A DNA stretch of 52,987 nt, taken from Kalymmatonema hyalinum WJT4-NPBG1 (GTDB lineage Bacteria > Cyanobacteriota > Cyanobacteriia > Cyanobacteriales > Nostocaceae). Of this stretch, positions 1-52,987 are shown piece after piece; positions within the stretch are counted from its first letter, which is position 1; each line of letters starts with the position of its first letter. The notes under the pieces are model-generated. The model made no database searches and was not told where the DNA came from. It was given only the letters and a program-made list of their open reading frames with translations. Made by a program: the position numbers and the translations under genes. Where the stretch lies: assembly GCA_019359075.1 (NCBI GenBank), contig JAHHIB010000063.1, positions 1-52,987 on the forward strand, read 5' to 3'.

Positions 1-105
1 GAAATAGAACGCAATCAACAACGAGCTACTGTTAACTGGCGCTTCACCACTAAGGATGCACGAGTTAAACTCAACAGTCTTTATCCTACTCCTGACCTGT
101 CATAA
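1..105 (+). CDS. IS630-family-like transposase, C-terminal fragment (5' end outside window)
   Basis: The plus strand is open from base 1 to a TAA at 103-105 and encodes 34 residues containing RATVNWRFTTKDARVKLNSL and ending in YPTPDLS. This resembles the conserved C-terminal tail of cyanobacterial IS630-type transposases (xATVNWxFTxxDARxKLxxLYP). That is recollection of the family, not a search. The rest of the gene lies left of the window. Its end overlaps the 3' end of the AAA ATPase gene on the other strand, as expected if the element inserted into that gene. Confidence 0.6.
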   Translation, partial: EIERNQQRATVNWRFTTKDARVKLNSLYPTPDLS

Positions 106-124
106 TTTCTGTGGTGAACTACTA
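1..124 (+). mobile_element. Right end of an IS630-like insertion sequence inserted in an AAA ATPase gene
   Basis: The transposase tail stops at 105, and about 17 bp later recognisable ATPase coding sequence begins on the minus strand. A TA dinucleotide at 123-124 marks the probable junction; IS630/Tc1-type elements insert at TA. The other end, and therefore the TA duplication, is outside the window. The exact boundary is inferred from where the ATPase reading departs from its expected continuation. Confidence 0.45.
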
Positions 125-1316
125 GAATCTGATTGCTATCTCTGCCAAACGAATTTTCAGGTTGTTCGGCAATGATACCATCAGGTGTTGCTTGTAGGAG
201 GTAGATGCTATCAGGTTTGACATGACTCAGTACCTGTGGTGAATGGGTGGTGATGATAAACTGACAATTGGGGAATGTTGTTGTCAAAGATGAAATGATT
301 TGCCGTTGCCATTTTGGGTGCAGGTGCAGTTCAATTTCATCGAGTAAAATCACACCTTTGCCTTGGAGTGGTTCTTCTAAACCTGGGTTAGCAATTGCCA
401 AGCGCCTTGCCAAATCACCCACCAATGCCAATAAGCATTTTTCGCCATCAGATAATTGATTAACAATGAGTTCCTGACCTTGTTTTTTGACTGTCATCCG
501 TAAGGGCGATCGCTCAACTCGTAAATCTGAAAAATCTGGTTGCAATGATGATACCGCTCCTCTCACTGCTTCTAACTGCTTGTCTCGATAATCTGGGTTA
601 TCTCGTCGCAATTGATTTTCCAAATCTTCCCGTTTTCTAAACCATTCAAAGAAGCCTTTGAAGTCAATTCTTCCACCAGTCAGTGCTTGGTCGTAGGCAT
701 TTCTTTGAGTAAATAAATGTTCCTCGGAAATCTCCAAAGGCATATCAATAACAGCACGGTTCACCGGGTAGTACACTGGCAAAGGTATGCTCGCGTTCTC
801 GTTATTTGCTAATTGACTGTTTATTTCGTCAACCACCTTTTCTAAAGGTTCTTGGCTAACTTCATCAACTTCCTGACTCAGCACTTCTACAGCTTCTAAA
901 AATTTTCTCAAGTCCTTACCACCACGGCTAAGATTTTGCAGGCGTTCCTTGCTGCTGATATCAGCTAATAATTTGATAGCCTCCAACCGCGTAGCTGGAC
1001 TTTGGGCAGATTTACCCTCTTGGCGTTCCTGGCTCAAAGACCAGGTTATATCCTCTCCTTCCTTCAGAGAAATTGTAATTTCAATCTGCGTTTCTTTGTG
1101 TCCATTCGTTATGTCCTGTTCGCTTAAGAAACGTGTGGAATCATCATCTTGAACCCGCCCTGTATACTGTGAGAGGAGAATAGCAAGACAATCAAGTATC
1201 CTTGATTTTCCTACCCCATTGACACCGATAAGTACAGTTGGACTCATTTCATGGAAATCGAGCGTCAAATCGCCGATTCCACGGAAAGAATTCATTTTTA
1301 GGCGCTTGACTTTCAT
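81..1316 (-). CDS. AAA family ATPase (SMC/OLD-like, AAA_15/21 type), C-terminally truncated
   Basis: This is a 411-residue P-loop ATPase of the ABC/SMC-like group. Residues 1-20 give the typical opening KRLKMNSFRGIGDLTLDF, the Walker A GVNGVGKS is at 31-38, a signature-like LSDGEKCLLALVGDLARRL lies in the last third, and the Walker B/D-loop region is GVILLDEIELHLHPKWQ, followed by TTHSPQVLSHV. Such ATPases often work in defence or DNA-repair modules, but no partner nuclease is visible. The family normally continues after FGRDSNQIL with a further helical tail. Here the frame instead runs through VVHHRNYDRSGVG into an IS630-like end and stops, so the protein is probably truncated. The start follows a metallophosphoesterase gene by 5 bp, suggesting co-transcription. 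Confidence 0.8.
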   Translation of the reverse strand: MKVKRLKMNSFRGIGDLTLDFHEMSPTVLIGVNGVGKSRILDCLAILLSQYTGRVQDDDSTRFLSEQDITNGHKETQIEITISLKEGEDITWSLSQERQEGKSAQSPATRLEAIKLLADISSKERLQNLSRGGKDLRKFLEAVEVLSQEVDEVSQEPLEKVVDEINSQLANNENASIPLPVYYPVNRAVIDMPLEISEEHLFTQRNAYDQALTGGRIDFKGFFEWFRKREDLENQLRRDNPDYRDKQLEAVRGAVSSLQPDFSDLRVERSPLRMTVKKQGQELIVNQLSDGEKCLLALVGDLARRLAIANPGLEEPLQGKGVILLDEIELHLHPKWQRQIISSLTTTFPNCQFIITTHSPQVLSHVKPDSIYLLQATPDGIIAEQPENSFGRDSNQILVVHHRNYDRSGVG

Positions 1317-1321
1317 GATAA

Positions 1322-2236
1322 TTAAGTTGATTTGAGTGGAACAATGCCTTTATCAAAAACGCGGTTATCGGTGCCGATACCACTAATTTCTATTCTATCT
1401 GGATAAACCTCGTAGGCGGCAAAACTCAACTTTTCTGCACAATATTCTGTCCATTCTGAACGACCAACAGGACGAATCCCCGCACCGCCGCCACATATTA
1501 AATAAGTCGTTCCATTAATAGGACGAGTGCGTTCATAATGGTGTTCGTGACCATTTATATAAAGTTGAACACCGTATTTTTGAAATAGCGGCGTAAAGGT
1601 TTTAATGAACGCTGGATTGCTGCCATACACACCTGATGCATAAACCGGATGATGACCAAAGACAACTTTCCAAGGTGCTTGACTCAAACTTAATTCTTCC
1701 TCTAACCATTTTAGCTGGTTTTCCCAAACAGCATTGTCGTTAGTGTCTAAAGCAAAAAATTGCACATTATCGCGGCGAAATGTGTAGTAACGTCCCTTCA
1801 TATTAAAGCCGAAATACTTAAGTTGAAGATCGCCGTTCTCTGTGCGGATATCGTGATTCCCTAAAACAGCCTGAAATTTCACACCTTGCTTAAGTAAAGG
1901 TGCATAAGGACGTTCAAACACCGCACTAATTTTTTCCATTTCGCCATTGGTGTAGATATTATCGCCAGCTAAAACCACCAAATCATAGGGATTTTGGCTA
2001 TGATGGCGAGTCATTGCCCTAGCTACGGCATACTGTCCTTGATCTCCAGTACCAGTATCTGCAACAGAGACAAAACGTAGTAACAAATTATTATTTTTTG
2101 GGGTAGCAGCTACCGCTGTTTTGGCTGCTGCAATATAAGCATTTTTACCACCCTGACGAGTTAGAAAACCGAGAAATCCTACACCGATGGCACTGAGGCT
2201 ACCAAAAAACAGAAATTGACGGCGTTTAAGCTTCAT
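1322..2236 (-). CDS. Metallophosphoesterase, Tat-exported, acid-phosphatase-like
   Basis: This 304-residue protein begins with a twin-arginine signal (KLKRRQFLFFGSLSAIGVGF), which predicts folded export across a membrane. The calcineurin-like metal-binding blocks follow in order: DTGTGDQGQ, LAGDNIYTNG, LGNHDIR, FGHHPVYASG and NGHEHHYERT. This set of Asp, Asn and His ligands is that of the purple/tartrate-resistant acid phosphatase branch. The likely role is hydrolysis of phosphomonoesters or diesters in the periplasm, with the substrate unknown. The gene is 5 bp upstream of the truncated AAA ATPase gene. Confidence 0.85.
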   Translation of the reverse strand: MKLKRRQFLFFGSLSAIGVGFLGFLTRQGGKNAYIAAAKTAVAATPKNNNLLLRFVSVADTGTGDQGQYAVARAMTRHHSQNPYDLVVLAGDNIYTNGEMEKISAVFERPYAPLLKQGVKFQAVLGNHDIRTENGDLQLKYFGFNMKGRYYTFRRDNVQFFALDTNDNAVWENQLKWLEEELSLSQAPWKVVFGHHPVYASGVYGSNPAFIKTFTPLFQKYGVQLYINGHEHHYERTRPINGTTYLICGGGAGIRPVGRSEWTEYCAEKLSFAAYEVYPDRIEISGIGTDNRVFDKGIVPLKST

Positions 2237-2396
2237 AATTTACGAAATTCAACTCAAATAGGAAGTTTAACTGAAGCGATCGCCATGCAGGGCGGCTCCC
2301 TCCGGGAGCATCGCAGCAAAACATCGGGGTTGAAGGGACATAAGCCAAAATTGACGTCCTCCCCTTTAGATGGAGTGCTTGGGGGAAAAGTTCCAC

Positions 2397-3614
2397 TCAA
2401 GCACCACAGAGTTTATTGCCCAAACGGTTGATACAAAAGGATTTTTCTTTTGCTGTTAACTCGTTCCACTCCACATCGCGACGCAGAACAACGCCATTGT
2501 GACCAGCTAAAAAGCGGGGTACTTGTTCATATTGCACGACCTTAAGTGTTTGGATGTCGTAGGTGGTGTAGGTCGTCAATTCCGGCGAATTGAAGTTGAT
2601 ATCCAACACTGTCAAGGCTTTCCAAGGAGGCGTGCGACTATCAATCAAAGGACGAGGTCCAGAACCGAGAATTCCCATGTGCAGTAACTGCAACTTACCA
2701 CGATGACCAGGGTAGTAAGCATGCTGATGACCGCTGATATAGGTATGAACGTTATAGCGTTCCAGCATTGCTCGCAGTTGGTCAGCATTCGCCATCACTT
2801 CCGCTGGTTTATTACGACCAACCGCAACTCCATATAAAGGCAAATGACTCACTACAATCCGCATTTTTGCTGACTGTGCCTTGGGGCTAGCAAGCGTTTT
2901 TTCTACCCAGTCCAGCTTTTCTTTCGGGATGTTATTTGATGAGCCATCCCAAACCAAAAAGAAGATGTCTTTATACTCAAATGTATAGTAAAAAGGAAAT
3001 TCAAATCGGTCAACAAATTGAACTCCTGGGTCGTGTGCTGAATCTTGCCAGTACTCGGTTGCCAAATTTCGCTCTCTTTGGAACAGGAAATTCCCCTTAA
3101 CCCCCAACGCGCCGGAAGCATCGTGATTACCAATTGTAAAACCAAAGGGAAGCTTGGCGCGGCGCAGAGGAGCAGCAATGTGGTCATCAAAAGCAGCCCA
3201 CATTGCCCGGATGTTTTCATCAGACAAGGTAGACTTTTGCCCAGCTACCATATCTCCACCGCAAATAACTATATCAGGTCGCCAGAACGGAGCTAAAGCG
3301 ATACCCTTATCAACTTCTGGATCGTAATCAGTTGAGCCATAAGCACTATTCAGGTCACTGATGACCAACAGACGCACATCACCACGGGGAGGGTTAAACA
3401 AACCTTCAGGTCCAGCACTGGCGACAATAGCAGCCGTTTCTTGTGGTAAGGATGGCTGCGAAGATTTTTGGAGTTGCGCCTCAGGGGTAATGCTAGATTG
3501 CGCTATATTCGGTGTTTCTGGTGCTATGGTACTTTGGCAAGAATGCAATCCTAGAGCTAGGCAAAGTCCTAAAAAGATTCCAATGAAGATTTGAGGGAAA
3601 AGCCGAAAACGCAT
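2397..3614 (-). CDS. Exported metallophosphoesterase, probable lipoprotein
   Basis: This 405-residue protein has an N-terminal hydrophobic signal (residues 1-25) ending in GLHSC, an imperfect lipobox. A Ser/Pro/Gln-rich linker follows, then a calcineurin-like phosphoesterase domain with VISDLNSAYGS, ICGGDMVAGQ, IGNHDASG, SHLPLYG and ISGHQHAYYPGH. In the first block the usual DxH is DLN, so one metal ligand may be altered. It is a distinct subfamily from the Tat-exported phosphoesterase next door, with about 160 bp between them. The substrate is unknown. Confidence 0.82.
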   Translation of the reverse strand: MRFRLFPQIFIGIFLGLCLALGLHSCQSTIAPETPNIAQSSITPEAQLQKSSQPSLPQETAAIVASAGPEGLFNPPRGDVRLLVISDLNSAYGSTDYDPEVDKGIALAPFWRPDIVICGGDMVAGQKSTLSDENIRAMWAAFDDHIAAPLRRAKLPFGFTIGNHDASGALGVKGNFLFQRERNLATEYWQDSAHDPGVQFVDRFEFPFYYTFEYKDIFFLVWDGSSNNIPKEKLDWVEKTLASPKAQSAKMRIVVSHLPLYGVAVGRNKPAEVMANADQLRAMLERYNVHTYISGHQHAYYPGHRGKLQLLHMGILGSGPRPLIDSRTPPWKALTVLDINFNSPELTTYTTYDIQTLKVVQYEQVPRFLAGHNGVVLRRDVEWNELTAKEKSFCINRLGNKLCGA

Positions 3615-4021
3615 GACTTTGCGAGTCCATGATCAACGTCACGAGTAACAATAACTCATCTTTTTGTAGACAATCAGGACAAAATAACACGCTGACACAA
3701 GAGTCAATTGTGTCGCTGTCTCTACTCGCTGAGGTTTTGAGCAAGCCAGTAGGGTGTGTTATGCCGCTCTCTTACGCACCCACCATCCTTGATTTTCGGT
3801 GCGTTAGGACTAATGTCCATAACGCACGCTACCAGATTAAAGCCAATGTGGGTTAGATTTTCCGACTTGTGTGTACACCGTAGACTCGCGGACAGGGAAA
3901 GATTTTAGCGTAGCTAAAAGCGAGGGTGAGGTTTTGAGCAAGATGTGTAGCCGTAGTCATCAAGTGATACATTAGGGCAGAGGAGGCAAAACCTGCATCC
4001 GTCGCTACTCGGTGGCTCTCG
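3615..4021. other. Intergenic region with dispersed repeat sequence
   Basis: No convincing gene is present. Around 3750-3840 the stretch holds paired TAACGCA/TGCGTTA-type words (GGTGCGTTAGG near 3800, CATAACGCACGC near 3820), typical of a dispersed cyanobacterial repeat able to fold on itself. The phrase TGAGGTTTTGAGCAAG occurs twice, near 3731 and 3927. This is the promoter side of both the phosphoesterase (minus) and the proline-rich protein (plus), but I cannot assign promoter boxes. Confidence 0.4.
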
Positions 4022-4945
4022 ATGACACAAGACAATCAGAATTCACAACCACCATTCTCCCCTGAACCGGAAACAAATCGGTCAAAACCGACGGTTCAGC
4101 CAGCTTGGAAGTCTGCCATTATCCAAATTCTGCGAGGGACGATTGGGGTACTAGAAACAACGGTCGAAAAACTGGAAACAGCATCCCCTCCTGGTACTGA
4201 GACAACCGCTGGTTTTTTCCAGAAGCTTGCGTTGGGGTGGAGTGCAACTTTAGGCAAAATCCGCTCTTTGTTACCAGCAAATTTATCGACAAAGTTGTCG
4301 GATACGGCTTTGACAGGAATTATTGCTGGAATTGCTGTGATTCTTGTTTGGACAACTTCCTCTGTTTTCTCTAGTAAACCCACAGAGGTTGCAACTGTTC
4401 CGTCTACTGAAGAAGCACCTCCAGCAACGATCGCCATTCCACCACAACTAGAAGCACCTCCCGCACCTCCAGCAGCCGAACAAACTCCTCCGCCCATAGC
4501 AGAAATTACACCACAACCTGAGGAAACCTCTCCACCTGTAGCAGAAATTACACCACAACCTGAGGAAACCCCTCCGCCAGTAGAGGAAACTCCGCCGCCA
4601 GAACCGGAACCAACTCCTACCCCAACCTTGGTATTGACGCCAGAGCAAACCTTAATTGCATCTATCGAAAATCAAGTCGCCCAGATTAGCGATCGCTTTG
4701 CCTCTGGTTTGATACAGTCGATTCAAGCTAACTTCCGTTCGAGTAGTCTCGCTGTGACGATTAGTGATGGATGGTATGATATAAAACAATCCCAACAAGA
4801 CCAACTATTGGCTCAGATGCTGCAACGCGCCAAGGAAATGGATTTCACCCATTTAGACATTCTCGACTCACAGGGTAGGCTGGTAGCACGAAATCCTGTT
4901 GTTGGTACTGATATGATTATTTTTCAACGGCGGGCGATAAGTTGA
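4022..4945 (+). CDS. Proline-rich single-pass membrane protein of unknown function
   Basis: This is a 307-residue protein I do not recognise by name. Residues 1-90 are polar and include an amphipathic stretch (AWKSAIIQILRGTIGVLETT). One transmembrane segment lies near 96-116 (TGIIAGIAVILVWTTSSVF). Residues 125-205 are a Pro/Glu/Thr-rich spacer with two copies of an ITPQPEET-type repeat, and a compact C-terminal domain (residues 210-305) contains SLAVTISDGWYDIKQSQQDQ and LDILDSQGRLVARNPVVG. The layout suggests a membrane anchor holding a soluble domain away from the bilayer. The Pro-rich segment is encoded by near-repeats at about 4500-4600. Confidence 0.7.
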   Translation: MTQDNQNSQPPFSPEPETNRSKPTVQPAWKSAIIQILRGTIGVLETTVEKLETASPPGTETTAGFFQKLALGWSATLGKIRSLLPANLSTKLSDTALTGIIAGIAVILVWTTSSVFSSKPTEVATVPSTEEAPPATIAIPPQLEAPPAPPAAEQTPPPIAEITPQPEETSPPVAEITPQPEETPPPVEETPPPEPEPTPTPTLVLTPEQTLIASIENQVAQISDRFASGLIQSIQANFRSSSLAVTISDGWYDIKQSQQDQLLAQMLQRAKEMDFTHLDILDSQGRLVARNPVVGTDMIIFQRRAIS

Positions 4946-5525
4946 AGAAGAAGTCAACAACAACCAGGGGCGTGGGGGAATTGGGGTGTAGGGGTGTAAG
5001 GGGAGGTAATTAGTTAACTTACCGAGAACATTCGATTCACCACTTTACAAGCATCAAGCCCAGCGTCTGATTAGAGAACTCAGCAAATCTCAAGTTATTG
5101 CCCGCTTGGTTCCAATGACTGCTCAAAGAGGCACAGATAGTATTTAATACCAATTCTTTTTAAACGTGCATAGAATGAGCCTGCCTCCGCAGTATTTTGA
5201 CTTGCCTATAAAACATTTATATTTTGGAGATATCTGATTGGCTAACACAATGTTTCAATCTTCAAACCGCTGCTCACTGCTCCAAACTTGCTTATTCAAT
5301 GGAGTGCGAGCCTAAAAGGGTTGCGGCGGTGGAAGTCTCAAATTTGTAAATATTGGCTTCCCCTTGGATGTGAGCATACCCCATTATTACGGTTTTATAT
5401 CAAGTTCGGTTGATTAATTATTATTCAGAGCATGGCTGCAAAAATCTTAAAACTCTTTCTCCCCCTTGCTCCCTGCCCCCAGCAAAGCTGCGGGCTTAAT
5501 GATAAGTCTTTAACCGAACACCATA
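4946..5525. other. Intergenic region with a small coding-like relic and two dispersed repeats
   Basis: An open stretch at about 5019-5147 on the plus strand reads KHQAQRLIRELSKSQVIARL and ends in TAA. It has no start codon or match I know and is probably a gene relic. The motif AATACCAATTCT at 5150 also occurs at the ends of a palindromic element at 15751. From about 5452 a C-rich run followed by TGATAAGTCTTTAACCG repeats the arrangement seen at 17059-17125. Confidence 0.4.
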
Positions 5526-7112
5526 TTATTGGCGATTAATCCGAATTAAGTCGGTCAAAATGCTATCTAAGCTCCCATTGACTTGAATTTTTTCAATCTT
5601 CTCTGCAATTCGCTCCAATACTTCTAATTCCTTCAAACGTAACGCGACGGGGTTATCCTCCATCACCTTAGCAGTATTCAACATACTGCGAGTAGCAGCA
5701 GTTTCTTCACGACGACGAACTCCATTTGCTTGGGCTGCTTTTTCGGCTTCTACTACCTTGCCCAAAATCGTCCTAATCTCACCAGGGAGAATAATGTCTT
5801 TTACTCCTACCGAATCTACTTCAATTCCATAGTCTGAGGTTTTCTGACGAATGTAATCAAAAATACTTCTATCAATCGCACCTTTATCCTCCAGTAACGC
5901 ATCCAGAGTTTTTTCGCCAACAGCACCACGTAAAGCAAATTGTAGCTCTTTGTATAAATAGCTAGTAATATCTGATAAACGGTTTTTGGCTGTTAGTGGA
6001 TCGAGTATGCGGTAGCCAGCAGTTAAGTTTAAGCGCAAAGGCACTTTATCTTTACAAAGAATATCTTGACCGGATACTTCCATAGTTTGCAGGCGTTGGT
6101 CGAAGACTTCCGTTTTTAAAGAACGCCCAAACACCCACCATGCGTGCCTTCCTGGCTGGAGTTGTGTTTGAAACTCTTGATTGATGTACACTAGCCCCAT
6201 GTACTGTGCGGGTACTTCACAAATATGTAAACAATTGCGGCTCAAAGTTAAAGCCTCTGGCAAACCCGAAACTAACTCAGCAACTAAGCGAGATGGCAAC
6301 TTAGCATCGGTGGTGATGTCAATCACCTCTATCTCCACACCTCGCCAAAACAGCTTGCGACTGCATGGCGCTAGGATGGAAACGACTTTACCTTGATAGC
6401 GTACAATAGCTACTTGCTGATTCTGTAATTGTACTATTTCGCAGTAAGCAGCTACAAATTCGGGATGTTGCTCAATCAATACATCTTCTAAGGGAAATTG
6501 TGGATTCGGTATAATACGGCTCTGGGTACGGACTGAAACATCTGTATTAACAGCCCAAAAAGCGTACTCGCCTGGTTCTAGCGATCGCACAAAGTTATTC
6601 TGCACGTAAAGCAAACCAATCTCATACTCTGAAATTTGGAACTTCTTAATTTCATTCAAGGCAATTCCACGTACTTGCTGTACGAATTCAGTAGGTAATT
6701 CCAAGCTTTCATCTAAGTTGAAAAGATGTGATTCTACGTCAATAAAACCACGCCAAAAAGCTCGTAATTGATTTGGTGCAACACTAACCCAATTTTGCCC
6801 CAGGCGTACTAAAGCAGCTTGATTGAATGCAGTTCTAACGACTAAAAGATATTGCTGTAACTCTGCACTGTGCAAACGCAGCAACAGTTCCAAGTTCTCT
6901 ATCTTGGACTCAGGTTGGTTGAGATCATAGGTTTTTACTTGCCAATGCCGACCAAAATAGGTGTAAGTACCAGGCTGCAAAATTTTTTTAAAATCACTGC
7001 GGTGATATAAGATTCCAATCTCGTTAGGCTTGATATAAAAAGTTTTCCAAATGGAAATTTGCATAGATAACTTGGCCAGTTGTAGCCGATGCAGAAGGTT
7101 TGATAAAAACAT
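5526..7112 (-). CDS. Slipin / SPFH-domain protein with triplicated N-terminal unit
   Basis: This 528-residue protein has a stomatin/slipin-type SPFH domain in its C-terminal half: VPLRLNLTAGYRILDPL, LYKELQFALRGAVGEKTLD, DSVGVKDIILPGEIRTIL and an Ala-rich coiled coil (VVEAEKAAQANGVRRREETA). The N-terminal half contains three related units with the pattern xIGLLYxxxxFxxxLxPGxYxxW: IGILYHRSDFKKILQPGTYT, IGLLYVQNNFVRSLEPGEYA and MGLVYINQEFQTQLQPGRHA. The SPFH family organises membrane microdomains and modulates membrane proteases and channels. No long hydrophobic hairpin is visible, so membrane contact may be peripheral. A downstream NfeD-like partner, often coupled to slipins, is not next to it. 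Confidence 0.85.
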   Translation of the reverse strand: MFLSNLLHRLQLAKLSMQISIWKTFYIKPNEIGILYHRSDFKKILQPGTYTYFGRHWQVKTYDLNQPESKIENLELLLRLHSAELQQYLLVVRTAFNQAALVRLGQNWVSVAPNQLRAFWRGFIDVESHLFNLDESLELPTEFVQQVRGIALNEIKKFQISEYEIGLLYVQNNFVRSLEPGEYAFWAVNTDVSVRTQSRIIPNPQFPLEDVLIEQHPEFVAAYCEIVQLQNQQVAIVRYQGKVVSILAPCSRKLFWRGVEIEVIDITTDAKLPSRLVAELVSGLPEALTLSRNCLHICEVPAQYMGLVYINQEFQTQLQPGRHAWWVFGRSLKTEVFDQRLQTMEVSGQDILCKDKVPLRLNLTAGYRILDPLTAKNRLSDITSYLYKELQFALRGAVGEKTLDALLEDKGAIDRSIFDYIRQKTSDYGIEVDSVGVKDIILPGEIRTILGKVVEAEKAAQANGVRRREETAATRSMLNTAKVMEDNPVALRLKELEVLERIAEKIEKIQVNGSLDSILTDLIRINRQ

Positions 7113-7606
7113 TTATAGATTTGGCGTGGACAATTTAACCCTGTGTTCTTATAAAGAGGCTGTATCTCGTGCACTAGTTAGAGGTAGAGACTCCAGCTCT
7201 GTTCTGAATTTGGCACCAAAGGAGTCAAAAGTTATTGACTCTTTATAATACATATACTACACAATATTTTTAAACTCTGCAAATGCAGGTGTTTACAGTT
7301 CAGTTGCGGGCAGATTGCATCTCCTCTCACTGGATTAAGATTGCTGGTTCTTACACCTAGACTACTTAAGAGCAATCTAGAAAAAGACAACAACGCTCAA
7401 ATATGTCGTTGGGTTTGCCAGTTCCAGAAAACTGGATGTGGAAACCGAAGGAACATACTCAAGTTAGGGAGATAACATCCGCTCTGGCTCCTTCACTGCT
7501 ACTACCGAACATCAGTTATGATGACCAGTAGTAAACCTACATTGCAGAGTTCATGCTATATAATTGGCTACCTTATGCAGGTAGTGTCTTTTGACCCGGA
7601 CAGGGT
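7113..7606. other. Intergenic region, no gene recognised
   Basis: I see no open frame with coding character. The stretch lies upstream of the slipin gene and downstream (on the minus strand) of the two tRNA-like genes, so it should hold the slipin promoter. I found no clear hairpin terminator. Confidence 0.3.
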
Positions 7607-7681
7607 TGGCGGAAAGTACAGGAATTGAACCTGGAACACATCGATTATCAGTCGATGGCTCTACCAGTGAGCTAACTTTCG
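7607..7681 (-). tRNA. tRNA-Ile(GAT)-like gene, imperfect
   Basis: Read on the minus strand, the sequence folds into a cloverleaf. The acceptor is CGAAAGT against ACTTTCC with position 1:72 mismatched. The D arm is GCTC/GAGC, the anticodon stem ATCGA/TCGAT is perfect with loop CTGATAA (anticodon GAT, isoleucine), and the T arm is CCAGG-TTCAATT-CCTGT with one mismatch. CCA is encoded at the 3' end. The mismatches suggest a degenerate or specialised copy, as seen in cyanobacterial tRNA arrays, rather than the housekeeping tRNA-Ile of the rRNA operon. Confidence 0.7.
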
Positions 7682-7683
7682 GG

Positions 7684-7753
7684 AGTTTGATGTAGGAGTT
7701 GAACCTACGTCCAGCCGATTGGTTCGGATGCTCTGCCACTGAGCTAATCAAAC
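7684..7753 (-). tRNA. Degenerate tRNA-like gene, anticodon uncertain
   Basis: On the minus strand the acceptor GTTTGAT pairs perfectly with ATCAAAC, the D arm GCTC/GAGC is intact, and the T arm GTAGG-TTCAACT-CCTAC is perfect. The anticodon arm (TCCGAACCAATCGGCTG) cannot form a normal 5-bp stem with a 7-nt loop containing U33, so no anticodon can be assigned. It lies only 2 nt upstream of the Ile-like tRNA and was probably processed from the same transcript. It may be a tRNA pseudogene. Confidence 0.6.
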
Positions 7754-7938
7754 AATAGAGTAGTGACACGTTGCTCTACGTTACACGTTCAATCCAGAGG
7801 TTGACGTGCCAGTCGGGTATACAGAACCCAAACTATAGCTCGGCTTATGTATTACTCATTGTTACTTAATGTAGCACAAACAAAGATGAGATTGCATCCT
7901 CACTAAAGCGCAAAGAGTGCTTACTACAAACCATGCTT

Positions 7939-8949
7939 CTAGAAGCGCACAGCTATCTTACCGAAATGCGCCCCACTCTCCATGTACTCCAACGCCTGAC
8001 GTGCTTCCTCAAAGGGAAACACTCGGTCAACAATAGGTTTGATATTATGCAAAGCGATCGCCCGGTTCATCGCCTCAAACATAACGCGACTGCCTACGTA
8101 GATGCCTTGTACAGTAATACCTTTGTGTAGAATAGACGTTGTACTGACATCTGCGCTTAACCCAGTAAGCACCCCAATTAAAGCGATATATCCGCCATAG
8201 CGGACAGCACGTAGCGACTTGTTGAAAGTCCCGGCACCACCAACCTCTATGATGCGGTCAACTCCCACCTCATTTGTCAGTTCCCAAACTTTTTCATCCC
8301 AGTTTGGTGTGGTTTTGTAATTGATGACTTCAGATGCACCAAGTTGCTTTAACTTGTCTAATTTCAAGTCGCTGCTAGAAGTGGCAATCACTTGCGCCCC
8401 CATGATCTTGGCAAACTGTAGCGCAAATAAAGAAACCCCACCCGTACCTTGTACAAGAACAGTATCGCCAGCTTTAAGCTTGCCATCCGTCGTCAGGGCG
8501 TTCCAAGCTGTTACAGCAGCACAAGGTAACGATGCAGCCTCTTCATCAGAAAGGTGTTCTGGTACATGAACAACGCCGTCTTCATGAAGTGTTACGTATT
8601 CAGCCAAGATACCATCAATAGCACCACCCAGCGCTGATTTTGATTTGTCTGCGGAAAATTCGCCTTCTAACCAAGTTTGCATGAAGATACCAGCCAGGCG
8701 ATCGCCCACTTTAACTCTAGTCACGTTGTCGCCAACAGCAACCACTTCTCCCACACCATCAGAGAACGGCACAAACGGCAGCTTTTGCTTAGATCCATAT
8801 GCTCCTTTGACAGTCAACAAGTCCCGATAATTGAGCGAAGCAGCACGCATCTTCAACAGAACTTGTCCCGCCTTTGGTTGTGGTTCTGGTCTTTCAACGA
8901 GTGTCAATGCATCTAGACCTTCTTTAGACTGGACTTCCCAAACTTTCAT
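7939..8949 (-). CDS. Zinc-independent quinone oxidoreductase / MDR-family dehydrogenase
   Basis: This 336-residue medium-chain dehydrogenase/reductase has the N-terminal GroES-like fold (KVGDRLAGIF, SLNYRDLLTVKGAYG) and a Rossmann domain with VLVQGTGGVSLFALQFAKIM, in which the AxGGVG-type NAD(P) loop is GTGGVS. The catalytic zinc ligands of alcohol dehydrogenases are absent: SLNYRDLL occupies the position of the Cys ligand. That fits the QOR-like branch. It probably reduces quinones or activated carbonyls with NADPH; the physiological substrate is unknown. It appears monocistronic. Confidence 0.85.
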   Translation of the reverse strand: MKVWEVQSKEGLDALTLVERPEPQPKAGQVLLKMRAASLNYRDLLTVKGAYGSKQKLPFVPFSDGVGEVVAVGDNVTRVKVGDRLAGIFMQTWLEGEFSADKSKSALGGAIDGILAEYVTLHEDGVVHVPEHLSDEEAASLPCAAVTAWNALTTDGKLKAGDTVLVQGTGGVSLFALQFAKIMGAQVIATSSSDLKLDKLKQLGASEVINYKTTPNWDEKVWELTNEVGVDRIIEVGGAGTFNKSLRAVRYGGYIALIGVLTGLSADVSTTSILHKGITVQGIYVGSRVMFEAMNRAIALHNIKPIVDRVFPFEEARQALEYMESGAHFGKIAVRF

Positions 8950-9059
8950 GGCAATTTCCTATTGTTTTTTCTACTGCTTGCTTACCACAAATTGGTTCAA
9001 TTTTGAATGTGCGTTACCTGAACAACCCAAGGTTTTTCTGCTAAATTCCCAATAATTTT

Positions 9060-9099
9060 CAAGCTTAGTGAGTCGCCTTTAGATGACTCACTAAGCTTG
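9060..9099. terminator. Perfect 15-bp stem-loop downstream of a peptidoglycan-binding gene
   Basis: CAAGCTTAGTGAGTC at 9060-9074 pairs perfectly with GACTCACTAAGCTTG at 9085-9099 around a 10-nt loop. It lies 28 bp past the stop of the peptidoglycan-binding gene and upstream of the dehydrogenase start, so it could end the former's transcript. Neither side has a strong T-run, so it may instead be an mRNA-stabilising hairpin or a repeat. Confidence 0.5.
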
Positions 9100-9127
9100 C
9101 AAAAACAGGATGTACGAGTTGGTTAAC

Positions 9128-9727
9128 CTAAGCTAAGCTAACGGTTCCATTGCATGCCACTCTGGAGACTTCAAACAATTTTCCCCAAGTATTGGGACCA
9201 ACTTCTCCATCTCTTCGGATATTTGCAACTGCTTGGAAATTTCTGACAGCTATATCGATGTTTTGTGAGAAATTGCCATCGAAGGAGTCATTGGTAATAA
9301 AATTGAGAGTGAGTAACATCTGTTGCAGGAATCTTACAGCTTCACCCTTATCATCTTTTCTTAGAGTTGGCAGGTCGTTGCCGGTTATATTGGGAAATTT
9401 TACAGCGTCATCCCATTCTGTAGGTCCGCAAGTGCGATAGAAATTGTTGCCCAAAGCACGCCAAGTCTTATCTCCAACTTCCCCATCAACTGTTAATTTA
9501 GGGCGCTCGACATTAGGAACAGAATTATATTGTTGTTGGAATTGTTTGACAGCATTCTCTGTGTTTGTAGCGAAGTTTCCGTCTACGCCAGCGCTACCAA
9601 CATTAATACCATAGCTAATGAGCAGGAATTGCAGGTATGCTACAGTCCGACCCTTAGAATCTCTTTTGAGAAGTGGCATATTCTTACTTGCTGTGGTCTG
9701 TGCAGCAGATGCATTGATAGATGCCAT
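9128..9727 (-). CDS. Peptidoglycan-binding (PG_binding_1) repeat protein
   Basis: I place the start at the ATG at 9727, giving 199 residues, because AGGAGA lies just upstream; the frame stays open farther upstream but without coding character. Two PG_binding_1-type units are visible. The first is residues 20-90 (LLKRDSKGRTVAYLQFLLIS, GVDGNFATNTENAVKQFQQQ, VDGEVGDKTWRAL). The second is residues 110-190 (TLRKDDKGEAVRFLQQMLLT, DGNFSQNIDIAVRNFQ, DGEVGPNTWGKL). No signal peptide is obvious, which is unusual for a cell-wall binder. It may bind wall fragments or serve as a targeting module. Confidence 0.78.
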   Translation of the reverse strand: MASINASAAQTTASKNMPLLKRDSKGRTVAYLQFLLISYGINVGSAGVDGNFATNTENAVKQFQQQYNSVPNVERPKLTVDGEVGDKTWRALGNNFYRTCGPTEWDDAVKFPNITGNDLPTLRKDDKGEAVRFLQQMLLTLNFITNDSFDGNFSQNIDIAVRNFQAVANIRRDGEVGPNTWGKLFEVSRVACNGTVSLA

Positions 9728-10275
9728 GATTGTTCTCCTGGTATTGTTTGTTTTATTTGAGTTGTGGAATTTTCTTTTTCCTTGACAATAAATAGTTGAG
9801 GTTAATTTTGACTTATGCAGTTTGAGCAACTTTGACATTGTGCCGAAAGCCGTGTATTTTCCGCAATTAGCCTTACAAGAACTTGACGGGAGGGTGAAAG
9901 CCCTGGAGGAACAGCTCAATTAGTATGATTAAGTACATGATTCCATAAGTTCATAGCGAAAACTTGAACGAAGGCTCTGTGTACCTTTGTCTTGAAAAGT
10001 TTCCTAGGTCGGGAAACCGTTCGGCAGAACTTTTCGCTGCGTTTACCGAGCGCGCTCCTCTGCGTTTAAAAACCTTACGAATTAATGAAATGCTGTACTA
10101 AGAGCGAGTGCCACCACTCTGAACGGCACAACCTCCAAGTCATAATGGTTGTAGAGGCGCTGATACCATCAACGCTGATTTTTTGAATGTAAGTTACAAA
10201 ATGTTAATAGGTTGTAGAAGCTCGATTTATCAGCTTTCTACAACCTGTAAGCTCTTTGGGATAGCAGAAATTACT
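9728..10275. other. Intergenic region with a short gene relic
   Basis: From about 9840 to 9924 the plus strand reads KAVYFPQLALQELDGRVKA followed by LEEQLN and a TAG. This looks like the tail of a coiled-coil protein but has no visible beginning, so it is probably a relic. The rest (about 9960-10180) contains short-repeat words such as CGCTCCTCTGCG. The HtrA promoter should lie near 10100-10250; no boxes are clear. Confidence 0.35.
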
Positions 10276-11541
10276 ATGTCTTTGTCATCTTCTGAAGAAC
10301 AACGTTTCTCGCCCCTGTTGCGTCAAATAACTAGCCATGTTTTGGTGGCTATTTTGAGTGTGGGATTGACTTTGACGACTTTATGGGCATTTCCCAACCT
10401 GCAAATTCTGAAGCGGTCATTGCCTATTGCTACTGCACCGAGTACGACCACAGTAGAAACAACAGCAGAAACGACTGCACCGCCAATAGCAGCTTCCCAA
10501 CAAAAAGTTGCTATCCGCAGTTTTGTGAGTGCTGCGGTCAATCGAGTTGGACCCGCTGTCGTGCGAATTGATACAGAGCGTACTGTCACCATGCGTGCGC
10601 CTGACTCGTATTTTGGGGATCCCTTCTTCCGCGAGTTTTTTGGTAATGACCTCTCTCCCAGAGTGCCTCAAGAGTACCGCCAACGCGGGGAAGGGTCTGG
10701 TTTTATCATTGGCCCCAACGGCATGATTCTCACCAATGCTCATGTTGTCAGCGGTGCTGATTCTGTCACCGTCACCCTCAAGGATGGACGCAAGTTAAAA
10801 GGAGAAGTCAAAGGAGTCGATGAGCCTTCGGATTTGGCGGTTGTTAAAATTAATGGGAAAAACTTGCCAGTCGCCCCCCTTGGTAACTCGAAGGATTTAC
10901 AAGTCGGCGACTGGGCGATCGCAGTTGGCAACCCATTGGGGCTAGACAATACTGTTACTCTAGGTATTATCAGCACCTTAAACCGCTCTAGCGCTCAGGT
11001 TGGCATCCCCGATAAACGCTTGGACTTTATCCAAACGGATGCTGCTATCAATCCTGGTAACTCTGGTGGTCCTTTGGTTAATGAACAAGGTGAAGTCATT
11101 GGCATCAATACAGCGATTCGTGCTGATGCTCAGGGAATTGGGTTTGCCATTCCCATTGATAAAGCCAAAGTCATTGAAGAAGCTTTAGCTCGTGGTCAGA
11201 AAATTTCGCATCCTTATATCGGTGTGCGAATGATTACCCTCACCCCAGAACTGGCAAAACAATCGAATAGCGACCCGAATACGACGTTGACTTTACCACA
11301 AATCGATGGCGTGTTGGTGATGCAAGTTATGCCTAATAGCCCTGCTGCTACTGCTGGCTTGCGTCGGGCAGATGTGATCACTCAGGTGAATGAACAAGCG
11401 ATGACAACGGCGGAACAGTTGCAAGAGTTGGTAGAACAGAGCCCAATTAACCAGCCCTTGCAGTTTACAGTACAACGAGGTGAACAAACTCAGCAGATCA
11501 GCGTGCGACCGGGTGAACTCCGGGAAGCCACTTCTGAGTAG
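10276..11541 (+). CDS. HtrA/Deg-family serine protease (HhoA/HhoB type)
   Basis: The start is placed at the ATG at 10276 (421 residues; MSLSSSEEQRF), because upstream codons lack coding character. An N-terminal hydrophobic segment (about residues 22-42) anchors or exports the protein. The trypsin-like domain has the full triad: His in LTNAHVVSGA, Asp in EPSDLAVVKI and Ser in NPGNSGGPLV. One PDZ domain closes the protein (GVLVMQVMPNSPAATAGLRR and onward). Cyanobacterial Hho proteases degrade or refold damaged periplasmic and thylakoid-lumen proteins under light and heat stress. A Thr/Ala-rich linker follows the membrane segment. Which Hho paralog it is cannot be decided here. Confidence 0.9.
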   Translation: MSLSSSEEQRFSPLLRQITSHVLVAILSVGLTLTTLWAFPNLQILKRSLPIATAPSTTTVETTAETTAPPIAASQQKVAIRSFVSAAVNRVGPAVVRIDTERTVTMRAPDSYFGDPFFREFFGNDLSPRVPQEYRQRGEGSGFIIGPNGMILTNAHVVSGADSVTVTLKDGRKLKGEVKGVDEPSDLAVVKINGKNLPVAPLGNSKDLQVGDWAIAVGNPLGLDNTVTLGIISTLNRSSAQVGIPDKRLDFIQTDAAINPGNSGGPLVNEQGEVIGINTAIRADAQGIGFAIPIDKAKVIEEALARGQKISHPYIGVRMITLTPELAKQSNSDPNTTLTLPQIDGVLVMQVMPNSPAATAGLRRADVITQVNEQAMTTAEQLQELVEQSPINQPLQFTVQRGEQTQQISVRPGELREATSE

Positions 11542-11590
11542 TCATATAGTGTATTGAGAACTACAAATGCACGCATATACACGCAGAAAA

Positions 11591-14500
11591 TTATCTGTGT
11601 GCATCTGTGTGCATCTGTGGTTTGATTTTGCTTAATAAGTCAGAAATCGCTTCAATTAACAAAGTTGGATCTACTGGCTTAGAGATATGCTTTTGAAAAC
11701 CCGCTGAAAGTGCTTTTTCTTCGTTAATTTCCCCTGCATAAGCAGTCAGAGCGATCGCCGGAATTTGTCCTCCCTGTTCTGGCGGCAAAGTTCTGATTTG
11801 CCGTATCAACGTGTATCCGTCAACTTCCGGCATACCGATATCGCTAAGTAGCACATCTGGCAGAGACTGGGTTAAAGCGGTGAGTACTTCACTGGCTTTT
11901 GTCACTGCTGTTACACTCGCCCCGTACTCCTCTAGCAAGAAGGTGACAAACTCCCGCGTATCGGTATCGTCATCTACCAATAACACCGTTACGCCATTCA
12001 AATCCGAGCAAGACTCAGACTGTGTCTCATTCTGGAGTGTCTGTGGTTGAGTTGGCATCAGCGGTAGTCTCACTGTAAAGCTTGCCCCTTCACCCACGCC
12101 AGAACTATCTGCTTGGACTGTTCCGCCATGCAGTTCGACTAAATGACGGACAATCGCCAGCCCTAACCCCAGTCCACCAAACTTTCTGGTTGTGGTACTG
12201 TTTTCTTGGCGGAAGTAGTCGAACACATAGGGAAGAAAGTCAGGCTCAATACCCTTACCTGTATCACTAACTACAATTTGGGCGTATTGTCCAACGCGCT
12301 CTAGTCGGATGTTCACTTGTCCTCCTTGTTGTGTGAACTTCACCGCATTTGCCAGCAGGTTCCAAACAATTTGCTGCAATCTGCTTGAGTCGCCCAGAAC
12401 TTTCCCCAAATTTGGTTCAAACATTGTGTGTATCTTAATTGACTTAGCTTCAGCCGACAAACCCACTGTTTCCATTGCTGCTGAAATTACCGCTCCTAGG
12501 TCAACTGGATAAATATTTAGACTAACTTTACCGCGTAGAATTCGGGAGACATCAAGCAAATCTTCAATCAATTTAATCTGTATATTAGCATTGCGCTCGA
12601 TAGTTTCCAAAGCGCGGTCTGTTGTCTTTTGGTCTAACTTACCTTTGCGAAGCAGCTTTGCCCAACCCATAATCGGGTTGAGTGGCGATCGCAATTCATG
12701 GGAAAGCACTGCCAAAAACTCATCTTTAATTCGATTGGCGCTTTCTGCTGCTTCTCGTGCCTTTTGCTCTAACTCGTATAAACGAGCACGTTCTATTGCC
12801 TGAGCGCATTGCTGTGCCATTGTCAGCATGAATGCACGGTCATACTGGCTAAACTCCCTAGCTTCGGCGAAAGCTAGGGACATTCCACCCACGGCTCGCC
12901 CCTCTACCAGTAACGGAATCGAAATCCAAGCTTCGTAGTTATACTGAGCGTAACTTTGAGTCAAATGTGGATAACGAGCGACCCGTGTCTTTGTCGGCTC
13001 TTGCCAAACAGGCTCTCCAGTTCGTACTGTCTCTGCCAGTGGTGCAGATGCATGAATTGAGAACCGACGCCACTTATCTACAAGTTCCTGTTTGTAACCA
13101 ACTGCACGTACAATTTCAAGTTCTGTGCCGTCCTCCGTCAATAGCGCCACTAAAGCAGAATTTGCCTCCAAAGCTGCCATACCCTGCTCCACAATCACTT
13201 CAGCAACTTGTGCTGGAGTTAAGGATTCGGAAAGCGCTGCAGTCACAGCTTGAAGACGAGCAGTGCGATCTGCTGCAGCAACAGCAGCCTGTTGGGAGAA
13301 CTGTGTTTCTGTGTAAAGTCGGGCATTATCAACGGCTACAGCAGCGCGATGCGCCAGTTCTTCAGCCAACATCAAATCTTTCCTATCATAACGACGACTA
13401 GATTGTGACGATACCAAGGAAATAACTCCTAGGATCTGTCCACGCGCGATCAACGGTACACCTATACCACATTTAGGGGTTAGCTGTTGTAGGAGTTTTA
13501 AATGTTCGGCATTATGGGCAGCTGCTTTCATGTGGTTGTCAGTGACAACAGGAGTTAGTATTGGCTTGCGTGTATGTATGACTTCAGGAACACCTGCAAC
13601 TTTTGCCAAGTCAGATGGATATTTTCGTAGCTGTTCTACCAATTCCTGTTTCGACGCATCGGCATGAGCGACTGCCACTCGACGAGTTGATTGGTTGTCA
13701 CTGATAATATCAACGACGCACCAATCAGCGATCGCAGGCACTGCCAAACGAGCCACACTGGCTAAGGTTGTCTCATAGTCCAATGATGAACCTAGGATAT
13801 CGCTCGCTTGAGCAAGAAAGCGCAGTCTCTCCTCAGCCTGCTTACGCTCCGTGATATCCCGAGAGGATGCCTGCATTTCTAAAATTTGCCTAGTTTCTGG
13901 ATCGCGGACAGTTCGGACAGTGGCTTCAATCCAGATATAATGTCCGTCTTTGTGACGCGCCCGATGAGTTATGGTATATATGTCTGGTAAATCTGCATTG
14001 ATTGGGTAATTCCTAGCAATCTCAAGCAAATCATCTGGGTGAACGAACTCCCCACTGGAACGACCAACCAGTTCTTCAGGTTGATACCCAAGGACTGTAT
14101 AGCTAGCAGGTGAAACGTACCTAAGAATTCCATAGACTGAGTGACATGATATAATATCAGTTGAATTTTCAGCCATCAGCCGAAAACGTGCCTCACTCTC
14201 TCGCAATGCCCCTTCTGACAGCTTGCGTTCTGTGATGTCCATCACAACGCCAATCAGCTTCTGTGGTTTGCCAGCCTCATCATGAAGCACTTGACCGATA
14301 CTCGCTGCCCAACGGATGCTACCATCTGAGTACAAGAGGCGATACTCAATATTGCAATCCAAGGATTCTTGAATAACTTCAAGACTGGTTTGGTGAACGT
14401 ACTCCCGGTCATCTGGGTGAACGCAATTAAGAAAAGCTTCATAACTGCTGTCGCCAGTACTAGGAGCTAGCCCTAGGATCTGATACACCTTGGGTGACCA

Positions 14501-15379
14501 ATATCCTGTGTGTGTTGTTAAATCTCGCTCCCATATCCCCATGTTGGCAGCTTGAAGTGCAAGGTGTAAGCGCTCCTCACTTTCGCGCAAAGCTTGCTCG
14601 GCTCGCTTGTGTGCATCAATATCGGTGCAGGTTCCAAACCAACGAGTAATCTTGCCTATCGCGTTCCGCTGTGGGAGCGCTCGTGCTAAATGCCAGCGGT
14701 AGGAGCCATCTGCCATTTTCAGACGGTACTCAAGTTCATACTGAGTTCCAGCACTGACAGATTGCATCCAGCGATCGATTGTTCGCTGCAAGTCATCCGG
14801 ATGGACAACCGGATGCCAACCTTCTGCTAAAAGTTGCTCTAAAGTCATGCCAAATGCATCAAGAGCTTGCTGATTAAAATACTCCACTTTGCCATCTGGA
14901 CGACAAGCCCAGACAATATGTGGGATAGCATCGGTTATCTCACCAAACCACTCTTCGCTGTTTTGCTGGCGCTCAGTAATGTCCGTGATAAAAATTGAGA
15001 CTCCATCGCTGGAAGGATAAATGCGGTTTTCAAAGTGGCGTTGCCAAGGCGAATAGAAGTAGTCGCACTGGACAACCGTTTGCTCTGCTACCGCTCGATG
15101 CGCTTCCAAGTAGAACTCGCTCCCCACTGTATCGGGAAACACGTCCCAAATACACTTGCCTAACAGTTCTTCCTTGGGAATTCCCACCACTTGTGCGACA
15201 GTGTCATTAACGTATGTGTAGCGCCACTCCTTATCCAGTACCAAAAATTGGTCATTGATTCTAGATATGGCGTTTCCTGTGGTGACTTTCGCTACGTTCA
15301 TTTTTGGCACCAGCGCCTTTACTTCGCCACCACCAGCAAACGAGTCCTCTGGTACGCCTGCCTTCACCTTAGGAGTCAC
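11591..15379 (-). CDS. Hybrid sensor histidine kinase with multiple PAS and two GAF domains and a receiver
   Basis: This 1262-residue soluble kinase has no transmembrane segment. Residues about 30-510 hold at least five PAS/PAC units, recognisable by repeated ITDITERQ, GTCTDIDAHKRAEQ, VVMDITERK and SSRDITERKQAEER closings. GAF domains follow at about 520-690 and 710-870. The HisKA domain has the phospho-acceptor His in SHELRSPLNPIMG (about 893). HATPase motifs are WNLLANAVKFT, DTGKGIEPDFL and GGLGLGLAIV, and a C-terminal receiver has VLLVDDDTDTREF and the acceptor Asp in DVLLSDIGMPEVDGY (about 1176). It should integrate several small-molecule or redox cues and signal by internal phosphotransfer. 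No dedicated partner regulator is adjacent. Confidence 0.92.
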   Translation of the reverse strand: MTPKVKAGVPEDSFAGGGEVKALVPKMNVAKVTTGNAISRINDQFLVLDKEWRYTYVNDTVAQVVGIPKEELLGKCIWDVFPDTVGSEFYLEAHRAVAEQTVVQCDYFYSPWQRHFENRIYPSSDGVSIFITDITERQQNSEEWFGEITDAIPHIVWACRPDGKVEYFNQQALDAFGMTLEQLLAEGWHPVVHPDDLQRTIDRWMQSVSAGTQYELEYRLKMADGSYRWHLARALPQRNAIGKITRWFGTCTDIDAHKRAEQALRESEERLHLALQAANMGIWERDLTTHTGYWSPKVYQILGLAPSTGDSSYEAFLNCVHPDDREYVHQTSLEVIQESLDCNIEYRLLYSDGSIRWAASIGQVLHDEAGKPQKLIGVVMDITERKLSEGALRESEARFRLMAENSTDIISCHSVYGILRYVSPASYTVLGYQPEELVGRSSGEFVHPDDLLEIARNYPINADLPDIYTITHRARHKDGHYIWIEATVRTVRDPETRQILEMQASSRDITERKQAEERLRFLAQASDILGSSLDYETTLASVARLAVPAIADWCVVDIISDNQSTRRVAVAHADASKQELVEQLRKYPSDLAKVAGVPEVIHTRKPILTPVVTDNHMKAAAHNAEHLKLLQQLTPKCGIGVPLIARGQILGVISLVSSQSSRRYDRKDLMLAEELAHRAAVAVDNARLYTETQFSQQAAVAAADRTARLQAVTAALSESLTPAQVAEVIVEQGMAALEANSALVALLTEDGTELEIVRAVGYKQELVDKWRRFSIHASAPLAETVRTGEPVWQEPTKTRVARYPHLTQSYAQYNYEAWISIPLLVEGRAVGGMSLAFAEAREFSQYDRAFMLTMAQQCAQAIERARLYELEQKAREAAESANRIKDEFLAVLSHELRSPLNPIMGWAKLLRKGKLDQKTTDRALETIERNANIQIKLIEDLLDVSRILRGKVSLNIYPVDLGAVISAAMETVGLSAEAKSIKIHTMFEPNLGKVLGDSSRLQQIVWNLLANAVKFTQQGGQVNIRLERVGQYAQIVVSDTGKGIEPDFLPYVFDYFRQENSTTTRKFGGLGLGLAIVRHLVELHGGTVQADSSGVGEGASFTVRLPLMPTQPQTLQNETQSESCSDLNGVTVLLVDDDTDTREFVTFLLEEYGASVTAVTKASEVLTALTQSLPDVLLSDIGMPEVDGYTLIRQIRTLPPEQGGQIPAIALTAYAGEINEEKALSAGFQKHISKPVDPTLLIEAISDLLSKIKPQMHTDAHR

Positions 15380-16156
15380 CGTCTCTACTCCTCATTCTTG
15401 AAAGTATGTGGCTATCAGGTCTTTGCCGCTATTATTCACTTAGTGCAGTAGCTCCTCAATCCTTTTCAAAGCTGACAGTAAAAGTTTTGTCTGCCCATTC
15501 TCGCAACAGTTAACGCTGGAACGCAACCCCTATTTTTTCGGCAAACTTTACTTGTAATAGTTCCAAGCGCTGCCCTTATCTTACGAACTAACTCTGCCAA
15601 CCCTCACTGCACAATCGCGGATACAGGCGCGAGTCCTTATTCATTTTTAATTTTAATTTAAAGCTGAATATATCAGGTGATATCTTTTCTATTCCATCTA
15701 CTAAAAGGCGTAAAATCTATTTTAGCCACAATTATTAACAGTGCCTCCTAATACCAATTGTCTGTAATAAAAGCACTTAATACTTACTCTGTCACTCTTG
15801 GCGTTTTTGGCGTCTGTGTCCTGCGGGCACGCCAAGAGCGCAAAGCGTCTTGTAAGGTACGCGCTTGGCGTTTCGTTTAATAAACGTTTCATAAATATTA
15901 AGTGCATCTTCATAGAGAATTGGTATAACCTGCAAAGCATATCTCGGGCAGAGTTAAATACCTATGTTATCTTTCTACACATAGTAGAACCAAACTTCAT
16001 GAAAACGTTATATTTAACTTAGTTTAAAAACCGCTAGCTAGCATATAATTAAATCTCCTATCTACAAGCGGCATTTTTGAAAAATACAGCGCTTTCAAAA
16101 GCACATGGTGGGCCTACAGAAAACCTGTATTCTACCCAATTGAAAACTGCTGCAAA
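15380..16156. other. Intergenic region containing a MITE-like element
   Basis: No gene is recognised in this 777-bp stretch. It contains the palindromic element at 15751-15926. The flanks are AT-rich, and the promoter of the hybrid kinase should lie near 15400-15500. Confidence 0.4.
15751..15926. repeat. MITE-like palindromic element, about 176 bp
   Basis: The left arm begins ATACCAATTGTCTG and reaches GCACTTAATA by about 15782. The right arm, read on the minus strand from 15926, begins ATACCAATTCTCTATG and reaches GCACTTAATA as well. The imperfect inverted arms are about 33 bp long, and the core contains GGCGT/ACGCC-rich repeat words. No open frame is inside, so this is a non-autonomous element or dispersed repeat. 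The same AATACCAATTCT end is found alone at 5150, and its complement at about 18465. Confidence 0.6.
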
Positions 16157-16837
16157 TCACAACTCTTTTACATATCCTCTGACAAGATGATCAATACCAG
16201 TGATAGCAGTGCCGACAACAACAGCGTCTGCGCCTAATTCAATAGCACGACGAGCCATTTGGGGTGAAGATATGCCACCTTCACAAATTATTTGAACATC
16301 TAATTGTTGCACGATTTGGGTGAGGAGTTCCCAGCCAGGGGGAGAAAGATGCTTCGTTGAGTCAGTGTAACCAAAAAGAGTTGTCCCCACAATATCTGCG
16401 CCAGCCGCCACAGCTGCTTTTGCTGCCTCAATCGTGTCTACATCTGCCATAACTGTTTTGCCTAACTCTTGATGAATTCGGGCAATAATATCTGTCATTG
16501 TTTCACCTCCGGGGCGATTCCTGGTAGTCGCGTCTATGGCAATGATATCTGCTCCCGCTTTTGCCACAGCAGCAGCATGGTGAAACTGTGGTGTAATGTA
16601 TACGTCATAACCAGAGACGACTTGTTTCCACAGTCCAATAATTGGAACTTTTACTTTTTCTTTGACAGCAACGATATGAGCAGGAGTATCAATTCTGACT
16701 CCGACAGCACCATTGTTGACGGCAGCTTGCGCCATTGCTGCGATAACCGTTGGTTCGTGCAGTGGTGATTCAACTGGCGCTTGACAAGATACGATCAGTC
16801 CGTGACGCAGGGCTTGAATTAAAGAGTCATTAGTCAT
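16157..16837 (-). CDS. nanE: N-acetylmannosamine-6-phosphate 2-epimerase
   Basis: This 226-residue TIM-barrel protein has family landmarks in order: LIVSCQAPVESPLHEP, NGAVGVRIDTPAHI, PIIGLWKQ, YITPQFHHAAAVAKAGADII, IDATTRNRPGG, VMADVDTIEAAKAA, GADIVGTTLFGYT, ICEGGISSPQMARRAIELGA and VVVGTAITG. NanE converts ManNAc-6-P to GlcNAc-6-P. No other sialic-acid catabolic genes are nearby, so in this organism it may serve amino-sugar recycling. The start ATG is preceded by tandem TTAGTCA words. Confidence 0.9.
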   Translation of the reverse strand: MTNDSLIQALRHGLIVSCQAPVESPLHEPTVIAAMAQAAVNNGAVGVRIDTPAHIVAVKEKVKVPIIGLWKQVVSGYDVYITPQFHHAAAVAKAGADIIAIDATTRNRPGGETMTDIIARIHQELGKTVMADVDTIEAAKAAVAAGADIVGTTLFGYTDSTKHLSPPGWELLTQIVQQLDVQIICEGGISSPQMARRAIELGADAVVVGTAITGIDHLVRGYVKEL

Positions 16838-16852
16838 TAGTCATTAGTCATT
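16830..16852. repeat. Tandem TTAGTCA heptamer repeat upstream of nanE
   Basis: Three to four copies of the heptamer TTAGTCA run directly into the nanE start. A degenerate version (TTAATCATCAGTCATTAGTC) lies at the start of gpsA near 29543. Short tandem heptamers of this type are common between cyanobacterial genes. A regulatory role is not shown by the sequence. Confidence 0.6.
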
Positions 16853-16860
16853 TACCCTTG

Positions 16861-16900
16861 AGACCCCCGACTTCTATAAGAAGTCGGGGGTCTTGTTTTT
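16861..16900 (+). terminator. Strong stem-loop with T-run (rho-independent terminator form)
   Basis: AGACCCCCGACTTCT at 16861-16875 pairs perfectly with AGAAGTCGGGGGTCT at 16879-16893 around ATA, followed by TGTTTTTC. The T-run is on the plus strand, but no plus-strand gene ends just before it; nanE starts on the other side. It may be a terminator-shaped dispersed repeat or block read-through toward the P450 gene. Confidence 0.65.
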
Positions 16901-17058
16901 CACGAATCATTTAAGATTGCTATATCTATTAATCATACTTTTCTAGGATGTCTATTAGTTATTACTCCTTCCTATATAAATTAATTTCTATATTTATGTG
17001 TATTGACAAAAATAACTTGTTTTTAACTTGCTACCAATGGATTAAGCAGTTAGAATAC

Positions 17059-17125
17059 CTTAAAACTTTCTTTCCCCCTACCCCCTGCCCCCTGAATGAT
17101 AAGTTTTTAACCGGGCATGATATGA
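17059..17125. repeat. Dispersed repeat shared with 5452-5525
   Basis: The run TTAAAACTTTCTTTCCCCCT, then CCCCTGCCCC, then TGATAAGTTTTTAACCGGGC matches the 5452-5525 region (TTAAAACTCTTTCTCCCCCT, CCCTGCCCC, TGATAAGTCTTTAACCG). Both copies lie just outside genes. It is a noncoding interspersed repeat of unknown function. Confidence 0.5.
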
Positions 17126-17182
17126 GGCTAAAGCGTGATTAGCTAAATTTTTTTTAATTCACTGCTCATGGAGATTAAGCAA

Positions 17183-18436
17183 ATGAATTCACAACACAAG
17201 AATACGGCAGTAAAAGCAAACCAGCCAACGTATGATCTGTTTGCACCATCCGCTTTGGTCAATTCCTATCCACTCTTCAAACGGATGCGTGAAGAAGACC
17301 CAGTTCACTATAGCGAATCTTTCGGATACTGGGTTTTGACACGCTATAGAGATGTTGAGGCGGCTTTACGGGATGAGCGTTTGAGTTCAGACCGCACAGC
17401 GTTGTTTATCAATCAGTTAGGTTCTTTGGATGTCAAAGAGATCCAGAATTTCCTTCATCTGATATCAAAAATGATGGTTGAGAAAAATCCACCGGAGCAC
17501 ACCAGACTGCGGAAGTTAGCCAATCAGGGATTTACAACTCGTGCTTTGGAAAGCTGGCGATCCATTATCCAGAACACCACCGATCAATTGTTGGATAACG
17601 TTCAAAATTACGGCGGCATGAATGTTGTATCCGATTTGTCGATACCACTACCAACGCTCATTCTTACTGAGATATTTGGCGTGCCAGAAACCGACAGAGC
17701 CAACTTCATCAAATGGTCAATGGATATTGCCACATTTTTTGGCGGAGCGGGCGGCTCAAATCTTGAAGAATTTGCACGCAAGGCAGACAAGGCTGCCGCA
17801 CAGTTTAGTGCACTAATCAGGCAACTGATTGAACAACGGCGTCGGCAACCCGGAACTGACATGATTAGCCTGCTGATCGTAGCCTACCTTGAGCAGGGAT
17901 TTAATCTTGAGGAACTCCCATCTCTATGCATTCAGATCTTAAATGCAGGTCTGGTGACCACCACAGACCTGATTTCCAATGGAGTGAATGCACTGCTGCG
18001 TCATCCGGACCAACTGCAAAAACTGCAACAAAATCCGGCTTTGATCAATTCCGCCGTCGAAGAAATCATCCGTTTCGATACCGCCGTTCCTTTTTTCTTT
18101 CGAATTGCCAAACAAGACCTGACGATTGGCGGTAAGGACATCACGGCCGGTAGCGTCATCGCACTCGGGCTTGGGGCGGCGAATCATGATCCCCAGAAGT
18201 TTGACTCACCGTCCGTTTTCGATATTACACGATCGCCCAATGAACACCTTGGGTTTGGTGCAGGCATTCACTTTTGTCTGGGAGCCGTTTTAGCTCGCAT
18301 GGAGTTAACGATTTGCTTGACCACATTACTTAGAAGACTACCGAATCTCAGCTTCGCTCCGGATAAGCAAGCTATTCCAACAAAACATAATACTCTAATC
18401 TTAAAGGGGTTCGATTCGCTACCCGTAAAGTTCTAG
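17183..18436 (+). CDS. Cytochrome P450
   Basis: This is a soluble bacterial-type P450 with no membrane anchor. I choose the ATG at 17183 (417 residues) because GGAG lies 9 nt upstream; an ATG five codons earlier overlaps that site. The I-helix is AGLVTTTDLISNGVNALL, the K-helix ExxR is in VEEIIRFDTAVPF, and the heme loop is LGFGAGIHFCLGAVLARME with the Cys thiolate ligand. It should hydroxylate a small lipophilic substrate, with electrons from a ferredoxin system. No biosynthetic neighbours identify the substrate. The central part of the gene looks more G+C-rich than flanking genes, which hints at transfer, but I have not measured this. Confidence 0.92.
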   Translation: MNSQHKNTAVKANQPTYDLFAPSALVNSYPLFKRMREEDPVHYSESFGYWVLTRYRDVEAALRDERLSSDRTALFINQLGSLDVKEIQNFLHLISKMMVEKNPPEHTRLRKLANQGFTTRALESWRSIIQNTTDQLLDNVQNYGGMNVVSDLSIPLPTLILTEIFGVPETDRANFIKWSMDIATFFGGAGGSNLEEFARKADKAAAQFSALIRQLIEQRRRQPGTDMISLLIVAYLEQGFNLEELPSLCIQILNAGLVTTTDLISNGVNALLRHPDQLQKLQQNPALINSAVEEIIRFDTAVPFFFRIAKQDLTIGGKDITAGSVIALGLGAANHDPQKFDSPSVFDITRSPNEHLGFGAGIHFCLGAVLARMELTICLTTLLRRLPNLSFAPDKQAIPTKHNTLILKGFDSLPVKF

Positions 18437-18580
18437 CACAGGCTTTAAGTGCAAGTTTACAAAGAATTGGTATCAGCGCTCAATGCTAAAGTAGCCATCA
18501 TGAACTGTGTAGACTAGGACAGATGAAAATTTATTTTTTCTTCTGCGTTCCTAGCTGCGCAGTTCTATTTTCAAGTCAGG

Positions 18581-20602
18581 CTAGGCTGGTATCCAAACAG
18601 TGAACACTGAGCCAGCGCCTACAGTGGATTCTACTTCAATTCGACCCCGATGGAGTTCTACAAGTTGTTTTGTTAAAGCCAAACCCAGCCCGGTTCCTCC
18701 GTAACGACGGCGGTAAGGTGTCTCGAGTTGGTGAAATTTCTCAAACAGTAGGGACAACTGTTCTTCTGGAATGCCTATGCCAGTATCCTCTACTTGAAAT
18801 ACTGCGGTTTCGTTTTCTACCCAAATACGTAAAGTGACATTGCCGCCTTCTGGTGTGAATTTTATCGCATTCGTTAATAGATTCCAGACAATTTGTTGCA
18901 CTCGCCTGACATCTGCAGTAAATATGTCTTGCTGCGGGTTGAGTTGCACGTCAACATTGAGATTGATTCGCTGGCTTGTTGCTTTTTCTTTGAGCGCGTT
19001 GACTGTGGATTGGGCTATATTTACCAATGAAAATTCTGTAATATTTAAAACAGCCTTGCCCGCCTCGATTTGGGATAAATCGAGGATATCATTAATCATG
19101 TCTTGTAAATGTTCACCACTATCGTGGATAGTTTGGAGATAATCCCGTTGACGCTGACTCAATTCACCAAAAGACCAGCGTAACAAAGTGGAAGACATCC
19201 CGATGACATAAGTCAGAGGTGTGAGCAATTCATGGCTAATCGTAGCAAGAAATTCACTTCTGAGACGGCTGGCGGCTTCTGCTGCTTCTAGGGCGTCGTG
19301 AAGCGCCATTGTGCGCTCAACAACTCGTTGCTCGAGAGTTTGTTTTTCTTGAGTAAGCGATCGCATTAATTCTGCTTGATGAATCGCGATCGCCAGTTGT
19401 TCAGCAACAGAACTTAACAAATTTTTCTCACTTTCACTCCAGTGGCGAGGAGTATTGCACTGATGAGCAATCAATAGCCCCCAAGGTTTCTCCTCATACA
19501 CAATTGGGGAAGCTAACTTTGCCCGGACTTTAGCTTTCCTTAAAAAATGTAACAAACACTCTTCTAGAGCATAAGTTTTTTCTACATCATCCACAGCCAA
19601 CGTAAACCCTTGGCGATACTTTTCCCAACATCGGGGTATCTGTGCAAAACAATTTTTTTCCTTATAATTCAACACTGACGGAATATCATCGTCAGCACGG
19701 ACTTCGTAGACAATACAGCCTCCTTTGTCGGGTAATTCTTGCTGGTGTGTTTGGAAAGGTGTGGAGATGGAAAGGTGTGGAGATGGAAAGTTGTGGAGAT
19801 GAAAAGGTGTGGAGATGGAAAATTGTGGAGATGGGAATGCGGAGGTTGTTGAGTGTTGAGTCTTAAGTGTTGATTCCTCAAATTTGTAAACGACAAGCCT
19901 GTCTAATTCCAAAAACTCTCGGACTTGTGCAACTGCTGTTGCCATAATCACAGGCAAACCCATACTTTTACGGATTTGACTTGTGACCTGGTTTAACAGT
20001 CGTTCTTGAGCAATCTGTTTATTCAGAGCTTGTTCCACAGGTTGACAGACACAAACGTGAGGATAAGCTGGGGGCGATGATTCTACCACCTCATGGTTTG
20101 CTTGTGGCAAAAAATACTTTAATAAAAAAAGTGAGAATTGACTTTGAAGCGTGCCATCATTAGGAGCGGGAATTTGACGATATTGTTCAAGCTTTTGGTA
20201 GGTATGGGAATCTCGCTCAAACAAATCTCTCAAGTTCAAAACGAAGGAGGCGATCGCTTCTGGATCAAACGTCAATCTTATATTTAGAACGAAGCCCTGA
20301 GACGATAGAGATGTTGCTTTTACGACTCCCTTGTCTCCTTTGTCTCCCTCATCTGTTTCATCTCCCCATCTCCCCTCTGGGGAACCCACAAGCAGCGCAC
20401 TAAATTGTTCAGAAACTACCACAGTAAACCGTTGTATCTGCCATTCTTGGGGTAGATCAATCGGTGTCAACACAGCTTCTGTGAGTACCAAAGCCACCTT
20501 TCCCACTGCTTGTTGAGCCATCTGCTGCAATAATTCCCCAAGCTGATCAAAAACATTACTAGGCAAGGTTCGAGAAAAGCTCAAATCGCGAGAACTAGGC
20601 AT
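18581..20602 (-). CDS. Sensor histidine kinase with N-terminal DICT-like region and GAF domain
   Basis: This is a 673-residue kinase. Residues 1-150 resemble a DICT-type sensory region (VFDQLGELLQQMAQQAVG, IQRFTVVVSEQFSALLVGSP). A GAF domain spans about 205-415 (MATAVAQVREFLELDRLVVY, SPIVYEEKPWGLLIAHQCN). Next come the HisKA with His in TISHELLTPLTYVIG (about 455) and the HATPase (WNLLTNAIKFTPEGG, DTGIGIPEEQL, GGTGLGLALTKQLVELH). There is no receiver domain and no transmembrane segment. Two low-complexity insertions interrupt it: an acidic GDETDEGDKGDKG near residue 85 and a Ser/Pro/His-rich block inside the GAF domain. The gene diverges from cobN 92 bp away. Confidence 0.88.
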   Translation of the reverse strand: MPSSRDLSFSRTLPSNVFDQLGELLQQMAQQAVGKVALVLTEAVLTPIDLPQEWQIQRFTVVVSEQFSALLVGSPEGRWGDETDEGDKGDKGVVKATSLSSQGFVLNIRLTFDPEAIASFVLNLRDLFERDSHTYQKLEQYRQIPAPNDGTLQSQFSLFLLKYFLPQANHEVVESSPPAYPHVCVCQPVEQALNKQIAQERLLNQVTSQIRKSMGLPVIMATAVAQVREFLELDRLVVYKFEESTLKTQHSTTSAFPSPQFSISTPFHLHNFPSPHLSISTPFQTHQQELPDKGGCIVYEVRADDDIPSVLNYKEKNCFAQIPRCWEKYRQGFTLAVDDVEKTYALEECLLHFLRKAKVRAKLASPIVYEEKPWGLLIAHQCNTPRHWSESEKNLLSSVAEQLAIAIHQAELMRSLTQEKQTLEQRVVERTMALHDALEAAEAASRLRSEFLATISHELLTPLTYVIGMSSTLLRWSFGELSQRQRDYLQTIHDSGEHLQDMINDILDLSQIEAGKAVLNITEFSLVNIAQSTVNALKEKATSQRINLNVDVQLNPQQDIFTADVRRVQQIVWNLLTNAIKFTPEGGNVTLRIWVENETAVFQVEDTGIGIPEEQLSLLFEKFHQLETPYRRRYGGTGLGLALTKQLVELHRGRIEVESTVGAGSVFTVWIPA
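19752..19838. repeat. In-frame tandem repeat (about 17-bp period) inside a kinase GAF domain
   Basis: Plus-strand units of the form GGAAAGGTGTGGAGATG recur about five times. On the coding strand they give repeated SPHLSISTPF and HLHNFPS-type peptides between GAF segments FEESTLK and ELPDKGG. The reading frame is kept. Confidence 0.75.
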
Positions 20603-20694
20603 TGTTAAAAAATAAAAGTGAAAGGGGCTTTGTGCTATTGCTCAAAAATTTGTACTGTGTTCTAACCAACAGTTTAAGACGGTAATACAGGATT

Positions 20695-23600
20695 ATGCAT
20701 CGTATTAATGCCACATCGGGCGGATGGAACCCTCAATCTGAAGGCTTAATTTTTCTAGAACAAACTCCTGCTCCCATAGTGTTTCTTACGTCTGCTGATA
20801 CGGACATTCAAACCTTGGCGGCTGCTGTACCCAAATTACCCACGACATTTCCTGCTTTAAGAGTTGCTAATCTACTGCAATTGCAGCAACAAATAACTAT
20901 TGATGACTATGTCGAAAAAGTTTTAGAGTTCACTCAAGTAATTATTCTCCGGTTGTTAGGAGGGCGTTCTTACTGGGCTTATGGCTTAGAAGTTGTGCAG
21001 GAAATTGTGCAACGTAATGGTACAACCCTCATTGTAATGCCAGGGGATGACGCTATAGACCCCGATTTAATCTCTCACTCTACTCTACCTCTGAGTACTG
21101 TTAATCAGGTGTGGCGCTACTTTAACGAAGGCGGAGTAGAAAATATTCTCAACGCTCTCGAGTTTATCGCTGATACTTGCTTTTCAACTTCTTTTAATCC
21201 TTCACCTCCCCAGGTTGTTCCGCGCGTGGGGCTTTATGCAGCAGCCGAAGCAGGGGAAGCAGAGGGAGACACGGAAGATAAGGGAGAAAATACCTCCTTG
21301 TCCTCCTTGTCCCCCTTGTCCCCCTCATCTCCTCAGCCTCTCACCTCTAAGGTAGGAATTCTCTTCTACCGTGCTCATTATTTAGCAGGAAACACCAAGG
21401 TGATAGATGCTTTGTGCGATGCTTTGGCAAAGCGAAATCTAACGCCAGTGCCGGTTTTTGTTTCTTCTTTGCGTGATGTTGATGTTCAAGCTGAATTGTG
21501 CGAGTTTTTTCAACCCAAGGACACGCAGCAAATTGGGCTGCTGCTGAATACCACGAGTTTTTCTCTGGCGCGTTTGGAAACAGAAACACCGCAGGTTGAT
21601 TTGTGGCAAAAATTGGATGTGCCGGTGTTGCAAGTTATCCTTAGCGGTGGTGCGGTTGAACAGTGGGAGTTGCAATTTCAAGGGCTTTCACCCCGCGATA
21701 TGGCGATGAATGTGGCGCTTCCAGAAGTGGATGGGCGAATCATCACTCGTGCTGTGTCTTTTAAAACGGTACAAACGAGCAATCCTGATTTGCAAACTGA
21801 TGTGGTGGTTTATGAACCAGTAAACGATCGCATTGAGTTTGTCGCTTCTTTAGCCGCTAATTGGGTGCGCCTGCGTTCTAAGCCACCTGAACAACGTCGC
21901 GTGGCGTTGATTTTGGCAAATTACCCGACTCGCAATGGACGCTTAGCTAATGGTGTGGGATTGGATACACCAGCGAGTTGTGTAGAAATTCTTCAGGCTT
22001 TGGAGTTGGCTGGGTATAAAGTGGAAGATATACCTAGTAATGGCGATGAGTTGATTGAATGTCTGACTGCTGGGGTGACGAATGATCCTGAAGGTAGAGA
22101 GTTGCGTCCGGTGCTGCAAGGTGTTTCTGTAGATGAGTATGAGGAGTATTTTGCTTCGTTACCGGAAGCTGTGCAACAAGGAATTGGCGCAAGGTGGGGA
22201 AGTGTTTTTGAAACGAACCGCCAAGACGCCAAGGACGCAGAGGAAGAGAGGGAGGAGAGTTTTGCGGTTTCGGGGATTCAACTTGGTAACATTTTTGTGG
22301 GAGTTCAACCAGCGCGGGGGTATGATGTTGACCCAAGTTTGAATTATCATGCGCCGGATTTGGAACCAACTCACGATTATTTAGCTTTTTATTATTGGGT
22401 GAGGGAATGTTTTGGCGCTGATGCTGTGGTTCATGTAGGGAAGCATGGAAATCTGGAGTGGCTTCCGGGTAAAAGTGTGGCTTTGTCGAGTCAATGTTAT
22501 CCTGAGGTGGCTTTGGGAGCTCTTCCCCATTTGTATCCGTTTATTGTAAATGATCCGGGTGAAGGTTCCCAGGCTAAACGTCGCGCTCAAGCGGTGATTG
22601 TGGATCATCTGACGCCGCCTCTAACTCGTGCGGAACTTTATGGTTGTTTGCATGAGTTGGAAAATTTGATCGATGAGTATTATGAAGCGGAAAGTTTAGA
22701 TCCATCTCGTTTGCCAATCATAGGCGATCGCATCCGCGAACTGGTTGTCAAAGAAAATCTTTTCTTGGATTTGGAATTAAAGTACAAAGCAAAAGGTTTA
22801 ACGCGAAAACAAGATCCTTCTGATTCAACGTTTGACTTGTCAGTTTTACCTTCGCTTGATGGTTATCTTTGTGAATTGAAGGAAGCTCAAATCCGCGATG
22901 GATTGCATATTTTTGGGCAATGTCCTCAAGGGCGACAACTGCGAGATTTAATTGTGGCGATCGCGCGTCTTCCCAATCGTCATCATATTGGATTTACCCG
23001 TGCTTTGGCTCAAGATTTGAACTTAGATTTTGATCCACTCACTGCTGATTTCAGTACTGAACTATCAGTTCAAGATGTTCAGCTTTTAGCTGACAAAACT
23101 CAACACACCTGTCGCACTGTCGGCGATGCTGTCGAAGTATTAGAAGAACAAGCCGCCGAACTCGTAGAAGAATTAATCACCCAAATCTCCTGCACTCCCT
23201 CATCTCGCTCACTCCCTCACTCCGTTCGGCTGAGCGCTCACGGCGAAGCCCTCGCTCCCTCATCGCCACTTCCCACCGTCCTTAACTGGATACGCATCAA
23301 GCTTCTGCCTTCTTTACTACAAACTCACGAAGAAATTACCAACTTGCTACGCGGACTCAATGGCGGCTATGTCCCGAGTGCTCCCGCTGGCGCACCCACG
23401 CGGGGACGTCCGGAAGTTCTGCCGACTGGTAAAAATTTTTATTCGGTAGATATCCGTGCTGTTCCTACGGAAAGTGCTTGGGATATCGGCAGAAAAGCGG
23501 CTGCAGCACTCATTGAACGTTACGCACAAGAGCAAGGCGAGTATCCTAAAACACTAGGATTATCTGTGTGGGGAACTGCCACGATGCGGACTGGAGGTGA

Positions 23601-24711
23601 TGATATTGCCCAAGCGCTGGCTTTAATTGGTGTGCAACCTGTATGGGATGGGGCGGCGCGACGGGTAGTAGATTTTGAAATTTTGCCGCTTTCTGTTTTG
23701 GGGCGTCCGCGTGTGGATGTGACGTTGCGAATTTCTGGTTTCTTTAGGGATGCTTTTCCCAACTTGATTGATTTGTTCGACTCCGCTGTGCAAGCGGTAG
23801 CGGCTTTGGACGAACCACCGGAGGAAAATCCTCTTGCAGTACAAGTTCGTCAAGAGACTGATTTTTGGACAAAACTTGGTTTAAGTTTACCAGAGGCAAG
23901 AGTGCGATCGCGCTACCGTATCTTTGGTTCTAAGCCAGGTGCTTACGGCGCAGGACTCCAAGGTTTAATTGAATCACAAAACTGGACCGATGACCAAGAT
24001 TTAGCTCGTGCTTACATCAACTGGAGTTCCTATGCTTACACCTCAGGAAGAGTAGAGGAAGCAGGGGAAGCAGGGGGAGCAATATCCCCCTCATCCTCTT
24101 CATCCTCTTCATCCCCCTCATCCCTTCAACAAGGACGTTCCGCCCCAGAAGCATTTGAAATGCGGTTGCAACAAATGCAGATAGTGTTACAAAACCAAGA
24201 CAATCGCGAACACGATTTGCTCGATTCTGATGATTACTACCAATTTCAGGGTGGTTTAACAGCTGCGATACGTGCTGTACGAGGAGAAAATCCCCAAACG
24301 TATTTTGGTGATAATTCGATTCCTGCTCAACCGCGAGTCCGCCAACTTAAAGAAGAAATCGCACGGGTGTATCGTTCTCGCGTCGTGAATCCTAAATGGA
24401 TTGCGGGAGTGATGCGCCACGGTTACAAGGGTGCTTTTGAAATGGCGGCGACGGTGGATTATTTATTTGCTTACGATGCTACGGCAAAATGTGTGGAAGA
24501 CTATATGTACGAAGGGATAGCCCAGGCGTATTTATTTGACCCAGTTGTGTCGGAATTCATTGAGCAAAAAAACCCTTATGCTCTGCGTGATATGGCTGAA
24601 AGATTACTAGAAGCACATAAGCGCAGTTTATGGCAGGATGTAAATATACAAACACTGGAACTTTTGCGGAACATAGTGCATCAAGCCGAAGCAGCGATTG
24701 AAGAAAAATAA
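20695..24711 (+). CDS. cobN: Cobaltochelatase large subunit CobN
   Basis: This 1338-residue protein belongs to the CobN/magnesium-chelatase H superfamily. Recognisable blocks are YDVDPSLNYHAPDLEPTHDY, ADAVVHVGKHGNLEWLPGKS, YPFIVNDPGEGSQAKRR, LSVWGTATMRTGGDDIAQAL, RRVVDFEILPLSVLGRPRVD and MRHGYKGAFEMAATVDYLFA. The start lacks the ChlH opening, so CobN is preferred; it inserts cobalt into the corrin ring during B12 synthesis, working with AAA subunits encoded elsewhere. Several low-complexity stretches are inserted in frame: about residues 183-215, 508-522 (NRQDAKDAEEEREE), near 840-870 and 1120-1150 (Ser-rich). Confidence 0.92.
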   Translation: MHRINATSGGWNPQSEGLIFLEQTPAPIVFLTSADTDIQTLAAAVPKLPTTFPALRVANLLQLQQQITIDDYVEKVLEFTQVIILRLLGGRSYWAYGLEVVQEIVQRNGTTLIVMPGDDAIDPDLISHSTLPLSTVNQVWRYFNEGGVENILNALEFIADTCFSTSFNPSPPQVVPRVGLYAAAEAGEAEGDTEDKGENTSLSSLSPLSPSSPQPLTSKVGILFYRAHYLAGNTKVIDALCDALAKRNLTPVPVFVSSLRDVDVQAELCEFFQPKDTQQIGLLLNTTSFSLARLETETPQVDLWQKLDVPVLQVILSGGAVEQWELQFQGLSPRDMAMNVALPEVDGRIITRAVSFKTVQTSNPDLQTDVVVYEPVNDRIEFVASLAANWVRLRSKPPEQRRVALILANYPTRNGRLANGVGLDTPASCVEILQALELAGYKVEDIPSNGDELIECLTAGVTNDPEGRELRPVLQGVSVDEYEEYFASLPEAVQQGIGARWGSVFETNRQDAKDAEEEREESFAVSGIQLGNIFVGVQPARGYDVDPSLNYHAPDLEPTHDYLAFYYWVRECFGADAVVHVGKHGNLEWLPGKSVALSSQCYPEVALGALPHLYPFIVNDPGEGSQAKRRAQAVIVDHLTPPLTRAELYGCLHELENLIDEYYEAESLDPSRLPIIGDRIRELVVKENLFLDLELKYKAKGLTRKQDPSDSTFDLSVLPSLDGYLCELKEAQIRDGLHIFGQCPQGRQLRDLIVAIARLPNRHHIGFTRALAQDLNLDFDPLTADFSTELSVQDVQLLADKTQHTCRTVGDAVEVLEEQAAELVEELITQISCTPSSRSLPHSVRLSAHGEALAPSSPLPTVLNWIRIKLLPSLLQTHEEITNLLRGLNGGYVPSAPAGAPTRGRPEVLPTGKNFYSVDIRAVPTESAWDIGRKAAAALIERYAQEQGEYPKTLGLSVWGTATMRTGGDDIAQALALIGVQPVWDGAARRVVDFEILPLSVLGRPRVDVTLRISGFFRDAFPNLIDLFDSAVQAVAALDEPPEENPLAVQVRQETDFWTKLGLSLPEARVRSRYRIFGSKPGAYGAGLQGLIESQNWTDDQDLARAYINWSSYAYTSGRVEEAGEAGGAISPSSSSSSSSPSSLQQGRSAPEAFEMRLQQMQIVLQNQDNREHDLLDSDDYYQFQGGLTAAIRAVRGENPQTYFGDNSIPAQPRVRQLKEEIARVYRSRVVNPKWIAGVMRHGYKGAFEMAATVDYLFAYDATAKCVEDYMYEGIAQAYLFDPVVSEFIEQKNPYALRDMAERLLEAHKRSLWQDVNIQTLELLRNIVHQAEAAIEEK

Positions 24712-24729
24712 GTGGTGTAGAAAAAAATT

Positions 24730-25941
24730 ATGGAGAATCTTGCGTATCTGCACGTAGCTTCTGACTACGAGGACCTACCCCCCAGTGAATTAATCTCTCT
24801 CAGCCATTTGTTTAAGAAAACAGCAGCACCTGATTGGACACGGTTGTCTGGTAGAGCTTGGAAATATATGCTACCCCTAGCCATTGCCTTGTCTATTATC
24901 AGTAGTGTCAGCAGTGTGCTAGCACTTGAAAAAGGCGATCGCGGTCCTTCTGTGAGAAACCTACAACAACAGTTGAAAAGGACAGGCTTTTATCAAGCTC
25001 CTATAACTCAAGTCTATGACACCTCGACACAAGATGCCGTGCGCCGCTTCCAAAGAGCTGCTGGCTTGGATGTTAACGGTGTTGCAGGGTCTGTGACTGT
25101 ACAAAAATTAGAGGGGTGGCGTACCCCTACTGAGGGTTCCCAAGCTCGAAAGACCAGTACCGATTCTCAAGCTACAAGAACCAGTACTGAAAATTCCCAA
25201 GCTAGAAGAACCACTGCTGAGAATTCAGTAGCTACAAGAACCAGTACTGAAAATCCCCAAGCTAGAAGAACCACTACTGAGAATTCAGTAGCTAGCAAGC
25301 GTCGCACTTCTAATTATCTCCAAAAAGGAGATGAAGGTGAAGAGGTCAGAGTTCTGCAAGAACGATTGCGAATTGCAGGGTTTTTCACTGGTAACTCAAC
25401 AGGAATATACGGTCCAATTACTGAAGATGCTGTTAAGCGGTTCCAAGAGACTTACAATTTAGCTTCTGACGGAGTTGTCGGACCAGCAACGCTAGCAAAA
25501 TTACCAGCTGGTAGTCTAGGTTCTGGAAATGATGCACCGAATCAACCGCGTATTGCTGGAGACAAACTCCGCCTAGGAGACCGGGGTGAGGCTGTGAGAG
25601 TTCTTCAAGAACAATTAATTAAGGCAGGATATTTACAAGGAGAGCCAAACGCTTACTTCGGTCCTAACACAGCAGATGCTGTACGGCGCTTCCAAGAAGA
25701 TAATTACCTCGCATCAAGCGGTATTGCTGGTCCAACAACCCGAGCCAAATTATACAGCTTGGTCAATACTGGTTCCAAGAGCGATTTCAATGTTTTGGAG
25801 ATTCAAAGACGACTACGGGATCGGGGTTTCTACAAGGGTTCTCTTAACGGTGTGATGGGAAATGACACAAAGCAAGCTATTAGACAAGCCCAACAATTCT
25901 ACGGTATCAGTCTGAGTGATGTGAGAAGCGGACGCTATTAA
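24730..25941 (+). CDS. Membrane-anchored peptidoglycan-binding repeat protein
   Basis: This 403-residue protein starts 18 bp after cobN. A hydrophobic segment near residues 43-65 (YMLPLAIALSIISSVSSVLA) acts as a signal or anchor. Four PG_binding_1-type units follow: about 67-130 (LEKGDRGPSVRNLQQQLKRT), 197-257 (YLQKGDEGEEVRVLQERLRI), 275-340 (LRLGDRGEAVRVLQEQLIKA) and a last diverged one at 350-395. Units 1 and 2 are separated by a Thr/Ser/Arg-rich linker of tandem repeats (ATRTSTENSQARRTT type). It probably binds the cell wall. Confidence 0.82.
   Translation: MENLAYLHVASDYEDLPPSELISLSHLFKKTAAPDWTRLSGRAWKYMLPLAIALSIISSVSSVLALEKGDRGPSVRNLQQQLKRTGFYQAPITQVYDTSTQDAVRRFQRAAGLDVNGVAGSVTVQKLEGWRTPTEGSQARKTSTDSQATRTSTENSQARRTTAENSVATRTSTENPQARRTTTENSVASKRRTSNYLQKGDEGEEVRVLQERLRIAGFFTGNSTGIYGPITEDAVKRFQETYNLASDGVVGPATLAKLPAGSLGSGNDAPNQPRIAGDKLRLGDRGEAVRVLQEQLIKAGYLQGEPNAYFGPNTADAVRRFQEDNYLASSGIAGPTTRAKLYSLVNTGSKSDFNVLEIQRRLRDRGFYKGSLNGVMGNDTKQAIRQAQQFYGISLSDVRSGRY
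25137..25300 (+). repeat. Coding tandem repeat, units of about 30 and 60 bp
   Basis: The DNA repeats AGCTACAAGAACCAGTACTG and AGCTAGAAGAACCACT-type units several times between 25137 and 25300, with GAGAATTCAGTAGCTA-type joins. It encodes the linker between the first two wall-binding units and should vary in length between strains. Confidence 0.8.
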
Positions 25942-26067
25942 CATCCGCTTGAATGTTGCTCGTATCGATACCTAACAGTTTGTTTACCTCCCATGACAGT
26001 AAGCTGACCGCTGGTATTTCCCAAAGTCTTTGAAAAAAAGGCTTTCCAGAATTTTAAAACCTAAGTG

Positions 26068-26523
26068 CTAGAGTGGCATAAGTGCTCTTTGGCACTTAGG
26101 ACAAACAGCATGAATTGTCAACTGACAATCCAGCAGCTGATAACCTTCTTTTTGCGCGGTTTTCGCTCCAATTTTTAAAATCGAGTCGTTTTTGAACTCG
26201 ATTGTCATGTTGCACCTAACACAAATGAGGTGATGGTGGTGGTGGGGGTAGGGTTGATTGAGCTCATAGTGTTTATGCCCTTCTCCCAGTTCCAACTCTC
26301 GCAAGATTCCCATCCGCGCCATCAACTTGAGGGTGCGATAAATAGTCGATAGGCTAATTCCCTCGTTTTCGGTTTCTAGCCTTTCGTAAAGGTCTTCAGC
26401 ACTGAGGTGTTCTCCTTGCGGAAGTTCTTGAAAAATGTGTAAAATGACTTCGCGCTGGGGTGTTAAACGCCAACCACGTTCATTAAGTTCTGCCTTTAGT
26501 GAGGCTGCTGTGTAGACTGTCAT
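26068..26523 (-). CDS. furA: Ferric uptake regulator FurA
   Basis: With the ATG at 26523 the protein has 151 residues, the usual length of cyanobacterial FurA. The winged helix includes LNERGWRLTPQREVIL and ISLSTIYRTLKLMARMGILR. The metal-sensing region has HYELNQPYPHHHHHLICVRC and later DCQLTIHAVCPKC. The five-cysteine pattern CxxC...C-x7-C-x2-C is that of FurA (iron-responsive repressor and heme-binding regulator) rather than Zur or PerR. A perfect match to experimental FurA numbering is from memory. Confidence 0.85.
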   Translation of the reverse strand: MTVYTAASLKAELNERGWRLTPQREVILHIFQELPQGEHLSAEDLYERLETENEGISLSTIYRTLKLMARMGILRELELGEGHKHYELNQPYPHHHHHLICVRCNMTIEFKNDSILKIGAKTAQKEGYQLLDCQLTIHAVCPKCQRALMPL

Positions 26524-26879
26524 ACTAATGTTTCTCAACAAAGCCCATTAGTTGCGAATATAGCAAAAGTTTGGACTAATTTGCAATAATCCAACCGTAT
26601 TGAGAATAATTGCTAAATGTTTAAAGGTAGATGGTAAAACCTTGACCACGCAAAAAAGTAGGATCCCCGCCCTGATAGAAGTCGTGGAAAAGGGCTGGCG
26701 AAGCTCCTTGCAATTAGATGAAAATAACTTGCCATAAGGAACCTGCGAAGTTTTGGGAACGGGGATCAAGTTAGTCAACAGTCCAAAGTTAAAAGTCTTT
26801 GAGAACAGGTATTTTGCTCTTGTGTGAAGAATAAATAATTTTCTTGACTGGTAACGATTGACCATTGACTATCGACTAA
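26524..26879. promoter_or_regulatory. furA upstream region with a possible Fur-box-like site
   Basis: About 80 bp upstream of furA the AT-rich block TATTGAGAATAATTGC (26599-26614) resembles part of a Fur box (GATAATGATAATCATTATC family), consistent with the autoregulation known for FurA. The rest, up to the sigC-like stop, has no gene I can support; its open frames lack coding character. Confidence 0.35.
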
Positions 26880-28127
26880 CTAGGTCAAAGACTCCAAGTA
26901 GTCGCGGATCAGATTGCGCCGCTTGGGTTGGCGCAGCTTCTGCAACGCTTTGGACTCAATTTGCCGTACCCGTTCCCGTGATAAATCAAGAGCGCGTCCA
27001 ATTTCTGCCAATGAGTAAGGATGACCATCAGCCAAACCAAACCGCATCAGAATCACATCGCGCTCACGACTCGTTAAATCTGCCAGAAGATTGTGCAAGT
27101 CTCTTTGTAAAGATTCTCGCATGAGCGTTTGCTCTGGCGTGATGTTATCGGTTTCGAGTAATTCTCCTAACTCTGTATCTTTGTCCTTACCAACTTTTGT
27201 TTCCAAAGAAACGGAACGAGGTACGCGCAAAAGAACTTCCCGCACTTGTGCAGGTGTCATGTCTAGCTCTTGACCAAGGTCTTCTAAAGTTGGGGTACGA
27301 CCTTTTTCTTGGGCAATTTTCCGCTGAGCTTTTTTGATTTTGTTCAGCTTTTCTGTAATGTGAACAGGGAGGCGGATAGTACGGCTAGAAGTCGCGATCG
27401 CCCGTGTGATTCCTTGACGAATCCACCAGTAAGCGTAAGTACTGAAGCGATAACCCTTAGTTGGGTCAAACTTCTCAACGGCTCGTTCCAAACCAAGAGT
27501 CCCTTCTTGGACTAAGTCCAACAATTCCAAACCGCGATTTTGATACTTCTTAGCAACAGAGACAACAAGACGAAGATTTGCCTTAATCATGTGTTCTTTT
27601 GCCTGGAGTCCATTGCTTTGAACTTTCTCCAGTTCTTCCACAGTGATCTTGGCAATTTCAGCCCAACGCCGTTTCCCTTGTCCTATAATCTGCTTAAGCT
27701 CGAACACTTCTACACCAGCAGTACGAGCCCACCGTTCAAGGGAAGGACGATGTCCCAGCGCCGATGCTAAACGCTCTTGAGTTTCAACGAGCCGAAGATA
27801 TGGTGCAATGACTTGATCTCCTTCCTCGGCGGAGGTAGATAGAAGTATCCGCATCCGCAAGTAGCGCTGGACTTTTTGAGCTTCTGCAACTTCTTCATCC
27901 CGTCCTAATAACCGAACCCGACCAATTTCCTGAAGGTATAGACGTACTAGGTCTGTGCTGCGTCGGTTAGGTACAGCAAAGGTTGCAGGATCAACAGAAG
28001 CTATCTCCAGCTCTTCCAGTTCATCTATCGGCAACTCATTTTCATCAATAGTGAGTTCCGGGTCAAAGACCTGGTGGGACTGTTTGCTATTGTAAGCGGC
28101 ATCTGCGTAAAAAGATGTTGCTGGCAT
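26880..28127 (-). CDS. sigC: Group 2 RNA polymerase sigma factor, SigC-like
   Basis: Using the ATG at 28127 (MPATSFYADAAYN) the protein has 415 residues. It has sigma-70 region 1.2/2 (DLVRLYLQEIGRVRLLGRDE, ANLRLVVSVAKKYQNRGLEL, DLVQEGTLGLERAVEKFDP, FSTYAYWWIRQGITRAI), region 3 (RKIAQEKGRTPTLEDLGQEL) and region 4 (RERDVILMRFGLADG, SLAEIGRALDLSRERVRQIE). The N-terminal sequence and length fit the cyanobacterial SigC branch, a non-essential sigma factor used in nitrogen, carbon and heterocyst-related responses. Assignment to SigC rather than another group 2 sigma is by recall. Confidence 0.8.
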   Translation of the reverse strand: MPATSFYADAAYNSKQSHQVFDPELTIDENELPIDELEELEIASVDPATFAVPNRRSTDLVRLYLQEIGRVRLLGRDEEVAEAQKVQRYLRMRILLSTSAEEGDQVIAPYLRLVETQERLASALGHRPSLERWARTAGVEVFELKQIIGQGKRRWAEIAKITVEELEKVQSNGLQAKEHMIKANLRLVVSVAKKYQNRGLELLDLVQEGTLGLERAVEKFDPTKGYRFSTYAYWWIRQGITRAIATSSRTIRLPVHITEKLNKIKKAQRKIAQEKGRTPTLEDLGQELDMTPAQVREVLLRVPRSVSLETKVGKDKDTELGELLETDNITPEQTLMRESLQRDLHNLLADLTSRERDVILMRFGLADGHPYSLAEIGRALDLSRERVRQIESKALQKLRQPKRRNLIRDYLESLT

Positions 28128-28623
28128 AAAAATTCGTCTCAATGGCTCCAGGTAACAATAGATGACGTTCAGCTAATTAACTGTTGCTATTGTTCCCGTG
28201 ATTCTTCAAGAACTAACACGGTAGAGGGTGACCTTTAGGTTTTTTTTTCAAAAAACCTTTACTGGTTTTTGTTAACACAGTGCCTCCGAAGGCTCGGTTG
28301 CAGTAGCTTTCCCATGAACCAATAGCTATTCAAATTCCCTACTGGGCGATAAAAAGTGCAAATGACTTAATAAAGATTTGAACGTTTACATATTTTGACT
28401 GCTGCTTAGGCAGCAAAGTATAATCATATATCGGTGAAAAGTCCTGTTTTTATATGGATAGTCATATCTACATCGCTGTCTAGGTACTTTCCTGAAGATT
28501 TACTAATTTTCCTTCAAAAATGATTAGTTCTGTGGTGAGGTGTAGGAAAGATGAGGGAGTGAGGGAGGCAGGGAGATGAGGGAGAAACTCCTAATGCCGT
28601 ACCTTATGAATTGATTTGTTCCT
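28128..28623. other. Intergenic region upstream of the sigC-like gene
   Basis: No gene is visible. It holds a small hairpin (TGCTGC-CTTAG-GCAGCA near 28400) and a G/A-rich low-complexity run (GAGGGAGTGAGGGAGGCAGG near 28553), of the same kind of repeat that enters coding regions elsewhere in the window. Confidence 0.4.
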
Positions 28624-29544
28624 CTACTCCGGCTTCTTATCTCGCAGCATCAGTTCTAAAAGCCCTTGTCGGGGTGTGATTTCACCCTGAAGTAAACGAT
28701 AAACTTGCTCGGTAATTGGCATAGGAATATTTTGCTGCTTAGCTCGCTGCACTAAAACCTGAGTCGTATTAACTCCCTCAGCAGTTCCTTCTAGATGGGC
28801 AAGAATTTCTGCTAGTGTTTTACCACCAGCCAACTGGTAGCCAACTTGGTAATTACGACTCAAGGGACTGTTACAAGTTGCTAGCAAATCGCCCAAGCCG
28901 GACAAACCGTAAAATGTTTCCATCTTCGCACCCCAGTGAAGACCGATGCGAACCATTTCTGTCAGCCCACGGGTGACTAAAGCAGCTTTAGCGTTGGTTC
29001 CCAACTGCAAGCCATCACATACACCAGCGGCGATCGCCATCACATTCTTGAGTGTCCCCCCCAGTTCCACTCCCAAGGGGTCAGAATTAGTGTAAACCCG
29101 AAAACGATCAGAAGAAAACACCACTTGCACGAACTGTGCTGCAGTCATGACACTGCTAGCAACAACACTTGCTGCTGGTAATTCCTGTTGTATTTCTTTA
29201 GATAAATTGGGACCAGAGAGAACAACGACTGCATGGGTGGGGAAAGCTTCTTGCCAAATTTGTGACGGGGTACAAGTGGTTTGAGGATCTAAACCCTTCG
29301 TCGCCGTTACAAAAATAGTCTCACCAGATACGCGTAAAGACCGTAGTTCGGTAGCTATAACTCTCACGCCCTTTATCGACACAGCAGAAAGGACAATATC
29401 GGCACCTTGTATGACCTCCGCCAGCGTTTGCGAACCCCGACGCGACCACACACGCACTTCATGACCATTTGCGATCGCCAGACTAGCAAGAGCTGTTCCC
29501 CAAGCACCTGCACCAAGAATTGTGACCAATTTTGCATCACTCAT
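28624..29544 (-). CDS. gpsA: Glycerol-3-phosphate dehydrogenase [NAD(P)+]
   Basis: This 306-residue enzyme has the N-terminal nucleotide site VTILGAGAWGTALASLAIAN and the family blocks VTATKGLDPQT, VVLSGPNLSKEI, GVELGGTLKNVMAIAAGVCD, LGTNAKAALVTRGL, FYGLSGLGDLLATCNSPLSR, and TAEGVNTT for the substrate pocket. It makes sn-glycerol-3-phosphate from dihydroxyacetone phosphate for membrane lipid synthesis. It lies 34 bp downstream of lipA on the same strand, so they may share a transcript. Confidence 0.94.
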   Translation of the reverse strand: MSDAKLVTILGAGAWGTALASLAIANGHEVRVWSRRGSQTLAEVIQGADIVLSAVSIKGVRVIATELRSLRVSGETIFVTATKGLDPQTTCTPSQIWQEAFPTHAVVVLSGPNLSKEIQQELPAASVVASSVMTAAQFVQVVFSSDRFRVYTNSDPLGVELGGTLKNVMAIAAGVCDGLQLGTNAKAALVTRGLTEMVRIGLHWGAKMETFYGLSGLGDLLATCNSPLSRNYQVGYQLAGGKTLAEILAHLEGTAEGVNTTQVLVQRAKQQNIPMPITEQVYRLLQGEITPRQGLLELMLRDKKPE

Positions 29545-29578
29545 TAATCATCAGTCATTAGTCATTTGTTTTCTCCCC

Positions 29579-30457
29579 CTACTCCCTCACACGGGGGTTA
29601 CGCTCCATCAATTGCCTCACTTGCTCTGCATGATATGAGCTTCTTGTCAATGGAGAGGATACAACTTGTAAAAATCCTAGTTCTTCACCGAAAGCTCTCC
29701 AAGCAGCAAATTGCTCTGGGGTGATAAAATCATTCACCTGCAAGTGTTTTTGACTCGGTTGGAGGTATTGCCCGATGGTCAAAATATTGCAATCCACAAC
29801 TCGCAAATCCCGCATAACTTGGCGGACTTCCTCATCGCTTTCGCCGAGTCCCACCATAATACCGGATTTGGTGTAGACCCAAGGAGCAATTTGGCGCGAT
29901 CGCTGCAATAATTCGAGCGATCGCTCATAGTTCCCCTGGGGACGCACCCGCCGATACAAACGAGGAATCGTTTCTGTATTGTGGTTGAGAACTTCTGGTT
30001 GTGCTTGGAGAATCAACTCTAGCGCTTGCCAGTTACCGCACAAATCAGGAATGAGAACCTCAATGGTTGTCTGGGGTGAGATAGTGCGAATCGCTTCAAT
30101 ACATTTGACAAACTGCAAAGCTCCACCATCTGGCAAGTCATCTCGGTTCACAGAGGTAATCACCACATGATTCAGTTTCATGCGGCGTACCGCTTCTGCC
30201 AGTCGTGCTGGTTCCGTGGGGTCTAGAGGTTTAGGTTTTTTCTCAAAATCAATATCACAGTAGGGACAAGCACGAGTACAAGCTGGTCCCATAATTAAAA
30301 ATGTGGCTGTACCAGCGTTGAAGCACTCACCAATATTTGGACAGGACGCTTCCTCACAAACCGTATTGAGGGCTAAATCCCGCAAAATTTCTTTAACGTT
30401 ACCAACACGCTCCCATTGAGGCGCTTTTACCCGCAACCAGTCTGGTTTAACAGTCAC
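29579..30457 (-). CDS. lipA: Lipoyl synthase
   Basis: This 292-residue radical SAM enzyme carries both cluster motifs: the auxiliary cluster [12 protein letters not shown] (residues 34-45) and the SAM cluster CTRACPYC (residues 60-67). Further blocks are [37 protein letters not shown] and [15 protein letters not shown]. It inserts two sulfurs into octanoyl-E2/GcvH to form lipoate. Cyanobacteria often have two lipA copies; this one begins [16 protein letters not shown]. Confidence 0.94.
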
Positions 30458-30588
30458 AATCCGCTTCTACCACTTCATTTGTACACAGTAAATGGTAGCA
30501 AGCTTCATCCATGGGTGGATGAATTTGCAGACTACTTTTCCATTCATCATTCTTTGTGATATTCTTTGATATATTGGAATAATTGTGC

Positions 30589-30662
30589 CGGGATGTGGCG
30601 CAGCTTGGTAGCGCACTTCGTTCGGGACGAAGGGGCCGCTGGTTCGAATCCAGTCATCCCGA
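30589..30662 (+). tRNA. tRNA-Pro(CGG)
   Basis: Acceptor CGGGATG pairs with CATCCCG and the discriminator is A. The D arm is GCGC...GCGC, the anticodon stem CTTCG/CGAAG encloses the loop TTCGGGA (anticodon CGG), and the T arm is CTGG-TTCGAAT-CCAG. CCA is not encoded. A run of nine T follows. The gene is intact even though a CAST has inserted 10 bp behind it, and it contains the protospacer used for homing. Confidence 0.95.
30608..30627 (+). other. CAST homing target: PAM GTA and 17-nt protospacer in tRNA-Pro
   Basis: GTA at 30608-30610 fits the GTN PAM known for Cas12k. The next 17 nt, GCGCACTTCGTTCGGGA (30611-30627), are identical to the spacer at 30868-30884 on the minus strand. The transposon begins at 30672, 61 bp beyond the PAM, within the 60-66 bp window known for type V-K insertion. 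The protospacer spans the D-arm exit and anticodon arm, a part of the tRNA under strong conservation. Confidence 0.92.
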
Positions 30663-30666
30663 TTTT

Positions 30667-30671
30667 TTTTT
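30667..30671. repeat. Target-site duplication, copy 1 (TTTTT)
   Basis: Five T immediately precede the transposon end at 30672; the same TTTTT follows the other end at 52702-52706. Five bases is the duplication size of Tn7-like and V-K transposition. Because the tRNA trailer is itself a T-run, the exact register has slight ambiguity, but both termini place it here. Confidence 0.85.
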
Positions 30672-30793
30672 TGTCGAATAACTAATTAAATGTCGTCGTT
30701 AACAGATTAATGTCGTTATTAACAAATTAATGTCGCTGTTAAGAGATTAATGTCGTCAAAGTTGCTGTGAGAGTCGTTAACAAATTAATGTCG
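30672..30793 (+). repeat. CAST end (tRNA-proximal) with five TnsB-type repeats
   Basis: Repeats of the form TTAACAAATTAATGTCG end at 30695 (variant, part of the terminal repeat), 30715, 30735, 30755 and 30793. The first four are spaced 20 bp apart and the last after a 38-bp gap. They are inverted relative to those at the other end. By analogy with studied V-K elements these are TnsB binding sites. Confidence 0.9.
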
Positions 30794-30867
30794 CCGACTT
30801 TTTTTTGGGGCTACTTCAAGGTTAAGTTTCTCCATAGTCTAATATAACTGCAAATATTCGGGATTTA

Positions 30868-30894
30868 TCCCGAACGAAGTGCGCCTTTCAACCC
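30868..30894 (-). CRISPR. Delocalised homing crRNA unit: repeat 3' end plus 17-nt tRNA-matching spacer
   Basis: On the minus strand the last ten bases of the CRISPR repeat, GGGTTGAAAG (30894-30885), are followed directly by GCGCACTTCGTTCGGGA (30884-30868), identical to tRNA-Pro. The upstream part of this repeat is degenerate, although GTTT recurs at the expected 37-nt start (30921). Downstream the spacer runs into TTCGGGATAAATCCCGAA, an 8-bp hairpin that may end the transcript. Delocalised short tRNA-targeting spacers are known in V-K CASTs. The 17-nt identity here is exact. Confidence 0.93.
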
Positions 30895-30931
30895 TCTTCA
30901 CAAAATTGTAATGATGAAAACTAAAATAATA

Positions 30932-31116
30932 CTTTCAACCCACCCCTAGCCGGGATGGTTGTTGAAACTATCCACGAGTCGTCGAAGTTGACTAGTACTA
31001 AGTTCGTCTTTCAACCCACCCCTAGCCGGGATGGTTGTTGAAACTTAAGCAATCTGCTAATCACTTTAAAAGCACTGCTCTTTCAACCCACCCCTAGCCG
31101 GGATGGTTGTTGAAAC
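30932..31116 (-). CRISPR. Type V-K CRISPR array, three 37-bp repeats
   Basis: Identical repeats lie at 30932-30968, 31008-31044 and 31080-31116; on the minus strand they begin GTTTCAACAACC and end GGTGGGTTGAAAG. Spacers at 30969-31007 (39 nt) and 31045-31079 (35 nt) separate them. A third spacer follows the 30932 repeat toward the degenerate homing repeat. Transcription is on the minus strand, in the same direction as cas12k and the tracrRNA. I found no match of the two canonical spacers within the window. Confidence 0.96.
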
Positions 31117-31221
31117 TCTGCCCGTCTAGATCCTTGTTACCGAAGCTTTTCACATACAAATTTGGCAATGCTGCTAAAAAGCTTCTTCCATCTAAGTTTA
31201 AAAAACTAAATCAATTGACAC

Positions 31222-31238
31222 CTTAGTTTCAGAAACTA
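31222..31238. promoter_or_regulatory. Perfect palindrome between tracrRNA and CRISPR array
   Basis: TTAGTTTC-A-GAAACTAA is a perfect 8-bp inverted repeat in the AT-rich region upstream (minus strand) of the array. It could be an operator or part of a crRNA promoter. I did not find the same palindrome in the cas12k/regulator intergenic region. Confidence 0.4.
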
Positions 31239-31299
31239 ATATAGGACAAGGATTTTAAGATTTTGGCAAGACACCCAGGGATTTCGCCCCCGCTTTGCT

Positions 31300-31575
31300 T
31301 TGCCAAAAAAAATATTTGGAGGGTTCCCCCGACGAAGGGGGTGATTCAGTAGCCATTATTGAGGTAAACCCCACCGTTTTACAACGGCTCAAGCTTTATC
31401 AGCTTTACTCTTTATTGCTGGGAGCGCACCTATCCTGTCTTACGACAGCAGCATCAAGAGCGAGCAGCTACCAGGGTCAGAAAGCAAAACGGTCTTTCAA
31501 CCGTCAAACTAACCCAGATTTATCACAGTACAGAGACTCAAAAGAGCATGAACTGCGGCGCTGTTACTTTCATAT
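31300..31575 (-). ncRNA. Type V-K tracrRNA
   Basis: The minus strand between cas12k and the array carries blocks conserved with the studied Scytonema CAST tracrRNA: GCGCCGCAGTTCATGCTC near the 5' end, GGGTTAGTTTGACGGT, TTGCTTTCTGACCCTGGTAG, CTGCTGTC with its pairing GACAG, GGATAGGTGCGCTCCCAGCA, and GGCTACTGAATCACCCCC followed by GGGGGAACCCTCCAAA. AACCC near the 3' end can pair with GGGTT of the repeat. A run of eight T on the minus strand follows at 31311-31304. Ends are approximate. This identification is by recall of the ShCAST RNA. Confidence 0.9.
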
Positions 31576-31601
31576 TAAGTTTTCAAGGTTCGGTATTTTG
31601 T

Positions 31602-33524
31602 TTAGATTGATGAAGCTATCCGGCATTGATAAGCAAACAAAGCTAAATCCCGTGCTTGCTCTTGAGGGCTACCTCTAATTGGTTGTTGTCCGGTTTCAAT
31701 CAAGATTCCAACTTTTGCAGCTTGGCTTTGGATGTTCTCAATCAATCGACCGTAACTCCAGTTATGAACTTGTTTGCGATACTCTTTTGCATACTTTTGT
31801 TGACCTTCCTTAAAACCAGGAATTTTTTTCTCGGCTCTTGCTTGAACTTCGCTCTGAATTATTTCCCGCATATCACCGAGTTTTGGCAAGACAATGCTTC
31901 CAGCAAAATAGGTTACTGCGATCGCAACAATCTCTTTGGCTAACAATCTGTCTATATGTTGCCCTAATTCAGATTCGCCAAAATCGTTTCGAGTAAAATC
32001 TTTTTGAGCTTTGTGGCGATCATGAGAAAGGCGTTGCTTTTGTTGTTGCTGGCGATTCAAGAGGTTGTAGTTGTTACCCAGTAATTGCTTGACGCTGCGA
32101 TAAGCGAGAACTTTATTATTGCCTGCATCAAATACAGCAACGGTTGCAGGATTTTCCAAGCCAAGGCTGACACCTACTAAAATATGAGACTTACCCTCGT
32201 ATAGAGGTTTGCTTGGACGAGGAAAAGGGGTGTTAATTTTAGCAAGTGTCGATTGTTGACGGGTGACAAAGGCTTGCTGGTTTGAATTGAGTTCACCTTT
32301 TTCTTTTGCTTTTGTTAAGCTTTGCTCAACATCTCCGATTTTTTCGATGGCTACTTGTTGAGTTCCTTCAACAGTCCACATACGAGTATCAACTGAGCAA
32401 AAAAGGATTAAACGATTTACACTCCACGGTTCTCCTTTACCTTCTTGCTTTAACCAAGACAATCGTCCAGAACGTAGGGTAAATAAGCCGCTGGAATGCT
32501 GGTTTTTCCCCTTGCGTTTAGTCTCCTGGTCTTCCACAAAGCGTTGAAACCAAGGAAGGTGTCTTTGGTCGCAATATACTTCAAACTTTAGTTTGCTTAA
32601 ACCGTTAAAGCTAACAAATATTCGACCTTTATCGCTAATTTCCCAGTGCATATCTTCGTTAGTTTCATAAGCTACTGGGAAGGGGACAGTACTCGGTTTT
32701 CTTAAAAGACTAGCTTGCCAAGATTTGGCTTCGTTTTCATCTTGAGGAATGCTATTGACAGCTTTCTCTAGCGTCTCCAACCATTTTTTTCCTGTTAAAT
32801 CTCGCCCTTTAGGTACTCGGCTTTTTAGCTGCTCTTTCAGTCGTTCAATTTCGATTTCTTTTTTGCGTCTCATCTTGGCATATTTATCAGGATCTTCTTC
32901 AGCAAGGTTCACCTGACAATTATTTTTAATGAGGTAAACTAAGGCAGAGCGTCTTAGGATATCTTCTGTCTTTTGGTAAGCTTCAAATAACACACCAGGC
33001 TTGATAGATATAGGCTCATCAGCTTTGTCTTTTTTAACTTTTTTGCTTTTCTTTCCCTTTGATTTTTGATTTATACCATCAGTGGAACTTGCAGAAAATT
33101 TACTTAATATCTCGGTAGCTCTTGTACGAATAAGCTCTAAACTAGAGTGACTTTCCTGTTCAAGTTCTACATCACTTTTAAGCATTTCGAGCCAACGCTC
33201 TTTCCCTTCTATTTTGCGTTGTCGCCGCTTGTGCAAAGCTAACCAAGATTTGTATATGTATGCCACCAGAATTGTCGCTGAAGTATAAAAACGACCTGGT
33301 TGACCAATAAAAGGTTCTTGTGTTTTGAGTGAGTCACACAGTGCCTTGATAGTCGTTTTTGGCACTTTCCCAGCTTGTACCCATGCCTCAAAATCAGTAT
33401 GTTTTCCCAGCCTATCCAATAATTCGTTAACCAAGGGTGTGTTCTTCTCTGCCATGAGTTCCCAGAGATGGCGGAGCGTTTTGTCATCTGCAACTAAGCG
33501 ACATTGGATCGTAATAACGCTCAT
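31602..33524 (-). CDS. cas12k: Cas12k, catalytically inactive type V-K effector
   Basis: The start is placed at the ATG at 33524 (MSVITIQCRLV), giving 640 residues, close to 639 for ShCas12k; the frame is open 18 codons farther but without similarity. Conserved blocks are NTPLVNELLDRLGKH, RFYTSATILVAYIYKSWLAL, PKGRDLTGKKWLETL, FETNEDMHW-like YETNEDMHWEIS, KNQHSSGLFTLRSGRLSWL, ILVGVSLGLENPATVAVFDA, LAYRSVKQLLGNNYNLLNRQ, ELGQHIDRLLAKEIVAIAV and IVLPKLGDMREIIQSEVQA. In the RuvC-I position the catalytic Asp is absent (GVSLGLENPATVAV), as in all Cas12k. It binds crRNA-tracrRNA and marks targets for TnsC/TnsB. Confidence 0.97.
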   Translation of the reverse strand: MSVITIQCRLVADDKTLRHLWELMAEKNTPLVNELLDRLGKHTDFEAWVQAGKVPKTTIKALCDSLKTQEPFIGQPGRFYTSATILVAYIYKSWLALHKRRQRKIEGKERWLEMLKSDVELEQESHSSLELIRTRATEILSKFSASSTDGINQKSKGKKSKKVKKDKADEPISIKPGVLFEAYQKTEDILRRSALVYLIKNNCQVNLAEEDPDKYAKMRRKKEIEIERLKEQLKSRVPKGRDLTGKKWLETLEKAVNSIPQDENEAKSWQASLLRKPSTVPFPVAYETNEDMHWEISDKGRIFVSFNGLSKLKFEVYCDQRHLPWFQRFVEDQETKRKGKNQHSSGLFTLRSGRLSWLKQEGKGEPWSVNRLILFCSVDTRMWTVEGTQQVAIEKIGDVEQSLTKAKEKGELNSNQQAFVTRQQSTLAKINTPFPRPSKPLYEGKSHILVGVSLGLENPATVAVFDAGNNKVLAYRSVKQLLGNNYNLLNRQQQQKQRLSHDRHKAQKDFTRNDFGESELGQHIDRLLAKEIVAIAVTYFAGSIVLPKLGDMREIIQSEVQARAEKKIPGFKEGQQKYAKEYRKQVHNWSYGRLIENIQSQAAKVGILIETGQQPIRGSPQEQARDLALFAYQCRIASSI

Positions 33525-33653
33525 GGAGTTAAAGATTTTGAGTGACAACCCACTTTGATTATGAGCGCAATGGCGCAAACACTTTTAAGCGCAAGTTTAT
33601 TTTTGTTAATATACTGTGCAAAAATTAAGCCCGGACAAGGACTTGGTGCTGGG
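33525..33653. promoter_or_regulatory. Divergent promoter region between cas12k and an Arc-like regulator
   Basis: The 129-bp gap separates divergent starts. TATACT at 33610-33615 could be a -10 box for the plus-strand regulator; no matching -35 is clear. Repeated GCGC-containing words (GAGCGCAATGGCGCAAAC, TTTTAAGCGCAAG) lie at 33563-33595 and may be binding half-sites. In studied V-K systems the adjacent small regulator represses cas12k from this region. Confidence 0.45.
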
Positions 33654-33815
33654 ATGACTGAAGAAACACGAGAAGTTAGGGGAAGAATCCCTAAAGATTT
33701 AAAAATTGCATTTGAGATTGCCTGCGCTCGTTTGGAAGTAACGCAGACGGCAGCGCTGGAGGATGCTATTAAGGATTGGTTGAAAAAACAAGAGTCTGCA
33801 TCCGGTGGAAAATAG
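33654..33815 (+). CDS. Small Arc/ribbon-helix-helix-like repressor, probable cas12k regulator
   Basis: I use the ATG at 33654 (MTEETREVRGRIPKDLKIAF), giving 53 residues; upstream codons in frame have no domain character. The pattern VRGRIPKDLKIAFEIACARL and TQTAALEDAIKDWLKK is a short beta strand then two helices, as in Arc/CopG-type repressors. The position, divergent from cas12k, matches that of known V-K repressors, which are MerR-type (CvkR) in some CASTs and Arc-type in others. Weak AAGG at 33637-33640 is the only ribosome-binding candidate. It is probably an autoregulated repressor of cas12k and tracrRNA. Confidence 0.75.
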   Translation: MTEETREVRGRIPKDLKIAFEIACARLEVTQTAALEDAIKDWLKKQESASGGK

Positions 33816-33851
33816 AGTTGGTTGGGAAATGTTGACTTTACTGCTAATCAC

Positions 33852-35720
33852 CTAATATTTGGTGATGATTTCTGGATGTAGCCTGTAACCGTTGCCATTG
33901 GGTAAATTTCCATCTGTATCCTCTATCAATTCAAGGCTTAAATTTTTGCCCATCGCTTTGCCAATGAGTTCCATGAGGGCTTTTGCTCTTGCTTGGAAAA
34001 ATGCTTCAAAGTCGTCATTGCGTAAAATTTCTAGTTTGATGCAATGCGATCGCATTATTTCTTCCAAGCTAGCTACCGCAGTTCCATGTAGCTCAAACTC
34101 TTTCAGGTAAGCCGAAGGTGCTTTACTGCCGATTCTTTTATTGGTTTTAGCGCTCAATGGGGTGCGGTTAACTAAGCAGTTATATTTTTTAGGGTCGATA
34201 CCTTGTTTACGACACCATGCGATGGGGAAGATATGGTGTGAGTCGATTTGTTCTTCAAAATAAACAACGTCGTTAATTTCTTCGCCTGTAATCCAATCTA
34301 CTGCACCTTCACGCCGTAGTAATGCCGCGAACCCCTGATAAACTGCACCAAGTCGCTTTCTGACGCTAAGAAGTCTTTCAAACGAGAAATTTGCTTGCGT
34401 AATGCCAAAAGGAACGGAACCACCATTCAGCCATGCTGGTACTTCGACAATATCGCGTCCAGCTTGTGAATCGTGCCAGTGGGTATAAATTTCACCAAAC
34501 ATCCCACACCACAACCAGCGTTCCAACATACAACGCACTTGAAAAGAACGAGAGCGATCGCCCAGAATTGTCAAAATTGCGCTTAAGGCTACTAATTGGA
34601 TGGGGCAAGCAATATCATCGGCATCAAAGATTTTTTGACCGCGTAGAAAACGAGCCGCTTCTTCAAAGCCTTTGTTAACAGGGTCAGCCCATGTTTGATA
34701 TTCTTCTTTTGTTAGTTTTAATACTTCGGCACGACCGCAAGCCACACCCGGCAATTTATCTAAATTCCAGCCTTGTTTAGCTGCTTCGATTCTTCGAGTG
34801 TAACCAGCTACTAAGGTTACAGCTTGCATAAAATCGGTACTACGGACTTTCCGGAGAACTTTGAATGTCTGAAAGCGGTTTTCGCGGTGCTTCCAATCAT
34901 CTCGAAGGCTAAAATCGCCTACACAGTAGCTCGAACTCATTAAGTCAAAGAAATTCAAGTCGCATCCGGCGGTATTGGTATCCTCAAATACTTGGCATAC
35001 TGCTTCCTTGGGTAATGAGTCGCGCAGTTGAATTACGGGTATTTGATAATGCTCGAATTTTTTCAGAACTTCTAATTCTAAAGTGTCAATTAGTTCGAGT
35101 TTTTGCGGGTCGTACTGCCAGTACTTGGAAAATTTGCTGCGCCATTCGGAGAAAGAGAATACTTTGGATAATGGGAATAAAAGTGCTTCATATTCGTTTT
35201 CTGGTGTGGAACAATCGATAATATCCCCACTTCGAGTTCGCATAACTTTCGATTCGGGTAAAGCGATAATGGCGGTTTTGCGATCGCACTCTGGTTCAAG
35301 GCATTTTTCAATATCCAGGTAATACCACTTTGTCGTTAATTTCTGGCTTTTGGGGTCTTTGATGACGACGGGTTGCTCGGATACCAGCACCATGAACGAA
35401 GTTGTTAGTCTTTGCTGTCCGTCGAGTACTAGTAAATTTGGTGTTTGGGTTGCGGTAGTTGCTACACCATCAAGCAGACGCGGTTTAAATTGTTGGCGCT
35501 CGATACCTTGCTGTAACATCATGACTGCGCCGATAGGGTAAGCCAGCGATATACTAGCCAGCAAACGACGCACATGGGTATCATCCCAGACCCAATCTCG
35601 CTGAAAATCTGGTAGTTGAATGCGTCCAATTTTGATGTCCTTCATGAGATCGGATAAGGGATATTTTGTAATATCAAATGTCGAAATCGAATCCATTTGG
35701 TGTTCTGCTGTTGCTATCAT
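33852..35720 (-). CDS. DUF262 / HNH (DUF1524-like) nuclease, GmrSD-type
   Basis: This 622-residue protein ends 36 bp from the Arc-like gene. The N-terminal DUF262 domain has YPLSDLMKDIKIGRIQLPDF, RDWVWDD, IGAVMMLQQG and the key LLVLDGQQRLTTSFMVL (DGQQR). The C-terminal HNH-type domain has EEQIDSHHIFPIAWCRKQGI followed by CLVNRTPLSAKTNKRIGSK, with His-His and Asn ligands intact. Proteins of this fusion type include GmrSD, which cuts modified phage DNA using nucleotide hydrolysis, and related anti-phage nucleases. Presence as CAST cargo supports a defence role. Actual substrate specificity is unknown. Confidence 0.85.
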   Translation of the reverse strand: MIATAEHQMDSISTFDITKYPLSDLMKDIKIGRIQLPDFQRDWVWDDTHVRRLLASISLAYPIGAVMMLQQGIERQQFKPRLLDGVATTATQTPNLLVLDGQQRLTTSFMVLVSEQPVVIKDPKSQKLTTKWYYLDIEKCLEPECDRKTAIIALPESKVMRTRSGDIIDCSTPENEYEALLFPLSKVFSFSEWRSKFSKYWQYDPQKLELIDTLELEVLKKFEHYQIPVIQLRDSLPKEAVCQVFEDTNTAGCDLNFFDLMSSSYCVGDFSLRDDWKHRENRFQTFKVLRKVRSTDFMQAVTLVAGYTRRIEAAKQGWNLDKLPGVACGRAEVLKLTKEEYQTWADPVNKGFEEAARFLRGQKIFDADDIACPIQLVALSAILTILGDRSRSFQVRCMLERWLWCGMFGEIYTHWHDSQAGRDIVEVPAWLNGGSVPFGITQANFSFERLLSVRKRLGAVYQGFAALLRREGAVDWITGEEINDVVYFEEQIDSHHIFPIAWCRKQGIDPKKYNCLVNRTPLSAKTNKRIGSKAPSAYLKEFELHGTAVASLEEIMRSHCIKLEILRNDDFEAFFQARAKALMELIGKAMGKNLSLELIEDTDGNLPNGNGYRLHPEIITKY

Positions 35721-35817
35721 CGCGCACGTCTAAAAGAGAATCTGTATGTCAGCCTAAAGAAGCCTTGCAGTCATTGCAATAGTTTTTTAGAGGAATTGAT
35801 AGCGACTAGCGACTAAA

Positions 35818-36132
35818 TTATTCCTGGGTAAAGTCTGAAGGTAAATTGATAATTCCTTGAGCAACAAGCTGTTTAAATTGATTGATTAAATCAGCCTGTC
35901 GTAAAATGCGAGTTACGTATTTTGGTCTGTAGCGAAAATCTCTTCCCCAGTCTTTTACAGTTTTGGGACTTGTCCCGGTAACTTGTGCGATCGCATTAAT
36001 GCAAGCTTTGCGATAATTGCGTCCTGGTTCGTGAGTAACCCAACGACGGCAATACTCCATCGGTTCTAAGGGCAACTGACAGAGGGTATCAATTTGATGT
36101 TTGTTTTGGTGGGATTGCCCCCCAGTTTGCAT
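35818..36132 (-). CDS. Small HTH-like protein, paralog A
   Basis: Using the ATG at 36132 (MQTGGQSHQNKHQ) the protein has 104 residues. Its core, EPMEYCRRWVTHEPGRNYRK then ACINAIAQVTGTSPKTVKDW, is helical with a helix-turn-helix-like segment (AIAQVTGTSPKTVKDWG), ending in RPKYVTRILRQADLINQF. It is clearly homologous to the next gene. I do not recognise a named family. It lies about 100 bp upstream of the DUF262 nuclease on the same strand and could regulate it. Confidence 0.65.
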   Translation of the reverse strand: MQTGGQSHQNKHQIDTLCQLPLEPMEYCRRWVTHEPGRNYRKACINAIAQVTGTSPKTVKDWGRDFRYRPKYVTRILRQADLINQFKQLVAQGIINLPSDFTQE

Positions 36133-36279
36133 CTTGAGCGTTCGTGAGTTAGTAAGGGTTACAGCAGCAGGGAATTGTGAAGACACCAAGCTACTGCACC
36201 GAAAACCCATACTTGCTGACCTCAACTTAAGAAATATCTGCTCCTAGCACAAGTATTTTAGTCACGATTCACGACTAAA

Positions 36280-36516
36280 TTATTGTTGCGGAAAGTCAGG
36301 GGGTAGGACTATTTTTTTGATTTGGTTGAGCATATCAGCCATTCGCAAAATATGCGCTACATAATTGGGTCGCTTCTCAAAGTTCGCTCCCCAATTGCCT
36401 ATAGTCCTTGGACTCAGCCCAGTTGCTTCGGCGAGAGCGGCTATGCAGGCTTTTCTGTACCCCCGATCATCAGGGGACATATCAACCCATCTTTTACAGT
36501 ATTCCATCGGCTCCAA
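36280..36516 (-). CDS. Small HTH-like protein, paralog B
   Basis: The 78-residue frame begins at a TTG at 36516. Homology with paralog A (RIDALSEKPLEPMEYCKRW against QIDTLCQLPLEPMEYCRRW) extends about 10 codons upstream of that TTG without any ATG, so the start is uncertain or the gene is N-terminally damaged. The core is YRKACIAALAEATGLSPRTI then GNWGANFEKRPNYVAHILRM. It arose by duplication with its neighbour; both are followed by GACTAAATTATT at their stop codons. Confidence 0.6.
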   Translation of the reverse strand: MEPMEYCKRWVDMSPDDRGYRKACIAALAEATGLSPRTIGNWGANFEKRPNYVAHILRMADMLNQIKKIVLPPDFPQQ

Positions 36517-36965
36517 GGGCTTTTCACTGAGCGCGTCGATTCTATATTCAGCCCTTGGGGGAATGATGTCTATTACCCGGCGTGATTTGAGTAATGCACT
36601 TGCTCACGATTCGTGACTAATTTTAACAAATCTCATGACTGTCCATATGGTTGGGAAGTTATAGATATTTTTCTCTTAGGCTTTATTAGTAAATATACTT
36701 AGGCATAATATTAAAAATTATACTTTTATACGCCATAACTAAAAAAATATTCCCCTGTACAGTATTAACAGCAGGGGAAAACAGTTTGATTGATTAAATA
36801 TCGGATGGCTTTTGAGACTAATAAGTCAAAGTAAGACTTATTAGTCCTTTATAATCAGACGACACATAGCACTCCACAAGAACAAAAAACTGACATAAAG
36901 TTTACTAATTTACTTGACAAATTCTCTTGAAATGTTTCAATAGACCTGTCAGATAAATGTCTTAT
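36517..36965. other. Intergenic region within CAST cargo, AT-rich
   Basis: Apart from the upstream homology of paralog B (to about 36560), no coding sequence is seen. Palindromic words CACGATTCGTGACTAA at 36605 and a relative (GTCACGATTCACGACTAA, 36263) flank paralog B. AGTAAGACTTATTAGTC at 36828 forms a short hairpin with nearby sequence. Confidence 0.35.
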
Positions 36966-37145
36966 TTAAGACTTGACTTCTTCCTGGAATTTCTGAGATT
37001 GCTTGCCAAAAAATCTACCCCAAAACCCATCTTTGTTTTGTTTTTCATCTAGGTCTTTGTACACAAAAGTTTTGGCACTTCCGTCTTCAATTACTTCAAC
37101 CAACTTCCTTCTGTGCTTCGGAATGTTAGATAGCAGGTTAGACAT
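36966..37145 (-). CDS. 59-residue basic protein, translationally coupled
   Basis: The frame begins at an ATG that overlaps the 3' end of the upstream membrane-protein gene by 8 bp (its TAA lies inside ATGTCTAA), a typical coupling arrangement. The product starts MSNLLSNIPKHRRKLVEVIE, continues with DGSAKTFVYKDLD, and ends in an aromatic and charged stretch (FWGRFFGKQSQKFQEEVKS). No domain is recognised. Position and length suggest a small partner of the membrane protein. Confidence 0.6.
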   Translation of the reverse strand: MSNLLSNIPKHRRKLVEVIEDGSAKTFVYKDLDEKQNKDGFWGRFFGKQSQKFQEEVKS

Positions 37146-37980
37146 TGTTTTTCATTCTCCAAAGCAGTTTTATTGAGCCACTCCTTGCTATTATCCAGTC
37201 TAAAGCAATATCGTGTAATTCGTAATCCTGCATTTTTTGTAGATTTGATGAATTATCAGTATCTATAGCAAGTAAGCCAGCAACAGAACCCTCCTGAAAC
37301 GCTGCTGCTATTAAAACTCCCTTTATATTACGGTTTATTAAATTATTATTTTCTTGAGTTAATGGTATATAAGTACTAGGAAGTGGACTAGAATTTGATA
37401 CATCCACAAACTCCATGCTATGCTTCTTAGTTTTTAAAAACATATATCCTAAAACTCCTTCATACAGCCTAAATGATGCCAGCAATTCTCTCTCAGAAAT
37501 ATTTTTTGTTCGACAAACCATTTGAAGATTCCATGAACATATACTAGCCCTAACTGGAACAAAAATTGATAACCTTATATCATCGTTGATTTGAAATTTA
37601 TTTTTAATAGTTCGCTTTAAATATGTAAGCTCATGTTCTATAGTAGGAATAAGATGATTTTTAACAATATTAGATAACTCACTATCTTCTTTATTTTTAC
37701 TTCTAAAATCATAAATCCAAACAAGTATGTATGGAAGTGCAATTATAATAGTCGATATTATTGAGGCATTTACTGGATTTTTCAAAAAAAGCCATTCTTT
37801 AGGTATTGGGCTATCTTCACCAACAAAAAATGATGTGGTGTCGCCAAACCCTGTAATAACAAAAGCAAAAAGAGAAATAATAAATATAAGAATTTGCCCT
37901 AGTTTAAATTTGCGGCGTAAATAATCTAGTTCATACTCTAGATTTTTATTCATGCAACGCCGCTTAATAGTGACATTCAT
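37138..37980 (-). CDS. Two-helix membrane protein with a GAF-like cytoplasmic domain
   Basis: In this 280-residue protein residues 30-48 (GQILIFIISLFAFVITGF) and 74-94 (ASIISTIIIALPYILVWIYD) are transmembrane. Residues about 118-275 look GAF-like: RLSIFVPVRASICSWNLQMV, ELLASFRLYEGVLGYMF, GVLIAAAFQEGSVAGLLAID and YELHDIALDWIIARSGSI. AAGGTGA upstream supports the start at 37980; an alternative is the ATG at 37953. It lies 4 bp after the preceding gene and overlaps the following 59-residue gene. A membrane sensor is a reasonable guess; the ligand is unknown. Confidence 0.7.
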   Translation of the reverse strand: MNVTIKRRCMNKNLEYELDYLRRKFKLGQILIFIISLFAFVITGFGDTTSFFVGEDSPIPKEWLFLKNPVNASIISTIIIALPYILVWIYDFRSKNKEDSELSNIVKNHLIPTIEHELTYLKRTIKNKFQINDDIRLSIFVPVRASICSWNLQMVCRTKNISERELLASFRLYEGVLGYMFLKTKKHSMEFVDVSNSSPLPSTYIPLTQENNNLINRNIKGVLIAAAFQEGSVAGLLAIDTDNSSNLQKMQDYELHDIALDWIIARSGSIKLLWRMKNNV

Positions 37981-37984
37981 ATTA

Positions 37985-38248
37985 TTATTTCACCTTGAAG
38001 GGATGGTCGTAAATTCTATCAATTTGAAAAATGACCATGGTTTGGTTATTTTCCCAAGTCAGTTTGCGGATGATTACATCTGCGTAGGCAACCCAGTTAT
38101 CATCCGCTAGAAGAATTGGCACGTCTATAGGTATAATCCTGTACCCCTCTTTAGAGGCTTGATGCTTTGATCCTGGTTGTAGTTGTTCAGGATAGCCTTG
38201 AGATGGCTTGAGTTTCAGGATACTATTAACTTCACATGGCATACCCAT
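37985..38248 (-). CDS. Small conserved cyanobacterial protein (DUF2584-like)
   Basis: From the ATG at 38248 (MGMPCEVNSILKL) the product has 87 residues; AGGAAGAG lies upstream. An ATG at 38281 would add 11 residues but has no ribosome site. Conserved-looking segments are GYPEQLQPGSKHQASKEGYR, IIPIDVPILLADDNWVAYAD and IIRKLTWENNQTMVIFQID. I believe this is the protein annotated as DUF2584 in many cyanobacteria, where it is normally a chromosomal gene, so its presence in CAST cargo is curious. It is the first gene of the three-gene coupled set running down to 36966. Confidence 0.65.
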   Translation of the reverse strand: MGMPCEVNSILKLKPSQGYPEQLQPGSKHQASKEGYRIIPIDVPILLADDNWVAYADVIIRKLTWENNQTMVIFQIDRIYDHPFKVK

Positions 38249-38393
38249 GATTTTCGCTCTTCCTGTAAAAGTGGTATTCATTATTATGCAGTATGGCAGT
38301 AATTGTTGAGCGTTTATTATCAAGCAACTAAGAACATGAGGTCAGGTCAGCTTACTACTCAAATCCCGGCAATTTTAACTGCGTAGCCTCTAA

Positions 38394-38488
38394 CTATCAT
38401 GTGATAAATCCTCTAGAATTTCTGCCAAACGTCTACAACCAGGATATTTCGATTCTGGGAACAAGAATAGAGTGTAAGTATCCACGTC
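38394..38488 (-). pseudogene. N-terminal fragment of an IS transposase (IS4/IS701-like)
   Basis: The minus strand reads DVDTYTLFLFPESKYPGCRR then LAEILEDLSHDS and stops at TAG. The pattern YTxFLLxxPKYxxCxRLAEIxxxxSHDSVNRFL is the usual N-terminal part of a cyanobacterial IS4/IS701-type transposase, cut off right after HDS. It is a short relic. Confidence 0.5.
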
Positions 38489-38811
38489 GCATTTGGCTGT
38501 GGATGACTTGGTTATCGAACTGAAGTGTCCTAACCTAATAAATCAATAAAACACCATTTAGTATTATCGGTCTTTCATAGCCCTTAGTGAGTAGCGATCG
38601 CCCGACCGCAACTATGGTGTAGCCTGCGAAGTTTGTTTACCATCTGGCTGATTTTGCTTAATTTTTGGGGCTTAATTATAAACTATACTTATCATTCATC
38701 CAAGGCTTCAGCTTTTTACATTACTCCCAAAAACGGTATCCTACACTACTATTTTTTGGTGATTGCGCGGAGCGCAGTGCCAAAGGCAATCGCAAAACTT
38801 TTCGGTCTACT

Positions 38812-39006
38812 GACATTACCCAAAACTGGCGAGGACGACCCTTGGACAGTTTAATGGTGATTGTAAATTTAATTAGTCACACTACTACCCAGCAAGGTTT
38901 ACAAGTCCGTGCCTCCTTAGACCAAAATCAATATAAAGTCGGAATCAAAGTGTCAAACGACGATTTTAATGCAATTGCCATTACAAGGGATACTTTTCAT
39001 GGTGAT
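38812..39006 (+). pseudogene. C-terminal fragment of an ISAzo13-family transposase
   Basis: The frame reads ITQNWRGRPLDSLMVIVNLI, SHTTTQQGLQVRASLDQNQY and KVGIKVSNDDFNAIAITRDT FHGD, matching the well-known end of ISAzo13 transposases (WRGxPLxxxxxVVNLIxxTTTxxGLxVxAxLDxxxYxxGxKVSDxxxxxLxIxxxxFHGDWNYTI). The final WNYTI is replaced by frameshifted codons. Just upstream, GATTGCGCGGAGCGCAGTGC (38760) is a dispersed repeat that has cut the gene. Confidence 0.75.
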
Positions 39007-39353
39007 CAATTGCACTGCGGCGGCAAAATGCTTCAGCTATCTACAATCCACGTTCCATCTTCCGCCAGTGCATAAGTTGATTTCACTTACACCTATATAA
39101 GAAGGAGGGCTTATGTCCTCGCTAGTTCAAAACCCCGACTTTGTTGAGGTGATTTATGTAGAGATGCACATAGCTAATACTACACAATCAAAATTTTGTC
39201 AATGCGTAAGTTCTATATTAGTCATTCTCAAGAAACCCGGTTTTTTACCCTGGTGCAAGATATGAGCCTCTTACTATCGCGCTGGGGGCGATCGCAACGA
39301 ATGAAGCACATTTTTCCTCAATTTCTGAAAGCTTTGCTATATAAGGGTTCTAA

Positions 39354-39500
39354 AATCTGTATCTCAAGGGTCATCCCATATCCAATTGGACTAACCTCAC
39401 TGGGGCTGACCTCAGTTGGGCTGATTTCAGAGGGACTGACCGATTAAGTTCAATAAATTGCGATGCAATTTTTCAACTCCTTAGCCCAAGAGATATATAG
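39354..39500 (+). pseudogene. Pentapeptide-repeat protein fragment
   Basis: Between in-frame stops the plus strand reads NLYLKGHPISNWTNLTGADL then SWADFRGTDRLSS. The A(D/N)LxG-type five-residue rhythm (NLTGA DLSWA DFRGT) is a pentapeptide repeat. No start codon or flanking repeats remain, so it is a relic of a common cyanobacterial gene. Confidence 0.45.
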
Positions 39501-39585
39501 TAACCACACCATTTACTCAATTTCAAGCGGTATGGAGGAATGAAAACATTCTTGTCTGTATGTTTATAGAATTTGGAAGATAAAC

Positions 39586-41121
39586 ATGAATCAGATCGAT
39601 CCATTGTATAGATTCTATACCTTTCCTCAACTAGAACCGAAAGAACCTGGCTGGAATATTAAGTGGATACCAGATTCTAAGTTACGCCAGAATATTAACA
39701 ACATCAAACGGTTAAAGCCTCAATTGACTAAAGAAGAAGATTTTGCATGGTATTTTTTATACTCTTACTTCGACGAGTCAGAAAATGCAGAATCTGAAAT
39801 TCATACAAAGGCTTTTTTAGCAAGCTTTAGTGTTGATATTGTTAGAGATTTTGAGAAGATACTGAAACGTGATTACCGAAATGATTCTGATATTTTAAGT
39901 ATTCTTCAAGATGCTGTTCAAAACGCTTGTAAATACGCCTCAAATCCAAAAATTTTCTTTCGAGGCTTTAGGAGGGAGAGAAACGAGTCTTCTTATGACT
40001 TACTCAAGGCATACATTAAAAAAAGAATGTATGGTTTAGTTAAAGATGAGCTAATTAAAGAAAAACAAGTGAGCCAAACAAGCAATCGTACAGATTTGGG
40101 CTTAGCTGGTAAATCATCTCAAAAACTGGTGAAAGATGCTTTAGAAGCTCAAGGTATAACAAAAGAGCAAGTCGTAAAATATATTGGAATATGGAACACA
40201 TTTCAGGAAGTCAGAAAAACAAGAGAAACAAGTAAAACTGATATAAGTTCACTGACAGAGGAACAGTTTGAGGAAATTGCACGGCGCTACAGTAAGTTAA
40301 ACTCTGTACAAGTTGATGGAACAATAATTAGAAGATATCTGGAAGATATTGGTAGAGCAGTCCGCGATTATCAAAATCCTAAAACTGATTCTTTGGATAT
40401 TCGCAACAATTCAGAAGATAGTACGAGTCTACCTCTTGTTGAACACATTCCAGATACATCTTTGGTTGAAAGTTGGGATGGATTCCCAAGGGAAGAAGAT
40501 AAAGAAAAGCTGAGAACCTTTTTAGAGAACCAAATACAAGAACTAGATATAGAGGCTCAGAGTCTTTTGTTACTTAGACATGGCTTCCAACTGGTACAAA
40601 AACAGATAGCTGGAGAAATTAACAAGGATACAGCTACTGTTAGCCGTCGCTACAAAGCTCTCATAACTGAATTAATACAGAAAATGAGGGAGTGGAAAAA
40701 TCAACATGGGAATATGAATGGAGAAGAGTCTGAACAAGACTTGACTTCAGAGGAGTTGAAAGAAATTAAATCCGATATAATCACTTTTCTTGATGACTAC
40801 TCTTTTCATAGATTTTTTGACCTTTTTCAGCAATCTTTCAACAATCTGTCAGTAGATAATCAAAGTATTTTGGACTCCTATTACCGCAGTTATTTTAATC
40901 AAACTTACTGTGAATACAATAAGATTGATTGTAATTCTAATGGAGTTCATTCAAATAAAGTTCTTCTCTCTGAAGCTTGGAAATTATTACAAGCAGGAAT
41001 AGCACAACAAATCCATAACCACTATTCATTCAATTTGAAATCAGATGGAGCGGCTTGGTTACAGCTTGAAAACATGGAGTTTACTAACCAATTTATGGCA
41101 CATATAGAGAATCAACAGTAA
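39586..41121 (+). CDS. Sigma-70 region 4-like HTH protein, first gene of a sigma-like/DUF1822/CHAT operon
   Basis: This 511-residue protein is preceded by TGGAAG at a good distance. The middle part holds helical segments resembling a diverged sigma region 2 (SSYDLLKAYIKKRMYGLVKD). Residues 325-375 form a region 4-like HTH (QELDIEAQSLLLLRHGFQ, KQIAGEINKDTATVSRRYKA). The C-terminal 130 residues have no known domain. In cyanobacteria such proteins commonly precede DUF1822 and CHAT genes, as here; the DUF1822 gene starts 33 bp downstream. Whether it is a true sigma factor or a structural adaptor is not known. Confidence 0.75.
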   Translation: MNQIDPLYRFYTFPQLEPKEPGWNIKWIPDSKLRQNINNIKRLKPQLTKEEDFAWYFLYSYFDESENAESEIHTKAFLASFSVDIVRDFEKILKRDYRNDSDILSILQDAVQNACKYASNPKIFFRGFRRERNESSYDLLKAYIKKRMYGLVKDELIKEKQVSQTSNRTDLGLAGKSSQKLVKDALEAQGITKEQVVKYIGIWNTFQEVRKTRETSKTDISSLTEEQFEEIARRYSKLNSVQVDGTIIRRYLEDIGRAVRDYQNPKTDSLDIRNNSEDSTSLPLVEHIPDTSLVESWDGFPREEDKEKLRTFLENQIQELDIEAQSLLLLRHGFQLVQKQIAGEINKDTATVSRRYKALITELIQKMREWKNQHGNMNGEESEQDLTSEELKEIKSDIITFLDDYSFHRFFDLFQQSFNNLSVDNQSILDSYYRSYFNQTYCEYNKIDCNSNGVHSNKVLLSEAWKLLQAGIAQQIHNHYSFNLKSDGAAWLQLENMEFTNQFMAHIENQQ

Positions 41122-41153
41122 TTTGATAATACTTGAATAAATGGAGAACATGA

Positions 41154-42371
41154 ATGAAACTGAATTTGCAAGAGCTAAGAAGACTTTATCCCGAGGAAAT
41201 TTGGCAGGAGTTTTCAGAAAAAGACTTGAAACAAAGAGAATCAACTATCCGGCGTTATTCCAATCAAACTGCTCAAAATAATGCAGATTTAAACTGCTGG
41301 TGTCTCAATACTTTTAGAGCTTGGGTGAAGGAAAACCTTGGCGATTCGATAACAGTGTTACCCAGTGAAGCTGATTTACCAACTATTTGGGATGTTGTCA
41401 ATGGTACAGCCATTACTATTGGTAAAACCCGACTTGTTCTAATTCCTGATGAAGCAACAGATACAGAGACATTGACAGTACCGCAAGAATGGGTTGATAT
41501 CCCTGACTGGGTGGCAGACTATTACTTAGCGATACAAGTTAACATTGATGCAGGCTGGATGTGTGTTTGGGGATTTACCAGCCACCGTACTCTGAAGGAT
41601 AAAGGCAACTACGATCCAATTTACCGCACATATTCTCTGGAACGAGACCATGTGATTACAGATTTAGACGTGCTGTGGCTAGCACACGAAATGGGTTTGG
41701 AGGAAAAAGCGAAGGTAGATCCATTGAAATTCTTGTCTCAGTCTAGTGCAAAAGATTTGTTAGTGAGATTGAGTAAACCATCTCCTTACTCTCCTCGTCT
41801 TGATGTGAGCTTTCAAGAATGGGGTGCGCTGTTGGCTAGCAATGAGTGGCGGAATCGTTTATATGAGATGCGAAAAGAAAACGCATCTGGTAACTTGAAG
41901 CAATTCATAGCACAAAATTATGCATTAGTAAAGAACGGATGGGAAGATATTCAAGCTTTTTTCAGTCCAGAAAAAACGCAAATGCAATTAGATTACAGCT
42001 TAAGAAATATTACTGAAGTCAGTAATAGTAGTCTTCATTGGCAAGGTAAATTTATTTACCTAAAGAAGGAATTCAAAGAAATAACGGTATTGCTGAAAGT
42101 TGCTTTTATAAAAGAAGCAGATGGCAGGGTTGGAGTAAAAGTTCAAATACATCCAGGGTCAGAAGAAACATACTTACCTGCAAATCTTAGACTGGCTTTG
42201 CTATTCAACTCAGAAGTACTAAAAAGTGTAACTTCTGGAAAATCGTCTCTTTATATTGAACTCTCCTACTTTAAATGTCAGTTGGGAACTCAATTCTGTA
42301 TTGAAATTGCGCTGGAAACCTCTAGTCACGTAGAAGAATTTTGTATTTCTTTGGAGAGCAATCATGATTAA
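41154..42371 (+). CDS. DUF1822 family protein
   Basis: This 405-residue protein starts after GGAG. It has the usual DUF1822 beginning (LYPEEIWQEFSEKDLKQRES, NADLNCWCLNTFRAWVKENL) and blocks IWDVVNGTAITIGKTRLVLI, ADYYLAIQVNIDAGWMCVWG, FTSHRTLKDKGNYDPIYRTY and DHVITDLDVLWLAHEMGL. Function is unknown; the family is almost confined to cyanobacteria and travels with sigma-like and CHAT genes. Its 3' end overlaps the CHAT gene by 8 bp, implying translational coupling. Confidence 0.82.
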   Translation: MKLNLQELRRLYPEEIWQEFSEKDLKQRESTIRRYSNQTAQNNADLNCWCLNTFRAWVKENLGDSITVLPSEADLPTIWDVVNGTAITIGKTRLVLIPDEATDTETLTVPQEWVDIPDWVADYYLAIQVNIDAGWMCVWGFTSHRTLKDKGNYDPIYRTYSLERDHVITDLDVLWLAHEMGLEEKAKVDPLKFLSQSSAKDLLVRLSKPSPYSPRLDVSFQEWGALLASNEWRNRLYEMRKENASGNLKQFIAQNYALVKNGWEDIQAFFSPEKTQMQLDYSLRNITEVSNSSLHWQGKFIYLKKEFKEITVLLKVAFIKEADGRVGVKVQIHPGSEETYLPANLRLALLFNSEVLKSVTSGKSSLYIELSYFKCQLGTQFCIEIALETSSHVEEFCISLESNHD

Positions 42372-43620
42372 ACGAATTGAAATTTATTTAAGAAGAGATG
42401 AAAAGGATGGATTTCACGTAAAAATTAAACTACAGACACCATCAAGTAAATTAGATCTAGAGGGTTTTTCCCTACCATTTAATAAAACTCTTGTCGATGA
42501 TTATGAAGATTGGCAAAAATCGCATCTAGAATTTTATTCAAACAGAAAAGTTAATAGTAATATACCAATTGAATTTGAGTTTAATTGTGATAGTGTGCAA
42601 AATGTAAACTCTAAATATAGTAATTTAAAAAGATCCATAAATGATTGGCTAAATACTAAAGAATTTAGCGATAGAGAAAAGCAACTTCGCACAGAATTAA
42701 GTAAACAAGACAAAATTCTGGTGATAATTTCAACAGAAGATGAGTTTGCATGGAAGTTACCGTGGCATTTATGGAATTTCTTTGATGCCTATATAAAGGC
42801 ATGGGTAGTCTTGAGTCATTCTGAATCTAGAAACGATAATTTAAACAAGAATCATTTTTTAGTTCCAAAAGTCCTTGCAATTTTTGATCAGTTTGATAAG
42901 AAAGATAAGAGTGAGTGGAATGATTGGTTAGAAATGTCAAAAAACAATATCATTGACTTTGATTATTTAATAGGGGAGCAAATTGAAAATGAAAAGGTGT
43001 TAAAAACAATTTCACAAAAACTGAATGAAAAAGATTGGAATATTCTTTTCTTTGCTGGTCATAGTTATATCGACGCAAATAATGGGGAATCAAGATTTTG
43101 TATAAAATATAACAGCCAGAGATCAAAATGTGACGTATCCCTAACTATTGAAGAATTAGACAATGTTTTGAAGACTGCTTTCAATCGAGGGCTACGATTA
43201 GCGATTTTCAACTCTTGCAGTGGGTTAGGATTAGCACGAGGGTTACTTAAATTAAATCTGCCGAACGTAATTGTTATGCGTGAGGATGTACCTAGTATAG
43301 TGGCAGAGAAATTTCTCAAATATTTTTTGGAAGAGTTTATGGCGAACAAAGGTACACCCGCCTTTTTGGCAGTACGAAAAGCAATAGAAAATTTGCAAAT
43401 GGAACAACATCAATTTCCTAGTGCAAGTTTTTTACCAGTGATGTGTTTTAATCCGGCTACAGAGCCATTAGTTATTCCTCCTGACCCACCAGAGCTGAAT
43501 AGCACTAAGAGAAAGACAAAAAAACTATTATCTATAAGGCTTTTGGGTGTGGGGTGTGGGGTATTAGGTGTAGTGAGGAAGAAGTCTATTGGTGTTCACA
43601 CTTATTTTTATTTTTCTTAA
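42364..43620 (+). CDS. CHAT-domain caspase-like protease
   Basis: In this 418-residue protein the CHAT domain occupies about residues 115-375. The catalytic dyad is intact: His233 in WNILFFAGHSYID and Cys285 in RLAIFNSCSGLGLARGLL. Other blocks are VIISTEDEFAWKLPWHLWNF, LPNVIVMREDVPSIVAEKFL and GTPAFLAVRKAIENLQ. The last 35 residues (after RKTKKLLSIRL) are encoded by a TGTGGGGTGTGGGG-type repeat, so the original C-terminus, often a membrane/CHASE2 region in relatives, appears replaced or lost. CHAT proteases act in prokaryotic conflict systems by cleaving specific proteins after a trigger. The two upstream genes presumably sense or regulate. Confidence 0.85.
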   Translation: MIKRIEIYLRRDEKDGFHVKIKLQTPSSKLDLEGFSLPFNKTLVDDYEDWQKSHLEFYSNRKVNSNIPIEFEFNCDSVQNVNSKYSNLKRSINDWLNTKEFSDREKQLRTELSKQDKILVIISTEDEFAWKLPWHLWNFFDAYIKAWVVLSHSESRNDNLNKNHFLVPKVLAIFDQFDKKDKSEWNDWLEMSKNNIIDFDYLIGEQIENEKVLKTISQKLNEKDWNILFFAGHSYIDANNGESRFCIKYNSQRSKCDVSLTIEELDNVLKTAFNRGLRLAIFNSCSGLGLARGLLKLNLPNVIVMREDVPSIVAEKFLKYFLEEFMANKGTPAFLAVRKAIENLQMEQHQFPSASFLPVMCFNPATEPLVIPPDPPELNSTKRKTKKLLSIRLLGVGCGVLGVVRKKSIGVHTYFYFS

Positions 43621-43854
43621 TGTTTCCTTACACCCTACACCCAATTCCTTATACCTAGTCCTGGCAAGCATTTCGGTTTATCTTAGTGCCGTTCGACCTA
43701 GAGTTGAAACCCAAGCCAAGGCAACATTCCCTTCTCTGTTTGCTTCTCAAGTGGATCTTCCCAGGCTTGGTATCAGATGAAGAGCGGTACTAAACCTTTG
43801 CAAATTTTTTAGCAACCACCCCAATTAATAAGTAGAGATGTGGAGAAACCACTT
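43621..43854. other. Junction region after the CHAT gene, repeat insertion and coding-like relic
   Basis: CTTACACCCTACACCC at 43627-43642 is the inverted counterpart of GGTGTGGGGTGTGGGG at about 43545-43562, making a stem that spans the end of the CHAT gene. Beyond it, to 43780, the frame LASISVYLSAVRPRVETQAK is open but unrecognised and may be the displaced tail of the CHAT protein. The start region of the next gene follows. Confidence 0.4.
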
Positions 43855-44077
43855 ATGAATGAAGAACACAACACATTTGAAGACAAAGACAAAGACTCGT
43901 CAGAAAAGTCGCCAAAGCAACCGCCAAAAGTGCCAGAAGTGCTGCAGCATATTCAGTCTCTGGAGAAACCACTTATGAATGAAGAACACAACACATTTGA
44001 AGACAAGGACAAAGACTTGTCAGAAAAGTTGCCAAAGCAACTGCCAAAATTACTACAGCAGATTCAGTCTCATCTAT
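43841..44077 (+). repeat. Coding tandem duplication, 120-bp period
   Basis: TGGAGAAACCACTTATGAAT recurs exactly at 43841 and 43961. The following sequence to about 43955 and 44066 stays similar with scattered changes and a 9-bp length difference. It duplicates the ribosome-binding site and start region as well as about 37 codons, so a second in-frame start (43975) with its own GGAG exists. Confidence 0.85.
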
Positions 44078-44592
44078 CCCAGATGCCAGAATCAGTCAAA
44101 AACCTGACAAATACGATCTGGGAAGAACTAACATCTACACAAGAGGTTGACCTTCAACAAAAACAGCAGGTTTATCACAATATTGCTCAATTTTTGCAAG
44201 AAAGGCTCCAAGTAGAGTTTCAAAAAGTAGAATTTCAAACCTACTTGCAAACAACTTACATATTATGTAACGAATCCGATCCACAACTGGTAGGCGAACA
44301 GCCACTAAGCGAGGTAGCTCAAAAACTGGCAACCGAAGTAAAAGATCTCATCCTCACTATCAAAGTGCATTACTTGAAACACCAAGAAGTTCCAACTTCT
44401 GACACAGGCGTAAACAGTAAGTACTTGCGTCAAACCGAAATTTTTTACATAGATCGCAATAACCCAAAACCCAACGTTTTTCGAGTTGATGAACAAATGG
44501 AATGGGACAACTTACCGGGTGATGTACGAGAAAGCTTTATCAAGGAAAATTTAGCTCGGATCAGCTTTAAACTTTATCCCCAAGGAGACTAA
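43855..44592 (+). CDS. Cassette protein A: acidic N-terminal repeat and C-terminal LPxDVR motif
   Basis: The ATG at 43855 (MNEEHNTFEDKDKD), preceded by GGAG, gives 245 residues; GTG at 43840 would add five, and ATG at 43975 with the same ribosome site would give a shorter form. Residues 1-75 are two copies of NEEHNTFEDKDKDxSEK. Residues 75-180 are helical (QKQQVYHNIAQFLQERLQVE). Near the C-terminus is MEWDNLPGDVRESF. I recognise no domain. It heads a seven-gene plus-strand cassette; the next gene starts 4 bp later. Confidence 0.7.
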   Translation: MNEEHNTFEDKDKDSSEKSPKQPPKVPEVLQHIQSLEKPLMNEEHNTFEDKDKDLSEKLPKQLPKLLQQIQSHLSQMPESVKNLTNTIWEELTSTQEVDLQQKQQVYHNIAQFLQERLQVEFQKVEFQTYLQTTYILCNESDPQLVGEQPLSEVAQKLATEVKDLILTIKVHYLKHQEVPTSDTGVNSKYLRQTEIFYIDRNNPKPNVFRVDEQMEWDNLPGDVRESFIKENLARISFKLYPQGD

Positions 44593-44596
44593 CATT

Positions 44597-45196
44597 ATGG
44601 AAATCTTTGTACAAGTTCTACTGGGAGTCCTATTTGTAGCAGTCGGAGTCGTACTCATCTTCTGGAACAAAATCCTTGAATGGGTAAGTGACAATTTTCT
44701 TCCCTGGTTTGAGAAAAACTTCTCATATGAGTTAGGATACAAGGTTAGACTTGCTTTCGCGGCGCTTGAAAAAGTTGCCACACCAATACACGGGAAGATC
44801 AAAGTTTATTGGAAAAACTTCACCGACATCAAAGAAGCTTGGCAAACGCTCAGCAAATCTTTACTGAGACTATTAGTCCAGTTTGAGCGGAACGCACGAA
44901 ATGAGTGGATTAAACGGATTACTTATTGGGTAACTCGTTATATTAGATCCAAGCAGAAGACATCAGCGTTTAAAGAGGATATAGTTGGCTTTGATTCATC
45001 GCAAATTCGTACCCCTGAGTCTAACAAGCCAGAAGTGGTGCGGGTGGTTGCAGAGGAGAAAATTGACTTTAGTCAATTGCCACCTGATGTGCGCCAAGAA
45101 TGGCTGAAACGGGGTAATAGTAATATTAGTCAGGATCTAGATGTGACTCAGTTGCGCGATCGCGAACTCGAACTCGCTATGACCAATTCCAATTAA
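44597..45196 (+). CDS. Cassette protein B: N-terminal membrane anchor, C-terminal LPxDVR motif
   Basis: This 199-residue protein starts after AAGGAG. Residues 3-24 (IFVQVLLGVLFVAVGVVLIF) are one transmembrane helix. The middle is basic and helical (KSLLRLLVQFERNARNEWIK, RITYWVTRYIRSKQK). The C-terminal part has KIDFSQLPPDVRQEWLKRG. No known domain is seen. The arrangement suggests a membrane tether presenting its C-terminal motif to the cytoplasm. Confidence 0.7.
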   Translation: MEIFVQVLLGVLFVAVGVVLIFWNKILEWVSDNFLPWFEKNFSYELGYKVRLAFAALEKVATPIHGKIKVYWKNFTDIKEAWQTLSKSLLRLLVQFERNARNEWIKRITYWVTRYIRSKQKTSAFKEDIVGFDSSQIRTPESNKPEVVRVVAEEKIDFSQLPPDVRQEWLKRGNSNISQDLDVTQLRDRELELAMTNSN

Positions 45197-45214
45197 CGTC
45201 ACAACACACTTGTA

Positions 45215-45547
45215 ATGTATTGGACACTCATCACAAAACTTGCAATTGTAGTAACAGTTGGATATTTAGCTTGGAATCATCAACATCAAATTCGGGAAAG
45301 CGTTGCTGCATGGTTGCGTGAGCAAGGCTTACAGGATAGCGCCTTAATGAAAACCTGGATTGTTTTTGACCGATTGATTTCTAGAGTTCGCCGTTCCCTA
45401 ATGCTGGAAACCAGACAAACTGGTACTCAAAAGATATCTGAGACAAGCCATTCCCTAGAAGAAATTCGCAAAACTGACCCTGACGTTTATGACCAACTAC
45501 AAAGGTTGGGCCACGCCGAAAAAAACATTATGCCTTTATTGCAATAG
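45215..45547 (+). CDS. Cassette protein C: small single-pass membrane protein
   Basis: This 110-residue protein has an N-terminal hydrophobic segment (YWTLITKLAIVVTVGYLAW, residues 2-20). A helical basic region follows (LMKTWIVFDRLISRVRRSLM), and the tail SLEEIRKTDPDVYDQLQRLG echoes the LPxDVRxxW motif of its neighbours. No ribosome site is strong. Genes on each side are 18 and 12 bp away. Function is unknown; it may pair with protein B. Confidence 0.65.
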   Translation: MYWTLITKLAIVVTVGYLAWNHQHQIRESVAAWLREQGLQDSALMKTWIVFDRLISRVRRSLMLETRQTGTQKISETSHSLEEIRKTDPDVYDQLQRLGHAEKNIMPLLQ

Positions 45548-45559
45548 CAGGAAACAAAT

Positions 45560-46651
45560 ATGCCAGCACCTTGGACCAGAATCGATAAACCTAACCAATC
45601 TCATCAACCTCAAGCTGTCGATAAACCTAACCAATCTCATCAATCTCAAGCTAATGTAACCGTTTCGTCGGATACTAGTTCTGAAACTTCTGAAATCCAG
45701 CGGATGGAAATGTTTGTCCCAGAAACACCCAAACGCAGCCTAAATGACCTGATTGTATCAGCTAAGGTTAAAACCCAGATTGAAACAGCCTTAAACAGCA
45801 TTCGTTTCCATGATGTGCTGTACCACGAGTGGAACTTAAAAAAGATTGACCCTCACGGACATCGAGTAGCAATTAATCTGTTTGGTCCACCAGGAACGGG
45901 AAAGACGTTCTGCGCTGAGGCGATCGCTCATTATTTGGGTAAATCAATCATCCGTGTAAACTATGCAGAGATTGAATCTAAATACGTAGGAGAAACTCCA
46001 AAAAATATTAAAGCAGCTTTCAACAAAGCCCGTGAAACCGGAGCAGTATTATTCTTCGACGAAGCCGATTCAATTCTTGGCAAGCGACTCACTAATGTTA
46101 CCCAAAGCGCCGATCATGGAGTCAATGTTAGCCGTTCAGTTATGTTGTTGGAGTTAGATAACTTCAATGGAATCGTGATTTTTGCTACTAATTTACCAGG
46201 AAACTACGACGGGGCTTTTGTAAGACGAATTCAAGCACATATTGAGTTTGAACTTCCAAACGAAGATTGCCGAATGCAATTGTGGAATTTACTACTACCT
46301 ACAGAAGTTCCCCGTGCAGACGATATTACCGTTGAATGGTTAGCGCAAGAGTCTATAGGTTTAGCTGGTGGAGATATTCTCAATGTAGTAAAGTTAGCTG
46401 CAAGCCAAGCTGTTGTCCGGACTGGAGAAGAGCGAAGGATTTTACAATCAGATATTCAAAACGCCATCACCCAAGTCAAGCTTGGCAAAGAAAAAGTTGG
46501 TACTGGGTTCTCTTATCACAACCAATCTACTACAACAGTAGTCAAAGAAGAGATAGTTTCACCTGAAGAATTGCCTTCTGACGTTCGTGAGAAATACGAG
46601 CAAGTCTTGGAACAGGATAATGTTTCCGATGCTATTGCTGTTGGAACTTAA
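45560..46651 (+). CDS. Cassette protein D: AAA+ ATPase (Cdc48/FtsH-like module)
   Basis: This 363-residue protein has a good ribosome site (AGGAA). Residues 9-31 contain a 12-residue tandem duplication (DKPNQSHQPQAV, DKPNQSHQSQA). The AAA module has Walker A FGPPGTGKTF (109-116), pore-like YAEIESKYVGETPKNIK, Walker B GAVLFFDEADSIL (162-173), sensor 1 IVIFATNLPGNYD, arginine finger AFVRRIQAHIEFELP and sensor 2 SIGLAGGDILNVVK. The C-terminal tail is SPEELPSDVREKYEQVLEQD. It lacks a protease domain, so it probably remodels or unfolds a partner, plausibly the membrane proteins of this cassette. Confidence 0.85.
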   Translation: MPAPWTRIDKPNQSHQPQAVDKPNQSHQSQANVTVSSDTSSETSEIQRMEMFVPETPKRSLNDLIVSAKVKTQIETALNSIRFHDVLYHEWNLKKIDPHGHRVAINLFGPPGTGKTFCAEAIAHYLGKSIIRVNYAEIESKYVGETPKNIKAAFNKARETGAVLFFDEADSILGKRLTNVTQSADHGVNVSRSVMLLELDNFNGIVIFATNLPGNYDGAFVRRIQAHIEFELPNEDCRMQLWNLLLPTEVPRADDITVEWLAQESIGLAGGDILNVVKLAASQAVVRTGEERRILQSDIQNAITQVKLGKEKVGTGFSYHNQSTTTVVKEEIVSPEELPSDVREKYEQVLEQDNVSDAIAVGT

Positions 46652-46818
46652 TCAGGAATGACTCTTATGTTGGGGTGGTGTTACAAATGTGTTGAAGATG
46701 ATGTTTATATCTATCTTACAGTAAGTAATTAAACAACTGAATCGACACTTTAGACACACCACTAGCCCAACCTTTAAGTACTTTTTTTGTTAATTAATTC
46801 GTAACTGTAAATAATTGC

Positions 46819-47421
46819 ATGAACTGGACACAAGACCACATGAACAACAACTTTCAGTTACTCGCTGGTACGCTAAGTCCAGCAGAAGCGCTTGTAGAAT
46901 TAGTAACTGAATATGGTGTCGTTTTGGATGAGCATTCAAAACCAGTAGCACTAGTTACAGCTGATGATTTAGAACAAGCAGCTAACCAAGGTATTAGCTC
47001 TCTACTCGATATTAAGGTAGGGTTCCCTCTTACTATTTTCATTATTGGTTATCAAGTAGATATTGGTTATCAAGTAGATAGGCAAGACCTCGTGAATTTG
47101 AAAAGTCTTACCGAGCGGTATAATCAAATTAGAGGAGTCATAGTCTTATCATCAATAGATGATAAGACAGTTGTTGGGATATTACCTATTACAACTGTTC
47201 GCAACTATTTAAGAAATGATGATTATGAGTTGCGCGGTAACCGATCAGGCGCTCTTGGTGACAGTGAATTAGCAGGAGGATTTAAGTCATCAAAGATTAA
47301 GTATCGGTATAAGTGTCTTGAGTGCGGTTTTGTTAATGAGCGGGTTTATACGGATCCGGATAAGCCGCCTAATTGTCTAAATCCTAATAATAAGACCCCC
47401 CACATATTAAAACTCCCTTAA
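46819..47421 (+). CDS. Cassette protein E: CBS-like domain with C-terminal zinc ribbon-like motif
   Basis: In this 200-residue protein residues 15-120 resemble a diverged CBS pair (LDEHSKPVALVTADDLEQAA and GVIVLSSIDDKTVVGILPIT). The C-terminal part has YKCLECGFVNERVYTDPDKP then PNCLNPNNKTPH, a CxxC plus Cys/His pattern suggesting zinc. A small tandem duplication gives GYQVDIGYQVD. The 167-bp gap before it has no clear ribosome site; the alternative start is the ATG at 46840. CBS domains usually sense adenosine nucleotides; this assignment is weak. Confidence 0.6.
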   Translation: MNWTQDHMNNNFQLLAGTLSPAEALVELVTEYGVVLDEHSKPVALVTADDLEQAANQGISSLLDIKVGFPLTIFIIGYQVDIGYQVDRQDLVNLKSLTERYNQIRGVIVLSSIDDKTVVGILPITTVRNYLRNDDYELRGNRSGALGDSELAGGFKSSKIKYRYKCLECGFVNERVYTDPDKPPNCLNPNNKTPHILKLP

Positions 47422-47434
47422 GTTGGAGACAGCT

Positions 47435-48355
47435 ATGTTAAATGATGTTCTTAAGGAAGTTCCCGGACTTCTTGGTCGCCGTTTCCTAATGAATGCCTTT
47501 TTTCCCAGTTTTCTTTTTTGGGGATTGGTTATTGTAGTCGGGATCACGGGACAGGCAGATTTTGTTAACGTTTTGAAAGAATGGAATCAACTGGATATCA
47601 CATTAAAAACTTTGCAAATTATTGGCTTTTTTAGTTGGGTCACAGTCTTCTCTATTATCTTATCTAACCATTTCAATACCATCTTGCGCTTTTATGAAGG
47701 TTACTGGAATTTTCCGCTTGGTCAGTTATTGAAAAATAATAGGCGTAATTGGTATAAAGCTCGTTTAGACGACTTATATAACCGGGATGATTATGAAACT
47801 ATGTATTTGTATTATCCCTTGCCAAAACACGCAGATAATGTCATGCCAACTCGCTTAGGCAATATTCTCATAAACGCTGAACTATACTCTTCTGACCGCT
47901 ATGATATAGATGCTGTTCTTATCTGGCCACGTTTATACAATTTGTTCCCAGAGCGTTTTCTTGAGACTATTGCTGAAGCAAAAAGCTCTCTAGATTTCAT
48001 GCTTGTGGTTTCTGCCTTAAGCAGTATTTTTGCCTTATTCAGTGGTGTTTATTTAGTAATTGTTAAGGCATCTGGATTGCTTTTTCTGACGTGTTTTTGG
48101 GGAGGATTATTCTTAGCGTGGTTAACTTATCGGAGCGCTTTAGGAAGTGCCTTACTCTATGCCCAACAGATTAAAACAGGTTTTGACCTTTATCGTCATG
48201 AATTATTAAAACAAATGCGCTTAGAACTGCCTAAGACACCATCAAAAGAGCGTAAATTATGGAAGAGAATTGGTCGCCTTCTTTATAAAGACGAAAAAAA
48301 CGTACAATTGCAATACAAAGATACTGATGCAGCTAAGACTCAAAACTCGCCATAA
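47435..48355 (+). CDS. Cassette protein F: multi-pass membrane protein
   Basis: The ATG at 47435 follows TTGGAGACAGCT and gives 306 residues (an in-frame TTG at 47423 is also possible). Hydrophobic segments lie near residues 22-42 (FFPSFLFWGLVIVVGITG), 60-80 (IIGFFSWVTVFSIILSNHF), 188-210 (SLDFMLVVSALSSIFALFSG) and 215-240 (GLLFLTCFWGGLFLAWLTYR), with a loop containing PTRLGNILINAELYSSDRYD and IDAVLIWPRLYNLFPE. Proteins with this PTRLGN...YGIDAxxxWPRL loop occur widely in bacteria as uncharacterised membrane proteins. It starts 14 bp after protein E. Confidence 0.75.
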   Translation: MLNDVLKEVPGLLGRRFLMNAFFPSFLFWGLVIVVGITGQADFVNVLKEWNQLDITLKTLQIIGFFSWVTVFSIILSNHFNTILRFYEGYWNFPLGQLLKNNRRNWYKARLDDLYNRDDYETMYLYYPLPKHADNVMPTRLGNILINAELYSSDRYDIDAVLIWPRLYNLFPERFLETIAEAKSSLDFMLVVSALSSIFALFSGVYLVIVKASGLLFLTCFWGGLFLAWLTYRSALGSALLYAQQIKTGFDLYRHELLKQMRLELPKTPSKERKLWKRIGRLLYKDEKNVQLQYKDTDAAKTQNSP

Positions 48356-48366
48356 TATCCAAAAAA

Positions 48367-48975
48367 ATGGATTTCCTCATGCAGTTGCTGTTCAAACCAT
48401 CTCTCAGCCACTTGATAACTATACTGGCTTTTATTGTTGGAATTGTCGGATATATCTACCTCGAACATACTAAAATTGAGATTCAAGTTCCCAACCGGGA
48501 TTTACCCGCCTATTATAAGATCAAACCAGGCGATCTCAGATCAGAAACTTACGCTAAAAAAGACATTTCTTCACAGGTTTTAAAAAACTCCCAAGAACTT
48601 GTAGGTCGTTACACCTTGACCAAAATTCCTAAGCAAAAGCTTTTAACTGAAAAGCTTGTTAGCTCTAAAATCGACTCAAATCGCCTTGTTGATACTGTTG
48701 TCGTTGGTATTCCTGCAACACCTGCCATGATATTAGGTGGTAACTTGCAAGCAGGCGATACTGTAGAAATGACACTTGTACCCACTACAACTAAGGCAGA
48801 ATCTTTACCATCTCCTGTAGTATTTTCTAACATCTTAGTGTTGGATGTCAAGTCAGTGTCTCAAGCCAGTGCTTCATCGACATCTGTAGTCGTAGTTGCC
48901 TTGCCCTCAAAGCGTCGGCAAGAATTTGCTAGCAAAAGTCCTGGTGCAACCTTCTTGCTTACCCGCAAGCTTTAA
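48367..48975 (+). CDS. Cassette protein G: SAF-domain membrane-anchored protein
   Basis: This 202-residue protein has one transmembrane helix (residues 16-34, LITILAFIVGIVGYIYLE). A SAF-type domain follows (IEIQVPNRDLPAYYKIKPGD, ELVGRYTLTKIPKQKLLTEK), then a beta-rich part with VVGIPATPAMILGGNLQAGD and MTLVPTT, like the periplasmic region of CpaB/RcpC pilus-assembly proteins. No other pilus genes are present, so the domain is probably reused. It closes the seven-gene cassette, 12 bp after protein F; tniQ converges from the other side. Confidence 0.72.
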   Translation: MDFLMQLLFKPSLSHLITILAFIVGIVGYIYLEHTKIEIQVPNRDLPAYYKIKPGDLRSETYAKKDISSQVLKNSQELVGRYTLTKIPKQKLLTEKLVSSKIDSNRLVDTVVVGIPATPAMILGGNLQAGDTVEMTLVPTTTKAESLPSPVVFSNILVLDVKSVSQASASSTSVVVVALPSKRRQEFASKSPGATFLLTRKL

Positions 48976-49073
48976 ATATTTTAAGTAGGTAGAATCATAA
49001 GAAAATTGGGAGAGTATGCGATCGCTAAAATCTCTCTGAGTACTTTTTCAATTTAAGGATCAAGCGGCAAATT

Positions 49074-49577
49074 TCAACAAGCCTTCTGACGCTTTGCCAT
49101 CGTCGCAAATGGTAAAAAACAATGCGGACACTCCCCTTGTACCCAATCTGCTGGAATCGGGAAGGGTGTCTCGCAGTTAGTGCATTTTGTGAGTAAGCGT
49201 AAATTGTGGCGATCGCATACCATCACATCCTTAAACTGCCACTCAACGCGGTGACAGGGTGACTCCTGATAACAAGCACCACACAATCGAATAGGTCTTG
49301 GTTTCATCGTCACACCTTTTGGTGGTAGCATCTCGCTCAATCTGTCAACTTTAACTTCCACCACAGCAGCCAACGCTTCTAACTCATGCGGTGTCGGAAA
49401 TGGATTCAAATAAAACTTCTCCCACCGTGAAATAACTGCACCAATTCCCGTTAATTTACCTAATTGAGTTGCAGTTAAATAATTTGCCCGACGAAAACGA
49501 CCCAAAAAATGACTTAAGCTTTCTCCTTCGAGCGGCTCTACTTGAAAAAATCTTGGTTCTTTCGCAGGTATTTCCAT
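49074..49577 (-). CDS. tniQ: TniQ, target-selection protein of the V-K CAST
   Basis: This 167-residue protein is the short form typical of V-K elements. It opens with FFQVEPLEGESLSHFLGRFR, has the HTH-like LTATQLGKLTGIGAVISRWE, and then two zinc-knuckle pairs: RLCGACYQESPCHRVEW...CDRH and LLTKCTNCETPF...GECPHC. TniQ bridges Cas12k and TnsC at the target. Its start overlaps the tnsC stop by one base (TAATG), indicating coupling. Confidence 0.94.
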   Translation of the reverse strand: MEIPAKEPRFFQVEPLEGESLSHFLGRFRRANYLTATQLGKLTGIGAVISRWEKFYLNPFPTPHELEALAAVVEVKVDRLSEMLPPKGVTMKPRPIRLCGACYQESPCHRVEWQFKDVMVCDRHNLRLLTKCTNCETPFPIPADWVQGECPHCFLPFATMAKRQKAC

Positions 49578-50413
49578 TACTCAAACCACTCCAAAACCTC
49601 ATCCAAAGTAGCCTTATCAATATTTTTCAAACCTTTTCTCAAGGATAAAATTGCCGCCCTTCTTAATACCCTATCTACCAAACCAATTTTGCCACTTGTT
49701 TTTTGATATAGCGGCATTAAAGTTTCACTTTTTGTTAAATTCGATGGCACAGGTAAACACAAAACTTCATCTTCCCAAATTTGTACAAATTCAGGAAATT
49801 TCTTTTCTGATACTAATGGTAATCTATAACATTCTATAAATCGATCATGAATATATGGCTCTTTTTTAATAAGATTATCCAGACCATCTGTTCCCACAAG
49901 AACAATTGAAATTTTCAATAAATCATAAATGCGGGCAATCTCACTAAAAGTATTTAACTTCAGAAAATTTGCTTCATCGATAACCAGCATCTCAACTTTG
50001 GACTCCTTTAAAAGCCTTAATACTCGCCTTCTCAGGTCTGTAAGTTTCCCTGAAATAGCATCATATTTCAAACTTTCAAGTATTAAAGTTAGCAACTCCC
50101 CAGCCGAACAATCTCCAGGCACTTGCATATATAAGACGGGTACAATATCGCGCTTTCCTGTTCTTTTCTGCGGCTTATTCAGGAGTTTATAAACATCACA
50201 AGTCACCGACTTACCTGCTCGTGGTGGTGCAACAATTCGACCGCATTGTTTAGAGAGTCGTAAACTGTCTAACCAGTCATGAATTTTTTGGATATGCTCA
50301 AGTTCGACAACACTAGGAGTAATTAGCCGTTCAATTATCGGCAGTAATTCTTCCGGTATCGGGTCATCTCCCCATAAATTCTGCACCCACTTCCGCAAAT
50401 AATCTTCTGCCAT
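49577..50413 (-). CDS. tnsC: TnsC, AAA+ transposition regulator
   Basis: This 278-residue protein has Walker A APPRAGKS (62-69), Walker B EMLVIDEANFL (141-151), sensor 1 ISIVLVGTDGLD and arginine-finger-like region EPYIHDRFIECYRLP. In V-K systems TnsC polymerises on DNA next to Cas12k-TniQ and recruits TnsB. The size and lack of extensions fit the V-K type rather than canonical Tn7 TnsC. It is 62 bp downstream of tnsB. Confidence 0.95.
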   Translation of the reverse strand: MAEDYLRKWVQNLWGDDPIPEELLPIIERLITPSVVELEHIQKIHDWLDSLRLSKQCGRIVAPPRAGKSVTCDVYKLLNKPQKRTGKRDIVPVLYMQVPGDCSAGELLTLILESLKYDAISGKLTDLRRRVLRLLKESKVEMLVIDEANFLKLNTFSEIARIYDLLKISIVLVGTDGLDNLIKKEPYIHDRFIECYRLPLVSEKKFPEFVQIWEDEVLCLPVPSNLTKSETLMPLYQKTSGKIGLVDRVLRRAAILSLRKGLKNIDKATLDEVLEWFE

Positions 50414-50475
50414 AATCAGTGGTTTCTCAAATATAAAATGCGTTCAAAATCGATAAACCAAAAACATCAATCAGA

Positions 50476-52215
50476 TTAATCATCGTAGTCTTTGCGAAGT
50501 TGCTCGTAGTCAAATACTCTGGGGCGACGCTTTTGAGGTTGAGGTATTTCTTCTACAGTTTCTACTGGCTCGTTAGTTTGAGGTGGTTTTACAGAATGCA
50601 CCTGAGCTTGTTCTTCTTTCTTGCGTTGCTTGTGACTCTTTTTCTTTTGCTTAATAAAAGTGTCTCTATCCTGCACTTCTGCAAGGATTGATTTATTACT
50701 TAATTGCTTGCCTGCATTCCGGATTTTCCGACTTGCAGCTTTTGTCTCCTCTAAGGAAATCTGCTCAGTTTCTAAGTCAATCGCATGAGCTTGAGACAGT
50801 AGCACTTCCTTGCCCGAATCTTGGCGGTATACGAACACAGTTGATATGTCTCTAGGGTCATATCGCAACAACACACTTTCTCCTGCATAAGCTGATAAAT
50901 AATCTCCGCGATACATAATGTTTTCAAAGCTTACATATCCGCCTTTGTAGATACTGCGGCGGGTCTTTTTCATCAGGCAGATATCCAACTCTCGCTCATT
51001 GACCAAATTCGGCAGTGCAGGTAATCCCGCTTCCCAGCGTTGAAACCTGGTTTGGTTTCCACTGCGAGCATCAATTCGCTGATTGTAGTTATCAACGATG
51101 TAGCGCAGTATTAATAGATGTAATTCTCGCAGAGTAATACAAGCTTCCTCTTCTGCTCCTTCTGGACGCTCTTGTACATTTGAACCTAGATAACCGTAAA
51201 ATCCTGACAAAAAATCGGTGTTGATAGTCCCAAATCCACGTTCTTCAATTCCACCTTCTGGTGGGCGATCGCGTAAATGGCACTCAAAACCAAGTTGAAA
51301 ACCAATTTGCTTCAAATGCTCGGAGCGAAAATCCTTCCCGCCATCAGTAAATAGATTTTCTGGAACCCCGTAAGTCCCCCACTCGCAATGAAGTTTATAT
51401 TCCGAACTATACTGCTTGCGTAACATCGCATGACGCATAGCTAAGGCGACTACCAGAGAACTAGGTGCATCAAAACCTAAATGGATGCCCATAATGCAGC
51501 GCGAATAGCTATCTGTAATTTTTGTCAACCAAGGACGTGCCAAAGTTTCACCGTACTGGTCAACTAGCATGACATCCAATTTTGTATGGTCGCACTGCCA
51601 AACATGGTTACTATGATGTACATCGAGCGTCTGACCATCACGAGTTTGATGGGAAACTCTCGATCCACGCCAACCAATATTTCTTACCTTCTGCTTCTGC
51701 TCTTTACGTTCAATAATCGGGTTAAGAACGCGATAAACCGTCATATGGCAGGGATATTTCTCTAAACCTAGCTGTCCGGCTCTAACCTGAACTCGAATTG
51801 CGACTTGGGCAGGTGTCATTTTTCTACCGCCCTTGTTACCTTCTTTATAAGTTTTGACGATAAAATCTTGCCAATCATCATCAATCCGATACCCACCTTT
51901 GTCAGAACGTTCGACTTCACTAACGCCTGATAACCCCTGTTCTTGATATTTTTTGACGAGTCGCTGTACCGTCCGAACCGTCTTGCCAAGTTTTTCTGCG
52001 GCTTGCTTTAATTTAATTCCGTAGGTTTTGCGATCGCACGGCTCAATAAGGCTTTGCAGTACCTCCATTCTCAGCTTGGCTTCCTCTGAGAGTTCAGTAA
52101 CAATTACATTGCTTTGTTTTGTATCCTCACTCTCGGAAATTTCATCAACCTCATCCGAACCGTCGTACAAAACTAAAGATTCATCAACCTCGTTGGAGTT
52201 TAGCGTTTCACCCAT
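50476..52215 (-). CDS. tnsB: TnsB, DDE transposase of the V-K CAST
   Basis: This 579-residue protein has N-terminal HTH domains (LKQAAEKLGKTVRTVQRLVK; RKMTPAQVAIRVQVRAGQLG). The retroviral-integrase-like core has Asp209 in VWQCDHTKLDVM, Asp291 in LFTDGGKDFR and Glu325 in GGIEERGFGTIN; each is offset by four from the catalytic D205/D287/E321 of ShTnsB as I recall it. A C-terminal basic tail (KQKKKSHKQRKKEEQ) and PPQTNEP-type linker lead to the TnsC-binding end. It cuts and joins transposon 3' ends; no TnsA is encoded. Confidence 0.96.
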   Translation of the reverse strand: MGETLNSNEVDESLVLYDGSDEVDEISESEDTKQSNVIVTELSEEAKLRMEVLQSLIEPCDRKTYGIKLKQAAEKLGKTVRTVQRLVKKYQEQGLSGVSEVERSDKGGYRIDDDWQDFIVKTYKEGNKGGRKMTPAQVAIRVQVRAGQLGLEKYPCHMTVYRVLNPIIERKEQKQKVRNIGWRGSRVSHQTRDGQTLDVHHSNHVWQCDHTKLDVMLVDQYGETLARPWLTKITDSYSRCIMGIHLGFDAPSSLVVALAMRHAMLRKQYSSEYKLHCEWGTYGVPENLFTDGGKDFRSEHLKQIGFQLGFECHLRDRPPEGGIEERGFGTINTDFLSGFYGYLGSNVQERPEGAEEEACITLRELHLLILRYIVDNYNQRIDARSGNQTRFQRWEAGLPALPNLVNERELDICLMKKTRRSIYKGGYVSFENIMYRGDYLSAYAGESVLLRYDPRDISTVFVYRQDSGKEVLLSQAHAIDLETEQISLEETKAASRKIRNAGKQLSNKSILAEVQDRDTFIKQKKKSHKQRKKEEQAQVHSVKPPQTNEPVETVEEIPQPQKRRPRVFDYEQLRKDYDD

Positions 52216-52437
52216 AAATAAACTTCATCGCTTGAAACTAGTCGGTTAGGCAATACCGTACAGCAAGTCTAAGAGCGAAAAAGCAAAGTATACAGCCTCA
52301 ACTCCCATCAAACTTTAACGCAATATGAGGAATGACTTTGCAAGTAGAGAGAAATAAGAAGACTTGAGTACAACTATGTTTGTATTCGTACATAATTACT
52401 ATTGTCTAGTAAATATACTACTACTTTATTCTAAAAA

Positions 52438-52701
52438 ACGACATTTAATTTTATATTTTTCCTTTACTTCCAAAAGACGACACTTATTTTGTTATGACCG
52501 TTAAAAACTTTGGAAAGAGATTTTTTGAAAAAACGACACTTAAAATGTTATAGTTAGAAATTACGACGTTTAATTAGTTAAATATTTAGGAATGGTAAAT
52601 AGAAATCAAAAAGGCTATAATCCTTGCTTAGTAGGGATTATAGCCTTTACGGCTTGAGCGACATTAATTTGTTAAGACGACATTTAATTAGTTATGCGAC
52701 A
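52438..52701 (-). repeat. CAST end (tnsB side) with about six TnsB-type repeats and terminal inverted repeat
   Basis: Repeats of the form CGACATTTAATTAGTTA start at 52439, 52478, 52534, 52564, 52659 and 52678; those nearest the tip are best conserved. The tip TGTCGCATAACTAATT (minus strand from 52701) differs from the other end at one base of 26. The spacing here is irregular compared with the 20-bp spacing at the tRNA-proximal end, as in studied V-K elements where the two ends differ. Confidence 0.88.
52610..52648. terminator. Perfect 14-bp stem-loop inside the tnsB-side end
   Basis: AAAGGCTATAATCC (52610-52623) pairs perfectly with GGATTATAGCCTTT (52635-52648) around an 11-nt loop. On the minus strand it is followed by TTTTGATTTC, and on the plus strand by little T. 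It sits between TnsB repeats, upstream of tnsB, and may stop transcription entering from outside the element. Confidence 0.6.
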
Positions 52702-52706
52702 TTTTT
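52702..52706. repeat. Target-site duplication, copy 2 (TTTTT)
   Basis: TTTTT directly follows the terminal inverted repeat and equals 30667-30671. After it the original chromosome should resume with CGACTAACCC. Confidence 0.85.
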
Positions 52707-52717
52707 CGACTAACCCA

Positions 52718-52790
52718 TTATTTGTCGGCATTGGTAGATTCATATCCATTTGACAAATACATTGTCAAATGGACAGATAATCTGTCGTAA
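52718..52790. other. Possible decayed end of a second V-K CAST
   Basis: The stretch contains TTATTTGTCGG, TTGACAAATACATTGTC and GGACAGATAATCTGTCG. These resemble the end repeats of the Scytonema ShCAST (TGACAAATTATCTGTCG, TGACAAATTAAATGTC) as I remember them, and not those of the element at 30672-52701. No second transposase or terminus is visible in the window. CCATTTGACA/TGTCAAATGG also makes a hairpin, so a terminator is the alternative. Confidence 0.4.
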
Positions 52791-52879
52791 AGTCGTTCAA
52801 TCAATCGCGTCAGTAAGCCACTAACTCTGTTGCTTTACTGTAAACATCAGCATAATCCTGAGAGGTTGTTTGTAAATGA

Positions 52880-52987
52880 TTATGAAGGAGCTAATTGAGG
52901 CGTTGCAAGTCGTTTCAACATCAAACGAATCATGACGGTGTAAATCATCGATTCGCTCATTTCTGGTAACAGTTCATAGTCTTTACT
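52880..52987 (-). CDS. IS5-like transposase, C-terminal fragment (continues outside window)
   Basis: The minus strand is open from the window edge to a TAA at 52882-52880 and gives SKDYELLPEMSESMIYTVMI then RLMLKRLATPQLAPS. The KDYExLPxxSExxIYxAMIRxMLxRLA pattern is the standard C-terminus of IS5-type cyanobacterial transposases. The rest is beyond the window. Whether it is intact cannot be told. Confidence 0.65.
   Translation of the reverse strand, partial: SKDYELLPEMSESMIYTVMIRLMLKRLATPQLAPS

Follow-up and report, generated by a model that had tools for sequence, protein, structure and literature searches.

In Kalymmatonema hyalinum WJT4-NPBG1, a genuine type V-K CAST carries as cargo seven genes, designated A to G. 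Judged on sequence comparison, A-B-C-D is a mobile AAA+ module and E-F-G is another family that travels separately. This architecture of two modules is firm; the mechanism that we infer is a CHAT-triggered membrane conflict system, made up of the two modules behind a CHAT triad on the transposon, to which we assign a probability of roughly 0.42.

The transposon and its seven cargo genes

The window, that is, the whole stretch of 52,987 nucleotides analysed, holds the Cas12k, CRISPR, TnsB-, TnsC- and TniQ-type components by which a type V-K CAST is recognised. Cas12k is encoded on the minus strand (31602..33578; NF038191, 3.7e-290), as are the TniQ, TniB/TnsC-like and TnsB-like genes (49074..52215; PF06527, PF05621, PF09299), and three CRISPR-DR15 repeats lie on the plus strand (30932..31116; Rfam RF01329, 58 bits). 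A right-end-like cluster of TnsB-type sites (30679..30790) has 11-mers in common, in inverted orientation, with its left-end-like counterpart (52438..52690). An earlier note on this DNA had proposed that A to G are carried by a CAST in a conflict-type neighbourhood, with a DUF262-type gene and a CHAT gene nearby; each part of that proposal is supported, the two neighbours matching GmrSD_N (PF03235, 1.4e-30) and CHAT (PF12770, 2.1e-11). A transposase remnant is also found near the seven genes.

All seven open reading frames lie on the plus strand, as the note had described, and are separated in order by 4, 18, 12, 167, 1 and 11 bp. The sole wide gap, of 167 bp between D and E, is the module boundary; a promoter scan returned 10 sites against 12.4 expected, hence no excess, with one weak site within this gap. 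The note's parts list stands; what fails is its treatment of the seven as one unit. Its view that the composition is unfamiliar agrees with our searches: no profile in Pfam, NCBIfam, PADLOC or PHROG accounts for A, B, C, E or F, no protein of the seven other than D has a PHROG match at E 0.001, and among the mostly open-access journal papers listed on AAA+, CHAT, DUF1822, EACC1, COMMD, the COMM domain in prokaryotes or CAST cargo, none was recognised as describing A-D or E-G.

The AAA+ protein D and its partners

Protein A (43840..44592, plus strand) is the duplicated acidic protein that had been noted, soluble by sequence, with a tandem N-terminal repeat and a net charge of -14. Its predicted model has a disordered duplicated N terminus, then helices and a C-terminal beta-beta-beta-alpha-beta domain, with a tail helix that reads LPGDVR. 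Protein B (44597..45196, plus strand) combines a clear N-terminal TM segment with a C-terminal domain as in A (LPPDVR), and the small protein C (45215..45547, plus strand) ends in a degenerate tail (DPDVY). Both B and C had been called single-pass membrane proteins, which is clear for B and borderline for C, whose N-terminal TM segment scores 1.51 against a threshold of 1.5.

The C-terminal domains of A, B and additional B-like proteins are homologous and carry an LPxDVR helix. In a small protein set from six loci, the A profile recovers B proteins from outside the profile (best i-E 6.1e-13) and the B profile recovers A proteins (best i-E 5.5e-11); as a single sequence, A matches a B protein at 2.4e-5 among 1478 ORFs. 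The motif [LI]Px[DE][VI]R occurs within the final 75 residues in 17 of the 61 B/C-cluster proteins and in 0/1007 background ORFs, an enrichment that is partly circular because the cluster was built by similarity. D ends in LPSDVR, a short and weaker form of the A/B tail (best i-E by profile 0.015); the D relatives of Chloroflexi showed no such tail. The tail common to A, B and D had escaped the earlier note.

D (45560..46651, plus strand) is a single-domain AAA+ ATPase (PF00004, 1.4e-28) with Walker A and Walker B motifs and a YVG pore loop. The best PHROG, phrog_3757, covers residues 21-334 (5.7e-57) and has no assigned function. As the note had described, D is encoded together with membrane proteins; no protease match was found among A-G. 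Top model scores are against CdvC, PAN, IetA and CDC48, with IetA best among defence models (1.7e-33) and TRIP13 weak (2e-11). Membership of three known systems was considered and rejected: IetAS (101.7 against an NCBIfam cut-off of 510 bits, and no peptidase model reaching its cut-off with any of A-G), CdvC/ESCRT (105.2 against 650 bits, with A-D matching neither MIT nor ESCRT-III) and TRIP13-CBASS (no HORMA or CD-NTase match in A-G or the triad).

The combination A-B-D recurs in five cyanobacterial loci besides the window (L094, L112, L113, L114, L122) and in Streptomyces (L106, L262, L263, L264). Within Streptomyces, the genus of genome G395, a B-type match is present in 3/295 genomes, G395 counted as the centre. 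One genome (G193) has an A-like gene, and D was not found in the 20 kb around it.

D and its partners could be a machine for membrane-protein quality control or remodelling, acting in the manner of Vps4 or Msp1 and mobilised passively, with no role in defence. Such a machine would suit D's best-scoring models, the pore loop, the membrane proteins among its partners and the spread of D relatives over many phyla. However, the spread is patchy (A-type genes in 3/388 and B-type genes in 2/291 genomes of the window's class, its own genome counted in each), D relatives occur on plasmids and viral contigs, and in genome G076 the A-D genes adjoin an EAD10 gene together with what appear by eye to be transposase and integrase genes. 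We regard this account of module 1 as unlikely.

E, F, G and the CHAT triad

E (46819..47421, plus strand) had been called a CBS-like/zinc-ribbon protein. The CBS-like N terminus scores below threshold (PF00571, 18.7 bits against a cut-off of 24) and the C-terminal Cys/His ribbon is judged by eye; a relative of E stands immediately before F in locus L040 (1.7e-11). F (47423..48355, plus strand) is, as described, a multi-pass membrane protein, with several TM segments by sequence and four membrane-length helices in a model of pLDDT 87. An alignment of 20 relatives gives the consensus core MPTRLGN...YGLDA..WPRL..LLP. Neither the structure search nor a second-look list placed the fold, the former giving no significant match and the latter no family clear of unrelated rows; the best PADLOC match, 2TM_IV at 0.024, is too weak for use. 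G (48367..48975, plus strand) had been described as a SAF-domain membrane protein, of which the N-terminal TM segment is clear and the SAF/CpaB-like domain scores below every cut-off: 13.1 bits for SAF (cut-off 21), 40.6 bits for CpaB TIGR03177 (1.7e-10; cut-off 71) and 18.1 bits for RcpC (cut-off 28.8). CpaB/RcpC membership is rejected on these scores. G-type genes occur in 2/291 genomes of the class, own genome counted.

The F family, by comparison, is present in 42/291 genomes of the class, and its relatives are associated with proteases. Among 20 loci examined, a gene for a small Cys/His-ribbon protein precedes F in 17, and at least 14 have a CHAT gene upstream of F in the same orientation, four of whose CHAT proteins seeded the CHAT profile; the background for this pairing is 47 CHAT matches across the window's own genome of 8.4 Mb. 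On plasmids, the stretch around F includes a gene for a CHAT, caspase-family or M4 peptidase in six of the seven annotated records examined.

In the window, the corresponding protease gene belongs to a triad upstream of A, all on the plus strand: a sigma-70-like protein (39586..41121; TIGR02937, 3.6e-5, 23.4 bits, below the cut-off of 42.9), a DUF1822 protein (41154..42371; PF08852, 5.4e-75) and a caspase-like CHAT protein (42364..43620; PF12770, 2.1e-11). Of the 418 residues of the protein, the CHAT match extends to residue 349 and no further domain follows, leaving no C-terminal effector region. DUF1822 and CHAT genes also flank a D-type AAA+ gene in loci L112 and L180, whose CHAT proteins align over their first ~370 residues with residues 33-364 of the window's protein, including the region before the CHAT domain. 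Those proteins extend into nSTAND1 and WD40, which the window's protein lacks, and its sigma-like protein has no match to the gene beside DUF1822 in either locus. CHAT was seen near at least 3/10 A-B-D loci and at least 6/94 D-family loci, lower bounds because the two CHAT profiles are narrow and each caught only part of the CHAT proteins; the proteins of L115 and L119 were dropped from the CHAT cluster when Pfam showed beta-propeller repeats. Since CHAT was seen at few of these loci, module 1 does not require it.

The sequences establish the composition, the carriage by a CAST, the modularity, the homology of the A and B tails and the association of F with proteases; beyond this we infer complex formation, a proteolytic trigger, action on the membrane and a role in defence. 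D would be an AAA+ protein of the ring-forming translocase type with A, B and C as partners, a set that further B-like copies appear to join in relatives. The LPxDVR tails may bind the A, B, C and D proteins together, and D would spend ATP to assemble, pull on or dismantle a membrane-bound oligomer. In module 2, the gene for the 4-TM protein F follows that of a Cys/His-ribbon protein (E here) and, in most of the relatives examined, adjoins a CHAT or caspase protease gene, with G as an accessory SAF-type protein, probably periplasmic. The CHAT protein upstream, missing the C-terminal effector usual for its kind, would act in trans, either on a single module or on both, and its action would set off a response directed at the membrane when the cell is infected or stressed. 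A more ambitious version is possible, if rather doubtful: that A-D founds an undescribed class of bacterial membrane machine, widespread on mobile DNA, in which a Vps4-like AAA+ assembles and disassembles a hetero-oligomer of soluble and membrane-anchored paralogues joined through a COMM-like tail domain, and which here is linked with a CHAT protease and with a second, protease-gated 4-TM effector family.

It may be, instead, that the triad, A-D and E-G are neighbouring pieces of defence-island cargo that are functionally unrelated. The modules are indeed found apart from each other, the GmrSD_N gene and transposase remnant are close by, and Tn7-like transposons are described as carrying very diverse cargo (PMC8649781). 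Such independence does not readily explain why F relatives accompany CHAT or caspase genes, or why L112 and L180 repeat the window's association of D-type AAA+ with DUF1822 and CHAT, and we do not think it likely.

Co-occurrence speaks against the scheme of the earlier note, a single seven-gene anti-phage system in which a signal is read by E and a membrane effector (F) is opened or loaded by D. The common strand, the short gaps (1-18 bp in five of the six) and joint carriage on one CAST would suit it, but a six-frame search that recovered D in all 94 D-family loci found no E, F or G in the 93 others, F is missing from the five other cyanobacterial genomes with A-B-D, the 19.9 kb around E-F-G in genome G222 contains no A-D, and the wide gap falls between D and E. 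Genes are conserved together within each half, and A-D are not conserved with E-G, the outcome that the note itself had named as refuting its proposal. A single seven-gene system is rejected on these data, and we consider integrated action of this kind decidedly unlikely. Finally, the reading of F-G as an ion-driven pair like MotA/MotB or ZorA/ZorB is weak and highly improbable: the first seven structures that Foldseek lists for F belong to MotA/PomA stators, TolQ and ExbB coming lower, and G resembles MotB and ExbD in having a single TM followed by a further domain, but the Asp that MotB and ExbD carry within that TM was not found in the TM sequence of G.

Comparison with known systems

The cargo cassette is resolved here into two testable families without assigned function in the libraries searched. 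For module 1, the common tail predicts a tail-dependent complex with D; for module 2, the recurring order of CHAT, Cys/His-ribbon protein and F suggests a protease-controlled membrane effector, for which bacterial gasdermins and the targets of Craspase are analogies. IetAS consists of the AAA+ protein IetA and a subtilase partner, IetS; D resembles it in that IetA is its best defence model, and differs in its far lower score and in the absence of a subtilase from A-G. CdvC/Vps4 is a single-domain AAA+ that works with ESCRT-III, acting by way of short C-terminal tails on polymers bound to the membrane, and offers a mechanistic analogy for D, whose score is far below the CdvC cut-off.

The predicted fold of A weakly resembles that of COMMD proteins, the bacterial COMMD-like octamer PDB 9q6c among them, in its helical N terminus and beta-beta-beta-alpha C-terminal domain. 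We treat this as a lead only: COMMD chains make up 11 of the 15 top Foldseek rows (best E 7.4e-3), a second-look list had no family clear of unrelated rows, and neither Pfam (COMM, E up to 1) nor a profile comparison with COMMD chains (E up to 10) gave a match, the relatives possibly being too distant. The best PADLOC match of A, ZorA1 at 0.0028, is too weak for use.

The nearest published counterpart of the triad is the EACC2-caspase system (eLife 2021, PMC8195603), described as an ECF sigma gene, a DUF1822 gene and a caspase protein whose C terminus varies and may include multi-TM domains. The main text of that paper does not contain the terms CBS or SAF. A DUF1822 gene adjoins the CHAT/caspase gene in the window as in those systems, and a sigma-like gene accompanies them within 39586-43620, although TIGR02937 reaches only 23.4 bits against 42.9. 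The window's CHAT protein differs in that its own chain has no variable C-terminal part: where a published effector may be a C-terminal multi-TM region, A-D and E-G follow here as separate genes, and the effector of this EACC2-type triad may act in trans.

Seven genes on a type V-K transposon

The seven plus-strand genes claimed by the earlier note are indeed present in the window sequence as open reading frames A (43840–44592), B (44597–45196), C (45215–45547), D (45560–46651), E (46819–47421), F (47423–48355) and G (48367–48975), of which five of the six intergenic gaps measure 1–18 bp and that between D and E 167 bp. Their carriage by a CRISPR-guided transposon (CAST) is confirmed, the element being assigned to type V-K from Cas12k, CRISPR repeats, TnsB-, TniB/TnsC- and TniQ-type genes and inverted end clusters; both ends bear clusters of shared sites in inverted orientation. 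A tRNA-Pro lies at 30589 in the CAST context, and within the element we find the DUF262-type neighbour, a GmrSD_N gene (33852–35720), and a transposase remnant (38665–39075). Matches of host genes to cyanobacterial sigma models point to a cyanobacterial host.

The claim that these seven genes form one conserved system was not borne out. A six-frame search of 93 other D-family loci, some of them on short contigs, gave no match to E, F or G, and F is absent from all five other genomes with A, B and D (some of the eight genomes searched being incomplete); among three other genomes with a related D, one has an F relative with an internal stop. Since D-family loci occur without E, F or G and A-B-D genomes without F, the seven genes are two modules (A–D, module 1; E–G, module 2) that met on one transposon.

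Module 1 and the D family

D, a single-domain AAA+ ATPase, carries the motifs GPPGTGKT and FFDEAD as well as a YVG pore loop. Its NCBIfam matches (CdvC, PAN, IetA and CDC48) all fall far under curated cut-offs; IetA is the top defence model (1.7e-33), and phrog_3757, which has no assigned function, the top PHROG. Named genomes contain at least 472 confirmed relatives of D, and the record titles of the best 80 place them in Cyanobacteria, Chloroflexi, Proteobacteria, Planctomycetes, Firmicutes, Actinobacteria and other groups. Within the window's class, 8 of 388 genomes, the window's own among them, have a D match of E 1e-59 or lower; loosening the limit to 1e-30 gives 145, mostly longer AAA+ proteins. 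For A, B, C and F neither Pfam nor NCBIfam yields a match over cut-off, and no PHROG profile matches; the same holds for the scanned relatives of A and B.

A, B and D are found together in genome G076 (locus L094), Scytonema sp. NIES-4073 (L112), Dendronalium (L113), Trichodesmium (L114) and Okeania (L122). Of the five loci, two carry B twice and four have an additional B-like gene; relatives of C appear in L094 and L113. Four Streptomyces loci also have A-B-D (L106, L262, L264 and L263, the same place as L135), and the B profile matches in 29 of 94 D-family loci. Within the window's class, 3 of 388 genomes have A and 2 of 291 have B, counts that include the window's own genome, so module 1 is rare and patchy there. 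In one of the three, G193, the A-like gene (L275:10827–11510) is an orphan that may be a remnant: no D lies in the 20 kb fetched. Close to A–D of G076 lies a gene for effector-associated domain 10 (EAD10; L094:6763–7272), beside which further genes resemble, by eye, a transposase and an integrase. Near the Okeania A-B-D genes are two DUF697 proteins (L122:8749–10182 and 13198–14661), of which one has an MMR_HSR1/dynamin-type GTPase domain.

D-type neighbourhoods also take other forms. A Peptidase_M48 gene, Pfam-confirmed in L128 (4311–5912) and L136 (4387–6228), precedes a B-like protein in both, and is present by cluster only in L139, L154, L176 and L183. A separate D subtype (L104, L116, L118, L119, L120, L133 and L159) has a partner gene from one cluster, annotated in L104 as a TipAS antibiotic-recognition domain; the B cluster has no member in these seven loci. 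On plasmids of Moraxella and Comamonas (L105:4953–7374, L107:2866–5145) a compact form comprises a D-type AAA+, a protein with one TM and an IPEHIR/LPEKIR tail, and two hypotheticals, and IMG/VR contigs L195, L198 and L199 carry D-type AAA+ together with proteins bearing the C-terminal tail of the B family. A cyanobacterial D subtype (L096, L097, L162, L175 and L187) has conserved partners of its own (clusters c8, c9 and c15), some ending, by eye, in SPLPxxR, and is a parallel version of module 1.

Module 2 and its CHAT neighbours

E matches CBS weakly and carries a Cys/His ribbon at its C terminus, and G has a weak CpaB/SAF match and one TM. The structure predicted for F (pLDDT 87) has four TM segments and a long helical hairpin; its top structural matches, which are not significant, are MotA/TolQ-type stators. 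Among 291 genomes from the window's class, 42 have F and two have G, the window's own included in each. We examined F neighbourhoods at 20 of the listed places, in 19 genomes. In 17, F follows a small protein with a Cys/His ribbon at its end (directly in 16, a gene apart in one; E's own relative in L040 is among them), and a CHAT protein lies upstream on the same strand in 14. The CHAT profile was seeded by four of those CHAT proteins, and Pfam confirms CHAT in L040 and L042; the background is 47 matches in the window's own 8.4 Mb genome. G222 has CHAT-E-F-G without A–D in the fetched stretch. On plasmids F occurs in nine records, eight of which were examined (seven annotated, one without annotation). 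In six of the seven annotated records the stretch includes a gene for a CHAT protein, a caspase-family protein or an M4 peptidase, while H31 has none; CHAT near plasmid F is Pfam-confirmed in two.

The upstream triad and known systems

The CHAT operon of the earlier note proves to be a triad (39586–43620) upstream of A that encodes a protein weakly similar to sigma factors, a DUF1822 protein and a CHAT protein. The CHAT protein aligns with proteins of L112 and L180 over their N-terminal part, beyond which those proteins continue into nSTAND1 and WD40, and the alignment keeps FFAGHS and NSC, which we take to be the motifs of the catalytic His and Cys. The window copy ends soon past the CHAT domain; an inverted repeat (43543–43557/43630–43644, 93% complementary) flanks the stop codon and could have shortened the gene. 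DUF1822 is also near D-type AAA+ in L112 and L180, the latter AAA+ being of a related subtype with other partners. As seven DUF1822 matches occur in the window's own genome, its position next to three D-family loci looks like more than chance, but a nearby CHAT gene was detected for just 3 of the 10 A-B-D loci and 6 of the 94 D-family loci.

A published study (PMC8195603) describes EACC2-caspase proteins whose neighbours are ECF sigma and DUF1822 and whose C-terminal regions vary greatly, some being multi-TM. Most likely the window's CHAT protein lost, or never had, a fused effector and would work in trans upon one or both membrane modules; D would act at the membrane on an assembly of A, B and C linked through their tails. 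We infer complex formation, proteolysis, membrane action and a defence role for these modules. No described system matching the composition of A–D or E–G was recognised in the literature searched. The upstream triad is already known, A–D and the CHAT-ribbon-F family look undescribed, and the whole would be a kind of protease plus AAA+ conflict system.
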